Source: Gammaproteobacteria bacterium (lineage in GTDB: Bacteria > Pseudomonadota > Gammaproteobacteria > SZUA-140). From it: a stretch of DNA of 61,027 nucleotides. The notes under the pieces were generated by a model that was given only the letters and a program-made list of their open reading frames with translations, had not been told where the DNA came from and made no database searches. The position numbers and the translations under genes were made by a program. Shown in pieces: positions 1 to 61,027 of the stretch. The stretch lies in assembly GCA_016218365.1 (NCBI GenBank), contig JACREF010000003.1, positions 1-61,027 on the forward strand, in the 5' to 3' direction. Position 1 is the first letter of the stretch. The number at the start of each line of letters is the position of its first letter.

Positions 1-1
1 G

Positions 2-562
2 CAACTGCTTTACGGCAAACTGCTCGCCAGTGGCGCTGCCGGCTTGAAACAGGACCCGGTCACGGCGCTGACCTGGTATCGCAAGGCCGCCGAGCAAGGA
101 CGGCCCGATGCCCAGTTTGAACTGGCCAGCGCCCTCGCCGCAGGACGAGGCACCGGCATCAATCACGTCCAGGCGCTGTACTGGTATCTGGAGGCCGCCT
201 CCCGCAACCATACCGAGGCCCAGAACAATCTCGGCGTCATCTATACCAAGGGACTGGGCGTCGAGCCTGACTTCCGAAAAGCCGCCAAATGGTATGAACA
301 GGCCGCGCGCCAGGGCCATGCCACCGCTCAGTACAACCTTGGTTATATGTATCTCAAAGGCCAGGGCGTCGACCAGGACGATATACAGGCACTGGCGCTG
401 TTCCGCAAATCCGCCGCCAACGGCAACCCGACCGCGATGCGTCTTCTCGCCGAGGGCTACGACAAGGGCTGGCTCGGACTGCCGCGCGACCCCAGACAGA
501 GCCGCTACTGGCTACAGCTGAGCCAGCGGCCAGCCGGCGCCTCGCCAGTCACTCCCCCCTGA
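2..562 (+). CDS. Sel1-repeat protein, 5' end outside window
   Basis: The reading frame is open from the first bases of the window, so the start lies upstream and only the last 186 residues are seen. Four Sel1-like (TPR-related) repeats are visible, each with the pattern A..WY.kAA..G...AQ.nLg..Y..G.G. The last one is followed by a short Pro-rich tail. Sel1 repeats form an alpha-solenoid for protein-protein contact; the partner is unknown. A TTG at 44 could be read as a start, but the repeat pattern continues upstream of it, so I regard it as internal. The family is clear and the function is not. Confidence 0.8.
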   Translation, partial: QLLYGKLLASGAAGLKQDPVTALTWYRKAAEQGRPDAQFELASALAAGRGTGINHVQALYWYLEAASRNHTEAQNNLGVIYTKGLGVEPDFRKAAKWYEQAARQGHATAQYNLGYMYLKGQGVDQDDIQALALFRKSAANGNPTAMRLLAEGYDKGWLGLPRDPRQSRYWLQLSQRPAGASPVTPP

Positions 563-743
563 TCCGGGCAAAATGCGCTTTGCGATGTCCTGACCCGGCA
601 GCTATCATGACACCAGGCAATTAATCTCGACTACACGGGCTCGCCAGCGCACGATGAAACTGACAATCTTTTGCACCGGCTACATCATCCTTATCCTTGA
701 TGACATCTGCCACCAAACCTATCAATAGCATGGAATCGCCTCT

Positions 744-1751
744 ATGAAAATCCTGGTCACCGGCGCGGCAGGCTTTATCGGCTCGGCGCTGTCACTGCGG
801 CTACTGGAACGCGGCGATGAGGTCATTGGCGTTGATAACCTGAATGATTATTACGATGTCACGTTGAAACAGGCGCGGCTGGCGCGCACGGCATCACACC
901 GCAACTTCACCGACGTTCGTGTCAGCCTTGAAGACCGCCCTGGCATTGAACAGGTGTTCGCCCGCCACCGGCCGCAGCGCGTCGTCAATCTGGCGGCCCA
1001 GGCCGGCGTGCGCTATTCATTGCAGAACCCGCACGCCTACATCGACAGCAACCTGGTCGGCTTTCTGCACATCCTCGAAGGCTGCCGCCACCATGATGTC
1101 GAGCACCTGGTCTATGCATCGAGCAGCTCGGTCTACGGCGCCAATACCTCGATGCCGTTCTCGGTACATGACAATGTCGATCATCCATTGAGCCTGTATG
1201 CCGCGACCAAGAAGGCCAATGAGTTGATGGCCCACACCTACAGCCACCTGTACCGGCTGCCGGTCACCGGCCTGCGCTTCTTCACCGTCTACGGCCCGTG
1301 GGGCCGCCCCGACATGGCGCTGTTCATGTTCACACGGGCGATCCTCGCCGGCCAGCCAATCGATGTCTTCAATCATGGCCAGTGCCAGCGTGACTTTACC
1401 TATATCGACGACATCGTCGAGGGCATCATCCGCACCCTCGATAGCGTACCGGCACCGAACCCGCACTGGCATGGCGGCAAACCCGATCCGGCCACCAGTA
1501 ATGCCCCGTACAAGCTTTACAACATCGGCAACAACAACCCGGTCGAGCTGCTGCATTTCATCGCCACCATCGAGGACTGCCTCGGCATCAAGGCCAAAAA
1601 GACCATGCTGCCTCTGCAACCAGGCGATGTACCAGCGACCTACGCCAATGTCGACGACCTGATGCGCGATGTCGGATTCAAACCCGACACAAGGATCGAA
1701 GATGGAATCGGGCAATTCGTCAGATGGTACAGGGATTATTACCAAGCATAA
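744..1751 (+). CDS. UDP-glucuronate 4-epimerase-like SDR enzyme
   Basis: This 335-residue extended short-chain dehydrogenase/reductase has a Rossmann motif GAAGFIG at 7-13 and the catalytic pair Tyr152/Lys156 in YAATK, preceded by the Ser-rich strand ending SSVYG. The sequence DNLNDYYD after the first beta-alpha unit is typical of the CapI/LspL group, which interconverts UDP-glucuronate and UDP-galacturonate for capsule or LPS sugars. Length matches the family. A methyltransferase follows in the same direction, which fits a small surface-polysaccharide locus, but no glycosyltransferase is visible. The start is the first ATG with good family agreement. Confidence 0.88.
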
Positions 1752-1848
1752 TATCTCCCCAATCTGGCGAATAACGGGCAAGAGTATCGATGCCTTGTAG
1801 CATCAAGATACGACTCCTAACTCAGAAACAGGCAAGCCACACAACAGC

Positions 1849-2643
1849 ATGAACACTAAAATTATCAACTCACGGATATTGTACGATAAGTGCCCGTTAT
1901 GTGATGGCCGAACATTAAAACCTCACACCACCGGCGACTGCTCCAGGCACCCGCTGTATCAGGATACTCTTCCTGCTGTAATGCTTTGGAAGCAATGCGC
2001 GGACTGCGGCCATGTCTTTACCGAAGGATATTTCACTGATGAGGCATGCAGCCAGATATTCAATAAAACACATCAACACCAGTTGGCTGGTTTTGATTAC
2101 GAGAACCAGAGATATGTAGCATCCCGAATCATCGAAAAGGTCCTGTCCTATATTGATCAAGGCCCGTGGCTGGATGTTGGATTTGGAAATGCCTCATTAC
2201 TTTTCACAGCTGAGGAATATGGCTTCACCCCAATCGGCTTGGACTTGAGAGAAAATAATGTTGCCAGGCTCAAGGCCCTGGGCATCCAGGCCTACTGCAG
2301 GGATTTATTGAACGTGACCCTGGACAAAAAATGCTCTGTCATCAGCATGGCAGATGTACTGGAGCATATGCCCTATCCAAAACAAGGTCTGGATGCGGCA
2401 CACAAACTGCTGGCAGACGACGGGATCATATTCGTCTCAATGCCCAATATGGGATCGATGCTTTGGAAGGCTTTTGATCAGGCAAAACAAAATCCCTATT
2501 GGGGAGAGATTGAACATTATCACAATTTCTCCCGCGAGCGGCTTTATCAGCTGCTCAATGAAACCGGATTTACCCCAATCAGATATGGCATCAGTGAACG
2601 TTATCGTGCCTGCATGGAGATCATCGCCAGAAAGAAAAATTAA
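1849..2643 (+). CDS. Zinc-ribbon class I SAM-dependent methyltransferase
   Basis: This 264-residue protein has an N-terminal zinc-ribbon (C15-x2-C18 and C50-x2-C53) and then a Methyltransf_23-type Rossmann domain. Motif I is LDVGFGNASLLF near 108-119, an acidic residue follows in GLDLRE, and SMADVLEHM is the family's post-motif loop. Proteins with this layout methylate sugars or other small molecules in polysaccharide or natural-product loci. The epimerase just upstream on the same strand suggests a sugar nucleotide substrate, which is inference. Base composition is a little more AT-rich than the nitrate genes that follow, which hints at a different history. Confidence 0.8.
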   Translation: MNTKIINSRILYDKCPLCDGRTLKPHTTGDCSRHPLYQDTLPAVMLWKQCADCGHVFTEGYFTDEACSQIFNKTHQHQLAGFDYENQRYVASRIIEKVLSYIDQGPWLDVGFGNASLLFTAEEYGFTPIGLDLRENNVARLKALGIQAYCRDLLNVTLDKKCSVISMADVLEHMPYPKQGLDAAHKLLADDGIIFVSMPNMGSMLWKAFDQAKQNPYWGEIEHYHNFSRERLYQLLNETGFTPIRYGISERYRACMEIIARKKN

Positions 2644-2687
2644 CAAACTGAAAGATAGTTCTTCGGTATCAAATATCTCTCACGGCA

Positions 2688-5345
2688 TTACATCAGGGCG
2701 CTGGCCCGGCTTAGCAGCGCGCTCAACTCCGGCTTGCAGGCGCCACAGTTGCTACCGGCCCGGGTATGACGGGAAATATCTTCCACTGACCGGCAGTTGT
2801 GATGGCTGATTGCATCAAGTATCACCGTCTCACCAACCCCGAAACACGCACAAACTATCCGGCCATGATCGACGACTGGACCCAGCGGGCGGCCGGCCAG
2901 CAGACCCACCCGATCCTGAGCCGACAGCGCCGATTGAAGAGAAAGTTGCTGCAACCACCCCCGCGACACCGCTCCGACATCAGGCCCTGCGATAATATAT
3001 GCCTTCAGCGATTGATCACTGCACAGCGCGCCACGAAAATATCCCAGGCGGCGGTCTTCATACTCGATCCAGTCATCATTGGCCGTAACACCTAATACTG
3101 TTTCCGCCCATCTCGACCATGAATCCGGGCGTTGCCGTCCTGCCAACTCATAACGCAACACCTGATCACCGGGCACCAGGGTCCAATAATCGGTCACAGG
3201 CAGCTCAAGGCGATGCCGCGACACTATCACGGCCTGCCACAACGGGCGGTAACTATATATACGCACCGGCATATGCTTCAACTCTGGCTGTCCGGATACC
3301 GGATCGGTAGCGGCGGCGATCAAGGTGTCGACCCGTGCCTGCCCCGAATACTGGTCGTTCCAGTGCATCGGTATAAATACCTCGCCATGACGTTGCCCGG
3401 CATCAAAGCACACGCGGACGATAATCTCTGCCAGGCGGCTGGCAACGGTCACCAATTCCCCGTCAACAACGCCAAACGCTGCGCCATCATCGGGATGGAT
3501 CGCCAGATATGGCTCGATCAGATGCTGATTCAGTTGCGGCGCGCGCGCCGTCCGCGTCATCGTATGCCAGTGATCGCGCACCCGCCCGGTATTGAGTCGC
3601 AACGGGAACTCTGCATTCGGCTGCATTACCGGCGCCCGGGGCTGGATCGCAATCATCCGCGCGCGTCCGTTTGGCGTGAAGAACCGCTCATCGTCGAACA
3701 TCCGCGACCGCCCTTGGTCCTTGATCACCGGCCATTGCACCGGGACCAGGCCTTGATAGTCATCGGACGACAGTGCAGCCAGGCCGGTGAGATTGAAGTC
3801 CCGCTCGCCGTTGTTATGGTAGCCGGAGAGTGCTGCGTGCTCACGAAAGATCTCGAGTGGCGACTGATAATCAAATGACGTGCCGAATCCCATTGCGCTG
3901 GCTACATCGCTGATGATTTGCCAATCAGCGCGCGCCTCGCCGGGCGCGGTCAAAAATGCCCGCTGCCGTGAGATGCGCCGCTCTGAATTGGTAACTGTAC
4001 CGTCTTTCTCGCCCCAGGCCAGGGCCGGCAGGCGCACATGGGCATAGCGCAGGGTATCGGTCTCGCTGACACAGTCTGAAACTACGACCAGTTCGGCCCT
4101 GGCGAGCGCGCGCTGCACCTGCAAGGCATCGGGCATGCTGACCAGCGGATTGGTCGCCATGATCCACACCGCCTTGACGGTGCCGGCCTCGATGGCCTGG
4201 AACAGTTCAACGGCCTTCAGACCGGGGCGCTGCGCGAGCCGCGGCGCCTGCCAGAATTCCTGTACCCAATCGCGGTGCAGCGGATTCTCCAGTTCCATAT
4301 GTGCGGCCAGCTGGTTCGCCAGCCCGCCGGCCTCGCGGCCGCCCATCGCATTGGGCTGACCGGTCACCGAAAACGGCCCCATGCCGGGGCGGCCGATGCG
4401 GCCGGTGTACAGATGGCAGTTGATGATCGCATTGACCTTGTCGGTACCACTGCTCGACTGATTGATGCCCTGTGAATATACCGTGACGACGCGCTCGGTC
4501 CGCGCAAACAACCGGTAGAAATTCTCGACCTGCGCGGCCGGCAGGTCGCATAATGCAGCGACGGTGGTAATATCGGGCGCGGTTTGCCGGGCCGCCTGCA
4601 GCGCCTCGGAGACGCCGTCAACGCAGCGACTGACAAACGATGGATGACGCTCTCCGGCATCATCGAGGAAGGCCAGCAGGCCATTGAACAGCCAGCCATC
4701 ACTGCCGGGGCGTAACGCCAGGTGCAGATCGGCGACCTCGGCCGTGGTGGTACGCCGCGGGTCGATGACCACGATCATCAGATCGGGATTCGCGGCCTTG
4801 GCCGCAGTCAGGCGCTGGAACAGCACCGGATGACACCAGGCCAGGTTCGAGCCGGCCAGCACCACCAGCTTGGCCCGCTCCAGGTCCTCGTAACACCCCG
4901 GCACGGTATCCGCGCCAAAGGCGCGGCGCTGGCCGGCGACACTGGAGGCCATGCACAGCCGCGAATTGGTGTCGATGTTGGCAGTACCGATGAATCCCTT
5001 GATCAGCTTGTTGGCGACGTAATACTCCTCGGTCAGCAGCTGCCCCGAGACATAAAACGCCACGGCATCCGGGCCGTGCTCGCTGATGATCGACTGCAGG
5101 CTGTCGGCCACGGTGGTGATCGCCTGCTGCCAGCTGACGCGGTGCCCCATGATCTCCGGATACAGCAGCCGTTGCTGCAGACCCAGCGTGTCGGCGAGCG
5201 CCGCGCCCTTGGAACACAGCCGTCCATAATTGGCCGGATGCTGCGGATCACCCCGGATGGAGAATTGCCCATCGTCGGTTCGCTCGGCAACGACACCGCA
5301 GCCGACGCCGCAATACGGGCAGGTGCTGTGCACCGGCTCACTCAC
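2688..5345 (-). CDS. nasA: Assimilatory nitrate reductase catalytic subunit NasA
   Basis: This 885-residue cytoplasmic bis-MGD enzyme reduces nitrate to nitrite. An N-terminal [4Fe-4S] site is formed by C9, C12, C16 and C44. C131 in the segment LCMASSV is the expected molybdenum ligand. The C-terminal 50 residues form a BFD-like [2Fe-2S] domain with CAC and CGAC pairs, as in NasA enzymes that take electrons from a ferredoxin or flavoprotein partner. There is no Tat signal. The start is GTG; the frame fits the FeS motif immediately. It is the last gene of the minus-strand run nirB-nirD-oxidoreductase-FeS/anchor-nasA, 40 bp after the anchor gene. Confidence 0.95.
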   Translation of the reverse strand: MSEPVHSTCPYCGVGCGVVAERTDDGQFSIRGDPQHPANYGRLCSKGAALADTLGLQQRLLYPEIMGHRVSWQQAITTVADSLQSIISEHGPDAVAFYVSGQLLTEEYYVANKLIKGFIGTANIDTNSRLCMASSVAGQRRAFGADTVPGCYEDLERAKLVVLAGSNLAWCHPVLFQRLTAAKAANPDLMIVVIDPRRTTTAEVADLHLALRPGSDGWLFNGLLAFLDDAGERHPSFVSRCVDGVSEALQAARQTAPDITTVAALCDLPAAQVENFYRLFARTERVVTVYSQGINQSSSGTDKVNAIINCHLYTGRIGRPGMGPFSVTGQPNAMGGREAGGLANQLAAHMELENPLHRDWVQEFWQAPRLAQRPGLKAVELFQAIEAGTVKAVWIMATNPLVSMPDALQVQRALARAELVVVSDCVSETDTLRYAHVRLPALAWGEKDGTVTNSERRISRQRAFLTAPGEARADWQIISDVASAMGFGTSFDYQSPLEIFREHAALSGYHNNGERDFNLTGLAALSSDDYQGLVPVQWPVIKDQGRSRMFDDERFFTPNGRARMIAIQPRAPVMQPNAEFPLRLNTGRVRDHWHTMTRTARAPQLNQHLIEPYLAIHPDDGAAFGVVDGELVTVASRLAEIIVRVCFDAGQRHGEVFIPMHWNDQYSGQARVDTLIAAATDPVSGQPELKHMPVRIYSYRPLWQAVIVSRHRLELPVTDYWTLVPGDQVLRYELAGRQRPDSWSRWAETVLGVTANDDWIEYEDRRLGYFRGALCSDQSLKAYIIAGPDVGAVSRGWLQQLSLQSALSAQDRVGLLAGRPLGPVVDHGRIVCACFGVGETVILDAISHHNCRSVEDISRHTRAGSNCGACKPELSALLSRASALM

Positions 5346-5385
5346 ACAATTTTCGCCTAAGATTCACTATCGCCCCGGCACTACA

Positions 5386-7362
5386 TTAAGGCCGCGCAAA
5401 AGCCTGCCGCCACTGATCGCGGAGATTGCTGCGCAATTGCCGCAGGCCGGCCCGCAGGCCGATCTGCCGCAGCCTGGCCCAGTCCGCGCTGATCTCGCGC
5501 CGCGCCCGCGCCAGTTGCAATTCGTGGTATTCGGTGCGCGGCAGCACACCGACCTGAGGCATCGCCGCCAGTCCGGACTCGCGGGCATGCTGCTGGAAAC
5601 CCTGATTGCGCCAGAAGAACGCGCCGGGCAGCGTGGTGGGGATCACCAGCACATAGAACAGCGCACGGCCGATCAGCGCCGTGGTGCCGATCAGTGCTGC
5701 GGCCATGGTCCATCCCAGCAGTCCCCAGTAGCCGTCGGCGTCCATCGCTGCCAAGGCAAGCACCGCTGCCACGCCCAGCCCCAGACCAAGATTGCGCGCC
5801 CAATAGCTCTTGCCAAACGTGGTCCGCTGCTGCTGACAGGAGGCCGCTGCCTCGGCGCCGCGCCGTTCCAGATAGCGGGCGTGTGCGACCAAGCCCGCGC
5901 CCTCCAGCATCGACCCTGCTGCAATAATCCAGGCCAGCACACTCATCGTCGCCGCATAGTCCTCACCCGCCGCAACGGCGGTGACGACCACCGTCAGGCC
6001 AACCAGCAGAGCGCCCAGCGTGCCAGCACTGCCGAAGAAACTGGTCAGCACCTGCCAGTGATTCCAGTAGGGCCGGGCCGGGATGCGGTAGATCTTGTGC
6101 ATCGCATAGAGAAAAACCAGGCCGGCGATGGCCGCGCCGCCGCCGCCGCACAGCATGACCAGGCCGTGGAGCAGACCGTCCGGCAACCCGCCGAACAGCC
6201 CCGAGCCGAGCAGCGTATAACCGGCGAGCAGCGTAAAGAACAGCGCCAGCGAGGCCACCTCGCGGCTGACCGGCGAATAGCGCAGATTGTTGAAGGCGCG
6301 GTAGAAGCGATGCGGTTTGCCCAGATGCAGCATCGAAATCCCCATCGCCACACCCTGCATGCCCAGCAAGGTGAACAACAGCAGGTTGCGCGCCAGCGGA
6401 TGGGCAGCGTCCGAGAGCAGCTCCAGCCCAAACAGTGGCCCGAGGAACAGCAGCAGAAACGCCCCCACCACCGCCTGCGACAGCAGCGTGAAGATCACCA
6501 GCGGGTCTTCGCGGGAACTCAGCTTGCGCAAATTCCATTGCCGCGGCCGGTCCTGTTCCACGATCCGGGTCTTATACTCGCCCTCGCCCTGCTCGTCGCG
6601 CTGATAATGCAGCGGCATGGTGTCCGGCCGCGTCATGTCACGCGGCAAGGTCTTCACCTGCTGGAAACGGATGTTGGGGTGGGTGATCTCGGGATCGGGA
6701 AAGCCGGGGATGCGGGTCTTGGCCTGCTCGCGCAGCGCCGGCGTGGTCTCGATCAGACCAAAATCCAGCGCGCCGCCGAGACAGGCCGCGGCGCAGGCGG
6801 GTTTCAGGCCCACCTCCAGCCGGTCGACGCACATATTGCACTTGGACACGCGGCCTTCGATCGGATCGAGTTGCGGTGCGTTGTACGGACACACCCAGGT
6901 GCAGTAACCGCAGCCAAAGCAGGTCTCCGGGTCCTGCAGCACGGCGCCGTATTCGGCGTACTTGGTGTAGGCGCGGGTCGGACAACCCTTCAGGCACACC
7001 GGGTCGTCGCAGTGATTGCAGGCCATCGAGATATTCAGCCGCCGGTAGGCGGGATAGCTGCCGCCCTCGACATAGCCCACGGAACGGAAACTGATGTGGG
7101 CCGGCAGATCGTTCTTCTCGCTGCACGCCGCCTCGCAGGCATGACAGCCGATGCAGTTGTCGGCGGTGAAGTGGAAGCCGTGCTGCTTGTAACGGTTGGG
7201 ATGGTCGCTGACACCGCTATCGCCGTTGATGTTGAGGCTCTGGCCGGCCAGTGGATCGGCCTCATCGACCAACTGGATGGCCTTGCCGTAGCGGTTGCTC
7301 TGCGGCGTGGCCACATCGGGGATGAAGGCGTATTGCGGTTCGTCGTCGCGTACTTTGTACAT
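5386..7362 (-). CDS. Fused DmsB-type ferredoxin / DmsC-type membrane anchor
   Basis: This 658-residue fusion starts with a 65-residue lead. A DmsB/NrfC-like ferredoxin domain follows with four Cys groups: C70-C80, C115-C127, C149-C158 and C175-C194. From about residue 285 there are roughly eight hydrophobic segments of DmsC type. In DMSO-reductase-family complexes such subunits carry electrons between the quinone pool and a molybdenum subunit. Here both roles sit in one polypeptide, 10 bp downstream of a molybdopterin oxidoreductase lacking a Tat signal, so the catalytic site should face the cytoplasm. The ribosome site AAGGGAA precedes the ATG. Quinol-driven assimilatory nitrate reduction is inferred from the nirBD neighbours. 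Confidence 0.82.
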   Translation of the reverse strand: MYKVRDDEPQYAFIPDVATPQSNRYGKAIQLVDEADPLAGQSLNINGDSGVSDHPNRYKQHGFHFTADNCIGCHACEAACSEKNDLPAHISFRSVGYVEGGSYPAYRRLNISMACNHCDDPVCLKGCPTRAYTKYAEYGAVLQDPETCFGCGYCTWVCPYNAPQLDPIEGRVSKCNMCVDRLEVGLKPACAAACLGGALDFGLIETTPALREQAKTRIPGFPDPEITHPNIRFQQVKTLPRDMTRPDTMPLHYQRDEQGEGEYKTRIVEQDRPRQWNLRKLSSREDPLVIFTLLSQAVVGAFLLLFLGPLFGLELLSDAAHPLARNLLLFTLLGMQGVAMGISMLHLGKPHRFYRAFNNLRYSPVSREVASLALFFTLLAGYTLLGSGLFGGLPDGLLHGLVMLCGGGGAAIAGLVFLYAMHKIYRIPARPYWNHWQVLTSFFGSAGTLGALLVGLTVVVTAVAAGEDYAATMSVLAWIIAAGSMLEGAGLVAHARYLERRGAEAAASCQQQRTTFGKSYWARNLGLGLGVAAVLALAAMDADGYWGLLGWTMAAALIGTTALIGRALFYVLVIPTTLPGAFFWRNQGFQQHARESGLAAMPQVGVLPRTEYHELQLARARREISADWARLRQIGLRAGLRQLRSNLRDQWRQAFARP

Positions 7363-7372
7363 GGTGATTCCC

Positions 7373-9553
7373 TTAAAACGTCCTGGCCGCCCGATTGATC
7401 ACGGCGGCGGCATCCTGCTGCTCGATGCGCTCGATCCGCACCGCGCACTGCTTGAAGGCCGGCTGGCGCGAGTGCGGATCGAGCAGGCCCAGGCTCAGGC
7501 GGTTCACGCACTCATGAAAATGAAACGGGATGAACACCATGTCGCGCCCGACGCGCTGCGTCAGCTGCACCAGCGCCACGGCATCGCCGCGGCGCGACAC
7601 CAGCCGCGCGTAGCTCATGTGCTCGATCCCCAGCGCACGCGCCGCGTCCGGGTTCATCTCCATGTACGGCGTCGGGCTGAACTTGTTCTGATTGCCGATC
7701 TTGCCGGTGCGGGTACGGGTGTGGAAATGCTCCACCACCCGGCCGCTGTTGAGCCAGAACGGAAACTGTTCGTCCGGCCGCTCGTTGTCATCGACGAAGG
7801 GCAGCGGGATCAGCTTCGCCTTGCCGTCCGCATGCTGGAACACGCCGTCGGTGTAGAGGCGCGGCGAGCCGGTCTCGGCGCCGTCGCGCATCGGCCACTG
7901 GATGCCGCGCTGCTGCTCGATCTTCTCGTGGCTCATGCCGGAGATGTCCACCAGCCGCCCGCGCGACAGCTCGCGCATCTCGTCGAACACCTCGCTTGGT
8001 GCCTCCGGAAAGCGCATCTGCCTGCCCTGCGCGAAGCGTTTTGCCATCTGGTTGAAGATCCACAGATCCGGCCTGGAATCACCGTGCGGCGTGAGCACAT
8101 TGCGGATCAGGTTGACGCGCCGCTCGGTGTTGGTCATCACGCCTTCCTTCTCCGCCCACAAGCCGGCAGGCAGATAGGCGTGGGCGTACTCGATGGTCTC
8201 CACGTCGCGGTAGGCGTCCTGCACCACCAGGAATTCCAGCTTCTCGAGTGTCTTGCGGATGCGCGCGGTGTTGGCCATCGAGGTCATCGGATTGGTGGCG
8301 ATGACCCACAGGCCCTTGATCTGCCCGGTCTCGATGGCGGGAAAGATGTCGGTCATCAGCAGGCCGCGCTTATTTGGAAAAAATTCCGGATCGACGCCCC
8401 AGAAGCGTGCGACCTCCTCGCGATAGTGCGCGCTCTCCAGATAACGGTAACCGGGCAGCCCGGAGCACGACGACCACTCGCGCGTGCCCATGGCATTGCA
8501 CTGGCCGGTGATCGACAGCGAGGTGCCGCCGGGCCTGCCGATGTTGCCGGTGATCAGATTGAGATTGTTGATCCCCACTACACCGTCGGAACCGTGGGTG
8601 CTCTGGTTGATGCCCATGGTCCAGATGCTCATCGCCGCGCCGGCGCGTGCATACAGCCGTGCGACGTTGCGGATGGTGTCGGCATCGATGCCGCAGATGC
8701 GCGACGCAGTGACCGGGTCGTACTGCGCGACCAGGGCACGGAAATCAGCGCAGCCACTGGTGTGGGCGTCGATGTAGACGCGGTCCTCGAGCCCCTCGCT
8801 GAGGATCACGTGGGCCAGGGCATTGAGCAGCACCACGTCGGTGCCGGGCGTGATCGGCAGGTGCAGGTCGGCGAACTGGGCCAGCATCGTGACGCGCGGA
8901 TCGACGACGATCAGCGGGAACTTGCGCCGCTCGCGCGCCTCGCGCATCCGCCAGTAGATGATCGGATGCTGCTCGGGCAGGTTGGAGCCGAAGGCGATCA
9001 GACAGTCGGTGTGCTCGAAATCGCCATAGCAGCCGGGTGGGCCGTCGGAACCGAAGGAACGCTTGTACCCCGACACCGCCGAGGACATGCACAGCGTGGT
9101 GTTGCCGTCATAGTTGTTGGTACCGATCACGCCGCGCGCCAGCTTGCCCAGCGTGTAGAACTCCTCGGTCAGGATCTGGCCGGTGGACAGGATGGCGAAG
9201 CTGTCGCGGCCATAGTGCTGCTGGATGCGCTGGATCTCGGCGGCCGTCCGGTCCAGCGCCGCGTCCCAGCTGACCTGACGAAACGGTTCAAAGGTCTTGT
9301 CGCGCAGCAACGGTTGCTCGCCACGGCCGCTGGAATCAAACAGTTCAAATTCGTAAATGCCCTTGATGCACAACTTGCCGCGGTTGACATCCGCACCGCC
9401 GACGCCGCGCGCGCTGACGCCCTTACCCTCTGCATTCACACCCACTTCGATCGAACAGCCGGTGGAGCAATATCCGCAGGTAGTGTACTTCCATTCAACG
9501 ATCTCCTTGTCGGGGAGCTTGATGGGGTTTTTTTTGGCGCGTCCGAACAGCAT
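7373..9553 (-). CDS. NasA-like cytoplasmic molybdopterin oxidoreductase
   Basis: This 726-residue bis-MGD enzyme has a [4Fe-4S] site at C26, C29, C33 and C62 and a Cys molybdenum ligand at C155 in the segment LCMSSAV, as in nitrate reductases of the Nap/Nas branch. There is no signal peptide and no C-terminal BFD domain, unlike the nearby nasA. It lies 40 bp after nirD and 10 bp before a ferredoxin/DmsC fusion, so it probably forms a two-gene membrane-attached complex. Nitrate is the likely substrate because of nirBD. A formate dehydrogenase-like role is less likely, but homology alone does not exclude it. Confidence 0.8.
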   Translation of the reverse strand: MLFGRAKKNPIKLPDKEIVEWKYTTCGYCSTGCSIEVGVNAEGKGVSARGVGGADVNRGKLCIKGIYEFELFDSSGRGEQPLLRDKTFEPFRQVSWDAALDRTAAEIQRIQQHYGRDSFAILSTGQILTEEFYTLGKLARGVIGTNNYDGNTTLCMSSAVSGYKRSFGSDGPPGCYGDFEHTDCLIAFGSNLPEQHPIIYWRMREARERRKFPLIVVDPRVTMLAQFADLHLPITPGTDVVLLNALAHVILSEGLEDRVYIDAHTSGCADFRALVAQYDPVTASRICGIDADTIRNVARLYARAGAAMSIWTMGINQSTHGSDGVVGINNLNLITGNIGRPGGTSLSITGQCNAMGTREWSSCSGLPGYRYLESAHYREEVARFWGVDPEFFPNKRGLLMTDIFPAIETGQIKGLWVIATNPMTSMANTARIRKTLEKLEFLVVQDAYRDVETIEYAHAYLPAGLWAEKEGVMTNTERRVNLIRNVLTPHGDSRPDLWIFNQMAKRFAQGRQMRFPEAPSEVFDEMRELSRGRLVDISGMSHEKIEQQRGIQWPMRDGAETGSPRLYTDGVFQHADGKAKLIPLPFVDDNERPDEQFPFWLNSGRVVEHFHTRTRTGKIGNQNKFSPTPYMEMNPDAARALGIEHMSYARLVSRRGDAVALVQLTQRVGRDMVFIPFHFHECVNRLSLGLLDPHSRQPAFKQCAVRIERIEQQDAAAVINRAARTF

Positions 9554-9592
9554 TCTCTATTTCTCCAATAGTAAGGAATCGCGGCGCAACAA

Positions 9593-9904
9593 CTACCGCA
9601 GCGACAGAAAAATCCGCCCGTCCTGCAGTCGCACGGCATGGACGGCGGCCTGTCCCTCGTCCGGCGCCACGGCGTGGCCGCTGGCCAGATCGATGCGCCA
9701 GTTGTGCAAGGGACAGGCGACCTTGCAATCGTAGACGATGCCCTGGGACAGCGGACCGCCCTTGTGGGGGCAGTGATCGTCCAGTGCAAAGACCTGGTCC
9801 TCGGCATTGCGAAACACCGCAATGTTGCCCTGCGGCGTGCGCACCACCCGCGCACCCAATCTGGGAATATCCTCGATGCGTCCCACTTCAATCCAGTCGC
9901 TCAT
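9593..9904 (-). CDS. nirD: Nitrite reductase small subunit NirD
   Basis: This 103-residue Rieske-fold protein of the NirD family is the small subunit of NADH-dependent assimilatory nitrite reductase. The sequence keeps CPHKGG and CPLHNW, so both Cys-x-His pairs of a real Rieske cluster are present. Many NirD proteins have lost them, so this one may bind [2Fe-2S]. Its ATG overlaps the nirB stop (ATGA), which indicates translational coupling and roughly equal output. Confidence 0.93.
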   Translation of the reverse strand: MSDWIEVGRIEDIPRLGARVVRTPQGNIAVFRNAEDQVFALDDHCPHKGGPLSQGIVYDCKVACPLHNWRIDLASGHAVAPDEGQAAVHAVRLQDGRIFLSLR

Positions 9905-12342
9905 CCGGCCACCTCTTTCAACAATGTGAACTCATGGGCATCGCTGCCCCCGGAGGCGCGCTCCGCCCACGGGTCCTTCTGGTAATACTGCTGTGAATAG
10001 CGGAAACGCTCGGCGAGCGCGCGCCGCGACTGCGCGTCCTCGACCACCTGCTGCCTGACATGGGACAGCCCGACCCGCTCGACCCAGGGCGCGGTACGCT
10101 CAAGGTAATGGCCCTGTTCACGATACAGCTGGGTGAAGGCGCAGCAATATTCGATGACCTCCTGCTCACTCGCGACCTTGCATAACAGATCGGTGGCCCG
10201 CACCTTGACCCCGCCATTGCCGGCGATATGCAACTCATAACCGGAATCGACACACACCACACCAAAATCCTTGATCGTCGCCTCGGCACAGTTGCGCGGG
10301 CAGCCCGACACCGCCATCTTGAACTTGTGCGGCATCCATGAACCCCAGGTGATGCGCTCCAGCTGCACCCCGAGTCCGGTCGAATCCTGGGTGCCGAAGC
10401 GGCACCACTCGGACCCAACACAGGTCTTGACGGTGCGCAGCGACTTGCCATAGGCGTGGCCCGACACCATGCCGGCCTGGTTCAGATCGAACCATACCGC
10501 CGGCAGGTCCTGCTTGTTGACACCGAGCAGGTCGATACGCTGGCCGCCGGTGACCTTGACGGTCGGAATCTTGAACTTGTCGGCCACATCGGCAATCGCG
10601 CGCAATTCGTCCGGGGTGGTCAGACCACCCCACATCCTGGGCACCACCGAATACGTGCCGTCCTTCTGGATGTTGGCATGGGCCCGCTCATTGATGAAGC
10701 GCGACTGCTGGTCGTCGACGGCGATGTCCGGCCAGCTCGCGATCAGGTAATAATTCAGCGCCGGCCGGCACACATGACAGCCATCACCCGTCTTCCATTC
10801 GAGGAATTGCTGCACCGCCGTGATCGTCGTCAGCTGATGATCGCGGATCGCCTTGCGCACCGCGTCATGGTTATAGTCAGTGCACCGACACAACGGCTTG
10901 TCCTGGGTGGCCGCCGCATAGCCGCCCCCCAATGTGGAGGCCAGGATCTGCTCGACCAGGCCAGTGCACGAACCGCACGACGCCGAGGCCTTGGTATGGG
11001 TACGGACATCATCAAGCGTAAACAGGCCCTTGCCGGTGATCGCCTTGACGATGGTACCCTTGCACACGCCATTGCAACCGCAGACCTCCATGCTGTCTGC
11101 CATCAGCGCCGCGCTGTTCTGCCCGCCATGACCGGAATCGCCAATATGGGCCTGACCAAACATCAGACGGTCACGGAAATCGCTGACATCGGTGCCATCA
11201 CGCAACATCTGGAAGAACCAGGCACCATCACCGGTATCCCCGTACATCACGGCGCCCTGCAGCCGGTTGTCCTTCAGCACCAGCTTCTTGTAGACGCCGC
11301 GCGCCACATCCTTCATGACGATCTCTTCGGAATCTGCACCACCGTGAAAATCACCGGCCGAGAACAGGTCGATGCCGGTGACCTTCAGCTTGGTCGAGGT
11401 CACCGAACCCGTGTAACGGCCGATGCCAAACTGTGCCAGATGGGTGGCGCAGACCTTGGCCTGCTCAAACAACGGTGCCACCAGGCCGTAGGACTGGCCG
11501 CGATGCTGCACACATTCACCGACTGCATAGACCCGCGGATCATAGGTCTGCATCGTGTCGCTGACGATGATGCCGCGCTCGCAATGGATGCCGGCCTGCT
11601 TGGCCAGTTCAATGTTGGGGCGGATGCCGGCCGCCATCACCACCAGCTCGGCCGGGATCTCCAGGCCATCCTTGAAACGTACCGCCCGCACCCGCTCGGT
11701 GCCGAGCAGCGCCTCGGTCTGGGTCGCCATCAGGAACTGCAGCCCGCGCTGTTCCAGACTTTGGCGCAACATCTGGCCGGCGATCGAATCGAGCTGTCGA
11801 TCCATCAAGGTATCAGACAGGTGTACCACCGTCACCGACATGCCGCGCAACATCAGGCCGTTGGCAGCCTCCAGTCCCAACAGGCCACCACCAATGATCA
11901 CGGCATGCCGGTACTGCCGAGCCGCCTCCACCATGGTATCGACGTCATGGATATCACGGAAACCGATGACGCCGTCGAGGTCATGACCCGGCACCGGGAT
12001 GATGAACGGCGTCGAGCCAGTGGCCAGCAACAATCGGTCATAACTCGCGCTTATACCCTGCTCTGATCTTACCTCGCGACGGCGGCGATCGATGCCGGCA
12101 ACCTTGTGGCCAGCATGCAATGTGATGTGATGGTCGTGGTACCACTGCAGATCATTGAGCATGATCTCATCAATGGTCTTTTCACCGGCCAGTACCGGCG
12201 ACAGCAGGATGCGGTTGTAATTGCCATACGGCTCGGCCCCGAACACCGTGATCTCATAGGCATCGGGCGCAATCTTCAACAGCTCCTCGATGGTGCGCAT
12301 CCCCGCCATGCCATTGCCGATCACTACCAAACGCTGTTTCAT
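9901..12342 (-). CDS. nirB: Nitrite reductase large subunit NirB
   Basis: This 813-residue enzyme reduces nitrite to ammonium in the cytoplasm with NADH. It has an N-terminal FAD/NAD(P)H domain (VVIGNGMAG), two BFD-like [2Fe-2S] segments (CGCNGVCKG and CRCTDYNHD regions with following CGSC and CHVC pairs) and a sirohaem/[4Fe-4S] module with CVGSEWC and CPRNC. I chose the ATG at 12342, preceded by GGGGA at good spacing, over an upstream in-frame start at 12393. It heads a five-gene minus-strand unit ending in nasA and is divergent from moaB. Confidence 0.95.
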   Translation of the reverse strand: MKQRLVVIGNGMAGMRTIEELLKIAPDAYEITVFGAEPYGNYNRILLSPVLAGEKTIDEIMLNDLQWYHDHHITLHAGHKVAGIDRRRREVRSEQGISASYDRLLLATGSTPFIIPVPGHDLDGVIGFRDIHDVDTMVEAARQYRHAVIIGGGLLGLEAANGLMLRGMSVTVVHLSDTLMDRQLDSIAGQMLRQSLEQRGLQFLMATQTEALLGTERVRAVRFKDGLEIPAELVVMAAGIRPNIELAKQAGIHCERGIIVSDTMQTYDPRVYAVGECVQHRGQSYGLVAPLFEQAKVCATHLAQFGIGRYTGSVTSTKLKVTGIDLFSAGDFHGGADSEEIVMKDVARGVYKKLVLKDNRLQGAVMYGDTGDGAWFFQMLRDGTDVSDFRDRLMFGQAHIGDSGHGGQNSAALMADSMEVCGCNGVCKGTIVKAITGKGLFTLDDVRTHTKASASCGSCTGLVEQILASTLGGGYAAATQDKPLCRCTDYNHDAVRKAIRDHQLTTITAVQQFLEWKTGDGCHVCRPALNYYLIASWPDIAVDDQQSRFINERAHANIQKDGTYSVVPRMWGGLTTPDELRAIADVADKFKIPTVKVTGGQRIDLLGVNKQDLPAVWFDLNQAGMVSGHAYGKSLRTVKTCVGSEWCRFGTQDSTGLGVQLERITWGSWMPHKFKMAVSGCPRNCAEATIKDFGVVCVDSGYELHIAGNGGVKVRATDLLCKVASEQEVIEYCCAFTQLYREQGHYLERTAPWVERVGLSHVRQQVVEDAQSRRALAERFRYSQQYYQKDPWAERASGGSDAHEFTLLKEVAG

Positions 12343-12376
12343 GCTGCATCCCCGAATCAATTCACTACATCTGCAT

Positions 12377-12393
12377 ATCAACTCCTGTGCCAA
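12377..12393 (-). promoter_or_regulatory. Possible sigma-54 promoter of nirB operon
   Basis: Read on the minus strand the element is TTGGCACAGGAGTTGAT. The -24 half (TTGGCAC) is ideal, but the -12 dinucleotide is GA instead of GC. It ends 34 bp upstream of the nirB ATG. Stronger versions of the same element precede nasT and narK, which raises the chance that this one is real. Confidence 0.4.
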
Positions 12394-12447
12394 TCTGATC
12401 GGTTGCGCAATGCACTGTTTATGAACATATTATTTCGACATCGACGA

Positions 12448-12469
12448 TGCGGGCAGTGCAGTGCCCGCA
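12448..12469. repeat. Inverted repeat in nirB-moaB divergent region
   Basis: Eight-bp perfect arms (TGCGGGCA/TGCCCGCA) flank a 6-base loop. It sits in the 280-bp gap between the divergent nirB and moaB. No T-tract follows on either strand, so it is not an ordinary terminator. It could be an operator shared by both promoters or an RNA hairpin in the nirB leader. Confidence 0.4.
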
Positions 12470-12622
12470 CCACGACAGTGCAGCCGTACCCGAATCCGCA
12501 CAAACAAACGCCGCCGCACATGGTCGCAGCACCATCTTGATACCCGATGACGCTGCTTCTGTTGCCGGCCATGGACCTGCGCCCCTATAATCCGGGCTGG
12601 TATCCTCACACTGCTGATCATC

Positions 12623-13147
12623 ATGGCCACCGATTCCACTACACACCGCGTCTCCCTCGCCATTGCGATCCTGACGATCTCCGACACCCGTGATGAACGC
12701 TCGGACAGCAGCGGCACACTGCTCGCTGAACGGGCCCTACAGGATGGTCATCAGCTGGTCCAGCGCGCGATCATCCGCGACGACAAATACCAGATCCGCG
12801 CCCGGATCAGCCAATGGATCGCCGCTGCCGATGTCCAGGTCATCATCACCAGCGGCGGCACCGGCGTCACCGGCCGCGATATCACGCCGGAGGCCGTGAC
12901 ACCGTTATTTGATCGCGAACTGGCGGGATTCGGTGAGACCTTCCGCTTGCTGTCCTATCAGCAGATCGGGCCATCGACGATCCTGTCGCGCGCCGTCGCC
13001 GGCATCGCCAATGGGACGCTGATCTTCTGCCTGCCCGGCTCCAACCATGCCTGTGCTCTGGCCTGGGACCAGATCATCGGCAAGCTGCTCGACAGTGACA
13101 ACAAGCCTTGCAACTTTGCCAAGCTGATGTCCCGGCTTGCTGAATAG
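12623..13147 (+). CDS. moaB: Molybdenum cofactor biosynthesis protein MoaB
   Basis: This 174-residue MoaB/Mog-fold protein carries the signature TSGGTGVTGRD followed by TPEAV, and a later LPGS. The family adenylylates molybdopterin or acts in metal insertion. It is transcribed away from the nirB operon, so a shared control region could link cofactor supply to the five molybdenum and sirohaem genes opposite. Three bis-MGD reductases in this window would need its product. Confidence 0.92.
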   Translation: MATDSTTHRVSLAIAILTISDTRDERSDSSGTLLAERALQDGHQLVQRAIIRDDKYQIRARISQWIAAADVQVIITSGGTGVTGRDITPEAVTPLFDRELAGFGETFRLLSYQQIGPSTILSRAVAGIANGTLIFCLPGSNHACALAWDQIIGKLLDSDNKPCNFAKLMSRLAE

Positions 13148-13324
13148 GCGACAGCCGACAGGGTCTGCTCCACGTTGGCCGCATGGCCATCGCATACTGC
13201 CGTGATGATTGACTGTGGCCGGCAACACGGCTACGGTGACAGCGGGCATGGCGGCCATAATAGTTGATTAAAATAATAAGGTATCAGGCCCAAGCGGCGC
13301 CAGTAAAGCCCGGACAGCACCCCG

Positions 13325-13346
13325 CCGCTAACTGCACAGTTAGCGG
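13325..13346. promoter_or_regulatory. Perfect 22-bp palindrome before HAMP gene
   Basis: Ten-bp arms CCGCTAACTG and CAGTTAGCGG flank a central CA, ending 38 bp before the next ATG. There is no T-tract, and the near-zero loop argues for a protein-binding operator more than a terminator, although it could end moaB transcription. Confidence 0.45.
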
Positions 13347-13384
13347 TCAATGCGACCCATCAAGCAACAGCATGGAGTCCAGGG

Positions 13385-13927
13385 ATGAAGAACCGTCGCG
13401 CCAACAGCAAGATCAAACGCCAGTTCCAGAACCAGGTCATCTTCAATGTCGTCGTTGCATCATTCTGCCTGCTGAACCTGGTACTGATCTGGGTCTTCGC
13501 AGCGATCGACACCCTGCAGGATGTGTCGGCACTGAAGACCATGATTGTCACGGCACTCGCCATCGGTGAGACCGGCGGCCTGTTCGTCATCTATCATTAT
13601 ATGAAACGTGAGACCCACCGCATCGCCGGCCCGGTCTACAAGCTGGAACAGGCGCTGGACCATGTGGGCTCCGGCAACCTGTCGACCACGATCCAATTCC
13701 GCAAGGACGATTACTTCCGGGACACCGGCGACCTGTTCAATAGCTCGATCAGCAAGCTGCGCACCCGTATCGGCCATATCCGCCATGTCGCGCTGTCGCT
13801 GGAAAAAGAACTGATCAGCCATGGCGCCACCCACGGTGACGCCAGCCTGTATCTGAAACAACTGGTCTCGGCGCTGGACAGCCTGCAACTCGGTGAGGAC
13901 AGCGCGCATCATGATACAAAATCATAA
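13385..13927 (+). CDS. Two-TM membrane protein with HAMP-like linker
   Basis: This 180-residue protein has two hydrophobic segments (about 18-42 and 53-72) with a very short loop between them. A HAMP-like region then starts at IAGPVYKLEQALDHVGSGNLS, and a helical tail reaches the C-terminus. There is no kinase, cyclase or chemotaxis output domain. It sits 75 bp upstream of napF on the same strand, so it may be read with the nap operon. Similar short proteins occur near respiratory operons, but no function is established. It could dock onto a sensor kinase or chemoreceptor. Confidence 0.75.
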   Translation: MKNRRANSKIKRQFQNQVIFNVVVASFCLLNLVLIWVFAAIDTLQDVSALKTMIVTALAIGETGGLFVIYHYMKRETHRIAGPVYKLEQALDHVGSGNLSTTIQFRKDDYFRDTGDLFNSSISKLRTRIGHIRHVALSLEKELISHGATHGDASLYLKQLVSALDSLQLGEDSAHHDTKS

Positions 13928-14002
13928 ATCGATATGACAGGGTAAGCACGACCGGATCAATGCCAGTTACCTGATCCCAGCAATGAGGCGAGACCTGAAA
14001 CC

Positions 14003-14335
14003 ATGACCATCGACGCCCGCCCGACAACAGACTTGAGCCGCAGGGCACTGCTGGGACTGCCTGCCGGATCGCACCGCGACACCGATCACCACCCGGGACA
14101 CGACGCCTCACCGGTGCGCCGGCGTGCCGTCATCGCCAACAACTGCCTGGTGAACTCAGGCATCGACTGCCGCCAGTGCGTTGAGGACTGCCCACAGCAG
14201 GCCATCAGCTTCTCCATCACGCTTGGCGGCCTTCAGCTGCGGCTCGACGACCCGCGCTGTGATGGCTGCGGGGAGTGCCGGCCACGCTGCCCGACCCAGG
14301 CCATCTCCCTCCATCAATCCCCGGGGCAATCATGA
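14003..14335 (+). CDS. napF: NapF-like ferredoxin
   Basis: This 110-residue cytoplasmic ferredoxin belongs to the NapF family, which helps mature NapA before export. Two clusters remain: CLVNSGIDCRQCVEDCP, whose first Cys spacing is characteristic of NapF, and CDGCGECRPRCP. The N-terminus retains LSRRALLG. Standard NapF proteins are about 160 residues with more cluster motifs, so this one appears shortened. It opens the napFDABC unit and ends one base before the napD ATG. Confidence 0.85.
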   Translation: MTIDARPTTDLSRRALLGLPAGSHRDTDHHPGHDASPVRRRAVIANNCLVNSGIDCRQCVEDCPQQAISFSITLGGLQLRLDDPRCDGCGECRPRCPTQAISLHQSPGQS

Positions 14336-14336
14336 C

Positions 14337-14597
14337 ATGCATCTGTCCAGCCTGATCATCAACGTCCGGCCCGAGAAACTGTCACAGGTGCGCAGCCGCA
14401 TTGAGGCGGCACCGCTGACCGAGGTCCACCTCGCGGATGCCAGCGGCACGCTGATCGTCACCGTTGAGGCCGCCGACCTCGGCGTACTGGTCGAGGTCGT
14501 CGAAGGTTTCCGTGATATCGACGGTGTGCTGTGCCTGACCCCGAGCAGCCACTACTTCGAAGAAGACAACCTTGCCGAACAGGAGATCCGCCGATGA
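14337..14597 (+). CDS. napD: NapD, NapA-specific Tat chaperone
   Basis: This 86-residue protein matches the NapD ferredoxin-like fold, starting [13 protein letters not shown] and containing the [10 protein letters not shown] segment. NapD binds the Tat signal of NapA and delays export until the cofactor is inserted. The ATG at 14337 follows the napF stop. Its own stop overlaps the napA start (ATGA). Its length is normal for the family. Confidence 0.93.
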
Positions 14598-17083
14598 AGC
14601 TGAGCAGGCGTGAATTCATCAAGATCAGCGCCGTGGCTGCCGCGGCCAGCAGCGCCGGCCTTACCGCACCCCAGGTCGGTGCCGGGCCACTGGTCGCCGG
14701 TGATCCGATCCGCTGGGACAAGGCGCCCTGCCGCTTCTGCGGTGTCGGCTGCGGCGTACTGGTCGGCACCCAGGATGGCCGCGTCGTCGCGACCCAGGCC
14801 GATCCGCAGGCCGAGGTCAACCGTGGACTGCAGTGCGTCAAGGGTTATTTCCTGTCGAAGATCATGTATGGCAGCGACCGGTTGACGACGCCGCTGCTGC
14901 GCAAGAAAAACGGCGTCTATGACAAGGAAGGCGAGTTCGAGGCCGTCAGCTGGGATGAGGCCTTCGATACCATGGCCCGCAAATACAAGGAGGCCTTGCG
15001 CACCAAGGGCGCGGGCTCGATCGGCATGTTCGGCTCCGGGCAGTGGACGATCTGGGAGGGCTATGCCGCCGTCAAGCTGATGAAGGCCGGCTTCCGCTCC
15101 AACCACCTCGATCCGAATGCCCGCCACTGCATGGCCTCGGCGGTCGCAGCGATGATGCGCAGTTTCGGCATGGATGAGCCGATGGGTTGTTATGATGACT
15201 TTGAACACGCCGATGCCTTTGTGCTGTGGGGCTCCAACATGGCCGAGATGCATCCGGTGCTGTGGTCCAGACTGACCAACCGCCGATTGTCTGCCGATCA
15301 TGTCCGCGTCGCAGTGTTGTCCACGTTTACACACCGCTGCTTTGACCTGGCCGACCAGGGCATCATCTTCCAGCCGCAGTCCGACCTCGCGATCCTCAAC
15401 TACATCGCCCATCACATCATCAGCAGTGGCGCAGTCAACAAGGAGTTCGTCACCAGCCATACCTCCTTCCGCCTTGGCAACGCCGACATCGGCTATGGGC
15501 TGAAGGCCAGCCATCCCTTGCAGAAGGCAGCCACTAACGTCGATGACGCTGGCGGCGCCAAGACTATCAGCTTCGACGACTACAAGGCCTTTGTCGCCCA
15601 TTACACGCTGGACGAGGCCCACCGCATCTCCGGGGTGCCGAAGGAGCAGTTGCAGGCGCTGGCCGAGTTGTATGCCGACCCCAAGCGCAAGATCATGTCG
15701 CTGTGGACCATGGGCGTCAACCAGCATACCCGCGGCACCTGGGCCAATCACCTGATCTATAACCTGCACCTGCTGACCGGCAAGATCTCGCAGCCCGGCA
15801 ACAGCCCGTTCTCGCTGACCGGTCAACCATCGGCCTGCGGCACCGCGCGCGAGGTCGGCACCTTCTCGCACCGGTTGCCGGCCGACATGGTGGTCACCAA
15901 TCCCAAACACCGCGCCGAGGCCGAGCATATCTGGCGACTGCCGCCCGGCATCATCCCGGAAAAACCCGGCTATCATGCCGTCGAACAGAATCGCCGCCTC
16001 AGCGCCGGCGAGCTGAATGTCTACTGGGTGATGTGCAGCAACAATATGCAGGCCGCGCCCAATATGCTCGAAGACGCCTGGAAGGGCTATCGTGACCCGC
16101 GCAACTTCGTCATCGTCTCCGACGTCTACCCGACAGTGACGACGCTGGCCGCCGACCTGATCCTGCCGACCGCGATGTGGGTCGAGAAGGAGGGCGCCTA
16201 TGGCAATGCCGAACGCCGCACCCAGTTCTGGCGCCAGCAGGTCCGGGCGCCGGGCGAGGCGCGCTCCGACCTGTGGCAGCTGGTCGAATTTTCCAAGCAC
16301 TTCCGCACCCAGGAGGTGTGGCCAGCCGAGATCCTCGATGCCCACCCCGCTTACCGCGGCAAATCGCTGTACGACGTGTTGTTCGTCAACGGCGAGACCA
16401 ACAAGTTCCCGCTGGCGCAGCTGCAACCGGGTCATGACAATGACGAAGCCCGGCACTTCGGCTTTTATCTGCAGAAGGGTCTGTTCGAGGAGTACGCGCG
16501 CTTTGGCCGCGGTCATGGCCATGACCTGGCAACCTTCGACACCTATCACCAGGTGCGCGGGCTGCGCTGGCCGGTGGTCAATGGCAAGGAGACCAGCTGG
16601 CGCTACCACCGCGGCAGCGACCCGTATGCAAAAAACGGCGAGGAGTTCCAGTTCTATGGTCGTGAAGACAACAAGGCACTGATCTTTGCGCTGCCCTATG
16701 AACCACCGCCGGAGATGCCGGACCAGGACTATGACCTGTGGCTGGTTACCGGCCGCGTGCTCGAACACTGGCATTCCGGTTCAATGACGCGGCGGGTGCC
16801 GGAGCTGCACCGTGCAGTGCCGAATGCCCAGATCTTCATGCATCCGGACGATGCCAAGCAGCGTGGGCTGGAACGCGGCATGGCCGCCAGGGTGCAATCG
16901 CGGCGCGGCGAGATCATCGCGCTGATCGAGACCAAGGGCCGTAACCGGCCACCACCGGGCGTGATCTTTGTGCCGTGGTTCGATGCCAGCCGGTTGATCA
17001 ACAAGGTCACGCTGGACGCGACCTGCCCGATCTCGAAACAGACCGATTACAAGAAATGTGCGGTCAGGATAACCCGGGCGTGA
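14594..17083 (+). CDS. napA: Periplasmic nitrate reductase NapA
   Basis: This 829-residue enzyme is almost the same length as well-studied NapA proteins. It opens with a twin-arginine signal ([10 protein letters not shown]). The [4Fe-4S] ligands are C46, C49, C53 and C81, and C179 in RHCMASAV is the molybdenum ligand. It reduces nitrate to nitrite in the periplasm with electrons from NapB. The start at 14594 overlaps napD by 4 bp; the longer upstream frame lies inside napD and would displace the Tat signal. The role could be denitrification, redox balancing or ammonification. Confidence 0.96.
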
Positions 17084-17096
17084 CGGAGACATACCG

Positions 17097-17624
17097 ATGA
17101 AAAATCTGGTCGCAGGAACGGTGGCGGTACTGGTGCTGCTCGCGGTGATGTACCTGGTGCCGTCAAAGATCGAATCACTGGTGACGCACTACGCGGCCGA
17201 GGACAACACTGCTGCATGGCAGATGGACACCGAACTGGCGCAGGACGGCCTGTTTGATCCATTGCGCGGCCAGACACCGGTGACCTCGTCCAACCCGCCA
17301 CCACCCGCCTATCACTATGCGACCAATACCGGACCAATTGCGCGCAATTACCTGACCCAGCCACCGGTGATCCCGCACAAGATCGACGGCTACGACATCA
17401 ACATGCGCAGCAACAAATGCCTGAGCTGTCACAGCTGGCGCAGCTACCGCGAATGGGGGGCCACCAAGATCAGCCTGACCCACTACCGCGACCGCGATGG
17501 CAGGGAACTGGACGACGTGTCACCATTGCGCTATTTCTGCACCCAGTGCCATGTGCCGCAGCTGGACGCCAGGCCGCTGGTGCGTAATGATTTCCGGCCG
17601 GTTGCATCACTGGACGCACGCTGA
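17097..17624 (+). CDS. napB: NapB, periplasmic dihaem cytochrome c
   Basis: This 175-residue electron donor to NapA has two haem motifs, CLSCH and CTQCH, with the typical PHKIDGYDINMRSNKC lead to the first. The N-terminus (about 4-21) is hydrophobic and serves as a Sec signal or membrane anchor. It follows napA by 13 bp and precedes napC, so electrons would pass NapC, NapB, NapA. Confidence 0.94.
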   Translation: MKNLVAGTVAVLVLLAVMYLVPSKIESLVTHYAAEDNTAAWQMDTELAQDGLFDPLRGQTPVTSSNPPPPAYHYATNTGPIARNYLTQPPVIPHKIDGYDINMRSNKCLSCHSWRSYREWGATKISLTHYRDRDGRELDDVSPLRYFCTQCHVPQLDARPLVRNDFRPVASLDAR

Positions 17625-17648
17625 TCATCGAAAGCAACGAGGCCCACG

Positions 17649-18236
17649 GTGCTCGAACAAGACGACAAGGTAGTAGAAGACAAACCCCGTCACCCGTTGC
17701 TGGCCTGGCTGCTCAGCGGCACGGTACTGGGCGCCTTCGCCGCCGGCATCATCTTCTGGGGCGGCTTCAATACGCTGCTGGAGGCGACCAATCGCGAGGC
17801 CTTCTGCCTGACCTGCCATGAGATGAAGGACAATGTCTACCGCGAATATGTCAGCAGCATCCATTACAGCAACCGTACCGGGGTGCGCGCCACCTGCCCG
17901 GATTGCCATGTGCCGAAGGACTGGACCCACAAGATGGCCCGCAAGCTCCAGGCCTCGTCCGAGGTCTATCACAAGATCGTCGGCACCGTCGATACCCCGG
18001 AAAAATTCGAGGCCCATCGGCTGCAGCTGGCGCAGAATGTCTGGCGGACGATGAAGCTGACCAATTCGCGCGAGTGCCGCAACTGTCACTCGTTTGATTA
18101 TATGGACTTCACGGCCCAGGACATGCGCGCGGTGCGCAAACACAGCACGGCGCAGACTGCCGGCCAGACCTGCATCGACTGCCACAAGGGCATCGCCCAC
18201 AAGCTGCCGCTGGCCAACTTCACGACCGCCGATTAA
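17649..18236 (+). CDS. napC: NapC, membrane tetrahaem quinol dehydrogenase
   Basis: This 195-residue NapC/NirT-family cytochrome has one N-terminal transmembrane helix (about 20-42) and four haem motifs: CLTCH, CPDCH, CRNCH and CIDCH. It takes electrons from quinol and passes them to NapB. The GTG start is chosen from the frame and an upstream ACGAGG at long spacing. No napG or napH is present, so electrons must enter through NapC alone. It closes the napFDABC operon. Confidence 0.94.
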
Positions 18237-18393
18237 TCAATGCAAGATTGGGCTGAGGTGTGAAGCCCAACATGTCAAACTGCAGCAATACCCGCTGCGC
18301 GCGCCCTGTCATTTTTGCTCGCTCGAAACACGATATTGAAATATCATCATCCATCGACAATGGTCGCATCAACCGTCACCACTCGCCCAGGCC

Positions 18394-19143
18394 ATGATCC
18401 CGTCTGACCAGTTGCTCCTGCTGCTGCCGGCCATCACCGTGATGGCCGCGCTGTATTCATCGGTTGGCCATGGCGGCGCATCGGGCTATCTGGTTGCGAT
18501 GGTGCTGCTTGGCGTGGCGCCCGAGACGATGAAACCCGCCGCCCTGATCATGAATATCTTCGTCACTGGCCTGGCCTGTTTCAGGCTCGGCCTTGCCGGC
18601 CATCTGCGACCGCGGCTGATCCTGCCACTGGTCGCGACCTCGATCCCGGCGGCATTCCTAGGCGGCATGATCAAACTGGACAGCGCCCAGTACAGCCTGA
18701 TCCTCGGCGGCGCACTGCTGGCATCGGCACTGAAGATCTTGCTGCTGCCGGCAGCGACCGAGCAACCGTTGCGCCAGGCCAGTGTCTGGCTGTTGTTGCT
18801 GACCGGCGCACTGATCGGCCTGATCGCCGGACTGACCGGCATCGGCGGCGGCGTCTATCTGAGCCCGATCCTGCTGCTCGCCGGCTGGACAACGATGCGC
18901 ACCAATGCCGCCACCGCGTCAGTATTCATCCTGTGCAACTCACTCGCCGGCCTGGCCGGACATTACACCACGGGTGCGGCATTGCCGGCGGAGATCGGCT
19001 GGCTGGTGCTGGCCGCCGTCATCGGCGCGCTGATCGGCACCGAACTGTGCAAACGGCTGCCGCTGTACAAGCTGTCGTGGCTGCTGGGGATCGTATTAAT
19101 GGTGGCGGCGTTGAAGCTGCTATCCGAGGCCGTGCCCGGCTGA
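18394..19143 (+). CDS. TauE/SafE-family anion exporter
   Basis: This 249-residue membrane protein has about eight helices and the family's two related halves: GHGGASGYLVAM in the first and GIGGGVYLSPILLL in the second. Members of the family move sulfite, sulfoacetate or other organosulfur anions. The substrate here is unknown. It lies 157 bp after napC and could be co-transcribed, but no direct link to nitrate is visible. Confidence 0.85.
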   Translation: MIPSDQLLLLLPAITVMAALYSSVGHGGASGYLVAMVLLGVAPETMKPAALIMNIFVTGLACFRLGLAGHLRPRLILPLVATSIPAAFLGGMIKLDSAQYSLILGGALLASALKILLLPAATEQPLRQASVWLLLLTGALIGLIAGLTGIGGGVYLSPILLLAGWTTMRTNAATASVFILCNSLAGLAGHYTTGAALPAEIGWLVLAAVIGALIGTELCKRLPLYKLSWLLGIVLMVAALKLLSEAVPG

Positions 19144-19200
19144 TCCGGGCACGGCCGTCTGCATACTATGGAGTGCGGCGACGTGTCACCGCACTCCATA
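19128..19200. terminator. Two strong hairpins between convergent genes
   Basis: Hairpin one (19128-19156) has 12-bp perfect arms around a 5-base loop and contains the stop codon of the exporter. Hairpin two (19167-19200) has 12-bp perfect arms around a 10-base loop. Neither is followed by a clear T-run. They lie between convergent genes, so a two-way transcription barrier is likely; a dispersed repeat is the alternative for the second. Confidence 0.5.
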
Positions 19201-19229
19201 GGTCTGGGTCTATCCTTCACTGCAGCCCA

Positions 19230-20492
19230 TCAGAACTGCAGGTCTGCCTGCAACCACAGCTTGTCGAGATCCTGTGACTTGGCAAGGTTGCGTGCGACGT
19301 TGTTACTGTTGGCATCGCCGCTGTACGCGGCATATTTCGCCAGCAGCGTGACCGTGTTGCCGAACTTCTTCGCTGCCGACAGGTTCAGCTCGGTGCCGTA
19401 GTCATAACCCAGATGATCGGCGCTGTATTGATGGTAGGCAGCCATCAGGTTGACGCCGGCAACCGGCATGCCGAAGGTCATAAACATGTCCTGGATGCCA
19501 TCCTGCGGCGTCGTCAGGAACTTGTCCGCCCAACCATTGAAGGCATGCAGGGTTGCCAAGGGTGTCGCGAACCCATAGGTCCCGTCACCGCTCAACAGCT
19601 CATAATGCAGCTTGATCTGCAGGCCGCTGACATCGGCGCCCAGCATCAGGTAATTATAGCTGCCATCCACCGTGCTGGCACCGTCGGCATAACTGCCCTG
19701 GCTGGCGTATTCGGCAGTGTACAGCCATTTGGTGCCCTGGCCACCCGGCTGATAACCACCATCAAGGCGCAGCCCGACGGTCTGATTCGAGGCTGTAACG
19801 GCAAAGGCCTGGCCAGCATTGTAATCGAGCAGATAACCATAGGCTGAAATAGTGCCGGGCTTGAACCCCTTGTAGGAAAGATTCAGCAGGTCGCTGGACA
19901 TATTGACCTTGCCCTGACTACTCGCAGCACCAAATACCCGGTTGACGCTATCAACATGGGCATAAAATACCGTGCCGTCCGGTAACGAGGTATTGCTCAG
20001 GCTCAGTGCGTCAAAGGTCTGCTGGTTCTGCCGCCAGTCGACGCTGCCGACAAAGCGCTGATTGTCGAGCGCGATCGTCTGCCGGCCATATTTGATGACG
20101 GTATTGGTGAGCCCCTTGTAACTCAGATAACCCTGATTGGCCTCGGTGCCGCGCGGATCACTGACGGTCGGATACTGGGTCAGACCGTTGACCCCGCTGT
20201 TATAGCGCTCATCGCCAACAACACGCACATCCTCGAACTGCACGAACGCAGAGAGCGCCTTATAATCACCGGTCAAATAGCCCAGTTGAGTGCGCAGCGT
20301 CGAGGCCGTTGCGGTCTCGGCCTTGGTTACATCGTCAACCTGTTCCAGACGGTAGCGCAGCTGGCCGGAGGCCTTGCCGGCCTTGATCGCCTCCACGATA
20401 CCCTCCGCCATGGCCAGCCCCGGGCATACCATGCCCAGCCAAAGCACCGCTGTCGTCACTGCCAGTCGGCGAGGTTTGGAAATAATATTCAT
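19230..20492 (-). CDS. Alginate-export-type outer membrane porin, nrt-linked
   Basis: This 420-residue protein has a signal peptide (cleavage near AMAEG) and alternating beta-strand segments ending in an aromatic residue (DLQF), as expected of an outer membrane barrel. The RYRLEQVDD opening, YGRQTIALDNQRFVGSVDWRQN and QTFDAL match the alginate_exp family. It lies 34 bp after the nitrate ABC ATPase with the strong site AAGGAG, so it looks like the last gene of nrtABC. Nitrate or nitrite passage across the outer membrane is inferred from context only. Confidence 0.82.
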   Translation of the reverse strand: MNIISKPRRLAVTTAVLWLGMVCPGLAMAEGIVEAIKAGKASGQLRYRLEQVDDVTKAETATASTLRTQLGYLTGDYKALSAFVQFEDVRVVGDERYNSGVNGLTQYPTVSDPRGTEANQGYLSYKGLTNTVIKYGRQTIALDNQRFVGSVDWRQNQQTFDALSLSNTSLPDGTVFYAHVDSVNRVFGAASSQGKVNMSSDLLNLSYKGFKPGTISAYGYLLDYNAGQAFAVTASNQTVGLRLDGGYQPGGQGTKWLYTAEYASQGSYADGASTVDGSYNYLMLGADVSGLQIKLHYELLSGDGTYGFATPLATLHAFNGWADKFLTTPQDGIQDMFMTFGMPVAGVNLMAAYHQYSADHLGYDYGTELNLSAAKKFGNTVTLLAKYAAYSGDANSNNVARNLAKSQDLDKLWLQADLQF

Positions 20493-20526
20493 CTTGATCT
20501 CCTTTATTGATTGATAATGGGTGAAT

Positions 20527-21318
20527 TCAGGCCACTGCCCGGTGTTGTCGTTCGTAGAGAAATTTCAGCAATTCACCGCGCAGCATTGCATAACGGGGAT
20601 TAGCCGCCAGGGTCAGGCGATCACGCGGCCGCGGCAGATCGACCTCCAGTATCCCGCCGATCGTGGCCGCGGGGCCGTTGCTCATCATCACGACGCGGTC
20701 CGACAGCAGCACCGCTTCGTCGACATCATGCGTCACCATGATGGTCGTACTGCCTGCGGCAGCGACAATGCGCAGCAGCTCATCCTGAAGATGGGCACGT
20801 GTCAGGGCATCCAGCGCGCCGAATGGCTCATCCAGCAGCAACACCTTGGGTTGCATCGACAGCGCGCGGGCGATCCCGACCCGCTGTTTCATGCCGCCGG
20901 AGATCTCATGCGGCATCTTGTGCAGCGCATGTCCAAGACCCACCATCTCCAGCGCCGCCGTCGTCCGTTGTCTTAACTGGGGACGGCGCTCGTTGCGACC
21001 GAAGACTCGCTCCACAGCCAGATAGACATTGCCGAAACAGCTCAGCCACGGCAGCAATGAGTGATTCTGGAACACCACGGCACGATCGGGTCCGGCACCG
21101 GCGATCTCTCGGCCGGCACACAACATCACACCACTGGTCGCCTTGTTCAGCCCCGCAATCAGATTCAGCAGTGTCGACTTGCCACAACCCGAATGGCCGA
21201 TGATCGAGACAAACTCCCCTTGCCCGACCGCAAGATTGATGTCACGCAGCGCCACGAACGCCCCCTTCCTGGTTGCAAATACCTGCCCCACATCTTCCAG
21301 CAACACATACTTGTTCAT
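20527..21318 (-). CDS. nrtC: Nitrate ABC transporter ATP-binding protein
   Basis: This 263-residue ABC ATPase has Walker A GHSGCGKST, the signature segment ISGGMKQR and Walker B VLLLDEPFGALD, and matches the nitrate/taurine importer group. It lacks the NrtA-like C-terminal domain of cyanobacterial NrtC, so its layout is that of NrtD/NasD. I set the start at 21318 (AGGGA upstream) and not at a longer in-frame ATG that lies in the permease gene. Confidence 0.92.
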   Translation of the reverse strand: MNKYVLLEDVGQVFATRKGAFVALRDINLAVGQGEFVSIIGHSGCGKSTLLNLIAGLNKATSGVMLCAGREIAGAGPDRAVVFQNHSLLPWLSCFGNVYLAVERVFGRNERRPQLRQRTTAALEMVGLGHALHKMPHEISGGMKQRVGIARALSMQPKVLLLDEPFGALDALTRAHLQDELLRIVAAAGSTTIMVTHDVDEAVLLSDRVVMMSNGPAATIGGILEVDLPRPRDRLTLAANPRYAMLRGELLKFLYERQHRAVA

Positions 21319-21334
21319 ATCCGCATCCCTTATG

Positions 21335-22246
21335 TCAATATTCAAAGCGTTTCGCCACCAGCAACAGCAACTGCTCGAGCAACAGGCCGATGATGCCGAC
21401 GACGAAGATGGCGATGATGATGTGCTCGACATTCAGATTATTCCATTCATCCCAGACCCAGAATCCGAGACCGACACCACCGGTCAGCATCTCGGCGGCA
21501 ACGATCACCAGCCACGCGACACCGATCGACAGCCTGATGCCGGTCATCATGTAGGGCAGCACGGCCGGAAACAGGATGCGGGTGAAGATCCTCCATTCCG
21601 ACAGGTTCAGCACCCGGGCGACATTCAGATAATCCTGTGGCACCCTGCTGACACCGACCGCAGTATTGATGATCATCGGCCAGATGCTGGAGATGAAGAT
21701 CACCCAGATCGCCGCCGGTTGCGCCTCCTTGAACACCAGCAACCCGATCGGCAGCCAGGCCAGTGGCGACACCGGGCGCAGCAGGCTGATGATCGGTGCT
21801 GTCATATAGTTGAGAAATGAAAAGCGTCCCACCATAAAACCGAGCGGAATCCCGACCAGTGCCGCCATGCCGAAACCCAGGCCGACGCGCTGCAACGAAT
21901 GCACGATATTCCAGCCTATACCCTTGTCATTGGGTCCGTTGTCATAGAACGGATCGTCAAACAACTCCAGCGCAGACTGCCAGGTCTTGGCAGGCCCTGG
22001 CAGGTTAACACTCTGCTCGGCCAGCAGCGCCCACAGCAGCACAAACAGCAGCAGCCCGAGCAGCGCTGGCAGCACCTTGTGAACCAGCAGCTCACCCATT
22101 GCATTGGCGGACCGTCCCGGTCGTGCGCCGTCATCACTGGATAACCGTGCGGCCGGTGGTGGAACGCCTGCCATTTTTTCCACACTATTGCCCCCGGGTA
22201 CACTGTCCGGCTGTGGTAAATCTTTCTTGATCTGTGACACATTCAT
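21335..22246 (-). CDS. nrtB: Nitrate ABC transporter permease
   Basis: This 303-residue inner membrane permease of the NrtB/TauC type has a first helix near residues 60-80 and a BPD_transp_1 domain with five or six more helices. The coupling-loop motif EAS-like segment reads RVPQDYLNVARVLNLSEWRIF. The ATG at 22246 follows GAGGG at 8 bp. An ATG at 22261 overlapping the nrtA stop is the alternative. It imports nitrate with NrtA and the ATPase. Confidence 0.92.
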   Translation of the reverse strand: MNVSQIKKDLPQPDSVPGGNSVEKMAGVPPPAARLSSDDGARPGRSANAMGELLVHKVLPALLGLLLFVLLWALLAEQSVNLPGPAKTWQSALELFDDPFYDNGPNDKGIGWNIVHSLQRVGLGFGMAALVGIPLGFMVGRFSFLNYMTAPIISLLRPVSPLAWLPIGLLVFKEAQPAAIWVIFISSIWPMIINTAVGVSRVPQDYLNVARVLNLSEWRIFTRILFPAVLPYMMTGIRLSIGVAWLVIVAAEMLTGGVGLGFWVWDEWNNLNVEHIIIAIFVVGIIGLLLEQLLLLVAKRFEY

Positions 22247-22257
22247 CCCGGCAACCC

Positions 22258-23538
22258 TCATGCCCTGATCTTGAAACTGGCGGCATAGCCGGCAGGATCC
22301 TTGCCTGCCCAGACGCCGCCATCGATAAACTTGCTGGCGCGCAACACATCCCTGGGCACGGCGGTCTTGACCTGCGCGGCCGCCTGCTTAAACAACTCGA
22401 CCTGATTGACCTCGCGGGCCACGGCCAGATAATCAGGATCAGTCTTCAACAGCCCCCAGCGTTTATGCTGGGTCATAAACCACATGCCATCAGACAACCA
22501 TGGGAAGTTGACCTTGCCGTCGTGATAAAACTTCATGTAATTGGCGTCCCGCCACTGCCGCCCGATGCCGTTATCGTATTGACCGATAAAGCGCCCCTCG
22601 ATGACCTCGGCCGGCGCATTGACATAGGACTTGCCAGCGATGATCCCGGCAACACCCTGGCGGTTGGCCACCGTGTCGATATATTTTGATGCCTCGATCA
22701 CTGCCATGATCATGGCGCGTGCGGTATTGGGATATTTCTGTACAAACTCCTGTGTCGTCCCCAGCACCTTCTCCGGATGATCGGGCCAGATATCCTGGGT
22801 CGTCGCGGCCGTAAATCCGACCTTGTCGTAGATGGCGCGGGCATTCCACGGCTCACCGACACAGAAGCCGTCCATATTGCCGACGCGCATGTTGGCCACC
22901 ATCTGCGGCGGCGGCACGACAATGGTCTTGACGTCATTGAAAGGGTGGATGCCATGGGCGGCCAGCCAGTAATACAGCCACATCGCATGGGTGCCGGTTG
23001 GAAAGGTCTGGGCGAAGGTGTATTCGCGCTTTTCGGCATCAAGCAGTTTTTTCAGCGATGGTCCGTCAGTCACGCCCTTGTCCTTCAACTGGTTGGCCAG
23101 TGTAATGGCCTGACCGTTGTTATTAAGATTCATTAGAATCGCCATGTTCTTCTGCGGCCCGCCCGTCCCGAGATGCACGCCATAGATCAGTCCGTACAGT
23201 ACATGCGCCGCATCCAGCTCGCCGTTGGTCAGCTTGTCGCGCACCCCGGCCCAGCTGGCCTCCTTCGACAACGTGACCTCCAGGCCATATTTCTTGAACA
23301 GCCCCAGCTCATAGGCCATGACGACACTGGCGCAATCGGTCAGCGGGATAAAGCCGATTTTGAGCTGCGGCTTTTCCGGCGCATCGGAACCGGCCGCCCA
23401 GGCCGCGCTGCGCACCCCAGCCGGGATCAGCCCTGCCAGTGCCAGACCGCCGGCCGCCAGACCACCCTTTTTGAGGAAATCACGCCGTGATACATCAGTT
23501 GGTTTCCGATCTTTGTTGTCATGATCATTGTTGTCCAT
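22258..23538 (-). CDS. nrtA: Nitrate-binding protein NrtA
   Basis: This 426-residue periplasmic binding protein has a twin-arginine signal (SRRDFLKK at 17-24) and then a hydrophobic stretch ending AWA. The mature part starts LKIGFIPLTDCA, the typical NrtA/CmpA beginning, and contains the nitrate-family segments GVHLGTGGPQ and GNMDGFCVGEPWNARA. The ATG at 23538 has an ideal AGGAGG. Its leader carries the ANTAR target and terminator described separately. Confidence 0.94.
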   Translation of the reverse strand: MDNNDHDNKDRKPTDVSRRDFLKKGGLAAGGLALAGLIPAGVRSAAWAAGSDAPEKPQLKIGFIPLTDCASVVMAYELGLFKKYGLEVTLSKEASWAGVRDKLTNGELDAAHVLYGLIYGVHLGTGGPQKNMAILMNLNNNGQAITLANQLKDKGVTDGPSLKKLLDAEKREYTFAQTFPTGTHAMWLYYWLAAHGIHPFNDVKTIVVPPPQMVANMRVGNMDGFCVGEPWNARAIYDKVGFTAATTQDIWPDHPEKVLGTTQEFVQKYPNTARAMIMAVIEASKYIDTVANRQGVAGIIAGKSYVNAPAEVIEGRFIGQYDNGIGRQWRDANYMKFYHDGKVNFPWLSDGMWFMTQHKRWGLLKTDPDYLAVAREVNQVELFKQAAAQVKTAVPRDVLRASKFIDGGVWAGKDPAGYAASFKIRA

Positions 23539-23560
23539 CTCAGCCTCCTGTCGTGTTAAC

Positions 23561-23610
23561 AAAAAAGGCGCCCACACTCACGGCCGGATGCCGTGGATGT
23601 GGACGCCTTT
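23561..23610 (-). terminator. Intrinsic terminator/attenuator before nrtA
   Basis: On the minus strand a long stem (AAAGGCG paired with CGCCTTT at its base and CACGGC with GCCGTG at its top, loop ATCCG, a few internal mismatches) is followed at once by TTTTTT. It ends 23 bp before the nrtA ATG, so it would stop transcripts from nasT unless prevented. Its 5' arm overlaps the second ANTAR hairpin, so the two structures exclude each other. Confidence 0.85.
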
Positions 23611-23637
23611 GTCCGGGTACAGCCCGCCATTGGGCTG
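23601..23637 (-). promoter_or_regulatory. ANTAR-protein RNA target (two hexaloop hairpins)
   Basis: On the minus strand the first hairpin (23637-23620) is CAGCCC-AATGGC-GGGCTG and the second (23614-23601) is GGAC-AAAGGC-GTCC, with a 5-base linker. Both have six-base loops with A at position 1 and G at position 4, the known hallmark of ANTAR-bound antiterminator RNAs. The second hairpin uses bases of the terminator's 5' arm. The ANTAR regulator gene nasT is directly upstream. Confidence 0.85.
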
Positions 23638-23658
23638 CTGATGTCTGCAAAAAAAACG

Positions 23659-24240
23659 CTACTCCAGCATCCGTGCCGCCATGATGATGCTGTTCGATAC
23701 CTCGACCAGACGCAGATTGCGATTCATCGCCATGGCGCGCATCCGGTCATAGGCCTGATCCTCGGTGCAGTCAAGCTGGCGCATCAGGATGCCCTTGGCA
23801 CGCTCGATGAGCTTGCGCTCCGACAACTGACCCGACACCCTGCGCAGCTCCTCCTTCACCATCCTCAGCCGGTCAAACTGCGCCACTGCCACATCGATGA
23901 CCGGCTTGATCCCCCGCACATCAGGCGCCGCCACCACGTAGCCACAGACGCCGGCGGTGATCGCGGCGCGGACCCGCTCCGGCGCGCTGTCTGCGGTAAA
24001 GACCACCACCGGCAGCGGATGCTCGGCATCCAGACGCTGCAACTGCGCCAGCAATTCATCCGTCACCGTTGGCATCCTGACCACGACTATATCCGGTTGC
24101 ACGTCCTTCACATCCTGGCACAATCTGAAACAGGCGCGGATATGACACATGATTTCACAATCCGCTGCCGTCAGACCGGCCTCCAGCATATGCTCGCCAA
24201 GAGCATGACTGTCATCAACCAGCATCACACGCCGCTTCAT
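23659..24240 (-). CDS. nasT: NasT-type ANTAR antiterminator
   Basis: This 193-residue regulator has a receiver-like N-terminus (LVDDS near 7-11) and a C-terminal ANTAR domain (LIERAKGILMRQLDCTEDQAYDRMRAMAM). ANTAR proteins bind paired hairpins in nascent RNA and prevent termination. At the usual phosphorylated Asp position the sequence reads DIVVVRMP, so the acceptor Asp appears replaced by Arg. That fits the NasS/NasT type, where a nitrate-sensing partner and not phosphorylation sets activity. No nasS is seen in the window. The start at 24240 is preceded by AAAGG. Confidence 0.9.
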   Translation of the reverse strand: MKRRVMLVDDSHALGEHMLEAGLTAADCEIMCHIRACFRLCQDVKDVQPDIVVVRMPTVTDELLAQLQRLDAEHPLPVVVFTADSAPERVRAAITAGVCGYVVAAPDVRGIKPVIDVAVAQFDRLRMVKEELRRVSGQLSERKLIERAKGILMRQLDCTEDQAYDRMRAMAMNRNLRLVEVSNSIIMAARMLE

Positions 24241-24278
24241 CACACACCTTTGCAACTGCCCGGTCATGACTGGTTATC

Positions 24279-24295
24279 AGCAAATGACATGCCAA
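24279..24295 (-). promoter_or_regulatory. Sigma-54 promoter of nasT-nrtABC-porin
   Basis: On the minus strand TTGGCATGTCATTTGCT has GG and GC spaced by 10 bases and near-ideal -24 and -12 halves. It ends 38 bp before the nasT ATG. This predicts control by NtrC or another enhancer-binding protein under nitrogen limitation. Confidence 0.75.
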
Positions 24296-24435
24296 TATGC
24301 GTCCCATCCAATACTGCATGAAAATCACCCTGTTGCAACAACGGCGCTGATATCTGCCCTGATACAACATACAAATACAGGGCGGCGTTGTGGTCAAAAG
24401 TAATTTTATGGTGCACGGATTATCTCGCGGCGTGA

Positions 24436-26136
24436 TTACCGGAACGCCAGACTGAAGATCAGCAATGACAACAACGCCAGCGACAACACCTGCCACACCA
24501 GCAACGGATTACGTTGATACAACGGCTGCCTGGCGACACTGTCAGACTGACCATGACTTAGGCCATGTTCAAGCTCGAAGGCCAGCTCCAGTGTGTCACT
24601 GTAACGTTGTGTCGGGTCGACAGCGATCGCTTTCATGACCACCGCATCGAGCCATGCCGGAATATCTGCACGATAACGGCTCAACGCCGTCGGCCGGGTA
24701 AAGCGCGGCTGCTGAAATGGCTCGATCTCGCCATACGGATAATGGCCGGTGAAGATCCGGTACAGCGTAACGCCGAGCGCATACAGATCGGTCTGTTCAT
24801 CGCCGGGATTGCCAGCGAACATCTCGGGCGCCATATAACTCGGGGTACCGGGGATGTCCGGTGCCGCAGCCGCCTCGATACCCGGCAGGCGCGCGACGCC
24901 CAGGTCCAGCAGCTTCAGATTGCCATCATCAGCGATGATGACATTGTCCGGCTTGATGTCGCGATGGATGATGCGATTGCGATGCAGGGCATGGATGATG
25001 CGGCCAAGTCTGATGCCGATCTCGACACCTTCAGCCAGGCCAACGTGCGCCCTGCCACAGAACCTGTGCTCCAGCGTAGTGCCAGGGCAATAGGGCATCA
25101 CGCCATACAATGCGCCCTGCCTGTCGCCCCCGGCGGCGGCAATGGTCAGCACTGAAGGGTTCCTGATCCGGCCCGACAACCAGATCTCGCGGATAAAGGC
25201 CTCACGCACCGCACGGTCTGAGGCGCGGCGCGGATGCGGAAACTTCAACACCACCTGCTGATCATCGCGCAAGGTATCGTCGGCCAGATACAGCCGGCTG
25301 TAACTGCCATCGGACAGCATCATGCCGATCCGGTAACCATCAATAATCTGACCCGGTGCCGGCAGATCGCGGATCGGCAATACGCCGATAACGGAGGCCA
25401 CATCAGATTGCTGCGCTGACGGCACCTCAAGCACCTCGACCACCAGCGCCGTCATATTATCAGCGGAACCCGCATCATAGGCAGCCCTGACGATCTGCTG
25501 CGCACAGACCTCCGGGTTCAGGCCCGAGGCCAGCAGTTCATGCAGCTGACGCTGTTTCAGCACGCCATGGATGCCGTCGCTGCACAGCAGATAGCGATCA
25601 TGCGCCGCCAGCTCATGTAAGGCATGATCGGCACGCAGCCCTTCGTCTACGCCGACGACACGATACAACACATGATTAAGATCGGGCTGATTCAGCGTGT
25701 GGTCCGTGGTCAGGCCCGTCAGGCGACCACTGCGCAGCCGATAGATGCGACAATCACCGACATGGATGATATGGGCATGACGGCCGCGCAGGATCAACCC
25801 TGAAAATGTCGTCGCCATGCCACGCAGCTGGCTGTCACAGCGCCCCTGGCTGACCAGCCAGCTGTTGACGCTGTTCAGCGCCTTGGCTGCGGCGCGCTCG
25901 ACACCGAGCATCTCCGGCAGGCTGTAATAGCCATCGATAAAGCTGCGCACGCAGGTCTCGGCCGCCTCGCGCCCGCCATCGCTGCCACCGACGCCGTCGG
26001 CAATCGCCGCAACAACATCCTGCAGACCATGCCCGGCGACGTCACCGAGACAGACCGCGACATAATCTTCATTATTGTCGCGACGCCCGGTCTCGGTCGC
26101 CAGACCGGTCACCACCTGCAGGCGCTTATTATCCAT
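24436..26136 (-). CDS. PP2C phosphatase / Ser-Thr kinase fusion
   Basis: This 566-residue protein has a PP2C phosphatase domain at about 1-240 (NNEDY, ADGVGG, GDCRIY, LCSDGIHG, DNMTALV), a Hanks-type kinase at about 270-530 (VVLKFPHP, HRDIKPDNV, LLDLGVAR with DLG for DFG, PSYMAPEMF) and one C-terminal membrane helix. Such fusions are known in proteobacterial nitrate assimilation clusters. The target is unknown; the transporters or NasT are candidates. It follows narK by 17 bp. The ATG at 26136 fits the domain start, and an ATG at 26145 is possible. The longer upstream frame is an artefact over narK. Confidence 0.9.
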   Translation of the reverse strand: MDNKRLQVVTGLATETGRRDNNEDYVAVCLGDVAGHGLQDVVAAIADGVGGSDGGREAAETCVRSFIDGYYSLPEMLGVERAAAKALNSVNSWLVSQGRCDSQLRGMATTFSGLILRGRHAHIIHVGDCRIYRLRSGRLTGLTTDHTLNQPDLNHVLYRVVGVDEGLRADHALHELAAHDRYLLCSDGIHGVLKQRQLHELLASGLNPEVCAQQIVRAAYDAGSADNMTALVVEVLEVPSAQQSDVASVIGVLPIRDLPAPGQIIDGYRIGMMLSDGSYSRLYLADDTLRDDQQVVLKFPHPRRASDRAVREAFIREIWLSGRIRNPSVLTIAAAGGDRQGALYGVMPYCPGTTLEHRFCGRAHVGLAEGVEIGIRLGRIIHALHRNRIIHRDIKPDNVIIADDGNLKLLDLGVARLPGIEAAAAPDIPGTPSYMAPEMFAGNPGDEQTDLYALGVTLYRIFTGHYPYGEIEPFQQPRFTRPTALSRYRADIPAWLDAVVMKAIAVDPTQRYSDTLELAFELEHGLSHGQSDSVARQPLYQRNPLLVWQVLSLALLSLLIFSLAFR

Positions 26137-26153
26137 GGACCACATCCATTGAT

Positions 26154-27437
26154 TTATACCCGTGCCCCGGACACCGCGCCCCAGGTCGTGCGCCAGCGCC
26201 GTTTGACACGGCGGATGCCGAACAGACCGCTGAGCGCCAGCGCGGCGAACACCCAGAAGCCGATCGCAAAGCTGCCACTCGCCGCCTGCGACCAGCCCAG
26301 TGCCTTGGCCAGCATGAAACCACCGACCCCGCCGCCGGCACCGACCAGACCGGTCATCACCCCCATCTGCTGGCGAAAGCGCAGCGGCACCAGCTGGAAC
26401 ACCGCGCCATTGCCCATACCGAGCGCCATCGCACCGATGAAGAAGATCAGCACCGCCAGCCACGCGACACCGGGCAGCTCCATCATCCCCCAGCCGGCAA
26501 CCTTGGCCGTGCCGTCGATGACCGCCGGCCACGGCCCTTCAGGCATAAAGGCAATCAGAAAATAACAGAGCGCGACGACGGTGAACAGGATCTGCAATGA
26601 ACGGATGCCGCCAAAGCGGTCGGCCATCATGCCGCCGACCGGACGGAAGATCGAACCGGCAAACACCACGATCGCCGCCAGCAGGCCGGCAGCGACACCG
26701 GAGACATGAAACCAGGTGACGAAATACAGCGGCAGCGCATTGGCCAGCCCGACGAAGCCGCCGAAGGTGATGAAATAGAAAAACATGAACCACCAGGTAT
26801 CGCTGTCCTGCAATACCTCGAGGTAGGCCGCCCGTGACACACTGCTCCGCTGTTCCGGTGCATCCTTTGCCATCAGCGTATACAGCACGAATACGATCAG
26901 CAGCGGCAACAGCAGAAAACCGAACACCGACTGCCAGCCATACTGCTCGGCCAGCGACGGCACCAGCAGCGCATCCAGCACCACGCCCATGTTACCGGCA
27001 CCGGCGATGCCGAGCACGATGCCCTGATAACGCGGCGGATACCAGCGACTGGCCTGCGGCAGTGCAACGGCAAAACTGGCACCGGCGACCCCGAGCACAA
27101 CACCCATCAACTCGACCGCAAGCTTGCTGTCAAAGCCGAACAGCCACGCATAGCCCATACCAAACATAACGATTAGCTGGCCGATCTGGCCAGCCTTCTT
27201 CGGTCCGATATGATCGGCGAGCATGCCGAGCGGGATGCGCAATAAGGCCCCGCACAGGATCGGGATCGCGACGATGGTAAACTTCTCGCCGATCGGAATA
27301 TTCAGATCCTGGGTGATATACAGCGCCAGCGGCCCCAGCACCACCCATACCATGAAACTGACATCAAAATATAAAAAGGCCGACAGCAGCGTCGGGAAGT
27401 GGCCGGCCTGCCTGAACTCGCGAAAACTACTCTTCAT
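26154..27437 (-). CDS. narK: NarK-family nitrate/nitrite MFS transporter
   Basis: This 427-residue major facilitator has 12 helices. Family motifs are clear: GALLRIPLG in helix 2, the glycine-rich GVAGASFAVALPQASRWYP near helix 5 and GNMGVV. These belong to the NarK1/NasA-type nitrate importers. I place the start at 27437 (GGGGGA upstream) because the longer frame lacks family similarity. It leads a two-gene unit with the PP2C/kinase under a sigma-54-type promoter and is a second uptake route beside nrtABC. Confidence 0.92.
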   Translation of the reverse strand: MKSSFREFRQAGHFPTLLSAFLYFDVSFMVWVVLGPLALYITQDLNIPIGEKFTIVAIPILCGALLRIPLGMLADHIGPKKAGQIGQLIVMFGMGYAWLFGFDSKLAVELMGVVLGVAGASFAVALPQASRWYPPRYQGIVLGIAGAGNMGVVLDALLVPSLAEQYGWQSVFGFLLLPLLIVFVLYTLMAKDAPEQRSSVSRAAYLEVLQDSDTWWFMFFYFITFGGFVGLANALPLYFVTWFHVSGVAAGLLAAIVVFAGSIFRPVGGMMADRFGGIRSLQILFTVVALCYFLIAFMPEGPWPAVIDGTAKVAGWGMMELPGVAWLAVLIFFIGAMALGMGNGAVFQLVPLRFRQQMGVMTGLVGAGGGVGGFMLAKALGWSQAASGSFAIGFWVFAALALSGLFGIRRVKRRWRTTWGAVSGARV

Positions 27438-27480
27438 TGATCCCCCGGGATATACGATGACAACACAGTTGCTGTTGCAG

Positions 27481-27497
27481 TGCATCCCTTGTGCCAA
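27481..27497 (-). promoter_or_regulatory. Sigma-54 promoter of narK operon
   Basis: On the minus strand TTGGCACAAGGGATGCA has the required GG-N10-GC spacing and an ideal -24 half. It ends 43 bp before the narK ATG. It lies in the 271-bp gap that separates narK from divergent moeA. Confidence 0.7.
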
Positions 27498-27708
27498 CCA
27501 TGGAAAATGAAATATTACGCTTGAGAATCAGCATCTTTATTCACTGTACGTCCTGTTGCACGCACCGCCACCGATTCCCAATGCGCACAACTTAGGCCCA
27601 GACAATCAAGTTCAGCACTTCAACAGTGCATGGCCCGCTGCCAGTCAACGTCCCTTGTTGCCTGCGGCAGCAGCTTCTATAATCCGTTAAAACCACCCTC
27701 GGCCCGCC

Positions 27709-28941
27709 ATGAACACCTGCATCACCGACCACCATTACCCGTCACTGGCCGAGGCAGTCACCCGGCTGTTGAGCCAGGCCCACCCGATCACCGCGTGCGA
27801 AACCGTTGCACTGCTCGAGGCCGATGGCCGGATCATCGCTGATGATCAGCGCTCCGGCCTGGATATCCCTGATGTCAACAGGAGCGCAATGGATGGCTAC
27901 GCGCTGCGGAGTGTCGACGTCACGGCCTCGCGGACCCGGCTGCGCATCAGCCAGCGTATCCCGGCCGGTGCAACACCGGCGGCGCTCGAGCCCGGCACAG
28001 CTGCGCGCATCTACACCGGCGCCGATGTCCCGGCCGGCGCCGATGCCGTGGTGATCCAGGAACGCACCACCGCTGCCGGTGACCACGTCATCATCGATGA
28101 TGCGGTCAAACCGTGGCAGCACATCCGCTGTCAGGGTTCACAAATCCAGGCCGGCACCACAGTGCTGACCGCCGGCACCCGGCTGGCGCCGCCCCAGCTG
28201 GCGCTGCTGGCCTCGCTGGGCATCGCCGAGGTCAACGTCATTCGTCGCCTGAAGGTCGCGATCATCAGCAACGGTAACGAGCTGCAGCCGCCAGGCACGA
28301 TGCTGCAGACCGGCCACATCTATAACGCCAATGTCTACGCGCTGACCCCGCTACTGCAGCGCCTCGGCTGCGAGGTCACGGATCTCGGCATCGTTGAAGA
28401 TGACCTGGCATCGCTGTCCCGTATCCTGCGGCTGGCCGCTGAACAGTTCGATGTCATCATCAGCAGCGGCGGCATGTCGGTCGGTGACACCGATCACCTG
28501 AAGGCCGCAGTCACGGCATTGGGAGAGCTATCGATGTGGCGGGTCGCGATCAAGCCTGGCAAACCATTCGGGTTCGGGCGCATCGGCAACTGCAGCTTCC
28601 TCGGCCTGCCTGGCAATCCGCTGTCGGCCCTGGTGACGTTCTGGCTGCTGGCGCGACCGTTGTTGCAGGCCACGCAAGGCGGGCGGTTCCGGCCACCGCT
28701 CAGCCTCCCGATCATCGCCGACTTTGACAGCCCCCGACCGGACACGCGCGAATGCTATGTGCCCGGGTTTCTGACGCTCGATGCGCAGCACCAGCCAGTC
28801 ACCCGCCCGCATGCGATCCAGGATTCGTCGGCGCTGATCTCGATGGTCGACACCCACGGCCTGATTGTTATCCCGGCCGGCCAGACCGTGGTGCGAGGTG
28901 ACAGGGTCACCTTCATCCCCTACGCCGGACTGCTCGGCTGA
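27709..28941 (+). CDS. moeA: Molybdopterin molybdotransferase MoeA
   Basis: This 410-residue enzyme inserts molybdate into adenylylated molybdopterin. Domains match MoeA in order: an N-terminal domain with DVNRSAMDGYALR, the MoCF_biosynth core with ISSGGMSVGDTDH and GLPGNPLSALVTF, and a C-terminal beta-barrel. It is divergent from narK. Its stop overlaps the mobA start (TGATG), which marks a tight two-gene cofactor unit next to nitrate genes. Confidence 0.94.
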   Translation: MNTCITDHHYPSLAEAVTRLLSQAHPITACETVALLEADGRIIADDQRSGLDIPDVNRSAMDGYALRSVDVTASRTRLRISQRIPAGATPAALEPGTAARIYTGADVPAGADAVVIQERTTAAGDHVIIDDAVKPWQHIRCQGSQIQAGTTVLTAGTRLAPPQLALLASLGIAEVNVIRRLKVAIISNGNELQPPGTMLQTGHIYNANVYALTPLLQRLGCEVTDLGIVEDDLASLSRILRLAAEQFDVIISSGGMSVGDTDHLKAAVTALGELSMWRVAIKPGKPFGFGRIGNCSFLGLPGNPLSALVTFWLLARPLLQATQGGRFRPPLSLPIIADFDSPRPDTRECYVPGFLTLDAQHQPVTRPHAIQDSSALISMVDTHGLIVIPAGQTVVRGDRVTFIPYAGLLG

Positions 28942-29507
28942 TGGCCGATGAACAATCCTGGCTGATCACCGGCGTCATCCTGTGTGGCGGCAAAGGTTCG
29001 CGGCTCGGTGGTCAGGACAAGGGGCTGATCGAGGTCGCCGGCAGGCCGCTGGCGCGCCACGTCGCTGATACCCTGCGCCCACACGTCCAGTCGCTGATCA
29101 TCATCGCCAACCGCAACCTTGATGACTATAAAAGAATCTGTCCACAGGTCTATGCCGATGACAGCGGGCCGTATCACGGACCACTGGCCGGCATCGCGTC
29201 GGCCCTGGCACAGGTCACGACGCCGTACGCCTTGATCTGCGCCTGCGACATGCCGCGGCTGCCTGCACAGCTGATCGCCCGGTTATGGTCAGGCATGCAG
29301 CGTATCGATGCCGATGCCGCCTGTGTCCGCGACCCAACCGGACTGCAGCCCTTCCCGCTGCTGATGAAGACGAAATTGCTGGACAGCGCGCGCCAGTCGC
29401 TGGCTACACAACACTATAAACTGGGTGACTGGCTGCTGGCGCAACAGCCGGCAATCATTGACATCCCGGAGACACTGACCAACATCAACGCCCCGCAGGA
29501 CCTGTAA
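28941..29507 (+). CDS. mobA: Molybdenum cofactor guanylyltransferase MobA
   Basis: This 188-residue nucleotidyltransferase joins GMP to molybdopterin to form the MGD cofactor used by NapA, NasA and the second oxidoreductase in this window. The signature LCGGKGSRLGGQDKGL sits near residues 14-29, and CACDMPRLP is the metal-binding strand. It is coupled to moeA by a one-base stop/start overlap. Confidence 0.95.
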   Translation: MADEQSWLITGVILCGGKGSRLGGQDKGLIEVAGRPLARHVADTLRPHVQSLIIIANRNLDDYKRICPQVYADDSGPYHGPLAGIASALAQVTTPYALICACDMPRLPAQLIARLWSGMQRIDADAACVRDPTGLQPFPLLMKTKLLDSARQSLATQHYKLGDWLLAQQPAIIDIPETLTNINAPQDL

Positions 29508-29900
29508 TCATCACCCCTGTTGTAAGCGGCTGGCCGGCTGATTGACCGCCGCCCGCGCGGTTGTACCTGCTTGTGGATAATGGCGCAGGTGCCGGTCCGC
29601 GCCGGCTTTGGCAATGAACACACCCCGCTTAGCCCCCTACTATAATTTCTTATATCTTATTCCTAAAGCTCTGAACAATACTTCCGATAAATACCGTGCC
29701 AGCCATCACACATTGGCTGACAGCCTGCAAATGCGAAAAACAATAGAGCGGGCAGTCTCGCGCAATTGCCGGCAGGCTGCGGGGGCCGCTGTGATGAATC
29801 GACAATGGTGCGCGGAAGCACCTGTAACGGACGCGGATACGATCCGGCAGGGATGCCGGCAACATCTATCCAGTCAAGTGATCACATAAGGATGAGTGCC
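29508..29900. other. Intergenic region before chemoreceptor gene
   Basis: No convincing gene is present in these 393 bases. The only noteworthy site is TTGGCTGACAGCCTGCA at 29713-29729 on the plus strand. It has GG-N10-GC spacing like the sigma-54 elements upstream but matches the consensus less well. The AT-rich stretch near 29640 could hold an ordinary promoter. Confidence 0.3.
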
Positions 29901-31520
29901 ATGCGCTGGATATCAAGCCTGTCAATCCGAACCAAGATACTGCTGACCGTATCCGTGGGCATCGTCGGATTCATGTGTTATCTGGCATTCAACTACTCGG
30001 TGACGGACGGGAACAAGCAGCGCCTGGCACAGATCCGTGACGTATCCTTTCCGGTCCTCGAAATGACCAACGAAAATATTGTCGCACTGGACAAGATCAA
30101 GGAGATCCTCAACGGTGCGGTGATGGCCGCCGATGAAGACATGTTGTCAGAGGCCGACAAGCTCTCCGACAAGATGCACGAAAATTTTGCCAGGATCGCC
30201 CGGAAAGACACCAGCCGCGCTGATGCCGTCAAGGAACTCGATGGCCTGTTCAACGAATATTATGGCTCAGCCCGCATGTTGACCGTACAGCTCGTCAAAA
30301 ATGTCGTCGACATGGGCAGCGCCAAACCACGCATCACTGCGATGGATGCGGCGCGGCAGAACTTCGAGCAGAACCTCCGCGGCTTCCGCGAACAAGTATA
30401 TAAGGCCTTTACTGGATTGATTGAAGAAGCCGGCTCCACGGCGCAGCGCGCCCTGTATATGGGAATACTGATCGCCGTGCTGCTCGCGGTGCTGCTCGGC
30501 GCCCTTGGCCTGTATGTCGGAAACTCCATTACCAGCAATATTCGCGGGGTAATCATGTCGCTGCAGGACATGGCCTCCGGCCAGGGTGACCTGCGCAAGC
30601 GCCTGGCGAGCCGCCAGCAGGATGAAGTAGGCGAACTGGTCACCAACTTCAACCTGTTTGTCGAGAAGCTGCATGGCATCATCAGCGATATCTCTGTTTC
30701 TGTCGAGAAGCTGAGCTCGGCATCGGTTAACATGATGTCAACCACGCATCATTCGGTAAAAGGCATCAAGGAACAACAGACAGATATCGAACAAGTTGCC
30801 ACTGCGATGAATGAAATGGCTGCAACGGTACATGAGGTGTCAAAGAACGCGAACGAGGCCGCGCATGCTGCACAACAGACCGACGCCGAGACCAATAATG
30901 GCAAACAGGTAGTATCGAAAACGACTCGTACCATTGACGAACTGGTCAGTGAAGTCGAGGGCGCCGGCAAGGTGATACAGAGCCTGGCGGCAGACAGCGA
31001 CAATATCGGCAAGGTGCTCGACGTCATCAAGGGGATTGCCGAACAGACCAATCTGCTGGCCCTCAATGCAGCCATCGAGGCGGCCCGCGCCGGCGAACAG
31101 GGGCGTGGCTTTGCCGTCGTGGCAGACGAGGTCCGGACCCTGGCATCACGCACCCAGACCTCCACCGAGGAGATTCAACAAATCATCCAGAAACTGCAGA
31201 CGGGTGCCACCGAGGCGGTAAAGGTCATGTCCAGCAGTCGTGAAAAGGCACACGCCACTGTCGAACAGTCAGCCAAGGCTGGACAGTCACTTGACTCCAT
31301 CACGCAAATGGTATCTCGCATCAGTGAAATGAATACCCAGATTGCAAGTGCTGCCGTGGAGCAGAGCGCGGTTGCCGAAGAGGTAAATCGCAATATTGTC
31401 ACGATCAGCCAGCTGTCGGAACAAACCGCTCAGGACAGCCAGCTGATGACGGCACGCAGCCAGGAAGTTGAAACACTGTCCACGAACCTGCGGCAACTGG
31501 TAGCAAAATTCCAGATCTAA
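29901..31520 (+). CDS. Methyl-accepting chemotaxis protein
   Basis: This 539-residue chemoreceptor has a first transmembrane helix (about 11-33), a helical periplasmic sensor of 4HB type, a second helix near 190-212, a HAMP linker and a long cytoplasmic signalling coil. The hairpin tip contains [22 protein letters not shown]. Start 29901 has AAGGA at good spacing, and an ATG at 29892 is too close to it. It senses a small ligand that cannot be named from sequence. The following binding protein and porin suggest an anion, which is inference. Confidence 0.92.
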
Positions 31521-31758
31521 AAATACGTCTTCACTCGTCAACCGGGCTGTGTTAATTGACAGCGAGTGCAGACTGCGTCATGTTGATTGACAGGTCTTGC
31601 AGATTTGTCAAGAATACCTGATCTCAGGCAGGACTGAGGTGTAGTGCAGGGATGCTGCCCCGCAGCATGTTGGGAAAGGATGCTACGGCAATGTATTGCG
31701 CCGGGCGTGGGATAACAATAGCTAGGCCGGAATAACATCTGGCATATGGAGGAGAAAC

Positions 31759-32214
31759 ATGGCAATAACAACCCGATCAATGAAACAGAACCTGCCGGCC
31801 CTGATACTGGCAGCGATGCTTGCCGGCGGATGGGCGGCCAGCGCCAGCGCCGAGGTGGTGGTCATTGGCAACAAGGCAGATTCCGTGTCGCAGCTGACCC
31901 CGGAGCAGGCTGAAGAAATCTATCTGGCCAAGACCACCACCCTGCCCGACGGCTCACCGGTCGAGGTCGTTGATCTGCCCGCTGACAATTCAGTCCGCAA
32001 CGAGTTTTATCAAAATGTAACCGGCAAGGATGCCTCACAGGTCAAGGCCTACTGGGCCAAGAGAGTCTTTACCGGCCAGGGAACGCCGCCTGAAACCAAG
32101 CCCACCGAGGCCGCGGTGGTGCAATGGGTTGCTGCCGGCAAGGGGCGGATCGGCTACGTGAGTCCCGCTGCCGCTGATGGTTCCGTGAAGATCCTTCTGA
32201 AGAAGAAAGAGTGA
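31759..32214 (+). CDS. Small PstS-like periplasmic binding protein
   Basis: This 151-residue exported protein has a signal peptide ending near ASAEV and one PBP-like lobe with the pattern LTPEQAEEIYLAKTTTLPDG, NSVRNEFYQNVTGKD and AAGKGRIGYVSP. It resembles the phosphate-binding PstS superfamily but is half the usual length. There is no ABC transporter beside it. An excellent GGAGGAG precedes the ATG. A porin follows after 60 bp, so both may serve uptake or sensing of an anion. Confidence 0.8.
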   Translation: MAITTRSMKQNLPALILAAMLAGGWAASASAEVVVIGNKADSVSQLTPEQAEEIYLAKTTTLPDGSPVEVVDLPADNSVRNEFYQNVTGKDASQVKAYWAKRVFTGQGTPPETKPTEAAVVQWVAAGKGRIGYVSPAAADGSVKILLKKKE

Positions 32215-32274
32215 TCCATGAGGACCCGTCCTGGAACCCGTCAACATGATAAAAATCAGCCAAGGAGACACGCA

Positions 32275-33381
32275 ATGAAACCAATCAACAAGACCCTCAG
32301 CCTGGCCATCGGCGCCCTGTGCGGCAGCGCGCTGCTGACAGCCCCGGCGGCCCATGCCCTGGATATAGGCGCCTTCGCCGACATCGGCTACGCAAGCAGC
32401 AACGAGCCCGGCAGCCCCGATAGCTTTGCCATTGGCGGCCTGGATCTCTATTCGACGCAGAAGCTCAGCGCCAATACCACGGCATTCTTTGAATTCGTGT
32501 TCGAGAATAATGGCGAGGCCTTCGTCACCGACGTCGAACGCTATTCGGTCAAGCACACCTTCAGCAACGCCTTACAGCTTGCTGCCGGCCGCTTCCATGC
32601 GCCACTCGGCTACTGGAACAGTCACTACCACCACGGGGTATTGATCCAGGACACCCCGTCACGCCCTGGTTTCCTCGATTTCGAGGACGGTAACAATGCC
32701 ACGCTGCCGATGCATAACGTAGGCCTGACGGCCACAGGCAACCTCAGCGCTATCAGTTATGAACTGTCGTATGCCAACAGCAGCGCCTACGACACAACCG
32801 GCGGTGCGGGCAGTGGCGAGATTCTGGTCCCGAATGTCGCGGACCAGAACAACAAAAAGGCCATCTTCGGGCACCTGGGTTACAAGGTGCCGGGGCAGAA
32901 CCTGAACCTCGGCCTGAGCTACATGAATAACACGCTGTTCGAGGCAGGCACGAATGCCGGCTACGGTACGAGCCCAGGTGATGCGCTGGTCGAGATGACC
33001 GTTATTGGTCTGGATGGCCGATATGCAGTCAGTAATTTCGATGCGTTATTCGAATATTACAGCTTTGACAACGCGGCCCAGGCGGGCGTAGGTGACGGCG
33101 CCAGCCACACCGCCTCGGCCTATTATGCCCAGCTCGGCTACCGCTTCGCCGACAAGTTCAAGGCCGTCTACCGCCACGAGGCCGTGGACTTTGATACCGG
33201 CGCCAGTGTCGACGAGTACTTCAATATCCTTGGCACCGCAGTCTCAACCACGGATGTAGCAGCGCTGCGCTATGATGTCGATGACACCAATGCCGTCACG
33301 CTGGAGTACAAGACCTACAGTCCGGATGGTGGCGACAGTGTTGACACCACGACCGTCAACTGGTCATTCATGATGTTCTGA
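32275..33381 (+). CDS. Outer membrane porin-like protein
   Basis: This 368-residue protein has a signal peptide ending AHALD, a barrel-like pattern of amphipathic strands and a C-terminal Phe (WSFMMF). The start at 32275 follows AAGGAG. It is paired with a PstS-like protein 60 bp upstream, an arrangement seen in proteobacterial anion uptake or sensing loci. A clear terminator follows. The substrate is unknown. Confidence 0.78.
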   Translation: MKPINKTLSLAIGALCGSALLTAPAAHALDIGAFADIGYASSNEPGSPDSFAIGGLDLYSTQKLSANTTAFFEFVFENNGEAFVTDVERYSVKHTFSNALQLAAGRFHAPLGYWNSHYHHGVLIQDTPSRPGFLDFEDGNNATLPMHNVGLTATGNLSAISYELSYANSSAYDTTGGAGSGEILVPNVADQNNKKAIFGHLGYKVPGQNLNLGLSYMNNTLFEAGTNAGYGTSPGDALVEMTVIGLDGRYAVSNFDALFEYYSFDNAAQAGVGDGASHTASAYYAQLGYRFADKFKAVYRHEAVDFDTGASVDEYFNILGTAVSTTDVAALRYDVDDTNAVTLEYKTYSPDGGDSVDTTTVNWSFMMF

Positions 33382-33407
33382 TCAGCGGCAACGCCCTGCT
33401 GATAATG

Positions 33408-33436
33408 CTGCGGGCCGTATGGCCCGCAGTTTTTTT
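33408..33436 (+). terminator. Intrinsic terminator after porin
   Basis: A 9-bp GC-rich stem (CTGCGGGCC/GGCCCGCAG) with loop GTAT is followed by seven T. It ends the binding protein/porin unit. Confidence 0.92.
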
Positions 33437-33439
33437 ATC

Positions 33440-33660
33440 TGTTTGGGGTCAGAGTAGAATGGTACTTACTTAAGCGTTTTTGATAGGAGGCAGCCTGGGT
33501 TGAACGGAGTGAAACCCGGGTTTCGCTGTCGCTCAACCCAGGCTACCCGCCGGCTACCTCTTTAAGTAAGTGCCATTCGGGTCAGAGTAAAAACTTTTCG
33601 CTATACTTCCGTTGACGGCACCCATGCTGGTGAAAGGAGTTTTTACTCTGACCCCAAACA
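33440..33660. repeat. Inverted-repeat element split by a MITE
   Basis: The right arm is 33638-33660 (23 bases). Its exact reverse complement is found as 33440-33456 joined to 33590-33595, that is, a left arm cut in two by the 122-bp MITE plus one copy of the 11-bp target duplication. The loop between arms is about 42 bases and contains the probable start codon of the antiporter gene. The arm core GGGTCAGAGTA resembles REP-like sequences. Confidence 0.85.
33457..33578. mobile_element. 122-bp MITE, copy 1
   Basis: The ends are inverted repeats GAATGGTACTTACTTAA and its near-complement. Inside lies a large hairpin built from GCCTGGGTTGA/TCAACCCAGGC with GAAACCCGGGTTTC at its tip. The element is flanked by an exact 11-bp direct repeat GGGTCAGAGTA at 33446-33456 and 33579-33589. 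It has no coding capacity. It matches the reverse complement of copy 2 with 4 differences in 122 bases. Confidence 0.9.
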
Positions 33661-35006
33661 AACACTCTGGCTGCGCCCTGGCGCTGACCCTGCTGTCCGG
33701 CCCTGCGTGGGCCGCTGACGGCCCGACCATCGCCGGCATCCCGGTCGAGTTCATGCTGTTTGCGCTGACGCTGCTGGGTGTGGCGCTGTTCCACCATCAG
33801 ACGTTCAGGGTCGCGCTCGCCGGCGTATTGGCCGTTGCACTGTATAAGATCCTGGTCACCGGCTTCAAGACCGGGGACGGCATCCCGGGCTTCATCACCC
33901 ATCTCGGTCACGAGTGGGTGACGCTGGCCAACCTGTTCTGCCTGTTACTGGGTTTCGCCATCCTGGCGCGTCATTTCGAGAAGAGCCACGTCCCGGTCAT
34001 CCTGCCGAAATATCTGCCCGATGACTGGAAGGGCGCCTTCGGCGTGTTGCTGATCGTCTGGGTGATGTCGAGTTTCCTCGACAACATCGCTGCCGCGCTG
34101 ATCGGCGGTGCGATGGCCCATCAGCTGTTCAAGACCAGGGTCCATATCGGTTACCTCGCCGCCATCGTCGCCGCCTCGAATGCCGGCGGTGCCTTCTCGG
34201 TGGTCGGCGACACCACGACGACGATGATGTGGATTGCCGGCGTCCACCCCGGTGCGGTGTTTGAGGCCATCCTGGCCTCCGGCGTGGCATTGCTGATCTC
34301 GGGCTATTTTGCCGCCCGGCAGCAGCACGCCTATTCGCCGATCATCAAGAATGCGCACCAGCACACCCATGTCGATTGGGGCCGGATCTTCATTGTGATA
34401 CTGATGCTGGGTTTCGCGATGATGACCAATGTCATTGTCAACGTCTACTTCAAATCCATCAGCAGCAGTTTCCCGTTTATCGGCGTCGCGGTGTGGGTCG
34501 CCATCCTGCTGACGATCCCGGTGCGTCGTCATGACTGGGAGGTGGTCAGTGAATCGATGAAGGGTACATTCTTCCTGCTGTTTCTCGTCACCACCGCGTC
34601 GATGATGCCGGTGGAGGCGCTGCCGGCCGCGTCCTGGCAGTCGGCCTTCGGCCTCGGCTTCACCTCCGCGGTGTTTGACAACATCCCGCTGACTGCATTG
34701 GCGATCCGCCAGGACGGTTACGACTGGGGGTTCCTCGCCTTCGCCGTCGGCTATGGCGGCTCGCTGCTGTGGTTCGGCTCGTCGGCCGGCGTGGCGCTGT
34801 CAAACATGTATCCGGAATCCAGATCTGCGGTACGCTGGCTGCGTCACGGCTGGCATGTCGCCGTGGCCTATGTCGTCGCCTTCATGGTCATGCTGGCAGT
34901 GCTGGGCTGGCATGGCGAGACGATAGTCAGCACCCACGCCACTCGGCCATCGGCCGCGGTAAATCCTCACTTTGAAGCCACAGCCGAGCCCGCGTTACAG
35001 CAATAG
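33624..35006 (+). CDS. NhaD-type sodium/proton antiporter
   Basis: This protein of about 460 residues belongs to the ion transporter superfamily that includes NhaD and CitMHS. It has 11-12 hydrophobic helices and conserved re-entrant segments SFLDNIAAALIGG, NAGGAFSVVGDTTTTMMW and SAVFDNIPLTAL. The N-terminus looks like a signal peptide (cleavage near AWAAD). The ATG at 33624 has no good ribosome site, and a TTG at 33612 is an alternative. The first ten codons lie in the arm of an inverted-repeat element, so the 5' end has been rebuilt. It converges with the RND pump gene, 6 bp apart. Confidence 0.82.
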   Translation: MLVKGVFTLTPNKHSGCALALTLLSGPAWAADGPTIAGIPVEFMLFALTLLGVALFHHQTFRVALAGVLAVALYKILVTGFKTGDGIPGFITHLGHEWVTLANLFCLLLGFAILARHFEKSHVPVILPKYLPDDWKGAFGVLLIVWVMSSFLDNIAAALIGGAMAHQLFKTRVHIGYLAAIVAASNAGGAFSVVGDTTTTMMWIAGVHPGAVFEAILASGVALLISGYFAARQQHAYSPIIKNAHQHTHVDWGRIFIVILMLGFAMMTNVIVNVYFKSISSSFPFIGVAVWVAILLTIPVRRHDWEVVSESMKGTFFLLFLVTTASMMPVEALPAASWQSAFGLGFTSAVFDNIPLTALAIRQDGYDWGFLAFAVGYGGSLLWFGSSAGVALSNMYPESRSAVRWLRHGWHVAVAYVVAFMVMLAVLGWHGETIVSTHATRPSAAVNPHFEATAEPALQQ

Positions 35007-35012
35007 AGACCG

Positions 35013-38000
35013 TCATTCTCCGGGCACATCATCCAACATCATCTGGTTTTCAGATGATGTGACGCTCCCCTCTGCTGCAAGGTGATCGGTGGCCAGCAGC
35101 ATGTACATGGCCGGCACGACAAACAGCGTGAACACGGTGCCGATCGACAGCCCGGTGAAGATCACCAGCCCCATCGAATACCGCCCCGCCGCCCCTGCGC
35201 CGCTGGCCAGCACCAGCGGGATGACGCCGAGCACCATCGCGGCAGTCGTCATCAGGATCGGCCGCAGCCGCACCGCCGCGGCCTCCTCGATCGCCGCGCG
35301 CTTGGCCACGCCGGCACGCTGCAGATCGTTGGCGAACTGCACAATCAGGATGCCATGCTTGCTGATCAGCCCCATCAGCGTCACCAGACCGACCTGGGTG
35401 TAGATATTGATGGTGGCCAGCCCCAGATTGATGAACAACAACGCGCCGAGCAGCGCCATCGGCACCGATACCAGGATGATCAGCGGGTCCCTGAAACTGT
35501 TGAACTGGATCGACAGCGCCAGAAATACAATGACAATGGCAAACAACATCGTGAAGACGAACCCGCCCGATTCCTGCATGAACTGGCGCGACTGCCCGGC
35601 ATAATCGATGCTGAATCCGGACGGCGCGACGGCATGCAGCGTGTCGCCGAGGAATGTCAGCACCTGCTGCTGCGTCACACCCGGCGCATACACCCCCTGG
35701 ATGGTGGCGGAATTGAGCTGCTGGAAACGATTGATCGATTCGGGTACCACCTCGTGACTGATGCTGGCCACGGTGGAGGCCGGGAGCACCGAGCCATCCG
35801 CGGCGCGGATATAATAATCGAGCACCTGGTCCGGATTCAGACGCTCGGCCTGCTTCACCTGCGGTATCACCCGGTAGGACCGGCCGTCGATGGAAAAATA
35901 GTTCACATAGCCGCCGCTCAGCGCACTGCTCAGCGCCTCCCCGACATCCTGCTGCGTCAGGCCGAGCGCACTGACCATGTCGCGATCGACCCTGACAGTG
36001 CTCTGCGGTTTGTCGATCTTCAGGTCGCTGTTGATGAAAAAGAACATGCCGGTCGCCTGCGCTTGGTCAACCACCTGTTGCACCACGGCATTCAGGCTGG
36101 TGAAGGACTCCGTCGATTTGACGACGAACTGCAGCGGCAGCCCTCCGGAACCGGGCAAGGGCGGAAACTGGAAGGCCGCCACCTGCGCCCCGGCAATCCC
36201 GTTCCATTTCTGCTGCAGCTCCTGTTGCAACTCCTTGGCATTGCGACTGCGCTCCTCCCATGGCTTGAACAACACACCGCCGATGCCGCTGTTGACCGTC
36301 GGGATGCCGGTGATCTGGAACATCTGATCATATTCGGGCAGCTGGCGCGCGATGGCAAAGGCCTGGTCGGCATAGGTCTGCATCTGCGCATTGGTGGCAT
36401 TGGGCGCCCCGATGATCTGGCCGGCCACGATACCCTGATCCTCTTCCGGTGCCAGCTCGGATGCCGAGGTCGCAAACAGGAACACCACACCGAGCAACAA
36501 CAGGAAGCCCATGACAATCTGCACCTTCCAGGTGTTCATCGCGCCGTGCAGACGGCGCTGATATCCGTGGCGGACCTTGTCGAAGGCCCGGTCAACGAAC
36601 CTGACCAGCGCGGTGCTGTCCTGGTCGGCGCGGAAGAATTTCGCGGTCATCATCGGCGACAGTGTCAGCGCGATGATGCCTGACACGGTGACGGCGCCAG
36701 CCAGCGTGAAGGCGAACTCACTGAACAGCGCGCCGGTCAATCCGCCCTGAAAGCCGATCGGGACATACACAGCAATCAGCACGATGGTCATCGCGATGAT
36801 CGGCCCGCCCAGCTCGCGCGCGCCGATCAACGAGGCCGCCAGCGGCGACTTGCCTTCCTTCATGTGGCGATCGACATTCTCGACCACGATGATCGCATCA
36901 TCGACCACCAGCCCGATGGCCAGCACCAGCGCCAGCAGCGTCAGCAGATTGATGGTGTAACCCAGCGCCAGCATCACGGCAAAGGCGCCGATCATCGACA
37001 GCGGGATCGCGACCAGCGGGATGATCACTGCCCTGGCACTGCCCAGAAACAGGAATACCACCAGCGACACGATCAGCAAGGCCTCGGCCAGCGTCTTGAC
37101 GACCTCGCGTATCGAGCTGTCAATGAAGCGGGTGCCGTCATAGACGATCTTGCCGGTGATGCCGGACGGCATCTGCGCCTGGATATCCGGAAACACCTGT
37201 TTGACGCGGCCGATCACCTCGAGGATATTGGCATCGGGGGCCACCTTGATGCCGATGAACACGGCCTTGCGGCCGCCAAAGGCCGTGGTCAGGTTATAGT
37301 CTTCGGCCCCCAGCACCACATCGGCGACATCATGCAGCCGCACGACCGCATCACCATGACGCTTGATCACCAGCTGCTTGAACTCTTCGACGGAATGCAG
37401 GTCGGTGGCCGCGGTCAGGTCGACACTGACCATCTGGCCCTTGGTCGTGCCAAGCGCGGCCAGATAATTGTTGCTGGCCAGCGCGGCATTGACGTCGCTG
37501 GCCGTCACCGCGTAGGCCGCCATGCGCTTCGGGTCCAGCCAGGCACGCAAGGCGAACTGGCGGCCGCCGAGGATCTCGGCGCGCTGCACCCCCTCGATGC
37601 CGTCGAGCTGCGGCTTGACGACGCGCAACAGATAATCGGTCAGATTGTTGTTCGGCAGATCCTTGCCGAAGAATCCCATGTACATCGAATCGACGGTCTC
37701 GCCGACCTGGACCGTGATCACCGGCTGCTGGGCCTGCCTCGGCAACTGGTTCAATACAGCATTGACCTTGCTGCTGATGTCGGTCAGCGCACGGTTGGAA
37801 TCATAATTCAGCCGCAGCGTCGCGGAGATCGTCGAGGCGCTGCTGACGCTGATCGACGACAGGTAATCGATGCCGCCGGCCTGGGCGATGGCGCCTTCCA
37901 GCGGCTGGGTGATAAAACCGGCGATGGTATTGGCATCGGCCCCGTAATAGACGGTACTGACGGTGATCACCGCATTCTGGGTTTCCGGAAACTGGCGAAC

Positions 38001-38102
38001 CGGCAAGATCGATATGGCCTGCAAGCCGAGCACCAGCACCAGCAGGCTGACGGTGATCGCCAGCACCGGGCGCTGGATGAAGATATCGGTGAAATGCTTC
38101 AT
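35013..38102 (-). CDS. RND multidrug efflux permease
   Basis: This 1029-residue inner membrane pump of the AcrB/MexB (HAE1) family has a first helix at about 12-30, two large periplasmic loops and the proton-relay segment GLVVDDAIIVVENV with the DD pair in helix 4. The end is helical and cytoplasmic. It exports drugs or other amphiphiles with a membrane fusion protein and an outer membrane channel. The start at 38102 has GAGG and lies 4 bp after the fusion-protein gene. No TolC-like gene follows, so an unlinked channel must serve. Confidence 0.93.
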   Translation of the reverse strand: MKHFTDIFIQRPVLAITVSLLVLVLGLQAISILPVRQFPETQNAVITVSTVYYGADANTIAGFITQPLEGAIAQAGGIDYLSSISVSSASTISATLRLNYDSNRALTDISSKVNAVLNQLPRQAQQPVITVQVGETVDSMYMGFFGKDLPNNNLTDYLLRVVKPQLDGIEGVQRAEILGGRQFALRAWLDPKRMAAYAVTASDVNAALASNNYLAALGTTKGQMVSVDLTAATDLHSVEEFKQLVIKRHGDAVVRLHDVADVVLGAEDYNLTTAFGGRKAVFIGIKVAPDANILEVIGRVKQVFPDIQAQMPSGITGKIVYDGTRFIDSSIREVVKTLAEALLIVSLVVFLFLGSARAVIIPLVAIPLSMIGAFAVMLALGYTINLLTLLALVLAIGLVVDDAIIVVENVDRHMKEGKSPLAASLIGARELGGPIIAMTIVLIAVYVPIGFQGGLTGALFSEFAFTLAGAVTVSGIIALTLSPMMTAKFFRADQDSTALVRFVDRAFDKVRHGYQRRLHGAMNTWKVQIVMGFLLLLGVVFLFATSASELAPEEDQGIVAGQIIGAPNATNAQMQTYADQAFAIARQLPEYDQMFQITGIPTVNSGIGGVLFKPWEERSRNAKELQQELQQKWNGIAGAQVAAFQFPPLPGSGGLPLQFVVKSTESFTSLNAVVQQVVDQAQATGMFFFINSDLKIDKPQSTVRVDRDMVSALGLTQQDVGEALSSALSGGYVNYFSIDGRSYRVIPQVKQAERLNPDQVLDYYIRAADGSVLPASTVASISHEVVPESINRFQQLNSATIQGVYAPGVTQQQVLTFLGDTLHAVAPSGFSIDYAGQSRQFMQESGGFVFTMLFAIVIVFLALSIQFNSFRDPLIILVSVPMALLGALLFINLGLATINIYTQVGLVTLMGLISKHGILIVQFANDLQRAGVAKRAAIEEAAAVRLRPILMTTAAMVLGVIPLVLASGAGAAGRYSMGLVIFTGLSIGTVFTLFVVPAMYMLLATDHLAAEGSVTSSENQMMLDDVPGE

Positions 38103-38106
38103 TGCC

Positions 38107-39237
38107 TCAATGTTCCTGCGGCGTAGGCGCGGCGTCATTGGCGGGCTGCACGCTGTTGTCTATGATCAGCGGCGTGCCGTTTCTGAGCTTGACCTGGCCG
38201 CTGGTGATGACCTGCGTCCCTGGCTGGAGACCCGCAATGATCGCCACCTGGTCACCGCGTGTCGCGCCGGTGGTCACAAACACCTGTTCAGCCACCGGCA
38301 AGGCCTTGTCACCGGCCGCGGCCTGCGGCGGCCTGGCGATAAAGACCGTGGCGCCATAGGCGTTATAGTTGATGGCGGTCTGTGGCAAGGTCAGCAACTG
38401 CTCCGGTGCGCCACGCTCTATCATCACATTGGCAAACATGCCGGGCAACAGCGCATCATCGGTATTGGCGAGCACGGCCTCGGCCTGGATGTTGCGGGTG
38501 GCCGCATCGACGGCGGCATTGATGGCGCGGATCCGTCCGCTGAATTCACGGCCTTCATAACTGTTGGTGGTCAGACGCACCCGCTGCCCCGCCTTCAGCA
38601 GCGCTATCTGCCGTTGCGGAACACCGAAATCAACGACGATCGGATCGGTTGCCTGCAACGAAACGATCTTGTCGGCCGAACTGATGAACTGCCCCACGCT
38701 GACCCGGCTGATCCCCAGCGTGCCGTCAAAAGGCGCGCGGATCTCCATCTTGTTGACGATCGCCTGCTGCTCCAGCTGCTGGGCCTTTTTGCCCTTCAGG
38801 TCGGCGAGCGCGATGTCCAGTTGCGCCTGGCTGATCGTCTTCTCGTTGAACTGCGCCTGGTCACGCTGATAGATAATGGTGGCCAGTTCGGTCGCGGCCT
38901 TCAGCGCCGCCAGTTTTGCCAGCTCGGCCTCTGAGTCCAGCCGCAGCAGCAACTGCCCGGCCTTGACGTGATCACCCGATTTGAAGGCGATCTCTCTGAT
39001 AATCCCCGGCTTCTCGCTGATGATGTCCACGCCATTAACGGCGCGCAGCGTACCCACCGCGGTGATCTGTGGTTGCCATTGTTCGAAATGGGCCGCCATC
39101 GCGGTCACCGTTGCCGGCGGCAGCCCGTTGCCAGACAGCCATTTTTTCATCATCGCGGCCTTGAAGACCTGGAAGCCATAAATCGCCCCGAACACCGTCG
39201 CGACGCTGACCAGCATGATGAACATGCGCTTTTTCAT
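38107..39237 (-). CDS. RND membrane fusion protein (HlyD/AcrA type)
   Basis: This 376-residue periplasmic adaptor has an N-terminal signal/anchor helix (5-22), lipoyl halves around ISEKPGIIREIAFKSGDHVKAGQLLLRLD and MEIRAPFDGTLGISRVSVGQFI, a helical hairpin between them and beta-barrel and membrane-proximal domains. It couples the RND pump directly downstream to an outer membrane channel. There is no lipobox. Start 39237 follows AGGGTGA. Confidence 0.92.
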   Translation of the reverse strand: MKKRMFIMLVSVATVFGAIYGFQVFKAAMMKKWLSGNGLPPATVTAMAAHFEQWQPQITAVGTLRAVNGVDIISEKPGIIREIAFKSGDHVKAGQLLLRLDSEAELAKLAALKAATELATIIYQRDQAQFNEKTISQAQLDIALADLKGKKAQQLEQQAIVNKMEIRAPFDGTLGISRVSVGQFISSADKIVSLQATDPIVVDFGVPQRQIALLKAGQRVRLTTNSYEGREFSGRIRAINAAVDAATRNIQAEAVLANTDDALLPGMFANVMIERGAPEQLLTLPQTAINYNAYGATVFIARPPQAAAGDKALPVAEQVFVTTGATRGDQVAIIAGLQPGTQVITSGQVKLRNGTPLIIDNSVQPANDAAPTPQEH

Positions 39238-39737
39238 TACGTGTCACCCTGAAAATCCTGGGAGGTTCTGAATAATTCGTGTCGTCGCATAACGCCATTG
39301 CCCAGGCCGCGCATGGCGAACTTCCAGATCAGGCAGCGTGATCCCTGTGTTCGTTGAAACCTGGCGCCAGACCGCCCGTGATATAGACTGGACATGCCGC
39401 CCCACTGCCTGACTATACTCTATAGAAACACGTCTTTTCCATATCAGACTACCGGACTGCTAATCCCCAGAACTCGTACTGGTACTAAGATATGTACCGC
39501 TACATTTCGAGGATACGTTCTGTGGCACGCCCGCTTGATGATGAGTTCAATTTCTTGGTATCCAGAAACCGTGATCTGTCCCGAATGGTACTTACTTAAG
39601 GGGGTAGCCGGCGGGTAGCCTGGGTTGAGCGACAGCGAAACCCGGGTTTCACTCCGTTCAACCCAGGCTACCTCCTATCAAAAACGCTTAAGTAAGTACC
39701 ATTCTGATCTGTCCCTGATTATTTCGGTGATTATTTT
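39238..39737. other. Intergenic region carrying MITE copy 2
   Basis: Apart from the MITE at 39583-39704, no gene is supported in these 500 bases. The target of the MITE, around CCAGAAACCGTGATCTGTCCC, resembles text at 43925-43945 and 43998-44020 (CCGTGG-TC-GTCCC), so the insertion went into an existing short dispersed repeat. Confidence 0.6.
39583..39704. mobile_element. 122-bp MITE, copy 2 (inverted)
   Basis: It has the same length and ends as the copy at 33457 but lies in the opposite orientation. It is flanked by an exact 11-bp duplication TGATCTGTCCC at 39572-39582 and 39705-39715. Four substitutions separate the two copies, so both are recent. No transposase gene is in the window; the 11-bp duplication length is in the range known for IS4-group elements, which is only a hint. 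Confidence 0.9.
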
Positions 39738-40484
39738 TTATGGGACGTTGAAGATCTCCGTGCCATGCGGCAGCATTGCTGCATCGTACTGCTTACGTTG
39801 GTCTTCGCTCATCGCCGCCGTCGTGGGCAAGGCCCGCAGCTTGCAGTGATCAGGGTCCTGCGCACCGGCCGGGATCGCTGGCATGGTCGGGACAAACATC
39901 GTTTGCATCACATGAAATGCCGCCGGGGCCACGCAGGCCTTGCTGCCGATCTCAGTCACTTCAGGGATCGACATCACCCCGGTAGTCGTGGACTTGAAGG
40001 ACGTGCTGTCCGACCTGAGACGCAACAGCGTATTGTTAAACTGGGCAAAATGCAGCCCGGACCCGGAGTAGTTGGCGTATGACACCGGGATCTGCTGAAA
40101 CGATTTCAGCTGTTGCTCGGTTATGACCTCCCGGTTGCTGGCCAGATCATAGGCCTGCTGCCTGAAGGCATTGACCACCGCAGGGCCCAGCTGACCATTG
40201 CGCCCCGGCTCGCCATGACAGGCATTACCGGCCTCATCAATCCAGTAGGCGAACTGATACCCTCCCATCGGGTCAACCTGGATGGACTGTTGATCGGCCG
40301 CCTTGGCCCACCAGCCGCTCAGATATACCGTGTCGCTGCCGCAAGCGGCGAGGGCGGCGTCCTTGAGCACGGCCGTGGTCGCGCAGCCACTCACCGTCAG
40401 ACACAATGCCAGCAGACCGCCGCAAAGCATCACTGCACCAACAGGCTGTACTGCATCATCTGTCGCCATCACCTTGTGTATCAT
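39738..40484 (-). CDS. Hypothetical lipoprotein
   Basis: This 248-residue protein has a hydrophobic segment and a lipobox LTVSGC at about 29-34, so it is probably a lipid-anchored envelope protein. The rest shows no domain I recognise; several Cys residues are present (AACGSD, NACHGE, KACVAP, DHCKLR). AAGG precedes the ATG at 8 bp. A decayed attC-like sequence lies just upstream and a MITE just downstream, so it stands in mobile DNA. Confidence 0.7.
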   Translation of the reverse strand: MIHKVMATDDAVQPVGAVMLCGGLLALCLTVSGCATTAVLKDAALAACGSDTVYLSGWWAKAADQQSIQVDPMGGYQFAYWIDEAGNACHGEPGRNGQLGPAVVNAFRQQAYDLASNREVITEQQLKSFQQIPVSYANYSGSGLHFAQFNNTLLRLRSDSTSFKSTTTGVMSIPEVTEIGSKACVAPAAFHVMQTMFVPTMPAIPAGAQDPDHCKLRALPTTAAMSEDQRKQYDAAMLPHGTEIFNVP

Positions 40485-40559
40485 CGTCGACCTTGTGGTA
40501 ATTATTATTTGTGGAAATCGAGCATGCTCGCCTGCGGCCGCCTGTCATGTCAACAACAA

Positions 40560-40604
40560 GCCGCGGTCATGTGTCGGCGTGAACCAGCCTGATTATTAGT
40601 TGCC
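40560..40604 (-). repeat. Possible decayed integron attC half-site
   Basis: The text GCCGCGGTCATGTGTCGGCG, followed by GAA and GCCT, is closely similar to the right half of the attC-like site at 45112-45218 (GCCGCGGAAATGTGTCCGCG, then GAA and GCCT). The matching left half and a GTTRRRY core are not visible here, so I treat it as a remnant. Confidence 0.4.
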
Positions 40605-40613
40605 CCCTACCCG

Positions 40614-42044
40614 TTAACCCTCTTCGCCTGGGTATGTCTTCGATTGCAATCCACCGCGCAGCAGCATGGCGCCGAGCAGGGCCGCTATGGCAGCGAATAT
40701 TGCGCCACTGAGAAACGCAAGGTGGTAGCCGCCGGCAAGCGCGACCGGTACGGCCGCCCCTGTACCGGACAGACTCCCGGTACGGGCGGCGGCGAGGCTG
40801 GCCAGCACTGCAAGGCCCAGTGCGCCACCCATCATGAACGAGGTATTGACGATGCCCGAGGCGAGGCCTGAATCACCCGGCGCGACGTCACTCATCGCGG
40901 CGAGCAGCACCGGATTCAACGCCATGCCGCAGCCCAGGCCGAGCAACGTCATCCCGGGCAACACATGGGCAACAAAACTCCCACCGACCGGCGACAGCAC
41001 GAACAGCGCGAGCCCGGCTGCGGCAAGCAACAGGCCCGTTGCGAGCGGCAGCCGGATGCCGAAACGCATGACGAGCCGGGCGGACAAGCCGAGCGAGAAG
41101 GCCGCCATGATCAGATTGGCCGGCAGAAAGGCCAGTCCGACCTGCAAGGCGCTGTACCCGAGCACCCGCTGCAGATACAGCGCCGAGATGAAGAACCAGG
41201 CGAACATCGCCGCGGCCCACAGCACGCCGACGACATTGGCCGTCGCGAGATTGCGCAAACGGAACAGGCCGAGCGGCATCAACGGCGCACGCACCCGCGC
41301 CTCGATAACAAAGAACAGCACCAGCAATATTGCCGCACCGCTGAGCAAGCCGGTCGTCTGCACGGAGAGCCAGCCGGCTCCATTGCCATTGACGATCGCG
41401 TAGACCGCCAGCATCAACGCGGTCGTCACCGTCACGGCACCGGCGATGTCGAGCCGCTCGCCGTGTGCCTGCCCACGGTCATCCGGCAACAAGGCCGTAC
41501 ACAACGCATAGACCACGACCCCGATCGGCAGATTGACGAGAAAGATCCAGTGCCAGCTCAGTGCGTTGGTCAGCAAGCCGCCGAGCAGCACACCGATGCT
41601 GCCGCCGCCCGCGCACACAAAACCATACACCCCCATCGCCTTCGCCCGCTCGGCCGGCTCGGTGAACAGGTTCATGATCAGCGACAAGGCAACCGCCGAG
41701 ACCACGGCGCCACCCAACCCCTGCACCGCCCTTGCGGTGATCAGCAGCGCCTGTGTACCCGCCAGCCCACAGGCTGCGGAGGCGAGCGTGAACAAGGTGA
41801 TGCCGAGCAGCAACAACCGACGGTGCCCGTACAGATCACCGAGCCGGCCGCCAAGCAGCAGGAAGCCGCCGAAGGTCAGCATGTAGGCATTGACCACCCA
41901 CACCAGCGCGGTCTCGGAAAAGCCGAGGTCGGCCCGGATCGATGGCAGTGCGACATTGACGATCGTCGTATCGAGCACGATCATCAGTACCCCGGCGCAC
42001 AACACATACAGAGCGAGCCAGCGCTTGTCATGGGCGGGGGTCAT
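40614..42044 (-). CDS. DHA2-family MFS exporter (EmrB/QacA type)
   Basis: This 476-residue transporter has 14 predicted helices. Motifs are LDTTIVNVALPSI in helix 1, the loop GRLGDLYGHRR after helix 2 and the antiporter motif in helix 5 (GGSIGVLLGGLLTNALSW). Members export dyes, drugs or other organic compounds using protons. No EmrA-like adaptor or TetR regulator is adjacent. High GC separates it from the AT-richer genes next to it. Confidence 0.9.
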   Translation of the reverse strand: MTPAHDKRWLALYVLCAGVLMIVLDTTIVNVALPSIRADLGFSETALVWVVNAYMLTFGGFLLLGGRLGDLYGHRRLLLLGITLFTLASAACGLAGTQALLITARAVQGLGGAVVSAVALSLIMNLFTEPAERAKAMGVYGFVCAGGGSIGVLLGGLLTNALSWHWIFLVNLPIGVVVYALCTALLPDDRGQAHGERLDIAGAVTVTTALMLAVYAIVNGNGAGWLSVQTTGLLSGAAILLVLFFVIEARVRAPLMPLGLFRLRNLATANVVGVLWAAAMFAWFFISALYLQRVLGYSALQVGLAFLPANLIMAAFSLGLSARLVMRFGIRLPLATGLLLAAAGLALFVLSPVGGSFVAHVLPGMTLLGLGCGMALNPVLLAAMSDVAPGDSGLASGIVNTSFMMGGALGLAVLASLAAARTGSLSGTGAAVPVALAGGYHLAFLSGAIFAAIAALLGAMLLRGGLQSKTYPGEEG

Positions 42045-42105
42045 CGGCAGGGACGCAGCCTGATCAAGGCATCGCGCCCGATGTTTCGGATTGGCATTTT
42101 GAATT

Positions 42106-42141
42106 CACCGGACCTGCGCGAAAAGCCGCGCAGGTCCGGTG
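42106..42141. terminator. Perfect 15-bp hairpin downstream of GIY-YIG gene
   Basis: Fifteen-bp perfect arms (CACCGGACCTGCGCG and complement) flank a 6-base loop. No T-run follows on either side. It may end the cassette genes on the minus strand or be the last, altered recombination site of the array: GGCTAAT occurs just outside one arm. Confidence 0.45.
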
Positions 42142-42175
42142 GAATGAGAGATTAGCCATCGGCTTTCAACTTCGC

Positions 42176-42811
42176 CTATTGATCTTGGTAGGTTCTAGCG
42201 AAGTTGATTAACTCCATAGTTGGATCGGACTCAAATTCCGTAGCTAGTTCTATTGCTCTCTCCAAAATGGCGCCTCGCACCCGTGGCGCCATAATCACGC
42301 GCATAAACTTGGGAATACGTTTCGTCATAAAGCAGGATGCAAAATATGCGGCGCTAACTTCCCTTAACGAAGGGCTTAGGTCAATTTCTAACGGCGTGAT
42401 CGACAAGTTAGCCAGTGCATTTTCGAACTCCAAACACGCCAATGAAAACGCTCTGCTAGCGAAGAGGTCTAGCACTCTCTTGAACTGCATCACATGCTCA
42501 GAGGGCGACTCCTGTAGGTGCGTTGAAAGCGCATCATCCAAGATAGCGGTGACTTCCTCTGGGCTACCTTCAAAGAATTCCCGTGATGGGCTCGGACGCC
42601 CAAACGTCTTTTCAAGAAGAGAATGGGCATAACGCTCCGCCGCGTGGCAGTCCTTTACAAGGTACTCTTTGTAAACTTCAAACTTCGTTGGCACCCCCGT
42701 ACCCGAGGAAAGTTGTGCCGCACGTGCCGTTGCCTCGTTTGTGGTTTTTCCGACTTTGACCACGCCGGGCATTGACGGATTTACAAGGACATAGATGATG
42801 CCGTTTGCCAT
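42176..42811 (-). CDS. GIY-YIG (T5orf172-type) domain protein
   Basis: This 211-residue protein has an N-terminal GIY-YIG-like domain at about 3-90: GIIYVLVNPSMPGVVKVGKT supplies the two signature strands, followed by the conserved Arg in TARAAQLS. The C-terminal 120 residues are helical and unassigned. The first 90 residues are clearly related to those of the protein at 44040-45017. The start at 42811 lies just after the stop of the upstream gene (42823), so the two form a pair. A nuclease role is possible, but T5orf172 proteins are poorly studied. Confidence 0.75.
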   Translation of the reverse strand: MANGIIYVLVNPSMPGVVKVGKTTNEATARAAQLSSGTGVPTKFEVYKEYLVKDCHAAERYAHSLLEKTFGRPSPSREFFEGSPEEVTAILDDALSTHLQESPSEHVMQFKRVLDLFASRAFSLACLEFENALANLSITPLEIDLSPSLREVSAAYFASCFMTKRIPKFMRVIMAPRVRGAILERAIELATEFESDPTMELINFARTYQDQ

Positions 42812-42822
42812 AGGTGTTTGTC

Positions 42823-43539
42823 CTAATTGATGCAAGCTGTACTTCGCAGGAACGCGACAGTATTTTCGTACTTCGCTCTTTCGCTATTGCCAAGGGTTTC
42901 ATAGTGTCCAAACTCAGAAAAATAGCTTGCGAGTGTTTGAGCAGTTAATGGCTGTAAATTCCTGAATTCGTTTTGGCAGATGGCGGGCCAGTTCAATACC
43001 GCGCGATTTTGGTGGCCACCACCTTTGACAGGAACAAGATAGTCCTTGATTACTGGCGCTCCGGATCGGAATGTGAATGGGTTTTGCAAGAAGCCATCAC
43101 GAGCCACATCGCATATTGCAATCGAAAGTAATTGTTGAGTCTCTCCGATATAATAAGCACGCAACAATGCATCCCCGGTAAATAAGTCGTGCCTATCTGA
43201 TGCGGATGCCTCAAACCATGACCCATGTGCAATACCTGCGCGCAGCGGTATGCCAAAACGAAAGGCACACCTGAAGAGCTCAAAAGCCCGAGCAATAATC
43301 GCTTTAAGCGAGTCGCTGTCGTCTCCTCTAGTGCGCATGATGATGGTATCCGAGAAGAACCTTTCAGCTATTCCATCTCGTAATTCCTTGGACAATGGAA
43401 GCTCTTCCACATCGGTAGCATCGGCAAGATCGCAAAGCAGCTGCCATGCGGTGCCATTAGATTTTCGCAATACTGATGACATTCCAAGAATATCGAAATG
43501 TGCGACAAATACCTTTTCTTCATCTTCTAGTCCGCGCAT
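42823..43539 (-). CDS. Cyclase-homology-like protein of unknown function
   Basis: This 238-residue protein has the order of motifs of a class III nucleotide cyclase homology domain: VAHFDILGMS (first metal Asp at 16), RFFSDTII (second Asp at 64), LRAGIAHGSW (R100) and TGDALLRAYYIGETQ, which matches the GDAVN.AARLE region. The similarity is by motif only. It starts 14 bp after an attC site with GGGAG before the ATG and abuts the GIY-YIG gene, so both seem to ride on one integron cassette. A signal-making role in phage defence is a hypothesis. Confidence 0.65.
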   Translation of the reverse strand: MRGLEDEEKVFVAHFDILGMSSVLRKSNGTAWQLLCDLADATDVEELPLSKELRDGIAERFFSDTIIMRTRGDDSDSLKAIIARAFELFRCAFRFGIPLRAGIAHGSWFEASASDRHDLFTGDALLRAYYIGETQQLLSIAICDVARDGFLQNPFTFRSGAPVIKDYLVPVKGGGHQNRAVLNWPAICQNEFRNLQPLTAQTLASYFSEFGHYETLGNSERAKYENTVAFLRSTACIN

Positions 43540-43552
43540 ACGTGCTCCCGAT

Positions 43553-43609
43553 GGCTAACGCAAAGCTAAGCTGCGCCGCTTTTTGGCGGCTTGAGCGCAT
43601 AGTCAGGGC
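43553..43609 (-). other. Integron attC-like recombination site (57 bp)
   Basis: Read on the minus strand it ends with GCGTTAGCC (R' core) and begins with GCCCTGAC (R'' core, one base off CTAAC). Between them GCTCAAGC pairs with GCTTAGC, leaving one extra C as extrahelical base, and CCGC/GCGG closes the top. The length of 57 bp is typical of attC sites. It overlaps the last codons of the DUF2442 gene. Confidence 0.72.
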
Positions 43610-43841
43610 ATAGCTGTTGATAAAGAAACTCTGGCGCAAAATCTGCTCCATTCGGCCAGACGATGGTTTCAAGTTCCTTATTCAGATAAAACTCGGAGAA
43701 ACGCGATTTATCCTTCAAAGGCTGAAATATTTCACCCCACAGTTCTTTTTCAAGGTCGACCTCACCTTCTATGCCATCTGAAAACCTTAGCCGGATACGG
43801 TAATCACCTTGATACTCCGCTTCTTGTAATTTCGGCAACAT
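43566..43841 (-). CDS. DUF2442 domain protein
   Basis: This 91-residue protein matches DUF2442: YRIRLRFSDGIEGEVDL at 15-31, then a LWGEIFQPLKD helix and NGADFAPEFLYQQL near the end. DUF2442 genes commonly pair with DUF4160 genes and are suspected to act as toxin-antitoxin-like modules; this is not proven. Here only the tail of a DUF4160 gene remains upstream. The 3' end overlaps an attC site. Confidence 0.85.
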   Translation of the reverse strand: MLPKLQEAEYQGDYRIRLRFSDGIEGEVDLEKELWGEIFQPLKDKSRFSEFYLNKELETIVWPNGADFAPEFLYQQLCPDYALKPPKSGAA

Positions 43842-43845
43842 GGCA

Positions 43846-43920
43846 TCACTCCAATGGTTGAATATTCTTCAAGGCCTTTATTTCTCTAGCCAAGCTCCAG
43901 TCTTCGCTCAATTCATTCTT
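43846..43920 (-). pseudogene. 3' remnant of a DUF4160 gene
   Basis: Immediately before the DUF2442 ATG the minus strand encodes about 25 residues ending AREIKALKNIQPLE and a stop, which matches the W..A...qPL..I.PLE tail of DUF4160 proteins. The frame leads into the dispersed repeat at 43921 and soon meets a stop, so the front of the gene is gone. Confidence 0.6.
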
Positions 43921-44039
43921 GTATCCAGAAGCCGTGGTCTGTCCCGATTATTCCGTAGCATATCTCCGTCCGACTCAAATCATTCATACCTCACACCGCT
44001 CGAAACCGTGGTCCGTCCCTGATTGTTACCTGATTGTTA

Positions 44040-45017
44040 TTATGCTGTTGTTAGTGATTTTAGGTGCTCGATTACTTGCACGTAACGCTGCTCCCCCGAT
44101 GGATCATTGTGGGTACGGCATATTTCTATAAAGTTTTTCGCTTTACTTGAAATGGCTAACGCATTTTCGGTTATAAATCTTCTTAGCACGTCAGGGGGTT
44201 CTCTTCTGAGCCTGAATTTGTCTGCAAGCAGCATTACGCAACCGGTGATGATTTTTGATAGTTCTAGCCTGGTAAGACGCTGCCCGTCAGGTAACGTGGC
44301 GTCCATATTGTTTATGAACAAAGAAAAGCATTTCTCAGCATTTTTCTGGCTATCTCCCTTTGCAAACAACCTTCCCATTGCCCAGTAGCAATAAACACTA
44401 CCTTTTCTTGCTCCCTCTTTGTAGTATTCCAGTGCTTTTTCTTGATCTTGCCGAACACCTTCCCCCCCCTCATACATCTCCCCAATGTATCCATACGCAG
44501 GGAGAGCGCCTAGTTTTGCTGCTTGGCGGAACAGTCTAAGAGCTTCGGCATAGTCCTCAAGGTAATTTTCTAGCCCGTAATAGTATTGCTCTGCCTCATC
44601 AAAAATTGATGACCATGGAAATGAGTTAGTCATGCATGTATCGAGGTGTAGAGAATCCAACTCATCGGGTTGGCTGTCCTCTAGCAAGGAGTCCGGCTCA
44701 GGTAATGTCATATTGCCATCTATTGCACCGGGCGCCAAATTGACTGCTCTGACGGCCTCATTCACCGGGGCGTTAAAAAACTCTCTGTTATCTGAAACCC
44801 TGAATCCCTGCTGTTCAAGATAGGCATGAACAAAGGATTCAGCGGCAGAGCAGTTCTGAAAAAGTTGTTCGTACACGACGATAAATGGAGTTGGTAAACC
44901 TGTCACTCCAGAAAGTTCTAGCGCTCTTTCTGTGGGGGTGCGTGTGGTCTTTCCCACCTTTACCACGCCAGGCATAGCGCTATTTGCCAAAACATATATG
45001 TAACCAAGATCATCCAT
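44040..45017 (-). CDS. GIY-YIG (T5orf172-type) protein with Sel1 repeats
   Basis: This 325-residue protein opens with a domain (about 3-90) paralogous to the GIY-YIG protein at 42176-42811: GYIYVLANSAMPGVVKVGKTTR and NREFF are shared. An acidic linker follows, then two or three Sel1 repeats at about 150-230 (ALRLFRQAAKLGALPAYGYIGEMYEGGEG; ALEYYKEGARKGSVYCYWAMGRLFAKG) and a helical tail. The start at 45017 follows GGGAG. It lies behind an attC site, so it is probably a cassette gene. Confidence 0.78.
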   Translation of the reverse strand: MDDLGYIYVLANSAMPGVVKVGKTTRTPTERALELSGVTGLPTPFIVVYEQLFQNCSAAESFVHAYLEQQGFRVSDNREFFNAPVNEAVRAVNLAPGAIDGNMTLPEPDSLLEDSQPDELDSLHLDTCMTNSFPWSSIFDEAEQYYYGLENYLEDYAEALRLFRQAAKLGALPAYGYIGEMYEGGEGVRQDQEKALEYYKEGARKGSVYCYWAMGRLFAKGDSQKNAEKCFSLFINNMDATLPDGQRLTRLELSKIITGCVMLLADKFRLRREPPDVLRRFITENALAISSKAKNFIEICRTHNDPSGEQRYVQVIEHLKSLTTA

Positions 45018-45111
45018 CGCGTTCTCCCATCCGAGTTTTGTCATTATCCGCTCTTGACTGGCTCAGCAGGTGAGCCAGTCATCGCGACTGCAATGTGAGC
45101 CTTCCCTTCTT

Positions 45112-45218
45112 GCATAACGTCGCAAATCACCGGCACATTGTAGCGGCGTAAGGCTTGTGGCAGTCGTCACAAACGCAGCGCCGCGGAAATGTGTCCGCGT
45201 GAATTTGCCTTGTTAGCC
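45112..45218 (-). other. Integron attC-like site, long form (107 bp)
   Basis: On the plus strand it runs from GCATAAC (45112-45118) to GTTAGCC (45212-45218). The two halves are imperfect complements over about 40 bases: CGCAAATCAC pairs with the complement of GTGAATTTGCC with one extra base, CGGCACATT matches CGGACACATT, and AGCGGCG matches CGCGGCG. Extrahelical bases and a variable centre are the hallmarks of attC. It separates the DUF2971 gene from the GIY-YIG/Sel1 gene. Confidence 0.78.
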
Positions 45219-45251
45219 TTTTTTTAGGCGCTTTTTGTCTAACTTTAAACA

Positions 45252-45944
45252 CTATTGGTCACCTGCTAGAATTATGGCATTACTTCTAATTCGGTCAATT
45301 ATAGGATTACCCGTTACGATCGCTCTTGATACTCGCAAGTCTATTCCGTGCGCCAATTCAAACCAGAACTTTCTTTCACTTTGTTTCATGCGCCAACCGA
45401 GAATCAATTCGACTGGCTCAATGGGAATATAGTCATCTTCCAATTCTGAATCACATATTACCCGATGCTCTTCTTCATACTGCCAATACTTGTATTTAGT
45501 GAGCAACGCTTTTTTGCAGTCAGGAGGCTCGCTAATGTATTCGTTAATATCCTTCGTTGTATCTAGATAGCGCATAGACTCGGCGGCATGAGAGTTAAGA
45601 GTGATTGCGATACAAAGCCCCCTGTGGCTATCAGCATAATGGGACCACATTAATGGAATACCTGGCTTTTTACTTAGGCAAAGCACTTTAAAGCGTGCGA
45701 TAGATTCTCGCCACTTATCATCCAAACAAACAAGGGCTTCATGAAATGCTTTTGTATCCAGATCCTCGGGGATTTTGTCTATGTTATCTATGGCAAGTAA
45801 GTTTCCTTCAAAAGGATCATTTAACTTTTCGAGAACACTAAGCCGCATTCGTTTGTTTAAAATAATATCAAGAACACGCTCTCGTTCTACTTTGTTCTCT
45901 GGTTTGTCTTCTGGCCAACGCTTATATTTGTAATATCTTTCCAA
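45252..45944 (-). CDS. DUF2971 domain protein
   Basis: This 230-residue protein matches DUF2971: YYKYKRW near the start, LSVLEKLNDPFEGN, VLCLSKKPGIPLMWSHYADSHRGLCIAI and KYKYWQYEEEHRVI. The family is widespread in variable genome regions and its activity is not settled. It is AT-rich and lacks a good ribosome site. It is followed by the long attC site and preceded by a GTTAGCC core, so it looks like a cassette gene. Confidence 0.82.
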   Translation of the reverse strand: MERYYKYKRWPEDKPENKVERERVLDIILNKRMRLSVLEKLNDPFEGNLLAIDNIDKIPEDLDTKAFHEALVCLDDKWRESIARFKVLCLSKKPGIPLMWSHYADSHRGLCIAITLNSHAAESMRYLDTTKDINEYISEPPDCKKALLTKYKYWQYEEEHRVICDSELEDDYIPIEPVELILGWRMKQSERKFWFELAHGIDLRVSRAIVTGNPIIDRIRSNAIILAGDQ

Positions 45945-46347
45945 TTTTTACTCCCCAAGCTACATCCATAGTGGCTTCAAAGGCTAACTACAATTAGACG
46001 GCAACAACCCCGTATAAAACCGGGTTCGCGCCGGATAATATCGCAACCGTGCCACCAACCCGCTGTTCCACAAGGAAGTCGCCACGGGAAACGCGGTGTT
46101 GGATGCCGTTATCACGGCGTTCTTTTGATATCGTTTCATAACACATCCGTGTCACAGGGTTATTGGACTATGCCACAGCTGTTGAAATATTGGCAAGTTG
46201 ACCTGAGCCGGCCAGGGCACGGGTTAATCCTAACACCTATAATGCATTGCGTTGCTGCGCAACGCTTGGCGGGTTACGCCTGCGGCTAACCCGCCCTACA
46301 TTCTCACCCCTCTCCCCTACCCCTCTCCCGCATGCGGGAGAGGGGAT
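45945..46347. other. Intergenic: array edge and dispersed repeats
   Basis: GGCTAAC at 45982-45988 is a possible recombination core ahead of the DUF2971 gene, but no paired R'' core is found. Further on come short inverted repeats: GCGTTGC/GCAACGC near 46248-46264, GGCGGGTTA/TAACCCGCC near 46269-46296 and CTCTCCCGC/GCGGGAGAG near 46323-46343. These look like dispersed repeats. No gene is supported. Confidence 0.45.
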
Positions 46348-46374
46348 AAAAAAGGGGCCGCGATGCGGCCCCTT
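46348..46374 (-). terminator. Intrinsic terminator of the fba gene
   Basis: On the minus strand GGGGCCGC-ATC-GCGGCCCC is followed by six T. It ends the tkt-gap-pgk-pyk-fba run, 23 bp after the fba stop. Confidence 0.93.
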
Positions 46375-46397
46375 GATACTGCGTATTACATGAAGTG

Positions 46398-47462
46398 TTA
46401 CTTGACCTTTGGAGCCAGCTCGCCCTTTTCGTAACGCTTCTGCATGATCTCCAGTGACACGGCCTTGATCTTCGAGGCCTGGCCAGCGGCGCCGAAGGAC
46501 TCGAAGCGGGCCTTGCAGATGCCCTTCATCGCCTTGGTCGATTCCTTGAAGAACTTGCGCGGATCGAAGTTGGCCTTGTTCTCGGCCAGGTGCTTGCGGA
46601 TCGCGCCGGTCGAGGCCATGCGCAGGTCGGTGTCGATGTTGACCTTGCGCACGCCATTCCTGATGCCTTCAACGATCTCTTCGACCGGCACGCCATAGGT
46701 CTGGCCCATGTCGCCGCCGTAGTTGTTGATGATCGCGAGCCAGTCTTCCGGTACTGACGACGAGCCGTGCATGACCAGATGGACGGTCGGGATGCGCTTG
46801 TGGATCTCCTTGACGCGGTCGATGCGCAGCACCTTGCCGGTGGGCTTCTTGCTGAACTTGTAGGCGCCGTGGCTGGTGCCGATGGCGATCGCCAGTGCGT
46901 CGACGCCGGTCTTCTTGACGAAGTCCGCCGCCTCTTCCGGATCGGTCAGCAGCATCGAATGGTCGAGTTCGCCTTCGGCGCCGTGACCATCTTCCTCACC
47001 CATCTTGCCAGTCTCCAGTGAACCGAGGCAACCGAGCTCGCCTTCGACCGATACGCCGCAGGCATGCGCCAGTTCGGCGACCTTGCGGGTGGTCTCGACG
47101 TTGTATTCATAGCTCGACGGCGTCTTCATGTCCGGCATCAACGAGCCGTCCATCATCACCGAGCTGAAGCCCGACTGGATCGAACGGAAGCACACGCCCG
47201 GCTCGGAGCCGTGGTCCTGGTGCATGACGATCGGAATATGCGGATACATCTCTACCGCTGCCGACACCAGGTGACGCAGGAACGGTTCGCCGGCATACGA
47301 GCGCGCGCCGGCCGAACCCTGCAGGATCACCGGGCTGTTGGCCTCGTCGGCGGCCTGCATGATGGCATGGATCTGCTCCATGTTGTTGACGTTGAATGCT
47401 GGCATGCCATAGCCGTTTTCAGCGGCATGGTCCAGCAGTTGTCGCAGTGATATCAGAGCCAT
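46398..47462 (-). CDS. fba: Class II fructose-bisphosphate aldolase
   Basis: This 354-residue zinc aldolase splits or forms fructose 1,6-bisphosphate, and also sedoheptulose bisphosphate in Calvin-cycle organisms. The zinc-binding segment [24 protein letters not shown] and the later HLVMHGSSS and NIDTD motifs are all in place. Length fits the Calvin-cycle/glycolysis type (CbbA). It is the last gene of a five-gene sugar-phosphate run and ends at a strong terminator. Confidence 0.95.
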
Positions 47463-47561
47463 GTTAGTCGTCCTCCACAGATTGGTTTCAAAAACAGTTT
47501 AAAGACATTTTATGCCGTCTGGCGGGTAATATACACCGCACAAACGTCATGGTTACCGCCC

Positions 47562-48986
47562 TCAGTCGCCGGCGCGCAGCACCTTCATGGTGTTGGTGCC
47601 GCCGTGCACCCCCATCAGATCACCCTTGGTGATGATGACCATATCGCCTTCCTTGACCAGCCCGCGCTTCAACAGCTCGCCGACCGTCTCCTGGTTGACC
47701 TCGACATGACTGGAGCTCGACAGATCAAAGGCAATCGGATAGACGCCGCGGTACAGCGTCACCTTGCGCCGCGTCGCCTCGTGGCGCGTCAGCGCATAGA
47801 TCGGGATGCCGGAGCTGATACGCGACATCCACTGCGTCGTCGAGCCCGACTCGGTCAATGCGGCGATCGCCGTGACGCCGAGGTGATTGGCGGTGTACAT
47901 CGTCGCCATCGCAATCGCCTCGTCGATATGAGTGAACTCGGCATTGACGCGGTGGTGCGACACCTTGGCCATGCTCTGGCTCTCGGCGCCGCGCGCGATG
48001 CGGTCCATCGCCTCGATGACCTTGACCGGGTATTTGCCGGTGGCGGTCTCGGCCGACAGCATCACCGCGTCGGTGCCATCGAGCACCGCATTGGCGACAT
48101 CAAACACCTCGGCACGGGTCGGGATCTGATGATCGACCATCGACTGCATCATCTGCGTCGCGGTGATCACCACACAGTTCATATTGCGCGCCAGCTGGAT
48201 CAGGTGCTTCTGTACCCCCGGCAGTTCGGCATCACCGATCTCGACCCCGAGGTCGCCGCGCGCGATCATGATCGCATCGCTGGCGGCGATGATGTCGGCG
48301 ACACCGGGCAATGATTCGGCGCGTTCGATCTTGGCGACGATGCCACCGTGGCCACCGGCCTTGCGCAGCAGCTCGCGTGCCTCGTTGATGTCCGAGGCAT
48401 TGCGCGGGAACGACACCGCGACATAATCGGCCTTGACCGCGGCCGCGGTCAGGATGTCGGCGCGGTCCTTGTCGGTCAGCGCCGGCGCCGACAGCCCGCC
48501 ACCGAGCTTGTTGATGCCCTTGCTGTTCGACAGTTCGCCGCCGACGATGACGTGGCAGATGATCTCGCCGCCATGCACCTCGTCGACGCCGAGCACGATC
48601 GCGCCGTCATCGAGCAGCAGCGAGTCGCCGACCTTGACGTCATCCGGCAGCTCCTTGTAGGCGATGCCGACGCGCTCCTCGGTGCCGTCGTCGCGGCCGC
48701 AGTGGATGTCGAGCACGAAACGCGCGCCCTCCTGCAGCTCGATGCGCTTGTTGCGGAAGCGGTCGATGCGGATCTTCGGGCCCTGCAGGTCGGCCAGTAC
48801 CGCGACCTCGCGTCCGACCAGCGCCGCTGCCTCGCGCACCATGTTGACGCGCTGGATGTGGTCCTCGGCATTGCCGTGCGAGAAATTGACCCGCACCACA
48901 TCGAGGCCGGCGCGGATCATCGCCTCCAGCGTCTTCGGGTTGTCGGTTGAAGGGCCCAGCGTGGCCACGATCTTGGTGCGTCTCAT
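47562..48986 (-). CDS. pyk: Pyruvate kinase
   Basis: This 474-residue enzyme makes pyruvate and ATP from phosphoenolpyruvate. Motifs in order: RRTKIVATLGPSTD at the start, RVNFSHG, AVLADLQGPKIRI, DYVAVSFPRNASD, MIARGDLGVEIG with the ADP/Mg loop, and SAETATGKYP. The C-terminal allosteric domain is present. ATG 48986 is preferred to a TTG one codon earlier. It lies between pgk and fba. Confidence 0.95.
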   Translation of the reverse strand: MRRTKIVATLGPSTDNPKTLEAMIRAGLDVVRVNFSHGNAEDHIQRVNMVREAAALVGREVAVLADLQGPKIRIDRFRNKRIELQEGARFVLDIHCGRDDGTEERVGIAYKELPDDVKVGDSLLLDDGAIVLGVDEVHGGEIICHVIVGGELSNSKGINKLGGGLSAPALTDKDRADILTAAAVKADYVAVSFPRNASDINEARELLRKAGGHGGIVAKIERAESLPGVADIIAASDAIMIARGDLGVEIGDAELPGVQKHLIQLARNMNCVVITATQMMQSMVDHQIPTRAEVFDVANAVLDGTDAVMLSAETATGKYPVKVIEAMDRIARGAESQSMAKVSHHRVNAEFTHIDEAIAMATMYTANHLGVTAIAALTESGSTTQWMSRISSGIPIYALTRHEATRRKVTLYRGVYPIAFDLSSSSHVEVNQETVGELLKRGLVKEGDMVIITKGDLMGVHGGTNTMKVLRAGD

Positions 48987-49042
48987 CAATGCGCTCTCTT
49001 CAACTTTCGTTTGTTGTTGTTATTTGCCGTCATGCCTGGGTA

Positions 49043-50221
49043 TTACTTCCTGGCGCGTTGTTCGAGGATCGCCACCGCCGGCAGCGTCTTGCCCTCGAGG
49101 AATTCGAGGAACGCGCCACCGCCGGTCGAGATATAGGACACCCGGTCGCTGATGCCGTATTTGGCCACCGCCGCCAGCGTATCGCCACCACCGGCGATCG
49201 AGAAGGCCGGGCTGTCGGCGATCGCCAGCGCCAGCGTCCTGGTGCCTTCACCGAACTGGTCGAACTCGAATACACCCACCGGGCCGTTCCAGACGATGGT
49301 ACCGGCCGTCTTCAGCTTGTCAGCCAATATTTTTGCCGTCTTCGGACCGACATCAAAGATCATGTCGTCATCGGTGACATCCTTGACGTCCTTGATGACG
49401 GCCTGGGCGGTCGGCGAGAACTCCTTGCCACACACCACATCGACCGGGATCGGCACCTCGGCGCCACGTTTGGCCATCTTGTCCATGATCTTCTTCGCAT
49501 CACCGACCAGATCGGCCTCACACAGCGACTTGCCGACCTTGAGCCCGGCGGCCAGCATGAAGGTGTTGGCGATGCCGCCACCGACGATCAGGCTGTCGAC
49601 CTTGTCAGACAAGGAATCGAGGATGGTCAGCTTGGTCGAGACCTTGGAACCGGCAACGATCGCGGCCAGTGGCTTCTTCGGACTCTGCAGCGCCTTGCCC
49701 AGCGCATCGAGCTCGGCGGCCAGCAGCGGGCCGGCGCAGGCGGTCTTGGCGAACTTGGCGACGCCGTGGGTCGAGGCCTCGGCGCGGTGCGCGGTGCCAA
49801 AGGCATCCATGACGAACACATCACACAGCGCAGCATACTTCTGCGCCAGCTCGTCGCTGTTCTTCTTCTCGCCCTTGTTGAAACGGACGTTCTCGAACAG
49901 CACCACCTCACCGGCGGCAACATCGATGCCGCCCAGATAATCCTTGACGACACGCACCGGCTTGCCCAGCAACTTGCTCATGTGCTCAGCGACCGGCTTG
50001 ACCGAATTCTCCTCGCTGTACACACCCTCTTCCGGGCGGCCGAGGTGCGACATCAGCATCACGCGCGCACCGGCCTTCAGCGCATGTTGCACCGTCGGCA
50101 GCGAGGCGCGGATGCGCGTATCATCGCCGATCCTGCCATCCTTCAACGGCACGTTCAGGTCTTCACGGATCAACACCCGCTTGCCGGAAAGGTCCAGATC
50201 AGTCATCTTGATTACAGACAT
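49043..50221 (-). CDS. pgk: Phosphoglycerate kinase
   Basis: This 392-residue enzyme exchanges phosphate between 1,3-bisphosphoglycerate and ADP. Visible: [63 protein letters not shown] and the nucleotide loop [12 protein letters not shown]. Length is standard. It is separated from gap by 326 bp of repeat-bearing DNA, so it may have its own promoter. Confidence 0.96.
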
Positions 50222-50547
50222 GAAACACTCCTGTCACATAGTGAAACCTGAAAATCATTGGTGAAACCGGCGTGCCACTGCGCACTGCGGCTTGACCAAT
50301 CATTCTTAAGGAACCTCTGATTAATTCAATATTCCAACGGCCGTCATTCCCGCGAAAGCGGGAATCCAGTGATTACAGGCCGTCCTGGATGCCCGCCGGA
50401 GCCCGCCCTCGACCCCGATCGGGGCGGGCATGACGACAATTACGAATTAATCAGAACTTCCTTACCCACCGCTCCCCGCTGACCTGCATTCAGGCCGGCG
50501 GATGGCAAAGAGGGGCGCATCGTCGCCCCTCCCGTCCAATCATCATA
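50222..50547. repeat. Repeat-bearing gap between gap and pgk
   Basis: The core is a palindromic REP-like unit, TCATTCCCGCGAAAGCGGGAA at 50344-50363, followed by GCCCGCC/GGCGGGC arms to about 50430. It is bracketed by an outer inverted repeat: GGAACCTCTGATTAATTC near 50310 and GAATTAATCAGAACTTCC near 50444. Related sequences occur at 54490-54890. A hairpin GAGGGGCG-CATCGT-CGCCCCTC at 50510-50531, followed by a short T-run on the minus strand, probably ends gap. Confidence 0.7.
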
Positions 50548-53558
<3,011 letters not shown>

Positions 53559-53862
53559 ATCACTCTCCTAAAGTTTGCTCAAACAAAAAACCTGCGTTGC
53601 AGCATGACACATCACGCTGCAATAACACGTGCCGTCCCGGATCGCAGACCCAGGCGGCAGACGATAATCCCGTTGCCGATCCGTAAAGAAAAAACAGGAC
53701 CCGGTGGCAACACCGGTCTGTCCCATCCCCTGCCCCATCCTATAGGGTCCCGATGCAGACGCCGCACGGACAGGAAAACCTCCGCCCCGTCCGGATAAAG
53801 CGCCTATTTTCGCCTACTTGGAACGCAAGGGCAAGCGCCAGGCTGTCAATGGTCCCAGACTT
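53559..53862. promoter_or_regulatory. tkt upstream region with an imperfect palindrome
   Basis: The 304-base gap holds no gene. At 53597-53622, TTGCAGCATGA and TCACGCTGCAA form arms (10 of 11 pair) around a 4-base centre, upstream of tkt on the minus strand. A run of six T follows about 6 bases later on that strand, so it may be an operator or an attenuator. A LysR-type CbbR site is one option but cannot be shown from sequence alone. Confidence 0.4.
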
Positions 53863-54423
53863 CTAGTTGGCGGCCTTCCACTTGATCGAGCAGCCGATGC
53901 CCGGGATCTGGTTGGCTGGGCCGAGGCCGGTGACGGCCACCTGCTGCATCGCCTCGAACAGGTCGCGGCGGGCTTCAAGCGGGGCGGTGTCCTTGCGGCT
54001 GGCATCAAAGCGGCCGCGGTATTGCAGCGCAAGATCGGCATTGTAGCCGAAGAAATCCGGCGTGCAGACCGCGCCATAGGCCCGGGCCACCTGCTGGGTC
54101 TCGTCCAGCAGGTACGGGAACGGGAAGCCATATTGCGTCGCGACCTGCTGCATGTTATCGAACGCGTCCTCAGGGTAGTCGGCCGGGTCATTGGACATGA
54201 TGGCGACGCTGTGGACGCCGAGGCCGGCCAGCTCGCGGGTCGCCACGACCAGCCGCTCGCGGATCGCCTTGACGTACGGGCAATGGTTGCAGATGAACAT
54301 CACCAGCAGGCCGCGCGGGCCGCGGCACTGCTCAAGCGTCCAGGCCCGGCCATCGGTGCCGGGCAGAGAAAAATCGATGGCGGGCTGGCCAAACTGACAG
54401 ACCGGGGTCTCGAGACTGACCAT
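53863..54423 (-). CDS. Thioredoxin-fold (AhpC/TSA-like) protein
   Basis: This 186-residue protein has a peroxiredoxin/TlpA-like fold: FSLPGTDGRAWTLEQ, then FICNHCPYVK with C45 and C48 in a CxxC motif, and a later GAVCTPDFFGYN. There is no signal peptide, so it should be cytoplasmic. Related proteins are annotated as thioredoxin-family or redoxin proteins of unknown target. It stands alone between tkt and the repeat region before metK. Confidence 0.85.
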   Translation of the reverse strand: MVSLETPVCQFGQPAIDFSLPGTDGRAWTLEQCRGPRGLLVMFICNHCPYVKAIRERLVVATRELAGLGVHSVAIMSNDPADYPEDAFDNMQQVATQYGFPFPYLLDETQQVARAYGAVCTPDFFGYNADLALQYRGRFDASRKDTAPLEARRDLFEAMQQVAVTGLGPANQIPGIGCSIKWKAAN

Positions 54424-54926
54424 GGGGACACCTCCAGCAAGGATGTGGGAACGGGGTATTATAGATCCAGCACGGCATTTTTAATTCAAAAACCTCAACC
54501 GCCGTCATTGCCGCGAGCGCTGGATTCCGGGTCGCAGCGTATGCTGCGCCCGGAATGACGGGGAGGGTCCGGGCGAAAAGACGCGCCTGTTTATGTCATC
54601 CCTGCGGCAGTCGGAATCCGGCAAGTCGCTGAAGGAAGCTCTGAATAATTCCATCCTGGAATTCTCAGAGCACGGAAAGTGGAAAACGTGGTTTTCACTT
54701 TCCTTCATTTTCAATGACCTACTGTCATTGAAAATGGCGGCACATCCGTGTGCCGCAGGAACCTCTGAATTGATCAGAGGTTCCTGAAATGAAAGACCTG
54801 GATTCCGGGCCGCAGCGTGTGCTGCGCCCGGAATGACGGGGAGAAGCCAGGTAAAGAGGCTTGCTTGTTTACGTCATTCCCGCGCAAGCGGGAATCCATA
54901 ATCAGCAGCAGCCTGCCATGCTCATA
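54424..54926. repeat. Repeat cluster upstream of metK
   Basis: Three REP-like palindromic units are visible: GGATTCCGGG...CCCGGAATGACGGG near 54523-54563, a second copy near 54802-54842, and TCATTCCCGCGCAAGCGGGAA near 54875-54895. Between them lie short inverted repeats (CCACGTTTTC paired around 54677-54700; TGACAGT-type pair with AAAATG near 54705-54736; GGAACCTCTGA with TCAGAGGTTCC at 54757-54784). No gene is supported. Confidence 0.65.
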
Positions 54927-54954
54927 TTGCCACCCCCCTCTAATGATATATAAT
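54927..54954 (+). promoter_or_regulatory. Sigma-70-type promoter of metK
   Basis: TTGCCA and TATAAT are separated by 16 bases. The -10 box is perfect. Transcription would start near 54961 and leave a leader of about 88 bases containing a tight CCGTC-TCCG-GACGG hairpin (55013-55026). Confidence 0.7.
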
Positions 54955-55048
54955 TGCCCCCTTTGGGATCATGCGGGCCAGCTGCCTGCAGGGTTGTCTA
55001 TCCACGTCTAACCCGTCTCCGGACGGCAGCAGCAGCTTAGAGGTCATC

Positions 55049-56212
55049 ATGTCGAAATCCTATGTTTTCACCTCCGAATCGGTCTCTGAAGGTCACCCGG
55101 ACAAGGTCGCGGACCAGATCTCCGACTCGGTCCTGGACGCGATCTTAAAGCAGGACCCGCGTTCGCGCGTCGCCTGCGAGACGCTGATCAACACCGGCAT
55201 GGTCATCCTGTCCGGCGAGATCACCACCAAGGCCGTCATCGACTACCCGACCATCGTGCGCCAGACGGTGCGCGAGATCGGCTATAACAGCTCGGAGATG
55301 GGGTTTGATGCCGACACCTGCGCGATCCTGGTGTCGATGGACAAGCAATCGGCCGACATCGCGATGGGTGTTGACGAGAGCGCCAGCCATGAACAGGGCG
55401 CCGGCGACCAGGGCCTGATGTTCGGCTACGCCAGCAACGAGACCGATGTGCTGATGCCGGCCGCAATCACCTATGCCCACCGTCTGGTCAAGCGCCAGGC
55501 CGAGATGCGCAAGAGCGGCACGCTGGCGTGGCTGCGCCCGGACGCCAAGAGCCAGGTGACGATCCGTTATGAAAACGACAAGCCGGTCGGCGTCGAGGCC
55601 GTGGTGCTGTCGACCCAGCATTCACCAGATGTCGACAACAACACGCTGCGCGAAGGCGTGATGGAAGAGGTCATCAAGAAGGTATTGCCTGCTGAATGGC
55701 TGACCAAGAACACCAAATATTTCATCAATCCAACCGGTCGCTTCGTCATCGGTGGCCCGGTCGGTGACTGCGGTCTGACCGGCCGCAAGATCATCGTCGA
55801 CACCTACGGCGGCATGGCCCGTCACGGTGGTGGCGCGTTCTCCGGCAAGGACCCGTCCAAGGTCGACCGCTCGGCCGCCTATGCCGGCCGTTATGTGGCG
55901 AAGAACATCGTCGCCGCCGGCCTGGCCGACCGCTGCGAGATCCAGGTCTCCTATGCGATCGGTGTTGCCGAACCGACCTCAATCACGATCCAGACCTTCG
56001 GCACCGGCAAGCTGCCGGAAGACCGTCTGGTCGCACTGGTGCGCAAGCACTTCGACCTGCGGCCCAAGGGCCTGATCGCGATGCTCGACCTGCTGCGGCC
56101 GATCTACAAACCGACCGCCGCCTACGGCCACTTCGGCCGCACCGAGCATGATTTCTCGTGGGAACGCACCGACAAGGCCGCGGAACTCCGCGCGAGCGCC
56201 GGCATCAAATAA
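55049..56212 (+). CDS. metK: S-adenosylmethionine synthetase
   Basis: This 387-residue enzyme makes S-adenosylmethionine from ATP and methionine. It starts [20 protein letters not shown] and includes [12 protein letters not shown] and [16 protein letters not shown], both diagnostic. ATG 55049 follows GAGG at 6 bp; an ATG at 54971 would add residues foreign to the family. It opens metK-ahcY-metF, which would run the methyl cycle together. Confidence 0.97.
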
Positions 56213-56242
56213 GCCATCCATCACTATCAGGAAACGAACATC

Positions 56243-57661
<1,419 letters not shown>

Positions 57662-57677
57662 GACCAAAACAGGGACA

Positions 57678-57706
57678 GGCCGCACCTTACCGTGCGGCCT
57701 TTTGTT
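57678..57706 (+). terminator. Intrinsic terminator between ahcY and metF
   Basis: GGCCGCAC and GTGCGGCC form an 8-bp stem with loop CTTACC, followed by TTTTGTT. It lies only 10 bp before the metF ATG, so metF would need read-through or its own promoter. It could also act as an attenuator. Confidence 0.85.
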
Positions 57707-57715
57707 ATCAGGACC

Positions 57716-58594
57716 ATGAAATCACAACACGCCTATCCGCTGGCCTACAGCTTCGAGTTCTTCCCGCCCAAGACCGACAAGGGCGCCGACAGCCTGCGCG
57801 CCGTCAGCGGCAAGCTGGCCAAACTCAATCCGTGCTTCTTCTCGGTGACCTTCGGCGCCGGCGGCTCGACGCGTGAACACACGCTTGATACCGTCGTCAT
57901 GCTTAAAGCACACACCGGCATCGATGTCGCACCGCACCTGTCGTGCATCGGCTCGACCAAGGCCAGCATCCGCGAGATCCTGAAGACCTATATGGATCAG
58001 GGCATCCACCACCTGGTGGCACTGCGCGGTGATATGCCCTCGGGCATGCACAGCCCGGGTGAGTTCCAGTACGCCAACGAACTGGTCGAGTTCATCCGCA
58101 GCGAGACCGGCAGCCATTTCTTCATCGAGGTCGCGGCCTACCCCGAGATCCATCCGCAGGCCAGATCGCCGCAGCATGACCTGCAGAACTTCCAGCGTAA
58201 GGTCAAGGCTGGCGCCGACTCGGCGTTGACGCAGTATTTCTACAACGCCGATGCGTATTTGCGCTTCGTCGATGACTGCGAGAAACTCGGCGTCGAGCTG
58301 CCGATCGTGCCCGGCATCATGCCGATCACCAACTACACCCAGCTGGCGCGCTTCTCCGACATCTGCGGTGCCGAGATCCCGCGCTGGATCAGGATGCGGC
58401 TGCAGAGTTACGGCGATGACGTCGCATCGATCAAGGCCTTCGGTGAAGAGGTGGTCAGCAATATGTGCCGCAAGCTGCTGGAGGCCGGCGCACCAGGCCT
58501 GCATTTCTATTCGATGAACCAGACCGAGGCAACACTGGCGATCTGGAACAATCTCGGGCTGTCCAGCGACAAGGCCGCGCGCAGCCGGCGCTGA
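57716..58594 (+). CDS. metF: Methylenetetrahydrofolate reductase
   Basis: This 292-residue flavoenzyme reduces methylene- to methyl-tetrahydrofolate to supply the methyl group for methionine. It begins SFEFFPPKTDKGADSL, then SVTFGAGGSTREHT, HLSCIGSTKASIREIL, LVALRGDMP and AGADSALTQYFYNADAYLRF. ATG 57716 follows AGGA; the longer frame would start inside the terminator stem. It completes the metK-ahcY-metF set. Confidence 0.95.
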   Translation: MKSQHAYPLAYSFEFFPPKTDKGADSLRAVSGKLAKLNPCFFSVTFGAGGSTREHTLDTVVMLKAHTGIDVAPHLSCIGSTKASIREILKTYMDQGIHHLVALRGDMPSGMHSPGEFQYANELVEFIRSETGSHFFIEVAAYPEIHPQARSPQHDLQNFQRKVKAGADSALTQYFYNADAYLRFVDDCEKLGVELPIVPGIMPITNYTQLARFSDICGAEIPRWIRMRLQSYGDDVASIKAFGEEVVSNMCRKLLEAGAPGLHFYSMNQTEATLAIWNNLGLSSDKAARSRR

Positions 58595-59025
58595 GACCAT
58601 CCTTCGATACGTGCCCTGCACTACTCAGGACAGGTTCCTTCGATACGTGCTCCGCACTACTCAGGACGAACGGATAAAGGAGACCGATCGTGGTGAGTAG
58701 CGCTGCGTAGCGGCGCGTATCGAACCATACGTACCCTGCACGCTCAGGACGGACTGAAAGAGAACCGTTCGTGGTGAGTAGCGGCGCGAGCCGCGTATCG
58801 AACCACGGACAGCACCACGTCCTTCGATACGCCATGCTGCGCATGGCTACTCAGGACGAACGGATAAAGGAGACCGATCGTGGTGAGTAGCGCTGCGTAG
58901 CGGCGCGTATCGAACCATACGTACCCTGCACGCTCAGGATGGACTGAAAGAGAACCGTTCGTGGTGAGTAGCGGCGCGAGCCGCGTATCGAACCATGAAC
59001 AGTTGTGGAATCCATACGGCGCTGA
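58595..59025. repeat. Tandem-like direct repeats, 190-bp period
   Basis: A block of about 148 bases at 58658-58805 recurs at 58848-58995 with a single C/T difference. Each block is made of smaller units TTCGATACG, CTACTCAGGACGAACGG and their complements, which also occur at 58611-58660 and 60798-60856. They form strong hairpins. No gene is present here. Confidence 0.85.
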
Positions 59026-60459
59026 TCAGCGCCACGACTTCCGCCACGCCTGATAGTGTGACGGCTGCAGGCGATAGCGCGCGATATTCCCCTCATGCAT
59101 GCCCATGAGCTCTGTTTCGACAACCTCGACAAAACGCATCCGATCCTGCGCTGGCAACTCCACGGTGGCGCGTTGTCTGATATAAGCGGTGGCCGCCTTC
59201 TTGTCCATGCCGCCACGAATAATCTCGGCAACGGCCTCGGCGATCGCGGCGCGATAGCGTAGCCGGAACGGCTCCGGCTCGCCCAGCGACTGGCGCGCCG
59301 CCGAATAGCGTGCACATGAGCGCGCGTAGGCCCACACGAACACATCGCGCAGCAACTCGATGCGATTCAGTTCATAGACCCCGAGCATACCGTCGATATA
59401 GGCCCGCTCGGGCACATCCACGAACGATAGCGGGCTCAGGTTGTCACGGATCAGCGGCAGATTCGCAGCCAGCCGGGATACCCGTTTGTTTACATCCTCG
59501 AACGGTTGCAGATAAGGCAGATGGACCATGGCGAAAAAGGCCTGTTCAAACGGATCGACGATCGCTGCGGCGGTGTCGAGGATCTGCTGGAAGCACTCGT
59601 CGATCAATTGCGGTACCTCCAGCGGGTGATAGACCGTACCGGCGACCCCGACCGGGATGGCACGCAACCGTCCGCATGCCTGTGGATCGGCCAGCAGATT
59701 ATCTGACAGCAAGGCATGCAGATTGAGAACCGTATAGCGATTGAAGCCCACCTCGGCGGCCTGCTCAACCACCAGCTCGATCGCCGCCTTGTGGTTCAGG
59801 ATCATCTGCGCCTCCAGCGCATCCTTGCCTTCGGCAGCCTCTCCCAACTCCAGCAAGCGTTCCGTTTCCAGCAATGAATAGGTATTGCCTTCCAGACGGC
59901 AGGAGTTCCATGACAGATCGATCAGCAAGCGACTGTAGATCTGCCGCGCATGGGTTCCAGCCGGACGCCCGCCATCCGGGGACTGTCCCAATGCGCGCAG
60001 GTGCTGGCGGATTTGCTGCGTCAGATAGCAGCTGTCATTGGGGCGGTAGGCCTCGAGAAACGCCCGGTTGTATCCGACAGGATGGCGCTGCTGGATCGGC
60101 GCACGGACTGCCCGCCTGATGCCCGCGCCCTCCGGAGAGAGTGGTACATAAGCCTCGCCCTGGGCTTCCACCCTGTCATCGTCACTCGTGATGCGCACCC
60201 CACCGCTAATGACAGGCAGCCGGTACCGGCTGCCCCGCGCATGGCCCTCGATAATCAAGCGCTGCTGCGTGACCAGCAGCGCCAGACGGCGCTGCAAGGT
60301 GCGGCGCGGCAGCGGCACATCCAGCACGCCACCAATCTCCTCGACCGAGGCCCCGCCGGGAAAACGCGCAACGGCTTGCAGTATGGTATCGAAATCCGCT
60401 TGGGAGACCTGCTTGGGCATACCGTCCTCGTCATGGCGTGGCACATAGTATCGCGCCAT
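59026..60459 (-). CDS. Fic-family protein with altered active site
   Basis: This 477-residue protein has an N-terminal winged-helix-like region (about 15-85), an inhibitory helix with S186-x3-E190-G (class II Fic style) and a Fic core. The core motif reads LQPFEDVNKRVSRL at 317-330, where the usual catalytic His is Gln318 and DGN is DVN. Active Fic enzymes transfer AMP or a related group to a protein hydroxyl using that His. This one may be inactive or do something else. The wing-helix and the operator at its start suggest self-regulation. Confidence 0.85.
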   Translation of the reverse strand: MARYYVPRHDEDGMPKQVSQADFDTILQAVARFPGGASVEEIGGVLDVPLPRRTLQRRLALLVTQQRLIIEGHARGSRYRLPVISGGVRITSDDDRVEAQGEAYVPLSPEGAGIRRAVRAPIQQRHPVGYNRAFLEAYRPNDSCYLTQQIRQHLRALGQSPDGGRPAGTHARQIYSRLLIDLSWNSCRLEGNTYSLLETERLLELGEAAEGKDALEAQMILNHKAAIELVVEQAAEVGFNRYTVLNLHALLSDNLLADPQACGRLRAIPVGVAGTVYHPLEVPQLIDECFQQILDTAAAIVDPFEQAFFAMVHLPYLQPFEDVNKRVSRLAANLPLIRDNLSPLSFVDVPERAYIDGMLGVYELNRIELLRDVFVWAYARSCARYSAARQSLGEPEPFRLRYRAAIAEAVAEIIRGGMDKKAATAYIRQRATVELPAQDRMRFVEVVETELMGMHEGNIARYRLQPSHYQAWRKSWR

Positions 60460-60485
60460 ATAACCAACTTATGTGGCGCGATACT
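60447..60485. promoter_or_regulatory. Operator-like palindrome over the Fic start codon
   Basis: Arms of 17 bases (60447-60463 and 60469-60485) pair at 16 positions around a CCAAC centre; 12 of them, AGTATCGCGCCA, are perfect. The Fic ATG (60459-60457, minus strand) lies in the left arm. A further GCGCCACAT half-site follows at 60493. The N-terminal winged-helix of the Fic protein is a natural candidate to bind here. Confidence 0.65.
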
Positions 60486-60715
60486 CATTATTGCGCCACA
60501 TCCAGAGCCACGCAAGCTCGGCGTCACCCCGCCGATCCACACTACACGCAGCCCGCGCGACTGATCAGAGCAGTCGAACCAGACCCCGCGCCTGCTACCG
60601 TACTGGCTCAGATAGCCGCGCTCAACCAGCACACGGAAATACTGTAAGGGTATTGTGGTGATGTGCAGGGTGTCGGATCGGATCATGAAACCAATACCAC
60701 ACCCAATTACACCCG
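60486..60715. other. Upstream of Fic gene, no supported gene
   Basis: A minus-strand frame runs from 60686 through this stretch into the Fic gene in a different frame. It starts MIRSDTLHITTIPLQYF but shows no family I recognise. It could be a worn gene end, but I do not call it. Confidence 0.3.
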
Positions 60716-61027
60716 TTATCGATGAAGTGGTCTAGACTCGATAAACGCGGACTGATATAGCCCAAAAGAATTAGCCCGCTGCCCAGAACAGGCTCCTTCG
60801 ATATGCCATGCTTCCTTCGATACGCCATGCTGCGCATGGCTACTCAGGACGAACGGGGGGATGAGGCAAGGACGAACGAGAGGGGGGCGGCGAATTTCAA
60901 GATAGTTGTCGCGTGAGCGTGTCATGATCAGGCGGCCATAGCGAGGGTTGTCGCTGCAGTTGCCTTCTGCCGATTGAGCCAGACTACAGGCTCGATATTC
61001 CAGTTTCTGATGCCCCCGGTCCAGCGC
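60716..61027 (-). CDS. Possible 3' end of an unidentified gene
   Basis: A minus-strand frame is open from the window edge to a stop at 60716 (103 residues, 5' end outside). The first 45 residues (containing DRGHQKLEYRACSLAQSAEG) look coding. The remainder runs through REP-like units at 60798-60856, so the C-terminus may be an extension into repeat DNA. I cannot name a family. Confidence 0.3.
   Translation of the reverse strand, partial: ALDRGHQKLEYRACSLAQSAEGNCSDNPRYGRLIMTRSRDNYLEIRRPPLVRPCLIPPFVLSSHAQHGVSKEAWHIEGACSGQRANSFGLYQSAFIESRPLHR

Follow-up and report, generated by a model that had tools for sequence, protein, structure and literature searches.

A putative ANTAR-type attenuator between nasT and nrtA in a gammaproteobacterial genome with no detected NasS

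What activates NasT in a genome without NasS? Where the system has been studied, NasT is held by NasS, an NrtA-like protein that lacks an export signal, until nitrate is bound (PMC3795266). The window (the whole stretch of DNA that was analysed, 61,027 nt of a gammaproteobacterial contig) poses this question directly through its wiring, in which the value of the locus lies: a lone regulator gene with a single target, both apparently on the same transcript, and no NasS found. An earlier note had proposed an ANTAR-controlled attenuator between nasT and nrtA. Loop identities, terminator overlap, covariation and conservation all support this proposal, and the element is very probably an ANTAR-type transcription attenuator that acts with NasT on RNA from a predicted sigma-54 start 5' of nasT. 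The features of the locus are as follows.

19230..20492, minus strand: outer-membrane porin of the Alginate_exp family (PF13372, 53.7 bits), 34 nt past nrtC
20527..21318, minus strand: nrtC, nitrate ABC ATPase (TIGR01184, 336.7 bits, above cut-off), start set by homology, short form without the NrtA-like tail
21335..22246, minus strand: nrtB, nitrate ABC permease (TIGR01183, 255.8 bits, above cut-off)
22258..23538, minus strand: nrtA, nitrate-binding protein (PF13379, 367 bits) with the twin-arginine signal SRRDFLKK (TAT_signal_seq)
23561..23610, minus strand: intrinsic terminator, stem about -36 kcal/mol, six-U run at 23566-23561
23601..23614, minus strand: P2 (antiterminator) hairpin GGAC-AAAGGC-GUCC, hexaloop AAAGGC, supported by strict scan, covariation and covariance model
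23619..23638, minus strand: P1 hairpin GCAGCCC-AAUGGC-GGGCUGU, hexaloop AAUGGC, 7 bp including an outer G-U
23659..24240, minus strand: nasT, receiver-like plus ANTAR domain, 193 aa (PF03861, 69.8 bits)
24279..24294, minus strand: sigma-54 promoter-like site TGGCATGTCATTTGCT, 12/12 scored positions, upstream of nasT

The dual-hexaloop element and its conservation

The nasT-nrtA gap comprises 121 nt on the minus strand, from the nasT stop at 23659 to the nrtA ATG at 23538, which places nasT directly upstream of the element as had been claimed; AGGAGG lies ahead of the nrtA start codon. The two proposed hairpins can be read directly in this gap on the minus strand, with A1 and G4 in both hexaloops. 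Their reported separation of 5 bases stands if P1 is taken as 6 bp (5-6 nt) and fails if P1 is taken as 7 bp, where the spacer is ACCC (4 nt). The terminator stem spans 23610..23562 or slightly less. Its 5' arm contains the P2 loop and 3' arm, and the proposed overlap of the second hairpin with a terminator ending before nrtA thus amounts to 10 bases (23610..23601). Because the P2 loop and 3' arm double as the start of the terminator 5' arm, P2 and the terminator are mutually exclusive. The U-run ends at 23561, in agreement with the stop predicted there.

The computed stabilities are -12.3 kcal/mol for P1, -4.0 kcal/mol for P2 and -36 kcal/mol for the terminator. When the growing transcript is folded to minimum energy, P2 appears at most RNA ends from 23600 to 23576 (not at 23584), and the terminator has taken its place by 23568, suggesting that a binding protein has little time in which to act.

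Among 5000 dinucleotide shuffles of the gap, none produced a dual hexaloop of equal strength and 2 produced a weaker pair. Scanning both strands of the window with strict criteria gave one pair, where 0.05 was expected, and the fold of the region has a z of -5.2 relative to shuffles. The covariance-model check for an ANTAR target suggested in the earlier note was carried out with a model that left out the window and was trained on 27 further nasT loci. Its score for the element was 44.9 bits; E was 4e-8 against the window and 1.5e-6 against the 2.26 Mb genome, where this was the single element found and the next match had E=1.4. The genome encodes one ANTAR protein and one ANTAR target.

About 90 nasT loci were gathered by genome search and from named GTDB genomes. 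In 42 of them, loop letters and a matching terminator alone sufficed to anchor a dual hexaloop; a detector limited to stems of at least 4 bp and gaps of at most 20 had overlooked real elements whose spacers were longer and was relaxed for this set. In the 42 loci, the P1 arms pair at 6.4 of 7 positions, compared with 3.9 when partners are exchanged, and none of 3000 permutations reached the observed value. Among 28 aligned loci, 95.8% of cells are paired and no slid version exceeds 52%. Double-change cells number 74 compared with 22 in shuffles, with a covariation score of 0.74 compared with 0.24. The stems of P1 and P2 are under selection for pairing. Loop positions A1, A2 and G4 are invariant in this alignment, these letters having been among the selection criteria.

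Some relatives differ in arrangement. Locus L004 has three successive hexaloop hairpins (AATGGC, AACGGC, AACGGC) rather than two before its terminator (1406-1475, minus strand). In L020, L024 and L063, the dual hexaloop sits about 15-222 nt past the nasT stop and is followed by a NasS-like gene that lacks a clear export signal, so the inhibitor itself may be NasT-controlled there.

NasT, the promoter layout and the proposed switch

The receiver of NasT matches PF00072 with only 24.4 bits (cut-off 30.2) and has Arg at the position of the phospho-acceptor Asp. Residues R142, K143, K147 and M172 are reported to matter in EutV (PMC8934654). When NasT numbering is matched to EutV via the 6wsh alignment, R142, K143 and M172 are kept and R147 replaces K147; NasT has an ANTAR domain with the RNA-contact residues. 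Taken together, the loops, the covariation, the single genomic ANTAR protein and the kept contact residues indicate that the element is an ANTAR target, leaving NasT as its only predicted candidate ligand in the genome.

The sigma-54 promoter-like site TGGCATG-TCAT-TTGCT has -24/-12 elements at the correct spacing and precedes the nasT start by about 40 nt. Such 12/12 sites are expected by chance 0.25 times per window. Comparable sites occur upstream of nasT in relatives (12/12 in L004 and L090; 11/12 in L020), and rpoN is encoded in the genome. NtrC sites 5' of the promoter are not established; one half-site-like TGCACC lies at 24415.

Most relatives have a long-gap layout: the dual hairpin follows nasT at a distance of 100-450 nt, and a sigma-54-like site occurs at most 130 nt 5' of P1, suggesting that nrtA there has its own start. 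In the compact layout, to which the window belongs, P1 lies less than 100 nt past nasT. A sigma-54 site is present in the gap of 25 of 27 long-gap loci compared with 2 of 11 compact loci (p=1.6e-5); a layout without this gap promoter is found in the window and a minority of gammaproteobacteria. In the window, no sigma-54-like site (at least 10/12) was found between the nasT stop and P1, and no sigma-70-like promoter was found on the minus strand of the gap. Gene order and the lack of a sigma-54-like site in the gap support the proposal that the regulator sits on the transcript it controls. The single sigma-54 start also proposed is supported by the 12/12 site, the presence of rpoN and a layout common to several compact relatives. 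Read-through from the narK-kinase region is possible, so this promoter may not be the sole source of transcript.

In the narK-nasT interval, 24439-26532 on the minus strand encodes a protein that combines PP2C phosphatase with Ser/Thr kinase domains and whose listed start overlaps narK and is probably too far upstream. An 11/12 sigma-54-like site at 27496-27481 (minus strand) lies just 5' of the likely narK start. Elsewhere in the window, a periplasmic nap cluster, nirB and the assimilatory nitrate reductase occupy 2688-18236, and no ANTAR target precedes any of them. In L005, L006, L009, L010 and L014, nasT directly follows a related porin gene. A further dual hexaloop precedes a nasT-preceding porin at L009:82-117 and L150:1502-1541 (both plus strand; L009 and the L005 genome), an arrangement that would place nasT under its own switch.

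In the mechanism we propose, RNA polymerase would start at the sigma-54 promoter 5' of nasT and transcribe nasT, followed by P1 and P2. Without active NasT, the far stronger terminator would soon replace P2, and the message would stop at 23561 as a nasT-only RNA. NasT bound to both hexaloops would hold P2, preventing the terminator, and transcription would continue into nrtABC and the porin gene. The short and the long message would both encode NasT, so nitrogen limitation (presumably through sigma-54 and NtrC) would supply the regulator first, and the regulator would then open the transporter genes.

Candidate partners of NasT

A search of the genome (97% complete) with proteins and a mixed NasS/NrtA profile returned a single match, the NrtA with the TAT signal, which aligns over its full length with the solved Synechocystis NrtA 2g29 (E=3.5e-81). 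With classical NasS absent, NasT would either be gated by another partner or act by amount alone. The part of the earlier proposal in which nitrate brings about the long message is supported by none of these tests, and the evidence is equally compatible with an amount-only circuit and with NrtA as the partner.

Action by amount alone, in which sigma-54-dependent nitrogen limitation raises NasT and nrtABC opens later with or without nitrate, is a possible but by no means favoured account. It agrees with the failure to find NasS, the loss of the phospho-acceptor Asp and the apparent location of nasT on the nrtABC message. However, the studied ANTAR proteins (NasR, AmiR-AmiC, NasT-NasS and EutV) are gated by a ligand or partner, and related lineages have kept signal-less NrtA derivatives beside nasT, suggesting that a partner matters.

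The strongest candidate for such a partner is NrtA that has yet to be exported. By analogy with NasS elsewhere, apo-NrtA would hold NasT before export and nitrate would release it, a reading that we advance only tentatively. The twin-arginine route exports folded proteins. NrtA is the sole NrtA/NasS homologue in the genome, and among 24 further genomes with the nasT-switch-nrtA order no signal-less homologue was seen among the strong matches read, some of these genomes being incomplete drafts and weak fragments having been read only in part. Second NrtA-like proteins in L123-L128 (450-480 aa) have a 50-70 aa extension before the twin-arginine signal. These extra copies were considered as NasS candidates and rejected, as those read carry RR export signals.

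Phylogeny also bears on this candidate. The NrtA of the window falls in a clade apart from classical NasS (support 100/100). Within the NrtA clade, nested among exported NrtAs, there is an 8-row group (98/100) of signal-less proteins beside nasT from Massilia, Pseudoduganella, Janthinobacterium and others, and L073 is a second signal-less case. A single clade of exported rows was rejected (p-AU 0.017; a first tree had served to name the group, and some branches are long). L068 was relabelled in the second tree, its 'S' label in the first having been judged false. Remnants of the mature NrtA N-terminus are kept in L072 and L068. The signal-less copies beside nasT within this clade appear to have arisen secondarily, sometimes with the ABC transporter gone: no NtrB permease above the cut-off was found in six genomes with a signal-less copy (G073, G076, G078, G079, G080 and G031). 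In G074, G075 and G077, a second, TAT-bearing NrtA lies beside nrtB, and duties there look split. That a nitrate-binding protein from this clade persisted next to nasT despite loss of its export signal makes NrtA a plausible NasT partner in single-copy genomes. Against this role, the exported pool is beyond the reach of NasT, NrtA may remain in the cytosol only briefly, and sensing may date only from the loss of the signal.

The fuller proposal that in this lineage exported twin-arginine NrtA also serves as a cytosolic NasT sensor before export, and that NasS-like sensors re-arose from NrtA by loss of the export signal, is doubtful. If true, one protein would both feed the transporter and gate the RNA switch that precedes the gene encoding it. 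Genomes with a single exported NrtA, with split exported and cytosolic copies, and without the transporter but with a cytosolic copy beside nasT offer natural comparisons.

The genome also encodes a protein with a NIT domain, a nitrate-sensing family, at G000:C9:46551-47246 (minus strand), not fused to ANTAR. Its score of 113.7 bits would favour action on NasT by another nitrate sensor such as this one, but it lies on another contig and has no ANTAR domain, and we consider this improbable. NIT domains are also found in chemoreceptors and kinases.

A plain nasT terminator with incidental hexaloops and nrtA read from its own promoter is highly improbable. In its favour, the terminator is very stable by itself, at about -36 kcal/mol, and most relatives do carry a separate sigma-54 promoter for nrtA between nasT and the leader. 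Against it, in the window only 22 nt separate the U-run from the nrtA start codon, the gap holds no sigma-54-like site from the nasT stop to P1 and no sigma-70-like site on this strand, and the hexaloop stems covary, which is not required of a bare terminator. The attenuator acting with NasT thus remains our preferred reading of the element.

Comparison with Rfam and known systems

At the gathering threshold, Rfam gave nothing in the window, and 16 related loci gave only two tRNAs and no RF03032. Below it, the RF03032 narK RNA model matches 23600-23660 (minus strand) over its full length (model 1-72) with 23.7 bits (gathering score 43.2). The printed consensus of RF03032, GGcagCC-AACGGC-GGcugCC plus CGAC-AAAGAC-GUCG, has hexaloops with A1 and G4, which suggests, as a side implication of this work, that narK RNA is itself an ANTAR target. 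Our literature search found no paper naming narK RNA. MicroRNA and ctRNA matches to the terminator were dismissed as chance hairpin matches.

ANTAR antitermination is established mechanistically for EutV (PMC3369931, PMC8934654), and Table S2 of PMC3369931 may already list a number of the present nrtA sites. Klebsiella NasR resembles the present system in ANTAR antitermination of nitrate-assimilation genes, but has its own nitrate-sensing NIT domain, which NasT here does not. The NasS-NasT systems of Paracoccus, Azotobacter and Bradyrhizobium (PMC3795266, PMC5424462, PMC6759348) share a NasT-type protein with a receiver-like and an ANTAR domain, and leader hairpins before nitrate genes; in Paracoccus, hairpin I of the nasA leader is required for expression and for growth on nitrate (PMC5424462). 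In contrast to these systems, nasS is absent here, and whereas nasTS and nasABGHC of Paracoccus are separate transcriptional units (PMC5424462), nasT and nrtABC here apparently form one. The eut system of EutV in Enterococcus faecalis shares the dual A1/G4 hexaloops, the short spacer, the second hairpin within the terminator and the contact residues. It differs in that the genes here are nitrate genes, no kinase is known, the receiver has no phospho-acceptor Asp, and the target apparently lies on the regulator's own transcript. Collectively, the switch is of a known kind, ANTAR antitermination, and what is unusual is the absence of NasS together with its place on the apparent transcript of its own regulator.

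Follow-up and report, generated by a model that had tools for sequence, protein, structure and literature searches.

The question raised by this locus was what had moved two copies of a 122-bp sequence into it, and why they lie where they do. The window, which is the whole stretch of 61,027 nt analysed here, is one contig (C8) of a host assembly of 2.26 Mb in 33 contigs. Direct reading and alignment confirmed that copy 1 (33457-33578, plus strand) and copy 2 (39583-39704, minus strand) are each 122 bp long and mutually inverted, with 118 of 122 positions identical in a common orientation, as a sequence-only reading of the window had stated. Its terminal inverted repeats of 17 bases held in full for copy 2, in which the repeat at 39583-39599 (plus strand) and its partner at 39688-39704 (minus strand) are the same over all 17 bp. 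In copy 1 they agree at 16 of 17 positions, GAATGGTACTTACTTAA at 33457-33473 (plus strand) being matched by GAATGGCACTTACTTAA at 33562-33578 (minus strand) with one mismatch. The window contained four matches to the ends, against a shuffle mean of 0.01.

Each copy is bracketed by its own exact 11-bp duplication, as had also been claimed. For copy 1 this is GGGTCAGAGTA, at 33446-33456 and 33579-33589. For copy 2 it is TGATCTGTCCC (reverse complement GGGACAGATCA), at 39572-39582 and 39705-39715, all four being read on the plus strand. When oriented by the element, the two duplications (GGGTCAGAGTA and GGGACAGATCA) are the same at 8 of 11 positions, which was the first sign of target selectivity. 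Both copies are intergenic, lying between ORFs. Target selectivity, a REPIN core and an older inverted-repeat element split by copy 1 go beyond the earlier description.

The end GAATGGTACTTACTTAA, allowing at most 2 mismatches, gave 45 matches in the host genome and none for a reversed-pattern control, and BLAST of copy 1 plus flanks gave 71 matches. Thirteen distinct complete 122-bp copies were each identical to their own consensus at 120-122 of 122 positions. The copies at the start of contig C14 and the end of C15 share their left flank and were taken as one locus at a contig break, counted once. The counts exclude L061, which duplicates another locus, and flanks lying too close to the end of a contig; the half-site and duplication analysis also excludes flanks containing N. 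An exact 11-bp duplication was present in 12 of the 16 two-ended host copies, forms of 111, 179 and 258 bp included, and this bore out the claim that the copies form a MITE family whose target duplications are 11 bp long.

The sequence-only reading had named copies lacking the duplication, or with ragged ends, as observations that would speak against such a family. Copies of this sort do occur. The other 4 of the 16 have flanks identical at 8-10 of 11 positions with no exact duplication, and 9 further host copies that were inspected are one-ended, with one terminus missing. On the background of 12 exact duplications, these look like products of decay or rearrangement. Elsewhere, exact 11-bp duplications flanked 9 of 25 copies in relatives and, among the matches listed, 17 of 52 in named genomes. 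Outside the exact 11-bp class there were four duplications of 10 bp and one of 12 bp.

The combination of near-identical copies with many different duplications indicated recent transposition. The 122-bp family is thus a real, recently mobile MITE: it is short, encodes no transposase, is present in many copies, and has its ends and duplications in common with a full-length element. The MITE itself had no match in collections of plasmids and phages.

The full-length element was found in other genomes, by the search for shared ends that the earlier reading had proposed. MITE ends were present in 28 of 143 genomes, host included. Three end pairs lay about 1.5 kb apart (L067, L068 and L069); L067 and L069 contained long open transposase frames, and the frame of L068 was broken. 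These three and L089-L092 are full-length elements of 1503-1550 bp with MITE-type ends. Exact 11-bp duplications flank L067, L089 and L090; those of L069 differ, and L068, L091 and L092 are not duplicated as they stand. One complete genome contained four 1503-bp copies with MITE-type ends, two with exact duplications and two with flanks apparently swapped between copies, which looks like a possible outcome of recombination.

The transposases P0001 and P0002 scored 213 and 222 bits against the NCBIfam IS4-family model NF033592 (cut-off 115). Both contain YREK, with a D-D spacing of 79 and a D-E spacing of 108, as expected from D(60-110)D(100-150)E. Against the Pfam IS4 N-terminal family PF13006, P0001 reached 17.5 bits (cut-off 25) and P0002 was not listed. 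The IS4 subgroup, in the part of its description available (De Palmenaer et al. 2008, PMC2266710), has ends of the form -AATR--------WTW, duplications of 10-13 bp, a length of 1.4-1.65 kb and YREK. The full-length relatives show the same ends, lengths within 1400-1650 bp, duplications of 10-13 bp, and YREK with the D-D-E spacing, and by eye the end GAATGGCACTTACTTAA fits the subgroup pattern. The window element is like the subgroup of that description in ends and duplication size, and differs as a 122-bp non-autonomous form (PMC2266710). Of 369 genomes drawn from across the class, 18 had a transposase relative at E <= 1e-30.

In the host assembly, no full-length element with MITE ends was found. 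A search with P0002 at E <= 1e-30 gave no match in the host genome and PF13006 gave none, so the partner transposase can only be inferred. The sole DDE_Tnp_1 gene found in the host (C14:14189-14695) was rejected as a partner, its ends GGAACCTC...GAGGTTCC being different. An assembly gap could conceal the partner element.

To describe the insertion sites, the named genomes were scanned for exact 18-base ends, and at least 116 stretches gave 131 end flanks with 123 distinct 11-mers. Among the matches listed, 63 of the 123 flanks agreed with GGGWCAGA, on either strand, at no fewer than 6 of its 8 positions, compared with 1.1% of 23,147 random 11-mers drawn from these loci. Fifty two-ended sites, with duplications agreeing at 10-11 of 11 positions, gave an oriented consensus of A/T-rich sequence, (G)GGGTCAGA, three looser positions and again A/T-rich sequence, in a logo that is biased by the orienting. 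The half-sites were also counted without orientation in 121 flanks (those containing N excluded). The G half was present in 65, the C half in 61, both in 33 and neither in 28. The count of 33 with both halves is that predicted from independence, and the simplest reading is an intrinsic, roughly palindromic preference for the two-fold symmetric GGGWCNGWCCC. A strictly asymmetric target, which would have favoured homing to terminal repeats, was dropped on this joint count.

Full-length copies occupy the motif as well (GGGTCAGTGTA, GACTCTGACCC and GTATCTGACCC are examples). Two of four plasmid IS4 relatives had motif-free duplications (GTATTAAGGC and GTATATAGTG). Several insertion sites, such as GTATTAGATGG, are not repeats. 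A preference for GGG(N)5CCC as target is ascribed to IS231A, an IS4-family element with duplications of about 11 bp; it is of another subgroup and has other ends, and the inner WCNGW is added here. For some members of the IS4 subgroup, 'spectacular apparent insertion specificity' has been described, and the target consensus published for the subgroup may equal or differ from GGGWCNGWCCC (PMC2266710, as far as the available part of that source goes). A literature search with the letters of the target motif brought up only unrelated papers.

Copy 1 splits one arm of a pre-existing inverted-repeat element. The left arm, GTTTGGGGTCAGAGTA, was read directly at 33441-33456 (plus strand) and resumes at 33590-33595 (plus strand) with AAAACT, also read directly, which was split off by the insertion. 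The right arm, AGTTTTTACTCTGACCCCAAAC at 33638-33659 (minus strand), is reverse-complementary to the left arm once its two parts are rejoined, and has the motif at 33644-33654. The motif GGGGTCAGAGTA had 18 exact matches in the host genome and, at 1 mismatch, 34 against 5 for a reversed control. It makes the arms of inverted-repeat elements, of which insertion-free examples lie at C20:46600-46683 and C18:113951-114024. An inverted partner was near 8 of 19 high-scoring host sites and 0 of 19 in the reversed control. In named genomes it was found at 8 of 48 sites (control 0; among the matches listed) and in relatives at 1 of 23 (control 1).

Inverted GGGGTCAGA pairs were present in 25 of the 143 genomes (control 0), 18 of which had no IS4-type end. 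The idea that IS4 ends follow the target hairpins across these genomes was rejected, as no association was seen (7/28 vs 18/115, p 0.27).

The target motif agrees with GGGGWSAS, which a survey of REPs (Di Nocera et al. 2013, PMC3733652), in the part available, gives as the conserved portion of the terminal repeats of TIRYT genes. Twenty-six plasmid records contained a TIRYT relative. In the five that were examined, the motif lay within 100 bp upstream of the gene in four and on both sides in three. An inverted motif pair also lay within about 100 bp of the tyrosine-transposase gene of L113, and the strict motif was present at 3 of 11 TIRYT-type genes in other loci. The TIRYT-like gene of the host (L087) had no motif. 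Target hairpins paired 0.7-1.1 kb apart were considered as brackets of TIRYT genes and rejected, since the ORFs of six such regions, judged by eye from their translations, included no tyrosine transposase. Some loci thus do have a real link to TIRYT repeats, but it is not a general one.

The middle of the MITE contains GTAGCCTGGGTTGA...AACCCGGG twice in inverted orientation, which is a REPIN. In copy 1 the core spans 33490-33546, with REP matches at 33490-33503 (plus strand) and 33533-33546 (minus strand) and the first tag mutated to GCAG. In copy 2 it spans 39615-39671, with matches at 39615-39628 (plus strand) and 39658-39671 (minus strand). The REP gave 70 matches in the host genome and 1 in the control. 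An identical REP stem brackets a Y1_Tnp gene of RAYT type in host contig C22 (L088:1784 and 2445). The core is thus a GTAG-tagged inverted palindrome pair that matches the REPs beside a Y1 gene of its own genome, as expected of RAYT-associated REPs.

The fetched loci contained 31 REPIN pairs. An IS4-type end lay within 60 bp of 27, at 378 and 401 bp from two, and near none of the remaining two. From the 27, we infer that the REPIN spread in the host chiefly as a passenger of the IS4-type unit.

The interiors enclosed by such ends were surveyed in 61 two-ended elements no longer than 600 bp, with the 122-bp family entered as one representative, and they varied widely. A CGTC-tagged palindrome was present in 18 of the 61, compared with a mean of 7.3 and a maximum of 13 for permuted tags. 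Enrichment of the GTAG tag was not significant in this set (9 strict, permuted mean 6.5, maximum 20), partly because the permuted tags match the same palindromes.

Very probably, the 122-bp unit is a non-autonomous element of IS4-subgroup type that is moved in trans, prefers a palindromic target and has the REPIN as its passenger. A full-length element that was not seen in the host assembly would provide, in trans, a DDE transposase of IS4 type, and this transposase would recognise the 17-bp ends GAATGG[T/C]ACTTACTTAA. The unit would be cut out and then inserted with an 11-bp stagger; cut-and-paste is the published mechanism of the IS4 family. Insertion would favour GGGWC-N-GWCCC, a rough palindrome, with A/T-rich sequence on either side. 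Near-matching sites would be supplied by the host in good number, in the GGGGTCAGAGTA arms of its pre-existing inverted repeats. These arms are similar to the terminal repeats of TIRYT genes, with their GGGGWSAS motif, and would be hot spots simply through containing the target motif. The REPIN, which matches the REPs of the host RAYT-type gene, was presumably captured between the IS4 ends, and these would spread the REP hairpin.

The presence of that RAYT-type gene, bracketed by the REPs of the MITE core, leads to another reading, in which the RAYT tyrosine transposase mobilises the unit through the core and the IS4-like termini are the passengers. It also fits the one-ended copies, since all nine that were inspected stop just past the REPIN. 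The exact boundaries at the IS4-type ends and the 11-bp duplications instead fit a DDE transposase, and to our knowledge RAYTs are not expected to duplicate their target. MITE-type ends elsewhere, moreover, enclose unrelated interiors and full IS4 transposase genes, and we consider mobilisation by the RAYT very improbable. A transposase that homes to TIRYT-type repeats, recognising the whole repeat or its structure and not a short motif, has a better though still small chance of being correct. It would explain the inverted partners at 8 of 19 host sites (control 0 of 19) and the motif on both sides of three of the five plasmid TIRYT genes, with its fit to the published GGGGWSAS (PMC3733652, in the part available). 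Partners were found at only 8 of 48 (among the matches listed) and 1 of 23 sites elsewhere, however, and the independence of the half-sites is that expected of a short symmetric target. Sites such as GTATTAGATGG, which lie outside repeats, also argue against homing.

The sequence-only reading had further suggested that the large hairpin may end transcription, and the element could be retained for such a role, or as an RNA-stability element. Very stable folds were predicted for the copies, with energies between -61 and -72 kcal/mol and z-scores of roughly -8 to -9 (none of 200 shuffles as good), and the position of both window copies between ORFs would suit this. No T-run follows the hairpin, however, a terminator scan flagged neither copy, and the same scan placed an ordinary terminator at 33407-33430, just ahead of copy 1. 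A terminator role was thus not supported. Near-identical copies with separate duplications also point to recent spread and not to selected retention, which we regard as improbable.

The preferred reading, a trans-mobilised IS4-type unit with a REPIN inside, has partial precedents; those cited here are compared from the available parts of the sources. QMITE2 of Coxiella burnetii (PMC5896051) is 150-190 bp long, with terminal repeats, variable duplications of 7-11 nt and a GTAG REP inside. It resembles the window MITE in these repeats, in duplications of variable length and in the internal REP; it differs in being itself the target of IS1111, whereas the window MITE is the invader of another repeat (PMC5896051). 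ISRm22 of Sinorhizobium meliloti, an IS4-family element, had 10 of 10 copies in REPs (Table 2 of Tobes and Pareja 2006, PMC1525189). It shares with the window MITE the family and the preference for palindromic repeats, but is of the IS4Sa subgroup, has REPs as target and not as cargo, and enters another repeat family (PMC1525189). Compared with the GTAG REPs, RAYTs and TIRYT repeats of the 2013 survey (PMC3733652), the core of the MITE is a pair of REPs of GTAG type and the targets share a motif of GGGGWSAS type, whereas the REPs are here packaged between the ends of a DDE transposase. ISRm22 and QMITE2 were the nearest cases that a literature search on the IS4, REP and TIRYT link brought up, which does not prove the absence of others. 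Each ingredient is precedented, both IS4 specificity and REP-bearing MITEs; what is new is that they are combined, and that in many genomes these ends are found around palindromes of REP type.

Few repeats are commoner in bacterial genomes than REPs, and their mode of spread is debated. IS4-subgroup ends may, as we tentatively suggest, be a general vehicle for REP-type palindromes, CGTC-tagged ones included, in many Gamma- and Betaproteobacteria, a proposal that we hold to be possible and not yet probable. If true, part of REP spread would be due to DDE transposases that carry REPs as MITE cargo, and not to RAYTs. In the available part of the 2013 survey (PMC3733652), CGTC-tagged REPs had no known dedicated transposase, and movement by other transposases was left open. 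IS4 ends with a REPIN core, together with relatives around CGTC palindromes, provide a testable route for REP spread, and the clear target preference makes the target choice of IS4-type elements testable. Mobile DNA of more than one kind is thus nested at this locus: IS4-type ends enclose a REPIN from another system, and the unit lands preferentially in one short motif. Nested repeats of such a kind explain some assembly breaks.

Nine one-ended copies of the 122-bp MITE were inspected in its own genome (loci L031, L038, L041, L047, L049, L053, L054, L055 and L058). In all nine, the break point lay no more than a few bases beyond the complete REPIN, the MITE core of two inverted REPs, irrespective of the terminus retained. 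The left flank was repeated past the break in three of them (L031, L054 and L058; 20, 27 and 58 bp), and a fourth copy, L041, showed the target motif together with its flank a second time, 26 bp farther along. Breakage after the REPIN was possibly caused by template switching at the hairpin, or by RAYT cutting.

A second Y1 transposase gene of this genome (L087; G000:C31:2500-6500) resembles the TIRYT, a tyrosine-type transposase, of locus L113. No GGGGWCAG-like repeats adjoining the L087 gene were found in the own assembly.

Longer MITE copies with an extra insert were present on contigs C21, C22 and C28 of the same genome (L045, L046, L048 and L060). Inspection by eye showed, within the terminal repeat, a further palindromic element bounded by TTAA repeats. 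Its ends (GGAACCTCTGAT...-like) looked similar, also by eye, to the termini of the DDE element (C14:14189-14695). This likeness suggested that a third element type is nested inside the longer copies.

MITE copies were also located at or directly beside contig breaks (C9 end, C14 start and C15 end). The copy number in this assembly may therefore be underestimated, and the gaps could conceal a full-length IS.

In the window, the start of an ORF (33612-35006) is overlapped by the right arm (33638-33659) of the older inverted repeat split by one MITE copy. The hydrophobic protein that this ORF encodes had no match in Pfam. Its N-terminus may be partly encoded by the repeat arm, provided that 33612 or 33624 is the translation start.

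A sediment gammaproteobacterial MAG (L229:3389-3499; JAHKKL010000277.1) contains an element of 111 bp that shares its ends with the MITE. The core of this element is nearly identical to the GTAGCCTGGGTTGA core of the MITE.

Follow-up and report, generated by a model that had tools for sequence, protein, structure and literature searches.

A divergent class III cyclase-fold protein and a T5orf172 nuclease-like protein encoded in a probable two-gene cassette of an integrase-less integron array

Class III cyclase folds and integron cassettes in defence

Among the known nucleotide-signalling defence systems, Pycsar combines the class III cyclase-fold enzyme PycC with an effector, PycTIR or PycTM, that contains a cyclic-nucleotide-binding domain (CNBD) together with a TIR or TM domain; PycC enzymes bind metal via the same Asp pair as other class III cyclases (PMC11224242). 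CBASS is defined by a CD-NTase (cGAS-like) enzyme. Furthermore, an uncharacterised bacterial family of class III cyclase-like proteins, DUF2652, in which the transition-state residues are incomplete, has been described (PMC4886424). Genes for defence are also carried by chromosomal integrons, which a review describes as biobanks of antiphage systems (PMC12409362).

Here we analyse a gene pair in a 61,027-nucleotide stretch of gammaproteobacterial DNA (contig JACREF010000003.1; the whole of this stretch is hereafter the window) that a sequence-only reading had proposed to encode a cyclase-like protein and a GIY-YIG protein in the layout of cyclic-nucleotide defence systems. The two genes are the following:

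42823-43539, minus strand: cyclase-fold gene (238 aa; divergent member of an unnamed family, phrog_23933/21097)
42176-42811, minus strand: T5orf172 gene (GIY-YIG superfamily; 211 aa)

The description of the pair given in that reading is borne out. The motifs FDILG, FFSDTI, LRAGIAHG and FTGDALLRAYYIGE follow one another in the first reading frame in the order that is characteristic of class III cyclases; the stop codon of the cyclase-fold gene and ATG 42811 of the T5orf172 gene, on the same strand, are separated by 11 bp, as claimed; and the GIY-YIG assignment of the second protein is upheld by the Pfam matches to T5orf172 (E 1.2e-16; domain score of 61.5 bits compared to the gathering cut-off of 20) and MUG113 (1.5e-10). 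ATG 42811, which is preceded by an AGGA-like ribosome site, is the natural start of the T5orf172 gene; the listed start, TTG 42835, overlaps the cyclase-fold gene. Both reading frames are intact and the two genes are probably co-transcribed; a simple scan for promoters and terminators gave no excess over shuffles, and the Rfam search yielded sub-threshold matches only.

The comparison with the described systems gives a mixed picture. The proposed layout of cyclic-nucleotide defence is retained with respect to the predicted cyclase fold with both metal Asp residues, the GIY-YIG neighbour and the probable placement of the two genes in one cassette, but not with respect to recurrent pairing, a recognised cyclic-nucleotide-binding domain in the partner or conservation of the transition-state residues. 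In particular, the locus resembles Pycsar in that a gene for a class III cyclase fold with the catalytic Asp pair stands beside a gene for a possible effector. Unlike the Pycsar effectors, the partner is a T5orf172 GIY-YIG protein that matches only T5orf172 and MUG113 in Pfam and in which a CNBD, TIR or TM domain was not recognised, and the pairing is not recurrent; among the 31 aligned members of the cyclase-like family, no PADLOC match names a Pycsar cyclase. Compared to CBASS, the locus encodes a class III cyclase fold instead of a CD-NTase, and no PADLOC match to the latter was found. None of the 31 members matches DUF2652. The likeness to chromosomal integron cassettes with defence genes extends to attI, attC, the crossover sites and accessory genes that are PADLOC candidates, the difference being that the integrase is truncated here. 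In the literature searched, we found no description of the two-gene cassette, and what is new here is that the cyclase-fold and T5orf172 genes are integron cargo.

The integron cassette array

The gene pair belongs to a block at 42.1-46.1 kb with a G+C content of 43-50%, compared to about 60-65% in the flanking genes, which by sequence encode an MFS-type transporter and a fructose-bisphosphate aldolase-like protein. Apart from the two genes, the block includes the following features:

45985-46120, minus strand: attI with a truncated 5' remnant of the integron integrase gene (74% over 136 bp, E 1e-24, to the attI/intI start on contig C29 of the same genome)
45252-45944, minus strand: gene of cassette 1, DUF2971 protein (PADLOC candidate PDC-S31)
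45112-45218, minus strand: attC of the DUF2971 cassette (107 nt; R'' GGCTAAC ... R' GTTATGC)
44040-45044, minus strand: gene of cassette 2, a second T5orf172 protein, with Sel1 repeats (Pfam and PADLOC searches)
43566-43841, minus strand: DUF2442 gene directly before the cyclase cassette (Pfam DUF2442, E 3.9e-12)
43553-43559, minus strand: 5' crossover of the two-gene cassette, G^TTAGCC, just upstream of the cyclase-fold gene (homology breakpoint with locus L016)
42152-42162, minus strand: probable R''-side end of the two-gene cassette, CCGATGGCTAA (identical to the reverse complement of the cassette's initial 11 nt)

The case for an integron is made by the homology of attI, the complementarity of the cassette ends and the homology breakpoint rather than by the attC pattern scan, which by itself does not reach significance over 61 kb. 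The attI site in the window is accompanied by the truncated integrase, and a complete integrase of the same genome is encoded at C29:2927-3865 (476.8 bits, compared to the cut-off of 265), so that the host genome appears to have had two integrons. The bottom strand of the DUF2971 cassette attC folds with -51.3 kcal/mol, and its R'' side is complementary to the 5' end of its own cassette over 9 nt (23 of 20,000 shuffles). For the two-gene cassette, the 11-nt complement at 42152-42162 was recovered in none of the 20,000 shuffles of a 142-nt stretch. The closest homologue of the cyclase-fold protein, which is 71% identical and is encoded at locus L016 in a betaproteobacterial MAG, provides the breakpoint: DNA homology between the two loci (71% over 711 bp) starts at 43558, which is the first T of TTAGCC, and stops at 42851, before the T5orf172 gene. 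Because the inverted 11-mers enclose both genes and there is no attC within the 11 bp between them, the cyclase-fold and T5orf172 genes probably form one cassette of an integrase-less array, which supports the 'one apparent cassette' of the sequence-only reading even if 'cassette' is taken strictly as an integron gene cassette. The weak point of this assignment is the missing terminal attC, of which nothing but the R''-side complement can be made out. A DNA search of the genome with the DUF2971-cassette attC recovered no further copies. As the sequence shows, the array runs from the attI remnant through the DUF2971 cassette with its attC, the T5orf172-Sel1 cassette and the DUF2442 gene to the probable two-gene cassette.

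Several minor features of the array and the genome can be mentioned here. The region with attI and the complete integrase spans C29:2775-3865; attC-like sites are located beside this integrase and near the end of contig C24 (950-1021 and 1961-2023 of L024, 4893-4958 of L025) and perhaps represent one array split by assembly. Interspersed intergenic repeats at 39558-39723 and 43921-44038 (27 nt at 93%, and 18-nt inverted arms) resemble mobile repeats of small size, by which an attC may have been interrupted. The T5orf172-Sel1 protein and the nuclease-like protein of the two-gene cassette are 52% identical over 85 residues.

The explanation that we favour overall, by a little over even chances, is that the cargo of this integrase-less integron comprises a divergent cyclase-fold enzyme and a T5orf172 endonuclease that form a likely defence cassette joined by shuffling. 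A possible but doubtful alternative is that the two cassette genes are unrelated, do not act together and survive as mostly silent cargo of a dead array. The deletion of the integrase, the non-recurrent pairing of the two genes (see below) and the often weak expression of sedentary-integron cassettes that are distant from the promoter (PMC12409362) are all compatible with such cargo, but neither reading frame is broken, the ATG of the nuclease gene has an AGGA-like ribosome site before it, and another genome retains the cyclase-fold gene at 71% identity.

The cyclase-fold protein: predicted structure and catalytic residues

An AlphaFold2 model of the cyclase-fold protein, built from a 31-sequence alignment (A6), reached a pLDDT of 89.9 and a pTM of 0.88. 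All PDB matches listed by Foldseek are class III cyclases of the adenylyl or guanylyl type, the best being CyaC (1wc4, E 6.4e-7), and structural realignment (VIA) with class III cyclases gave Z scores of 13-15 over 151-181 residues. PycC is absent among the best 50 fold matches listed, which says nothing either way. At the sequence level, phmmer with the single protein against PDB produced no match, and comparison of the A6 profile with PDB sequences placed adenylate cyclase chains among the best matches, each of them weak (E 0.14-0.5); the family profile also picked up a genuine class III cyclase (L015). Thus, a class III cyclase fold is predicted unambiguously for this protein, and a fold unrelated to cyclases, which according to the sequence-only reading would have spoken against it, is refuted. 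Given this predicted structure and the 71% identical betaproteobacterial protein, the motif pattern goes beyond chance.

The protein shares with the class III cyclase domains of CyaC, Rv1625c and soluble guanylyl cyclase the fold over residues 1-187, the order of the motifs and the two metal-binding Asp residues. It differs from them in the presence of SD rather than GD at the second metal site, in extra C-terminal helices with an invariant Lys and in the lack of a match to the Pfam Guanylate_cyc domain. The two metal aspartates correspond to D16 and D64 in the alignment, and neither residue varies among the 31 sequences; the same holds for R100 and K223, the invariance of the latter depending on one alignment. 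Where class III cyclases have the transition-state Asn and Arg, the cyclase-fold protein has L126 and Y130, and these positions are not conserved but vary across the family in the 31-sequence alignment. Therefore, we do not classify the protein as a canonical cyclase, and catalysis of the classical kind is unproven. Judging from the alignment, the metal site is intact and the catalytic set is altered.

Chemistry performed by the predicted enzyme is likely but unproven. Most likely, D16 and D64 would hold two metals through which the protein binds a nucleoside triphosphate, which it would then convert into a small nucleotide with the help of residues that are not the classical Asn and Arg. The opposite view is that the protein, as a pseudoenzyme or a sensor of nucleotides, binds but does not cyclise NTP and regulates varying partners, such as ParA-like ATPases, nucleases and a sirtuin. 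The variable transition-state positions and the varying partners of the family would fit this view, which we nevertheless deem unlikely: the invariance of D16, D64, R100 and K223 in 31 highly diverged sequences suggests selection for chemistry, and some bona fide cyclases also lack an equivalent of the Asn (PMC4886424). A widespread but unnamed family of plasmids, prophages and integrons with a confidently predicted class III fold that lacks the classical transition-state residues would widen the set of nucleotide-signalling enzymes in bacterial conflicts beyond PycC and CD-NTases.

The cyclase-like family, its neighbours and the possible role of the cassette

No name was assigned to the cyclase-fold protein by Pfam, NCBIfam or PADLOC, and direct searches with this protein alone detected no match in plasmids, phages or viral contigs. 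The family was reached only through one distant genomic match, L002, by which it extends to 50 plasmids, 39 viral contigs and several genomes; two weak genomic matches, L003 and L004, were dropped because, by inspection, they encode unrelated proteins. The family, whose members have changing partners and reside on plasmids, prophages and chromosomes, corresponds to PHROG 23933 and 21097, of unknown function, and has no Pfam or NCBIfam name. The phrog_23933 profile is matched by 30 of the 31 aligned members, and the match of the cyclase-fold protein alone (E 0.0066) marks it as a divergent member. It shares the motifs Q[QE], YxVPxK and LNW with a subfamily that includes L016, L048, L049, L050, L087, L091, L092, L093 and L096.

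To assess the pairing, we examined the neighbours of 63 distinct cyclase-like loci by a profile test. A T5orf172 gene adjoins the cyclase-like gene in only two of these, namely the present locus and L074, where the neighbour encodes a 558-aa protein and is convergent. Conversely, none of the seven independent T5orf172 loci encoding related nucleases has a cyclase-like neighbour. The L016 locus has no nuclease gene; apparent BrnT/BrnA genes follow, by inspection. The sequence-only reading had named the absence of recurrent pairing as grounds for rejection, and this is what the co-occurrence analysis revealed; accordingly, neither a recurrent two-gene signalling system nor a dedicated Pycsar-like pair is supported. 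Because the relatives do not keep both genes together, it would be premature to regard the two genes as a proven new defence system.

The T5orf172 protein matches the PADLOC candidate PDC-S57 (E 7e-27), with which it shares the nuclease-like domain that occupies about residues 1-95 at the N-terminus. Its C-terminal half is absent from the seven related proteins sampled and has no detected relatives in plasmids and the sampled genomes; structure prediction for the protein without an alignment (pLDDT 48) was unusable for a fold search. Given this lack of relatives and the unusable model, the C-terminal half could hide a sensor domain. A dedicated signalling defence can be conceived in which the cyclase senses infection and makes a cyclic mononucleotide that activates the GIY-YIG nuclease via its C-terminal half, following the logic of Pycsar. 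The 11-bp gap on the same strand, apparently within one cassette, the class III fold with intact metal Asp residues and the potential sensor would all suit this scheme; it is rendered quite improbable by the pairing counts in both directions, by the lack of the nuclease in L016 and by the absence of a recognised nucleotide-binding domain in the T5orf172 partner.

The defence cassette joined by shuffling, our preferred explanation, implies instead that the two genes were probably brought together by exchange of cassettes or partners and not by an old obligate partnership. By analogy with its family, the T5orf172 GIY-YIG endonuclease most likely cuts DNA, and the most likely role of the cassette would be defence against phages or other mobile elements. 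A role in conflict is our best guess given that integrons are reviewed as antiphage biobanks (PMC12409362), that the neighbouring DUF2971 and T5orf172 proteins of the array match PADLOC defence candidates and that some family members are encoded beside defence genes. For example, a cyclase-like gene lies 148 bp downstream of the gene for Dsr1, an anti-phage sirtuin, on an Agrobacterium plasmid (L008, 265-4849), and in L086 the cyclase-like gene lies between HsdS-like and HsdM-like genes. Many relatives, however, reside in structural regions of prophages or beside unrelated genes, so that a defence role is plausible but not forced. In the most extreme reading, which seems to us very improbable, a large and so far unrecognised branch of class III cyclase-fold enzymes would supply exchangeable signal makers to many anti-phage effectors and would be paired here with a nucleotide-activated GIY-YIG nuclease; were it true, the cassette would be a new cyclase-effector combination.

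The one recurrent partner is a ParA-like (ParA/AAA_31-like) ATPase encoded directly upstream of the cyclase-like gene in five independent loci (L002, L040, L064, L065 and L070), with gaps of -64 to +3; this combination, a recurrent pair that has no name, belongs with Dsr1 and the HsdS/HsdM genes to the defence context of the family. If the family is active, direct tests can be made of its product and of the changing partners (ParA-like ATPases, Dsr1, T5orf172), and the anatomy of the cassette offers a compact two-gene unit for such testing.

Further arrangements were observed at individual loci. On a Spirosoma plasmid (L009, 3113-4924), the cyclase-like domain is fused behind an N-terminal region of about 290 aa. 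In L071 (4905-8495), the cyclase-like gene is followed by a gene for an 844-aa protein, probably the Pfam HD-CE match. In L043 (1480-3738), by inspection, the cyclase-like gene overlaps a DUF2971-like gene and is preceded by an RloB-like gene, and the three genes possibly form a defence operon.
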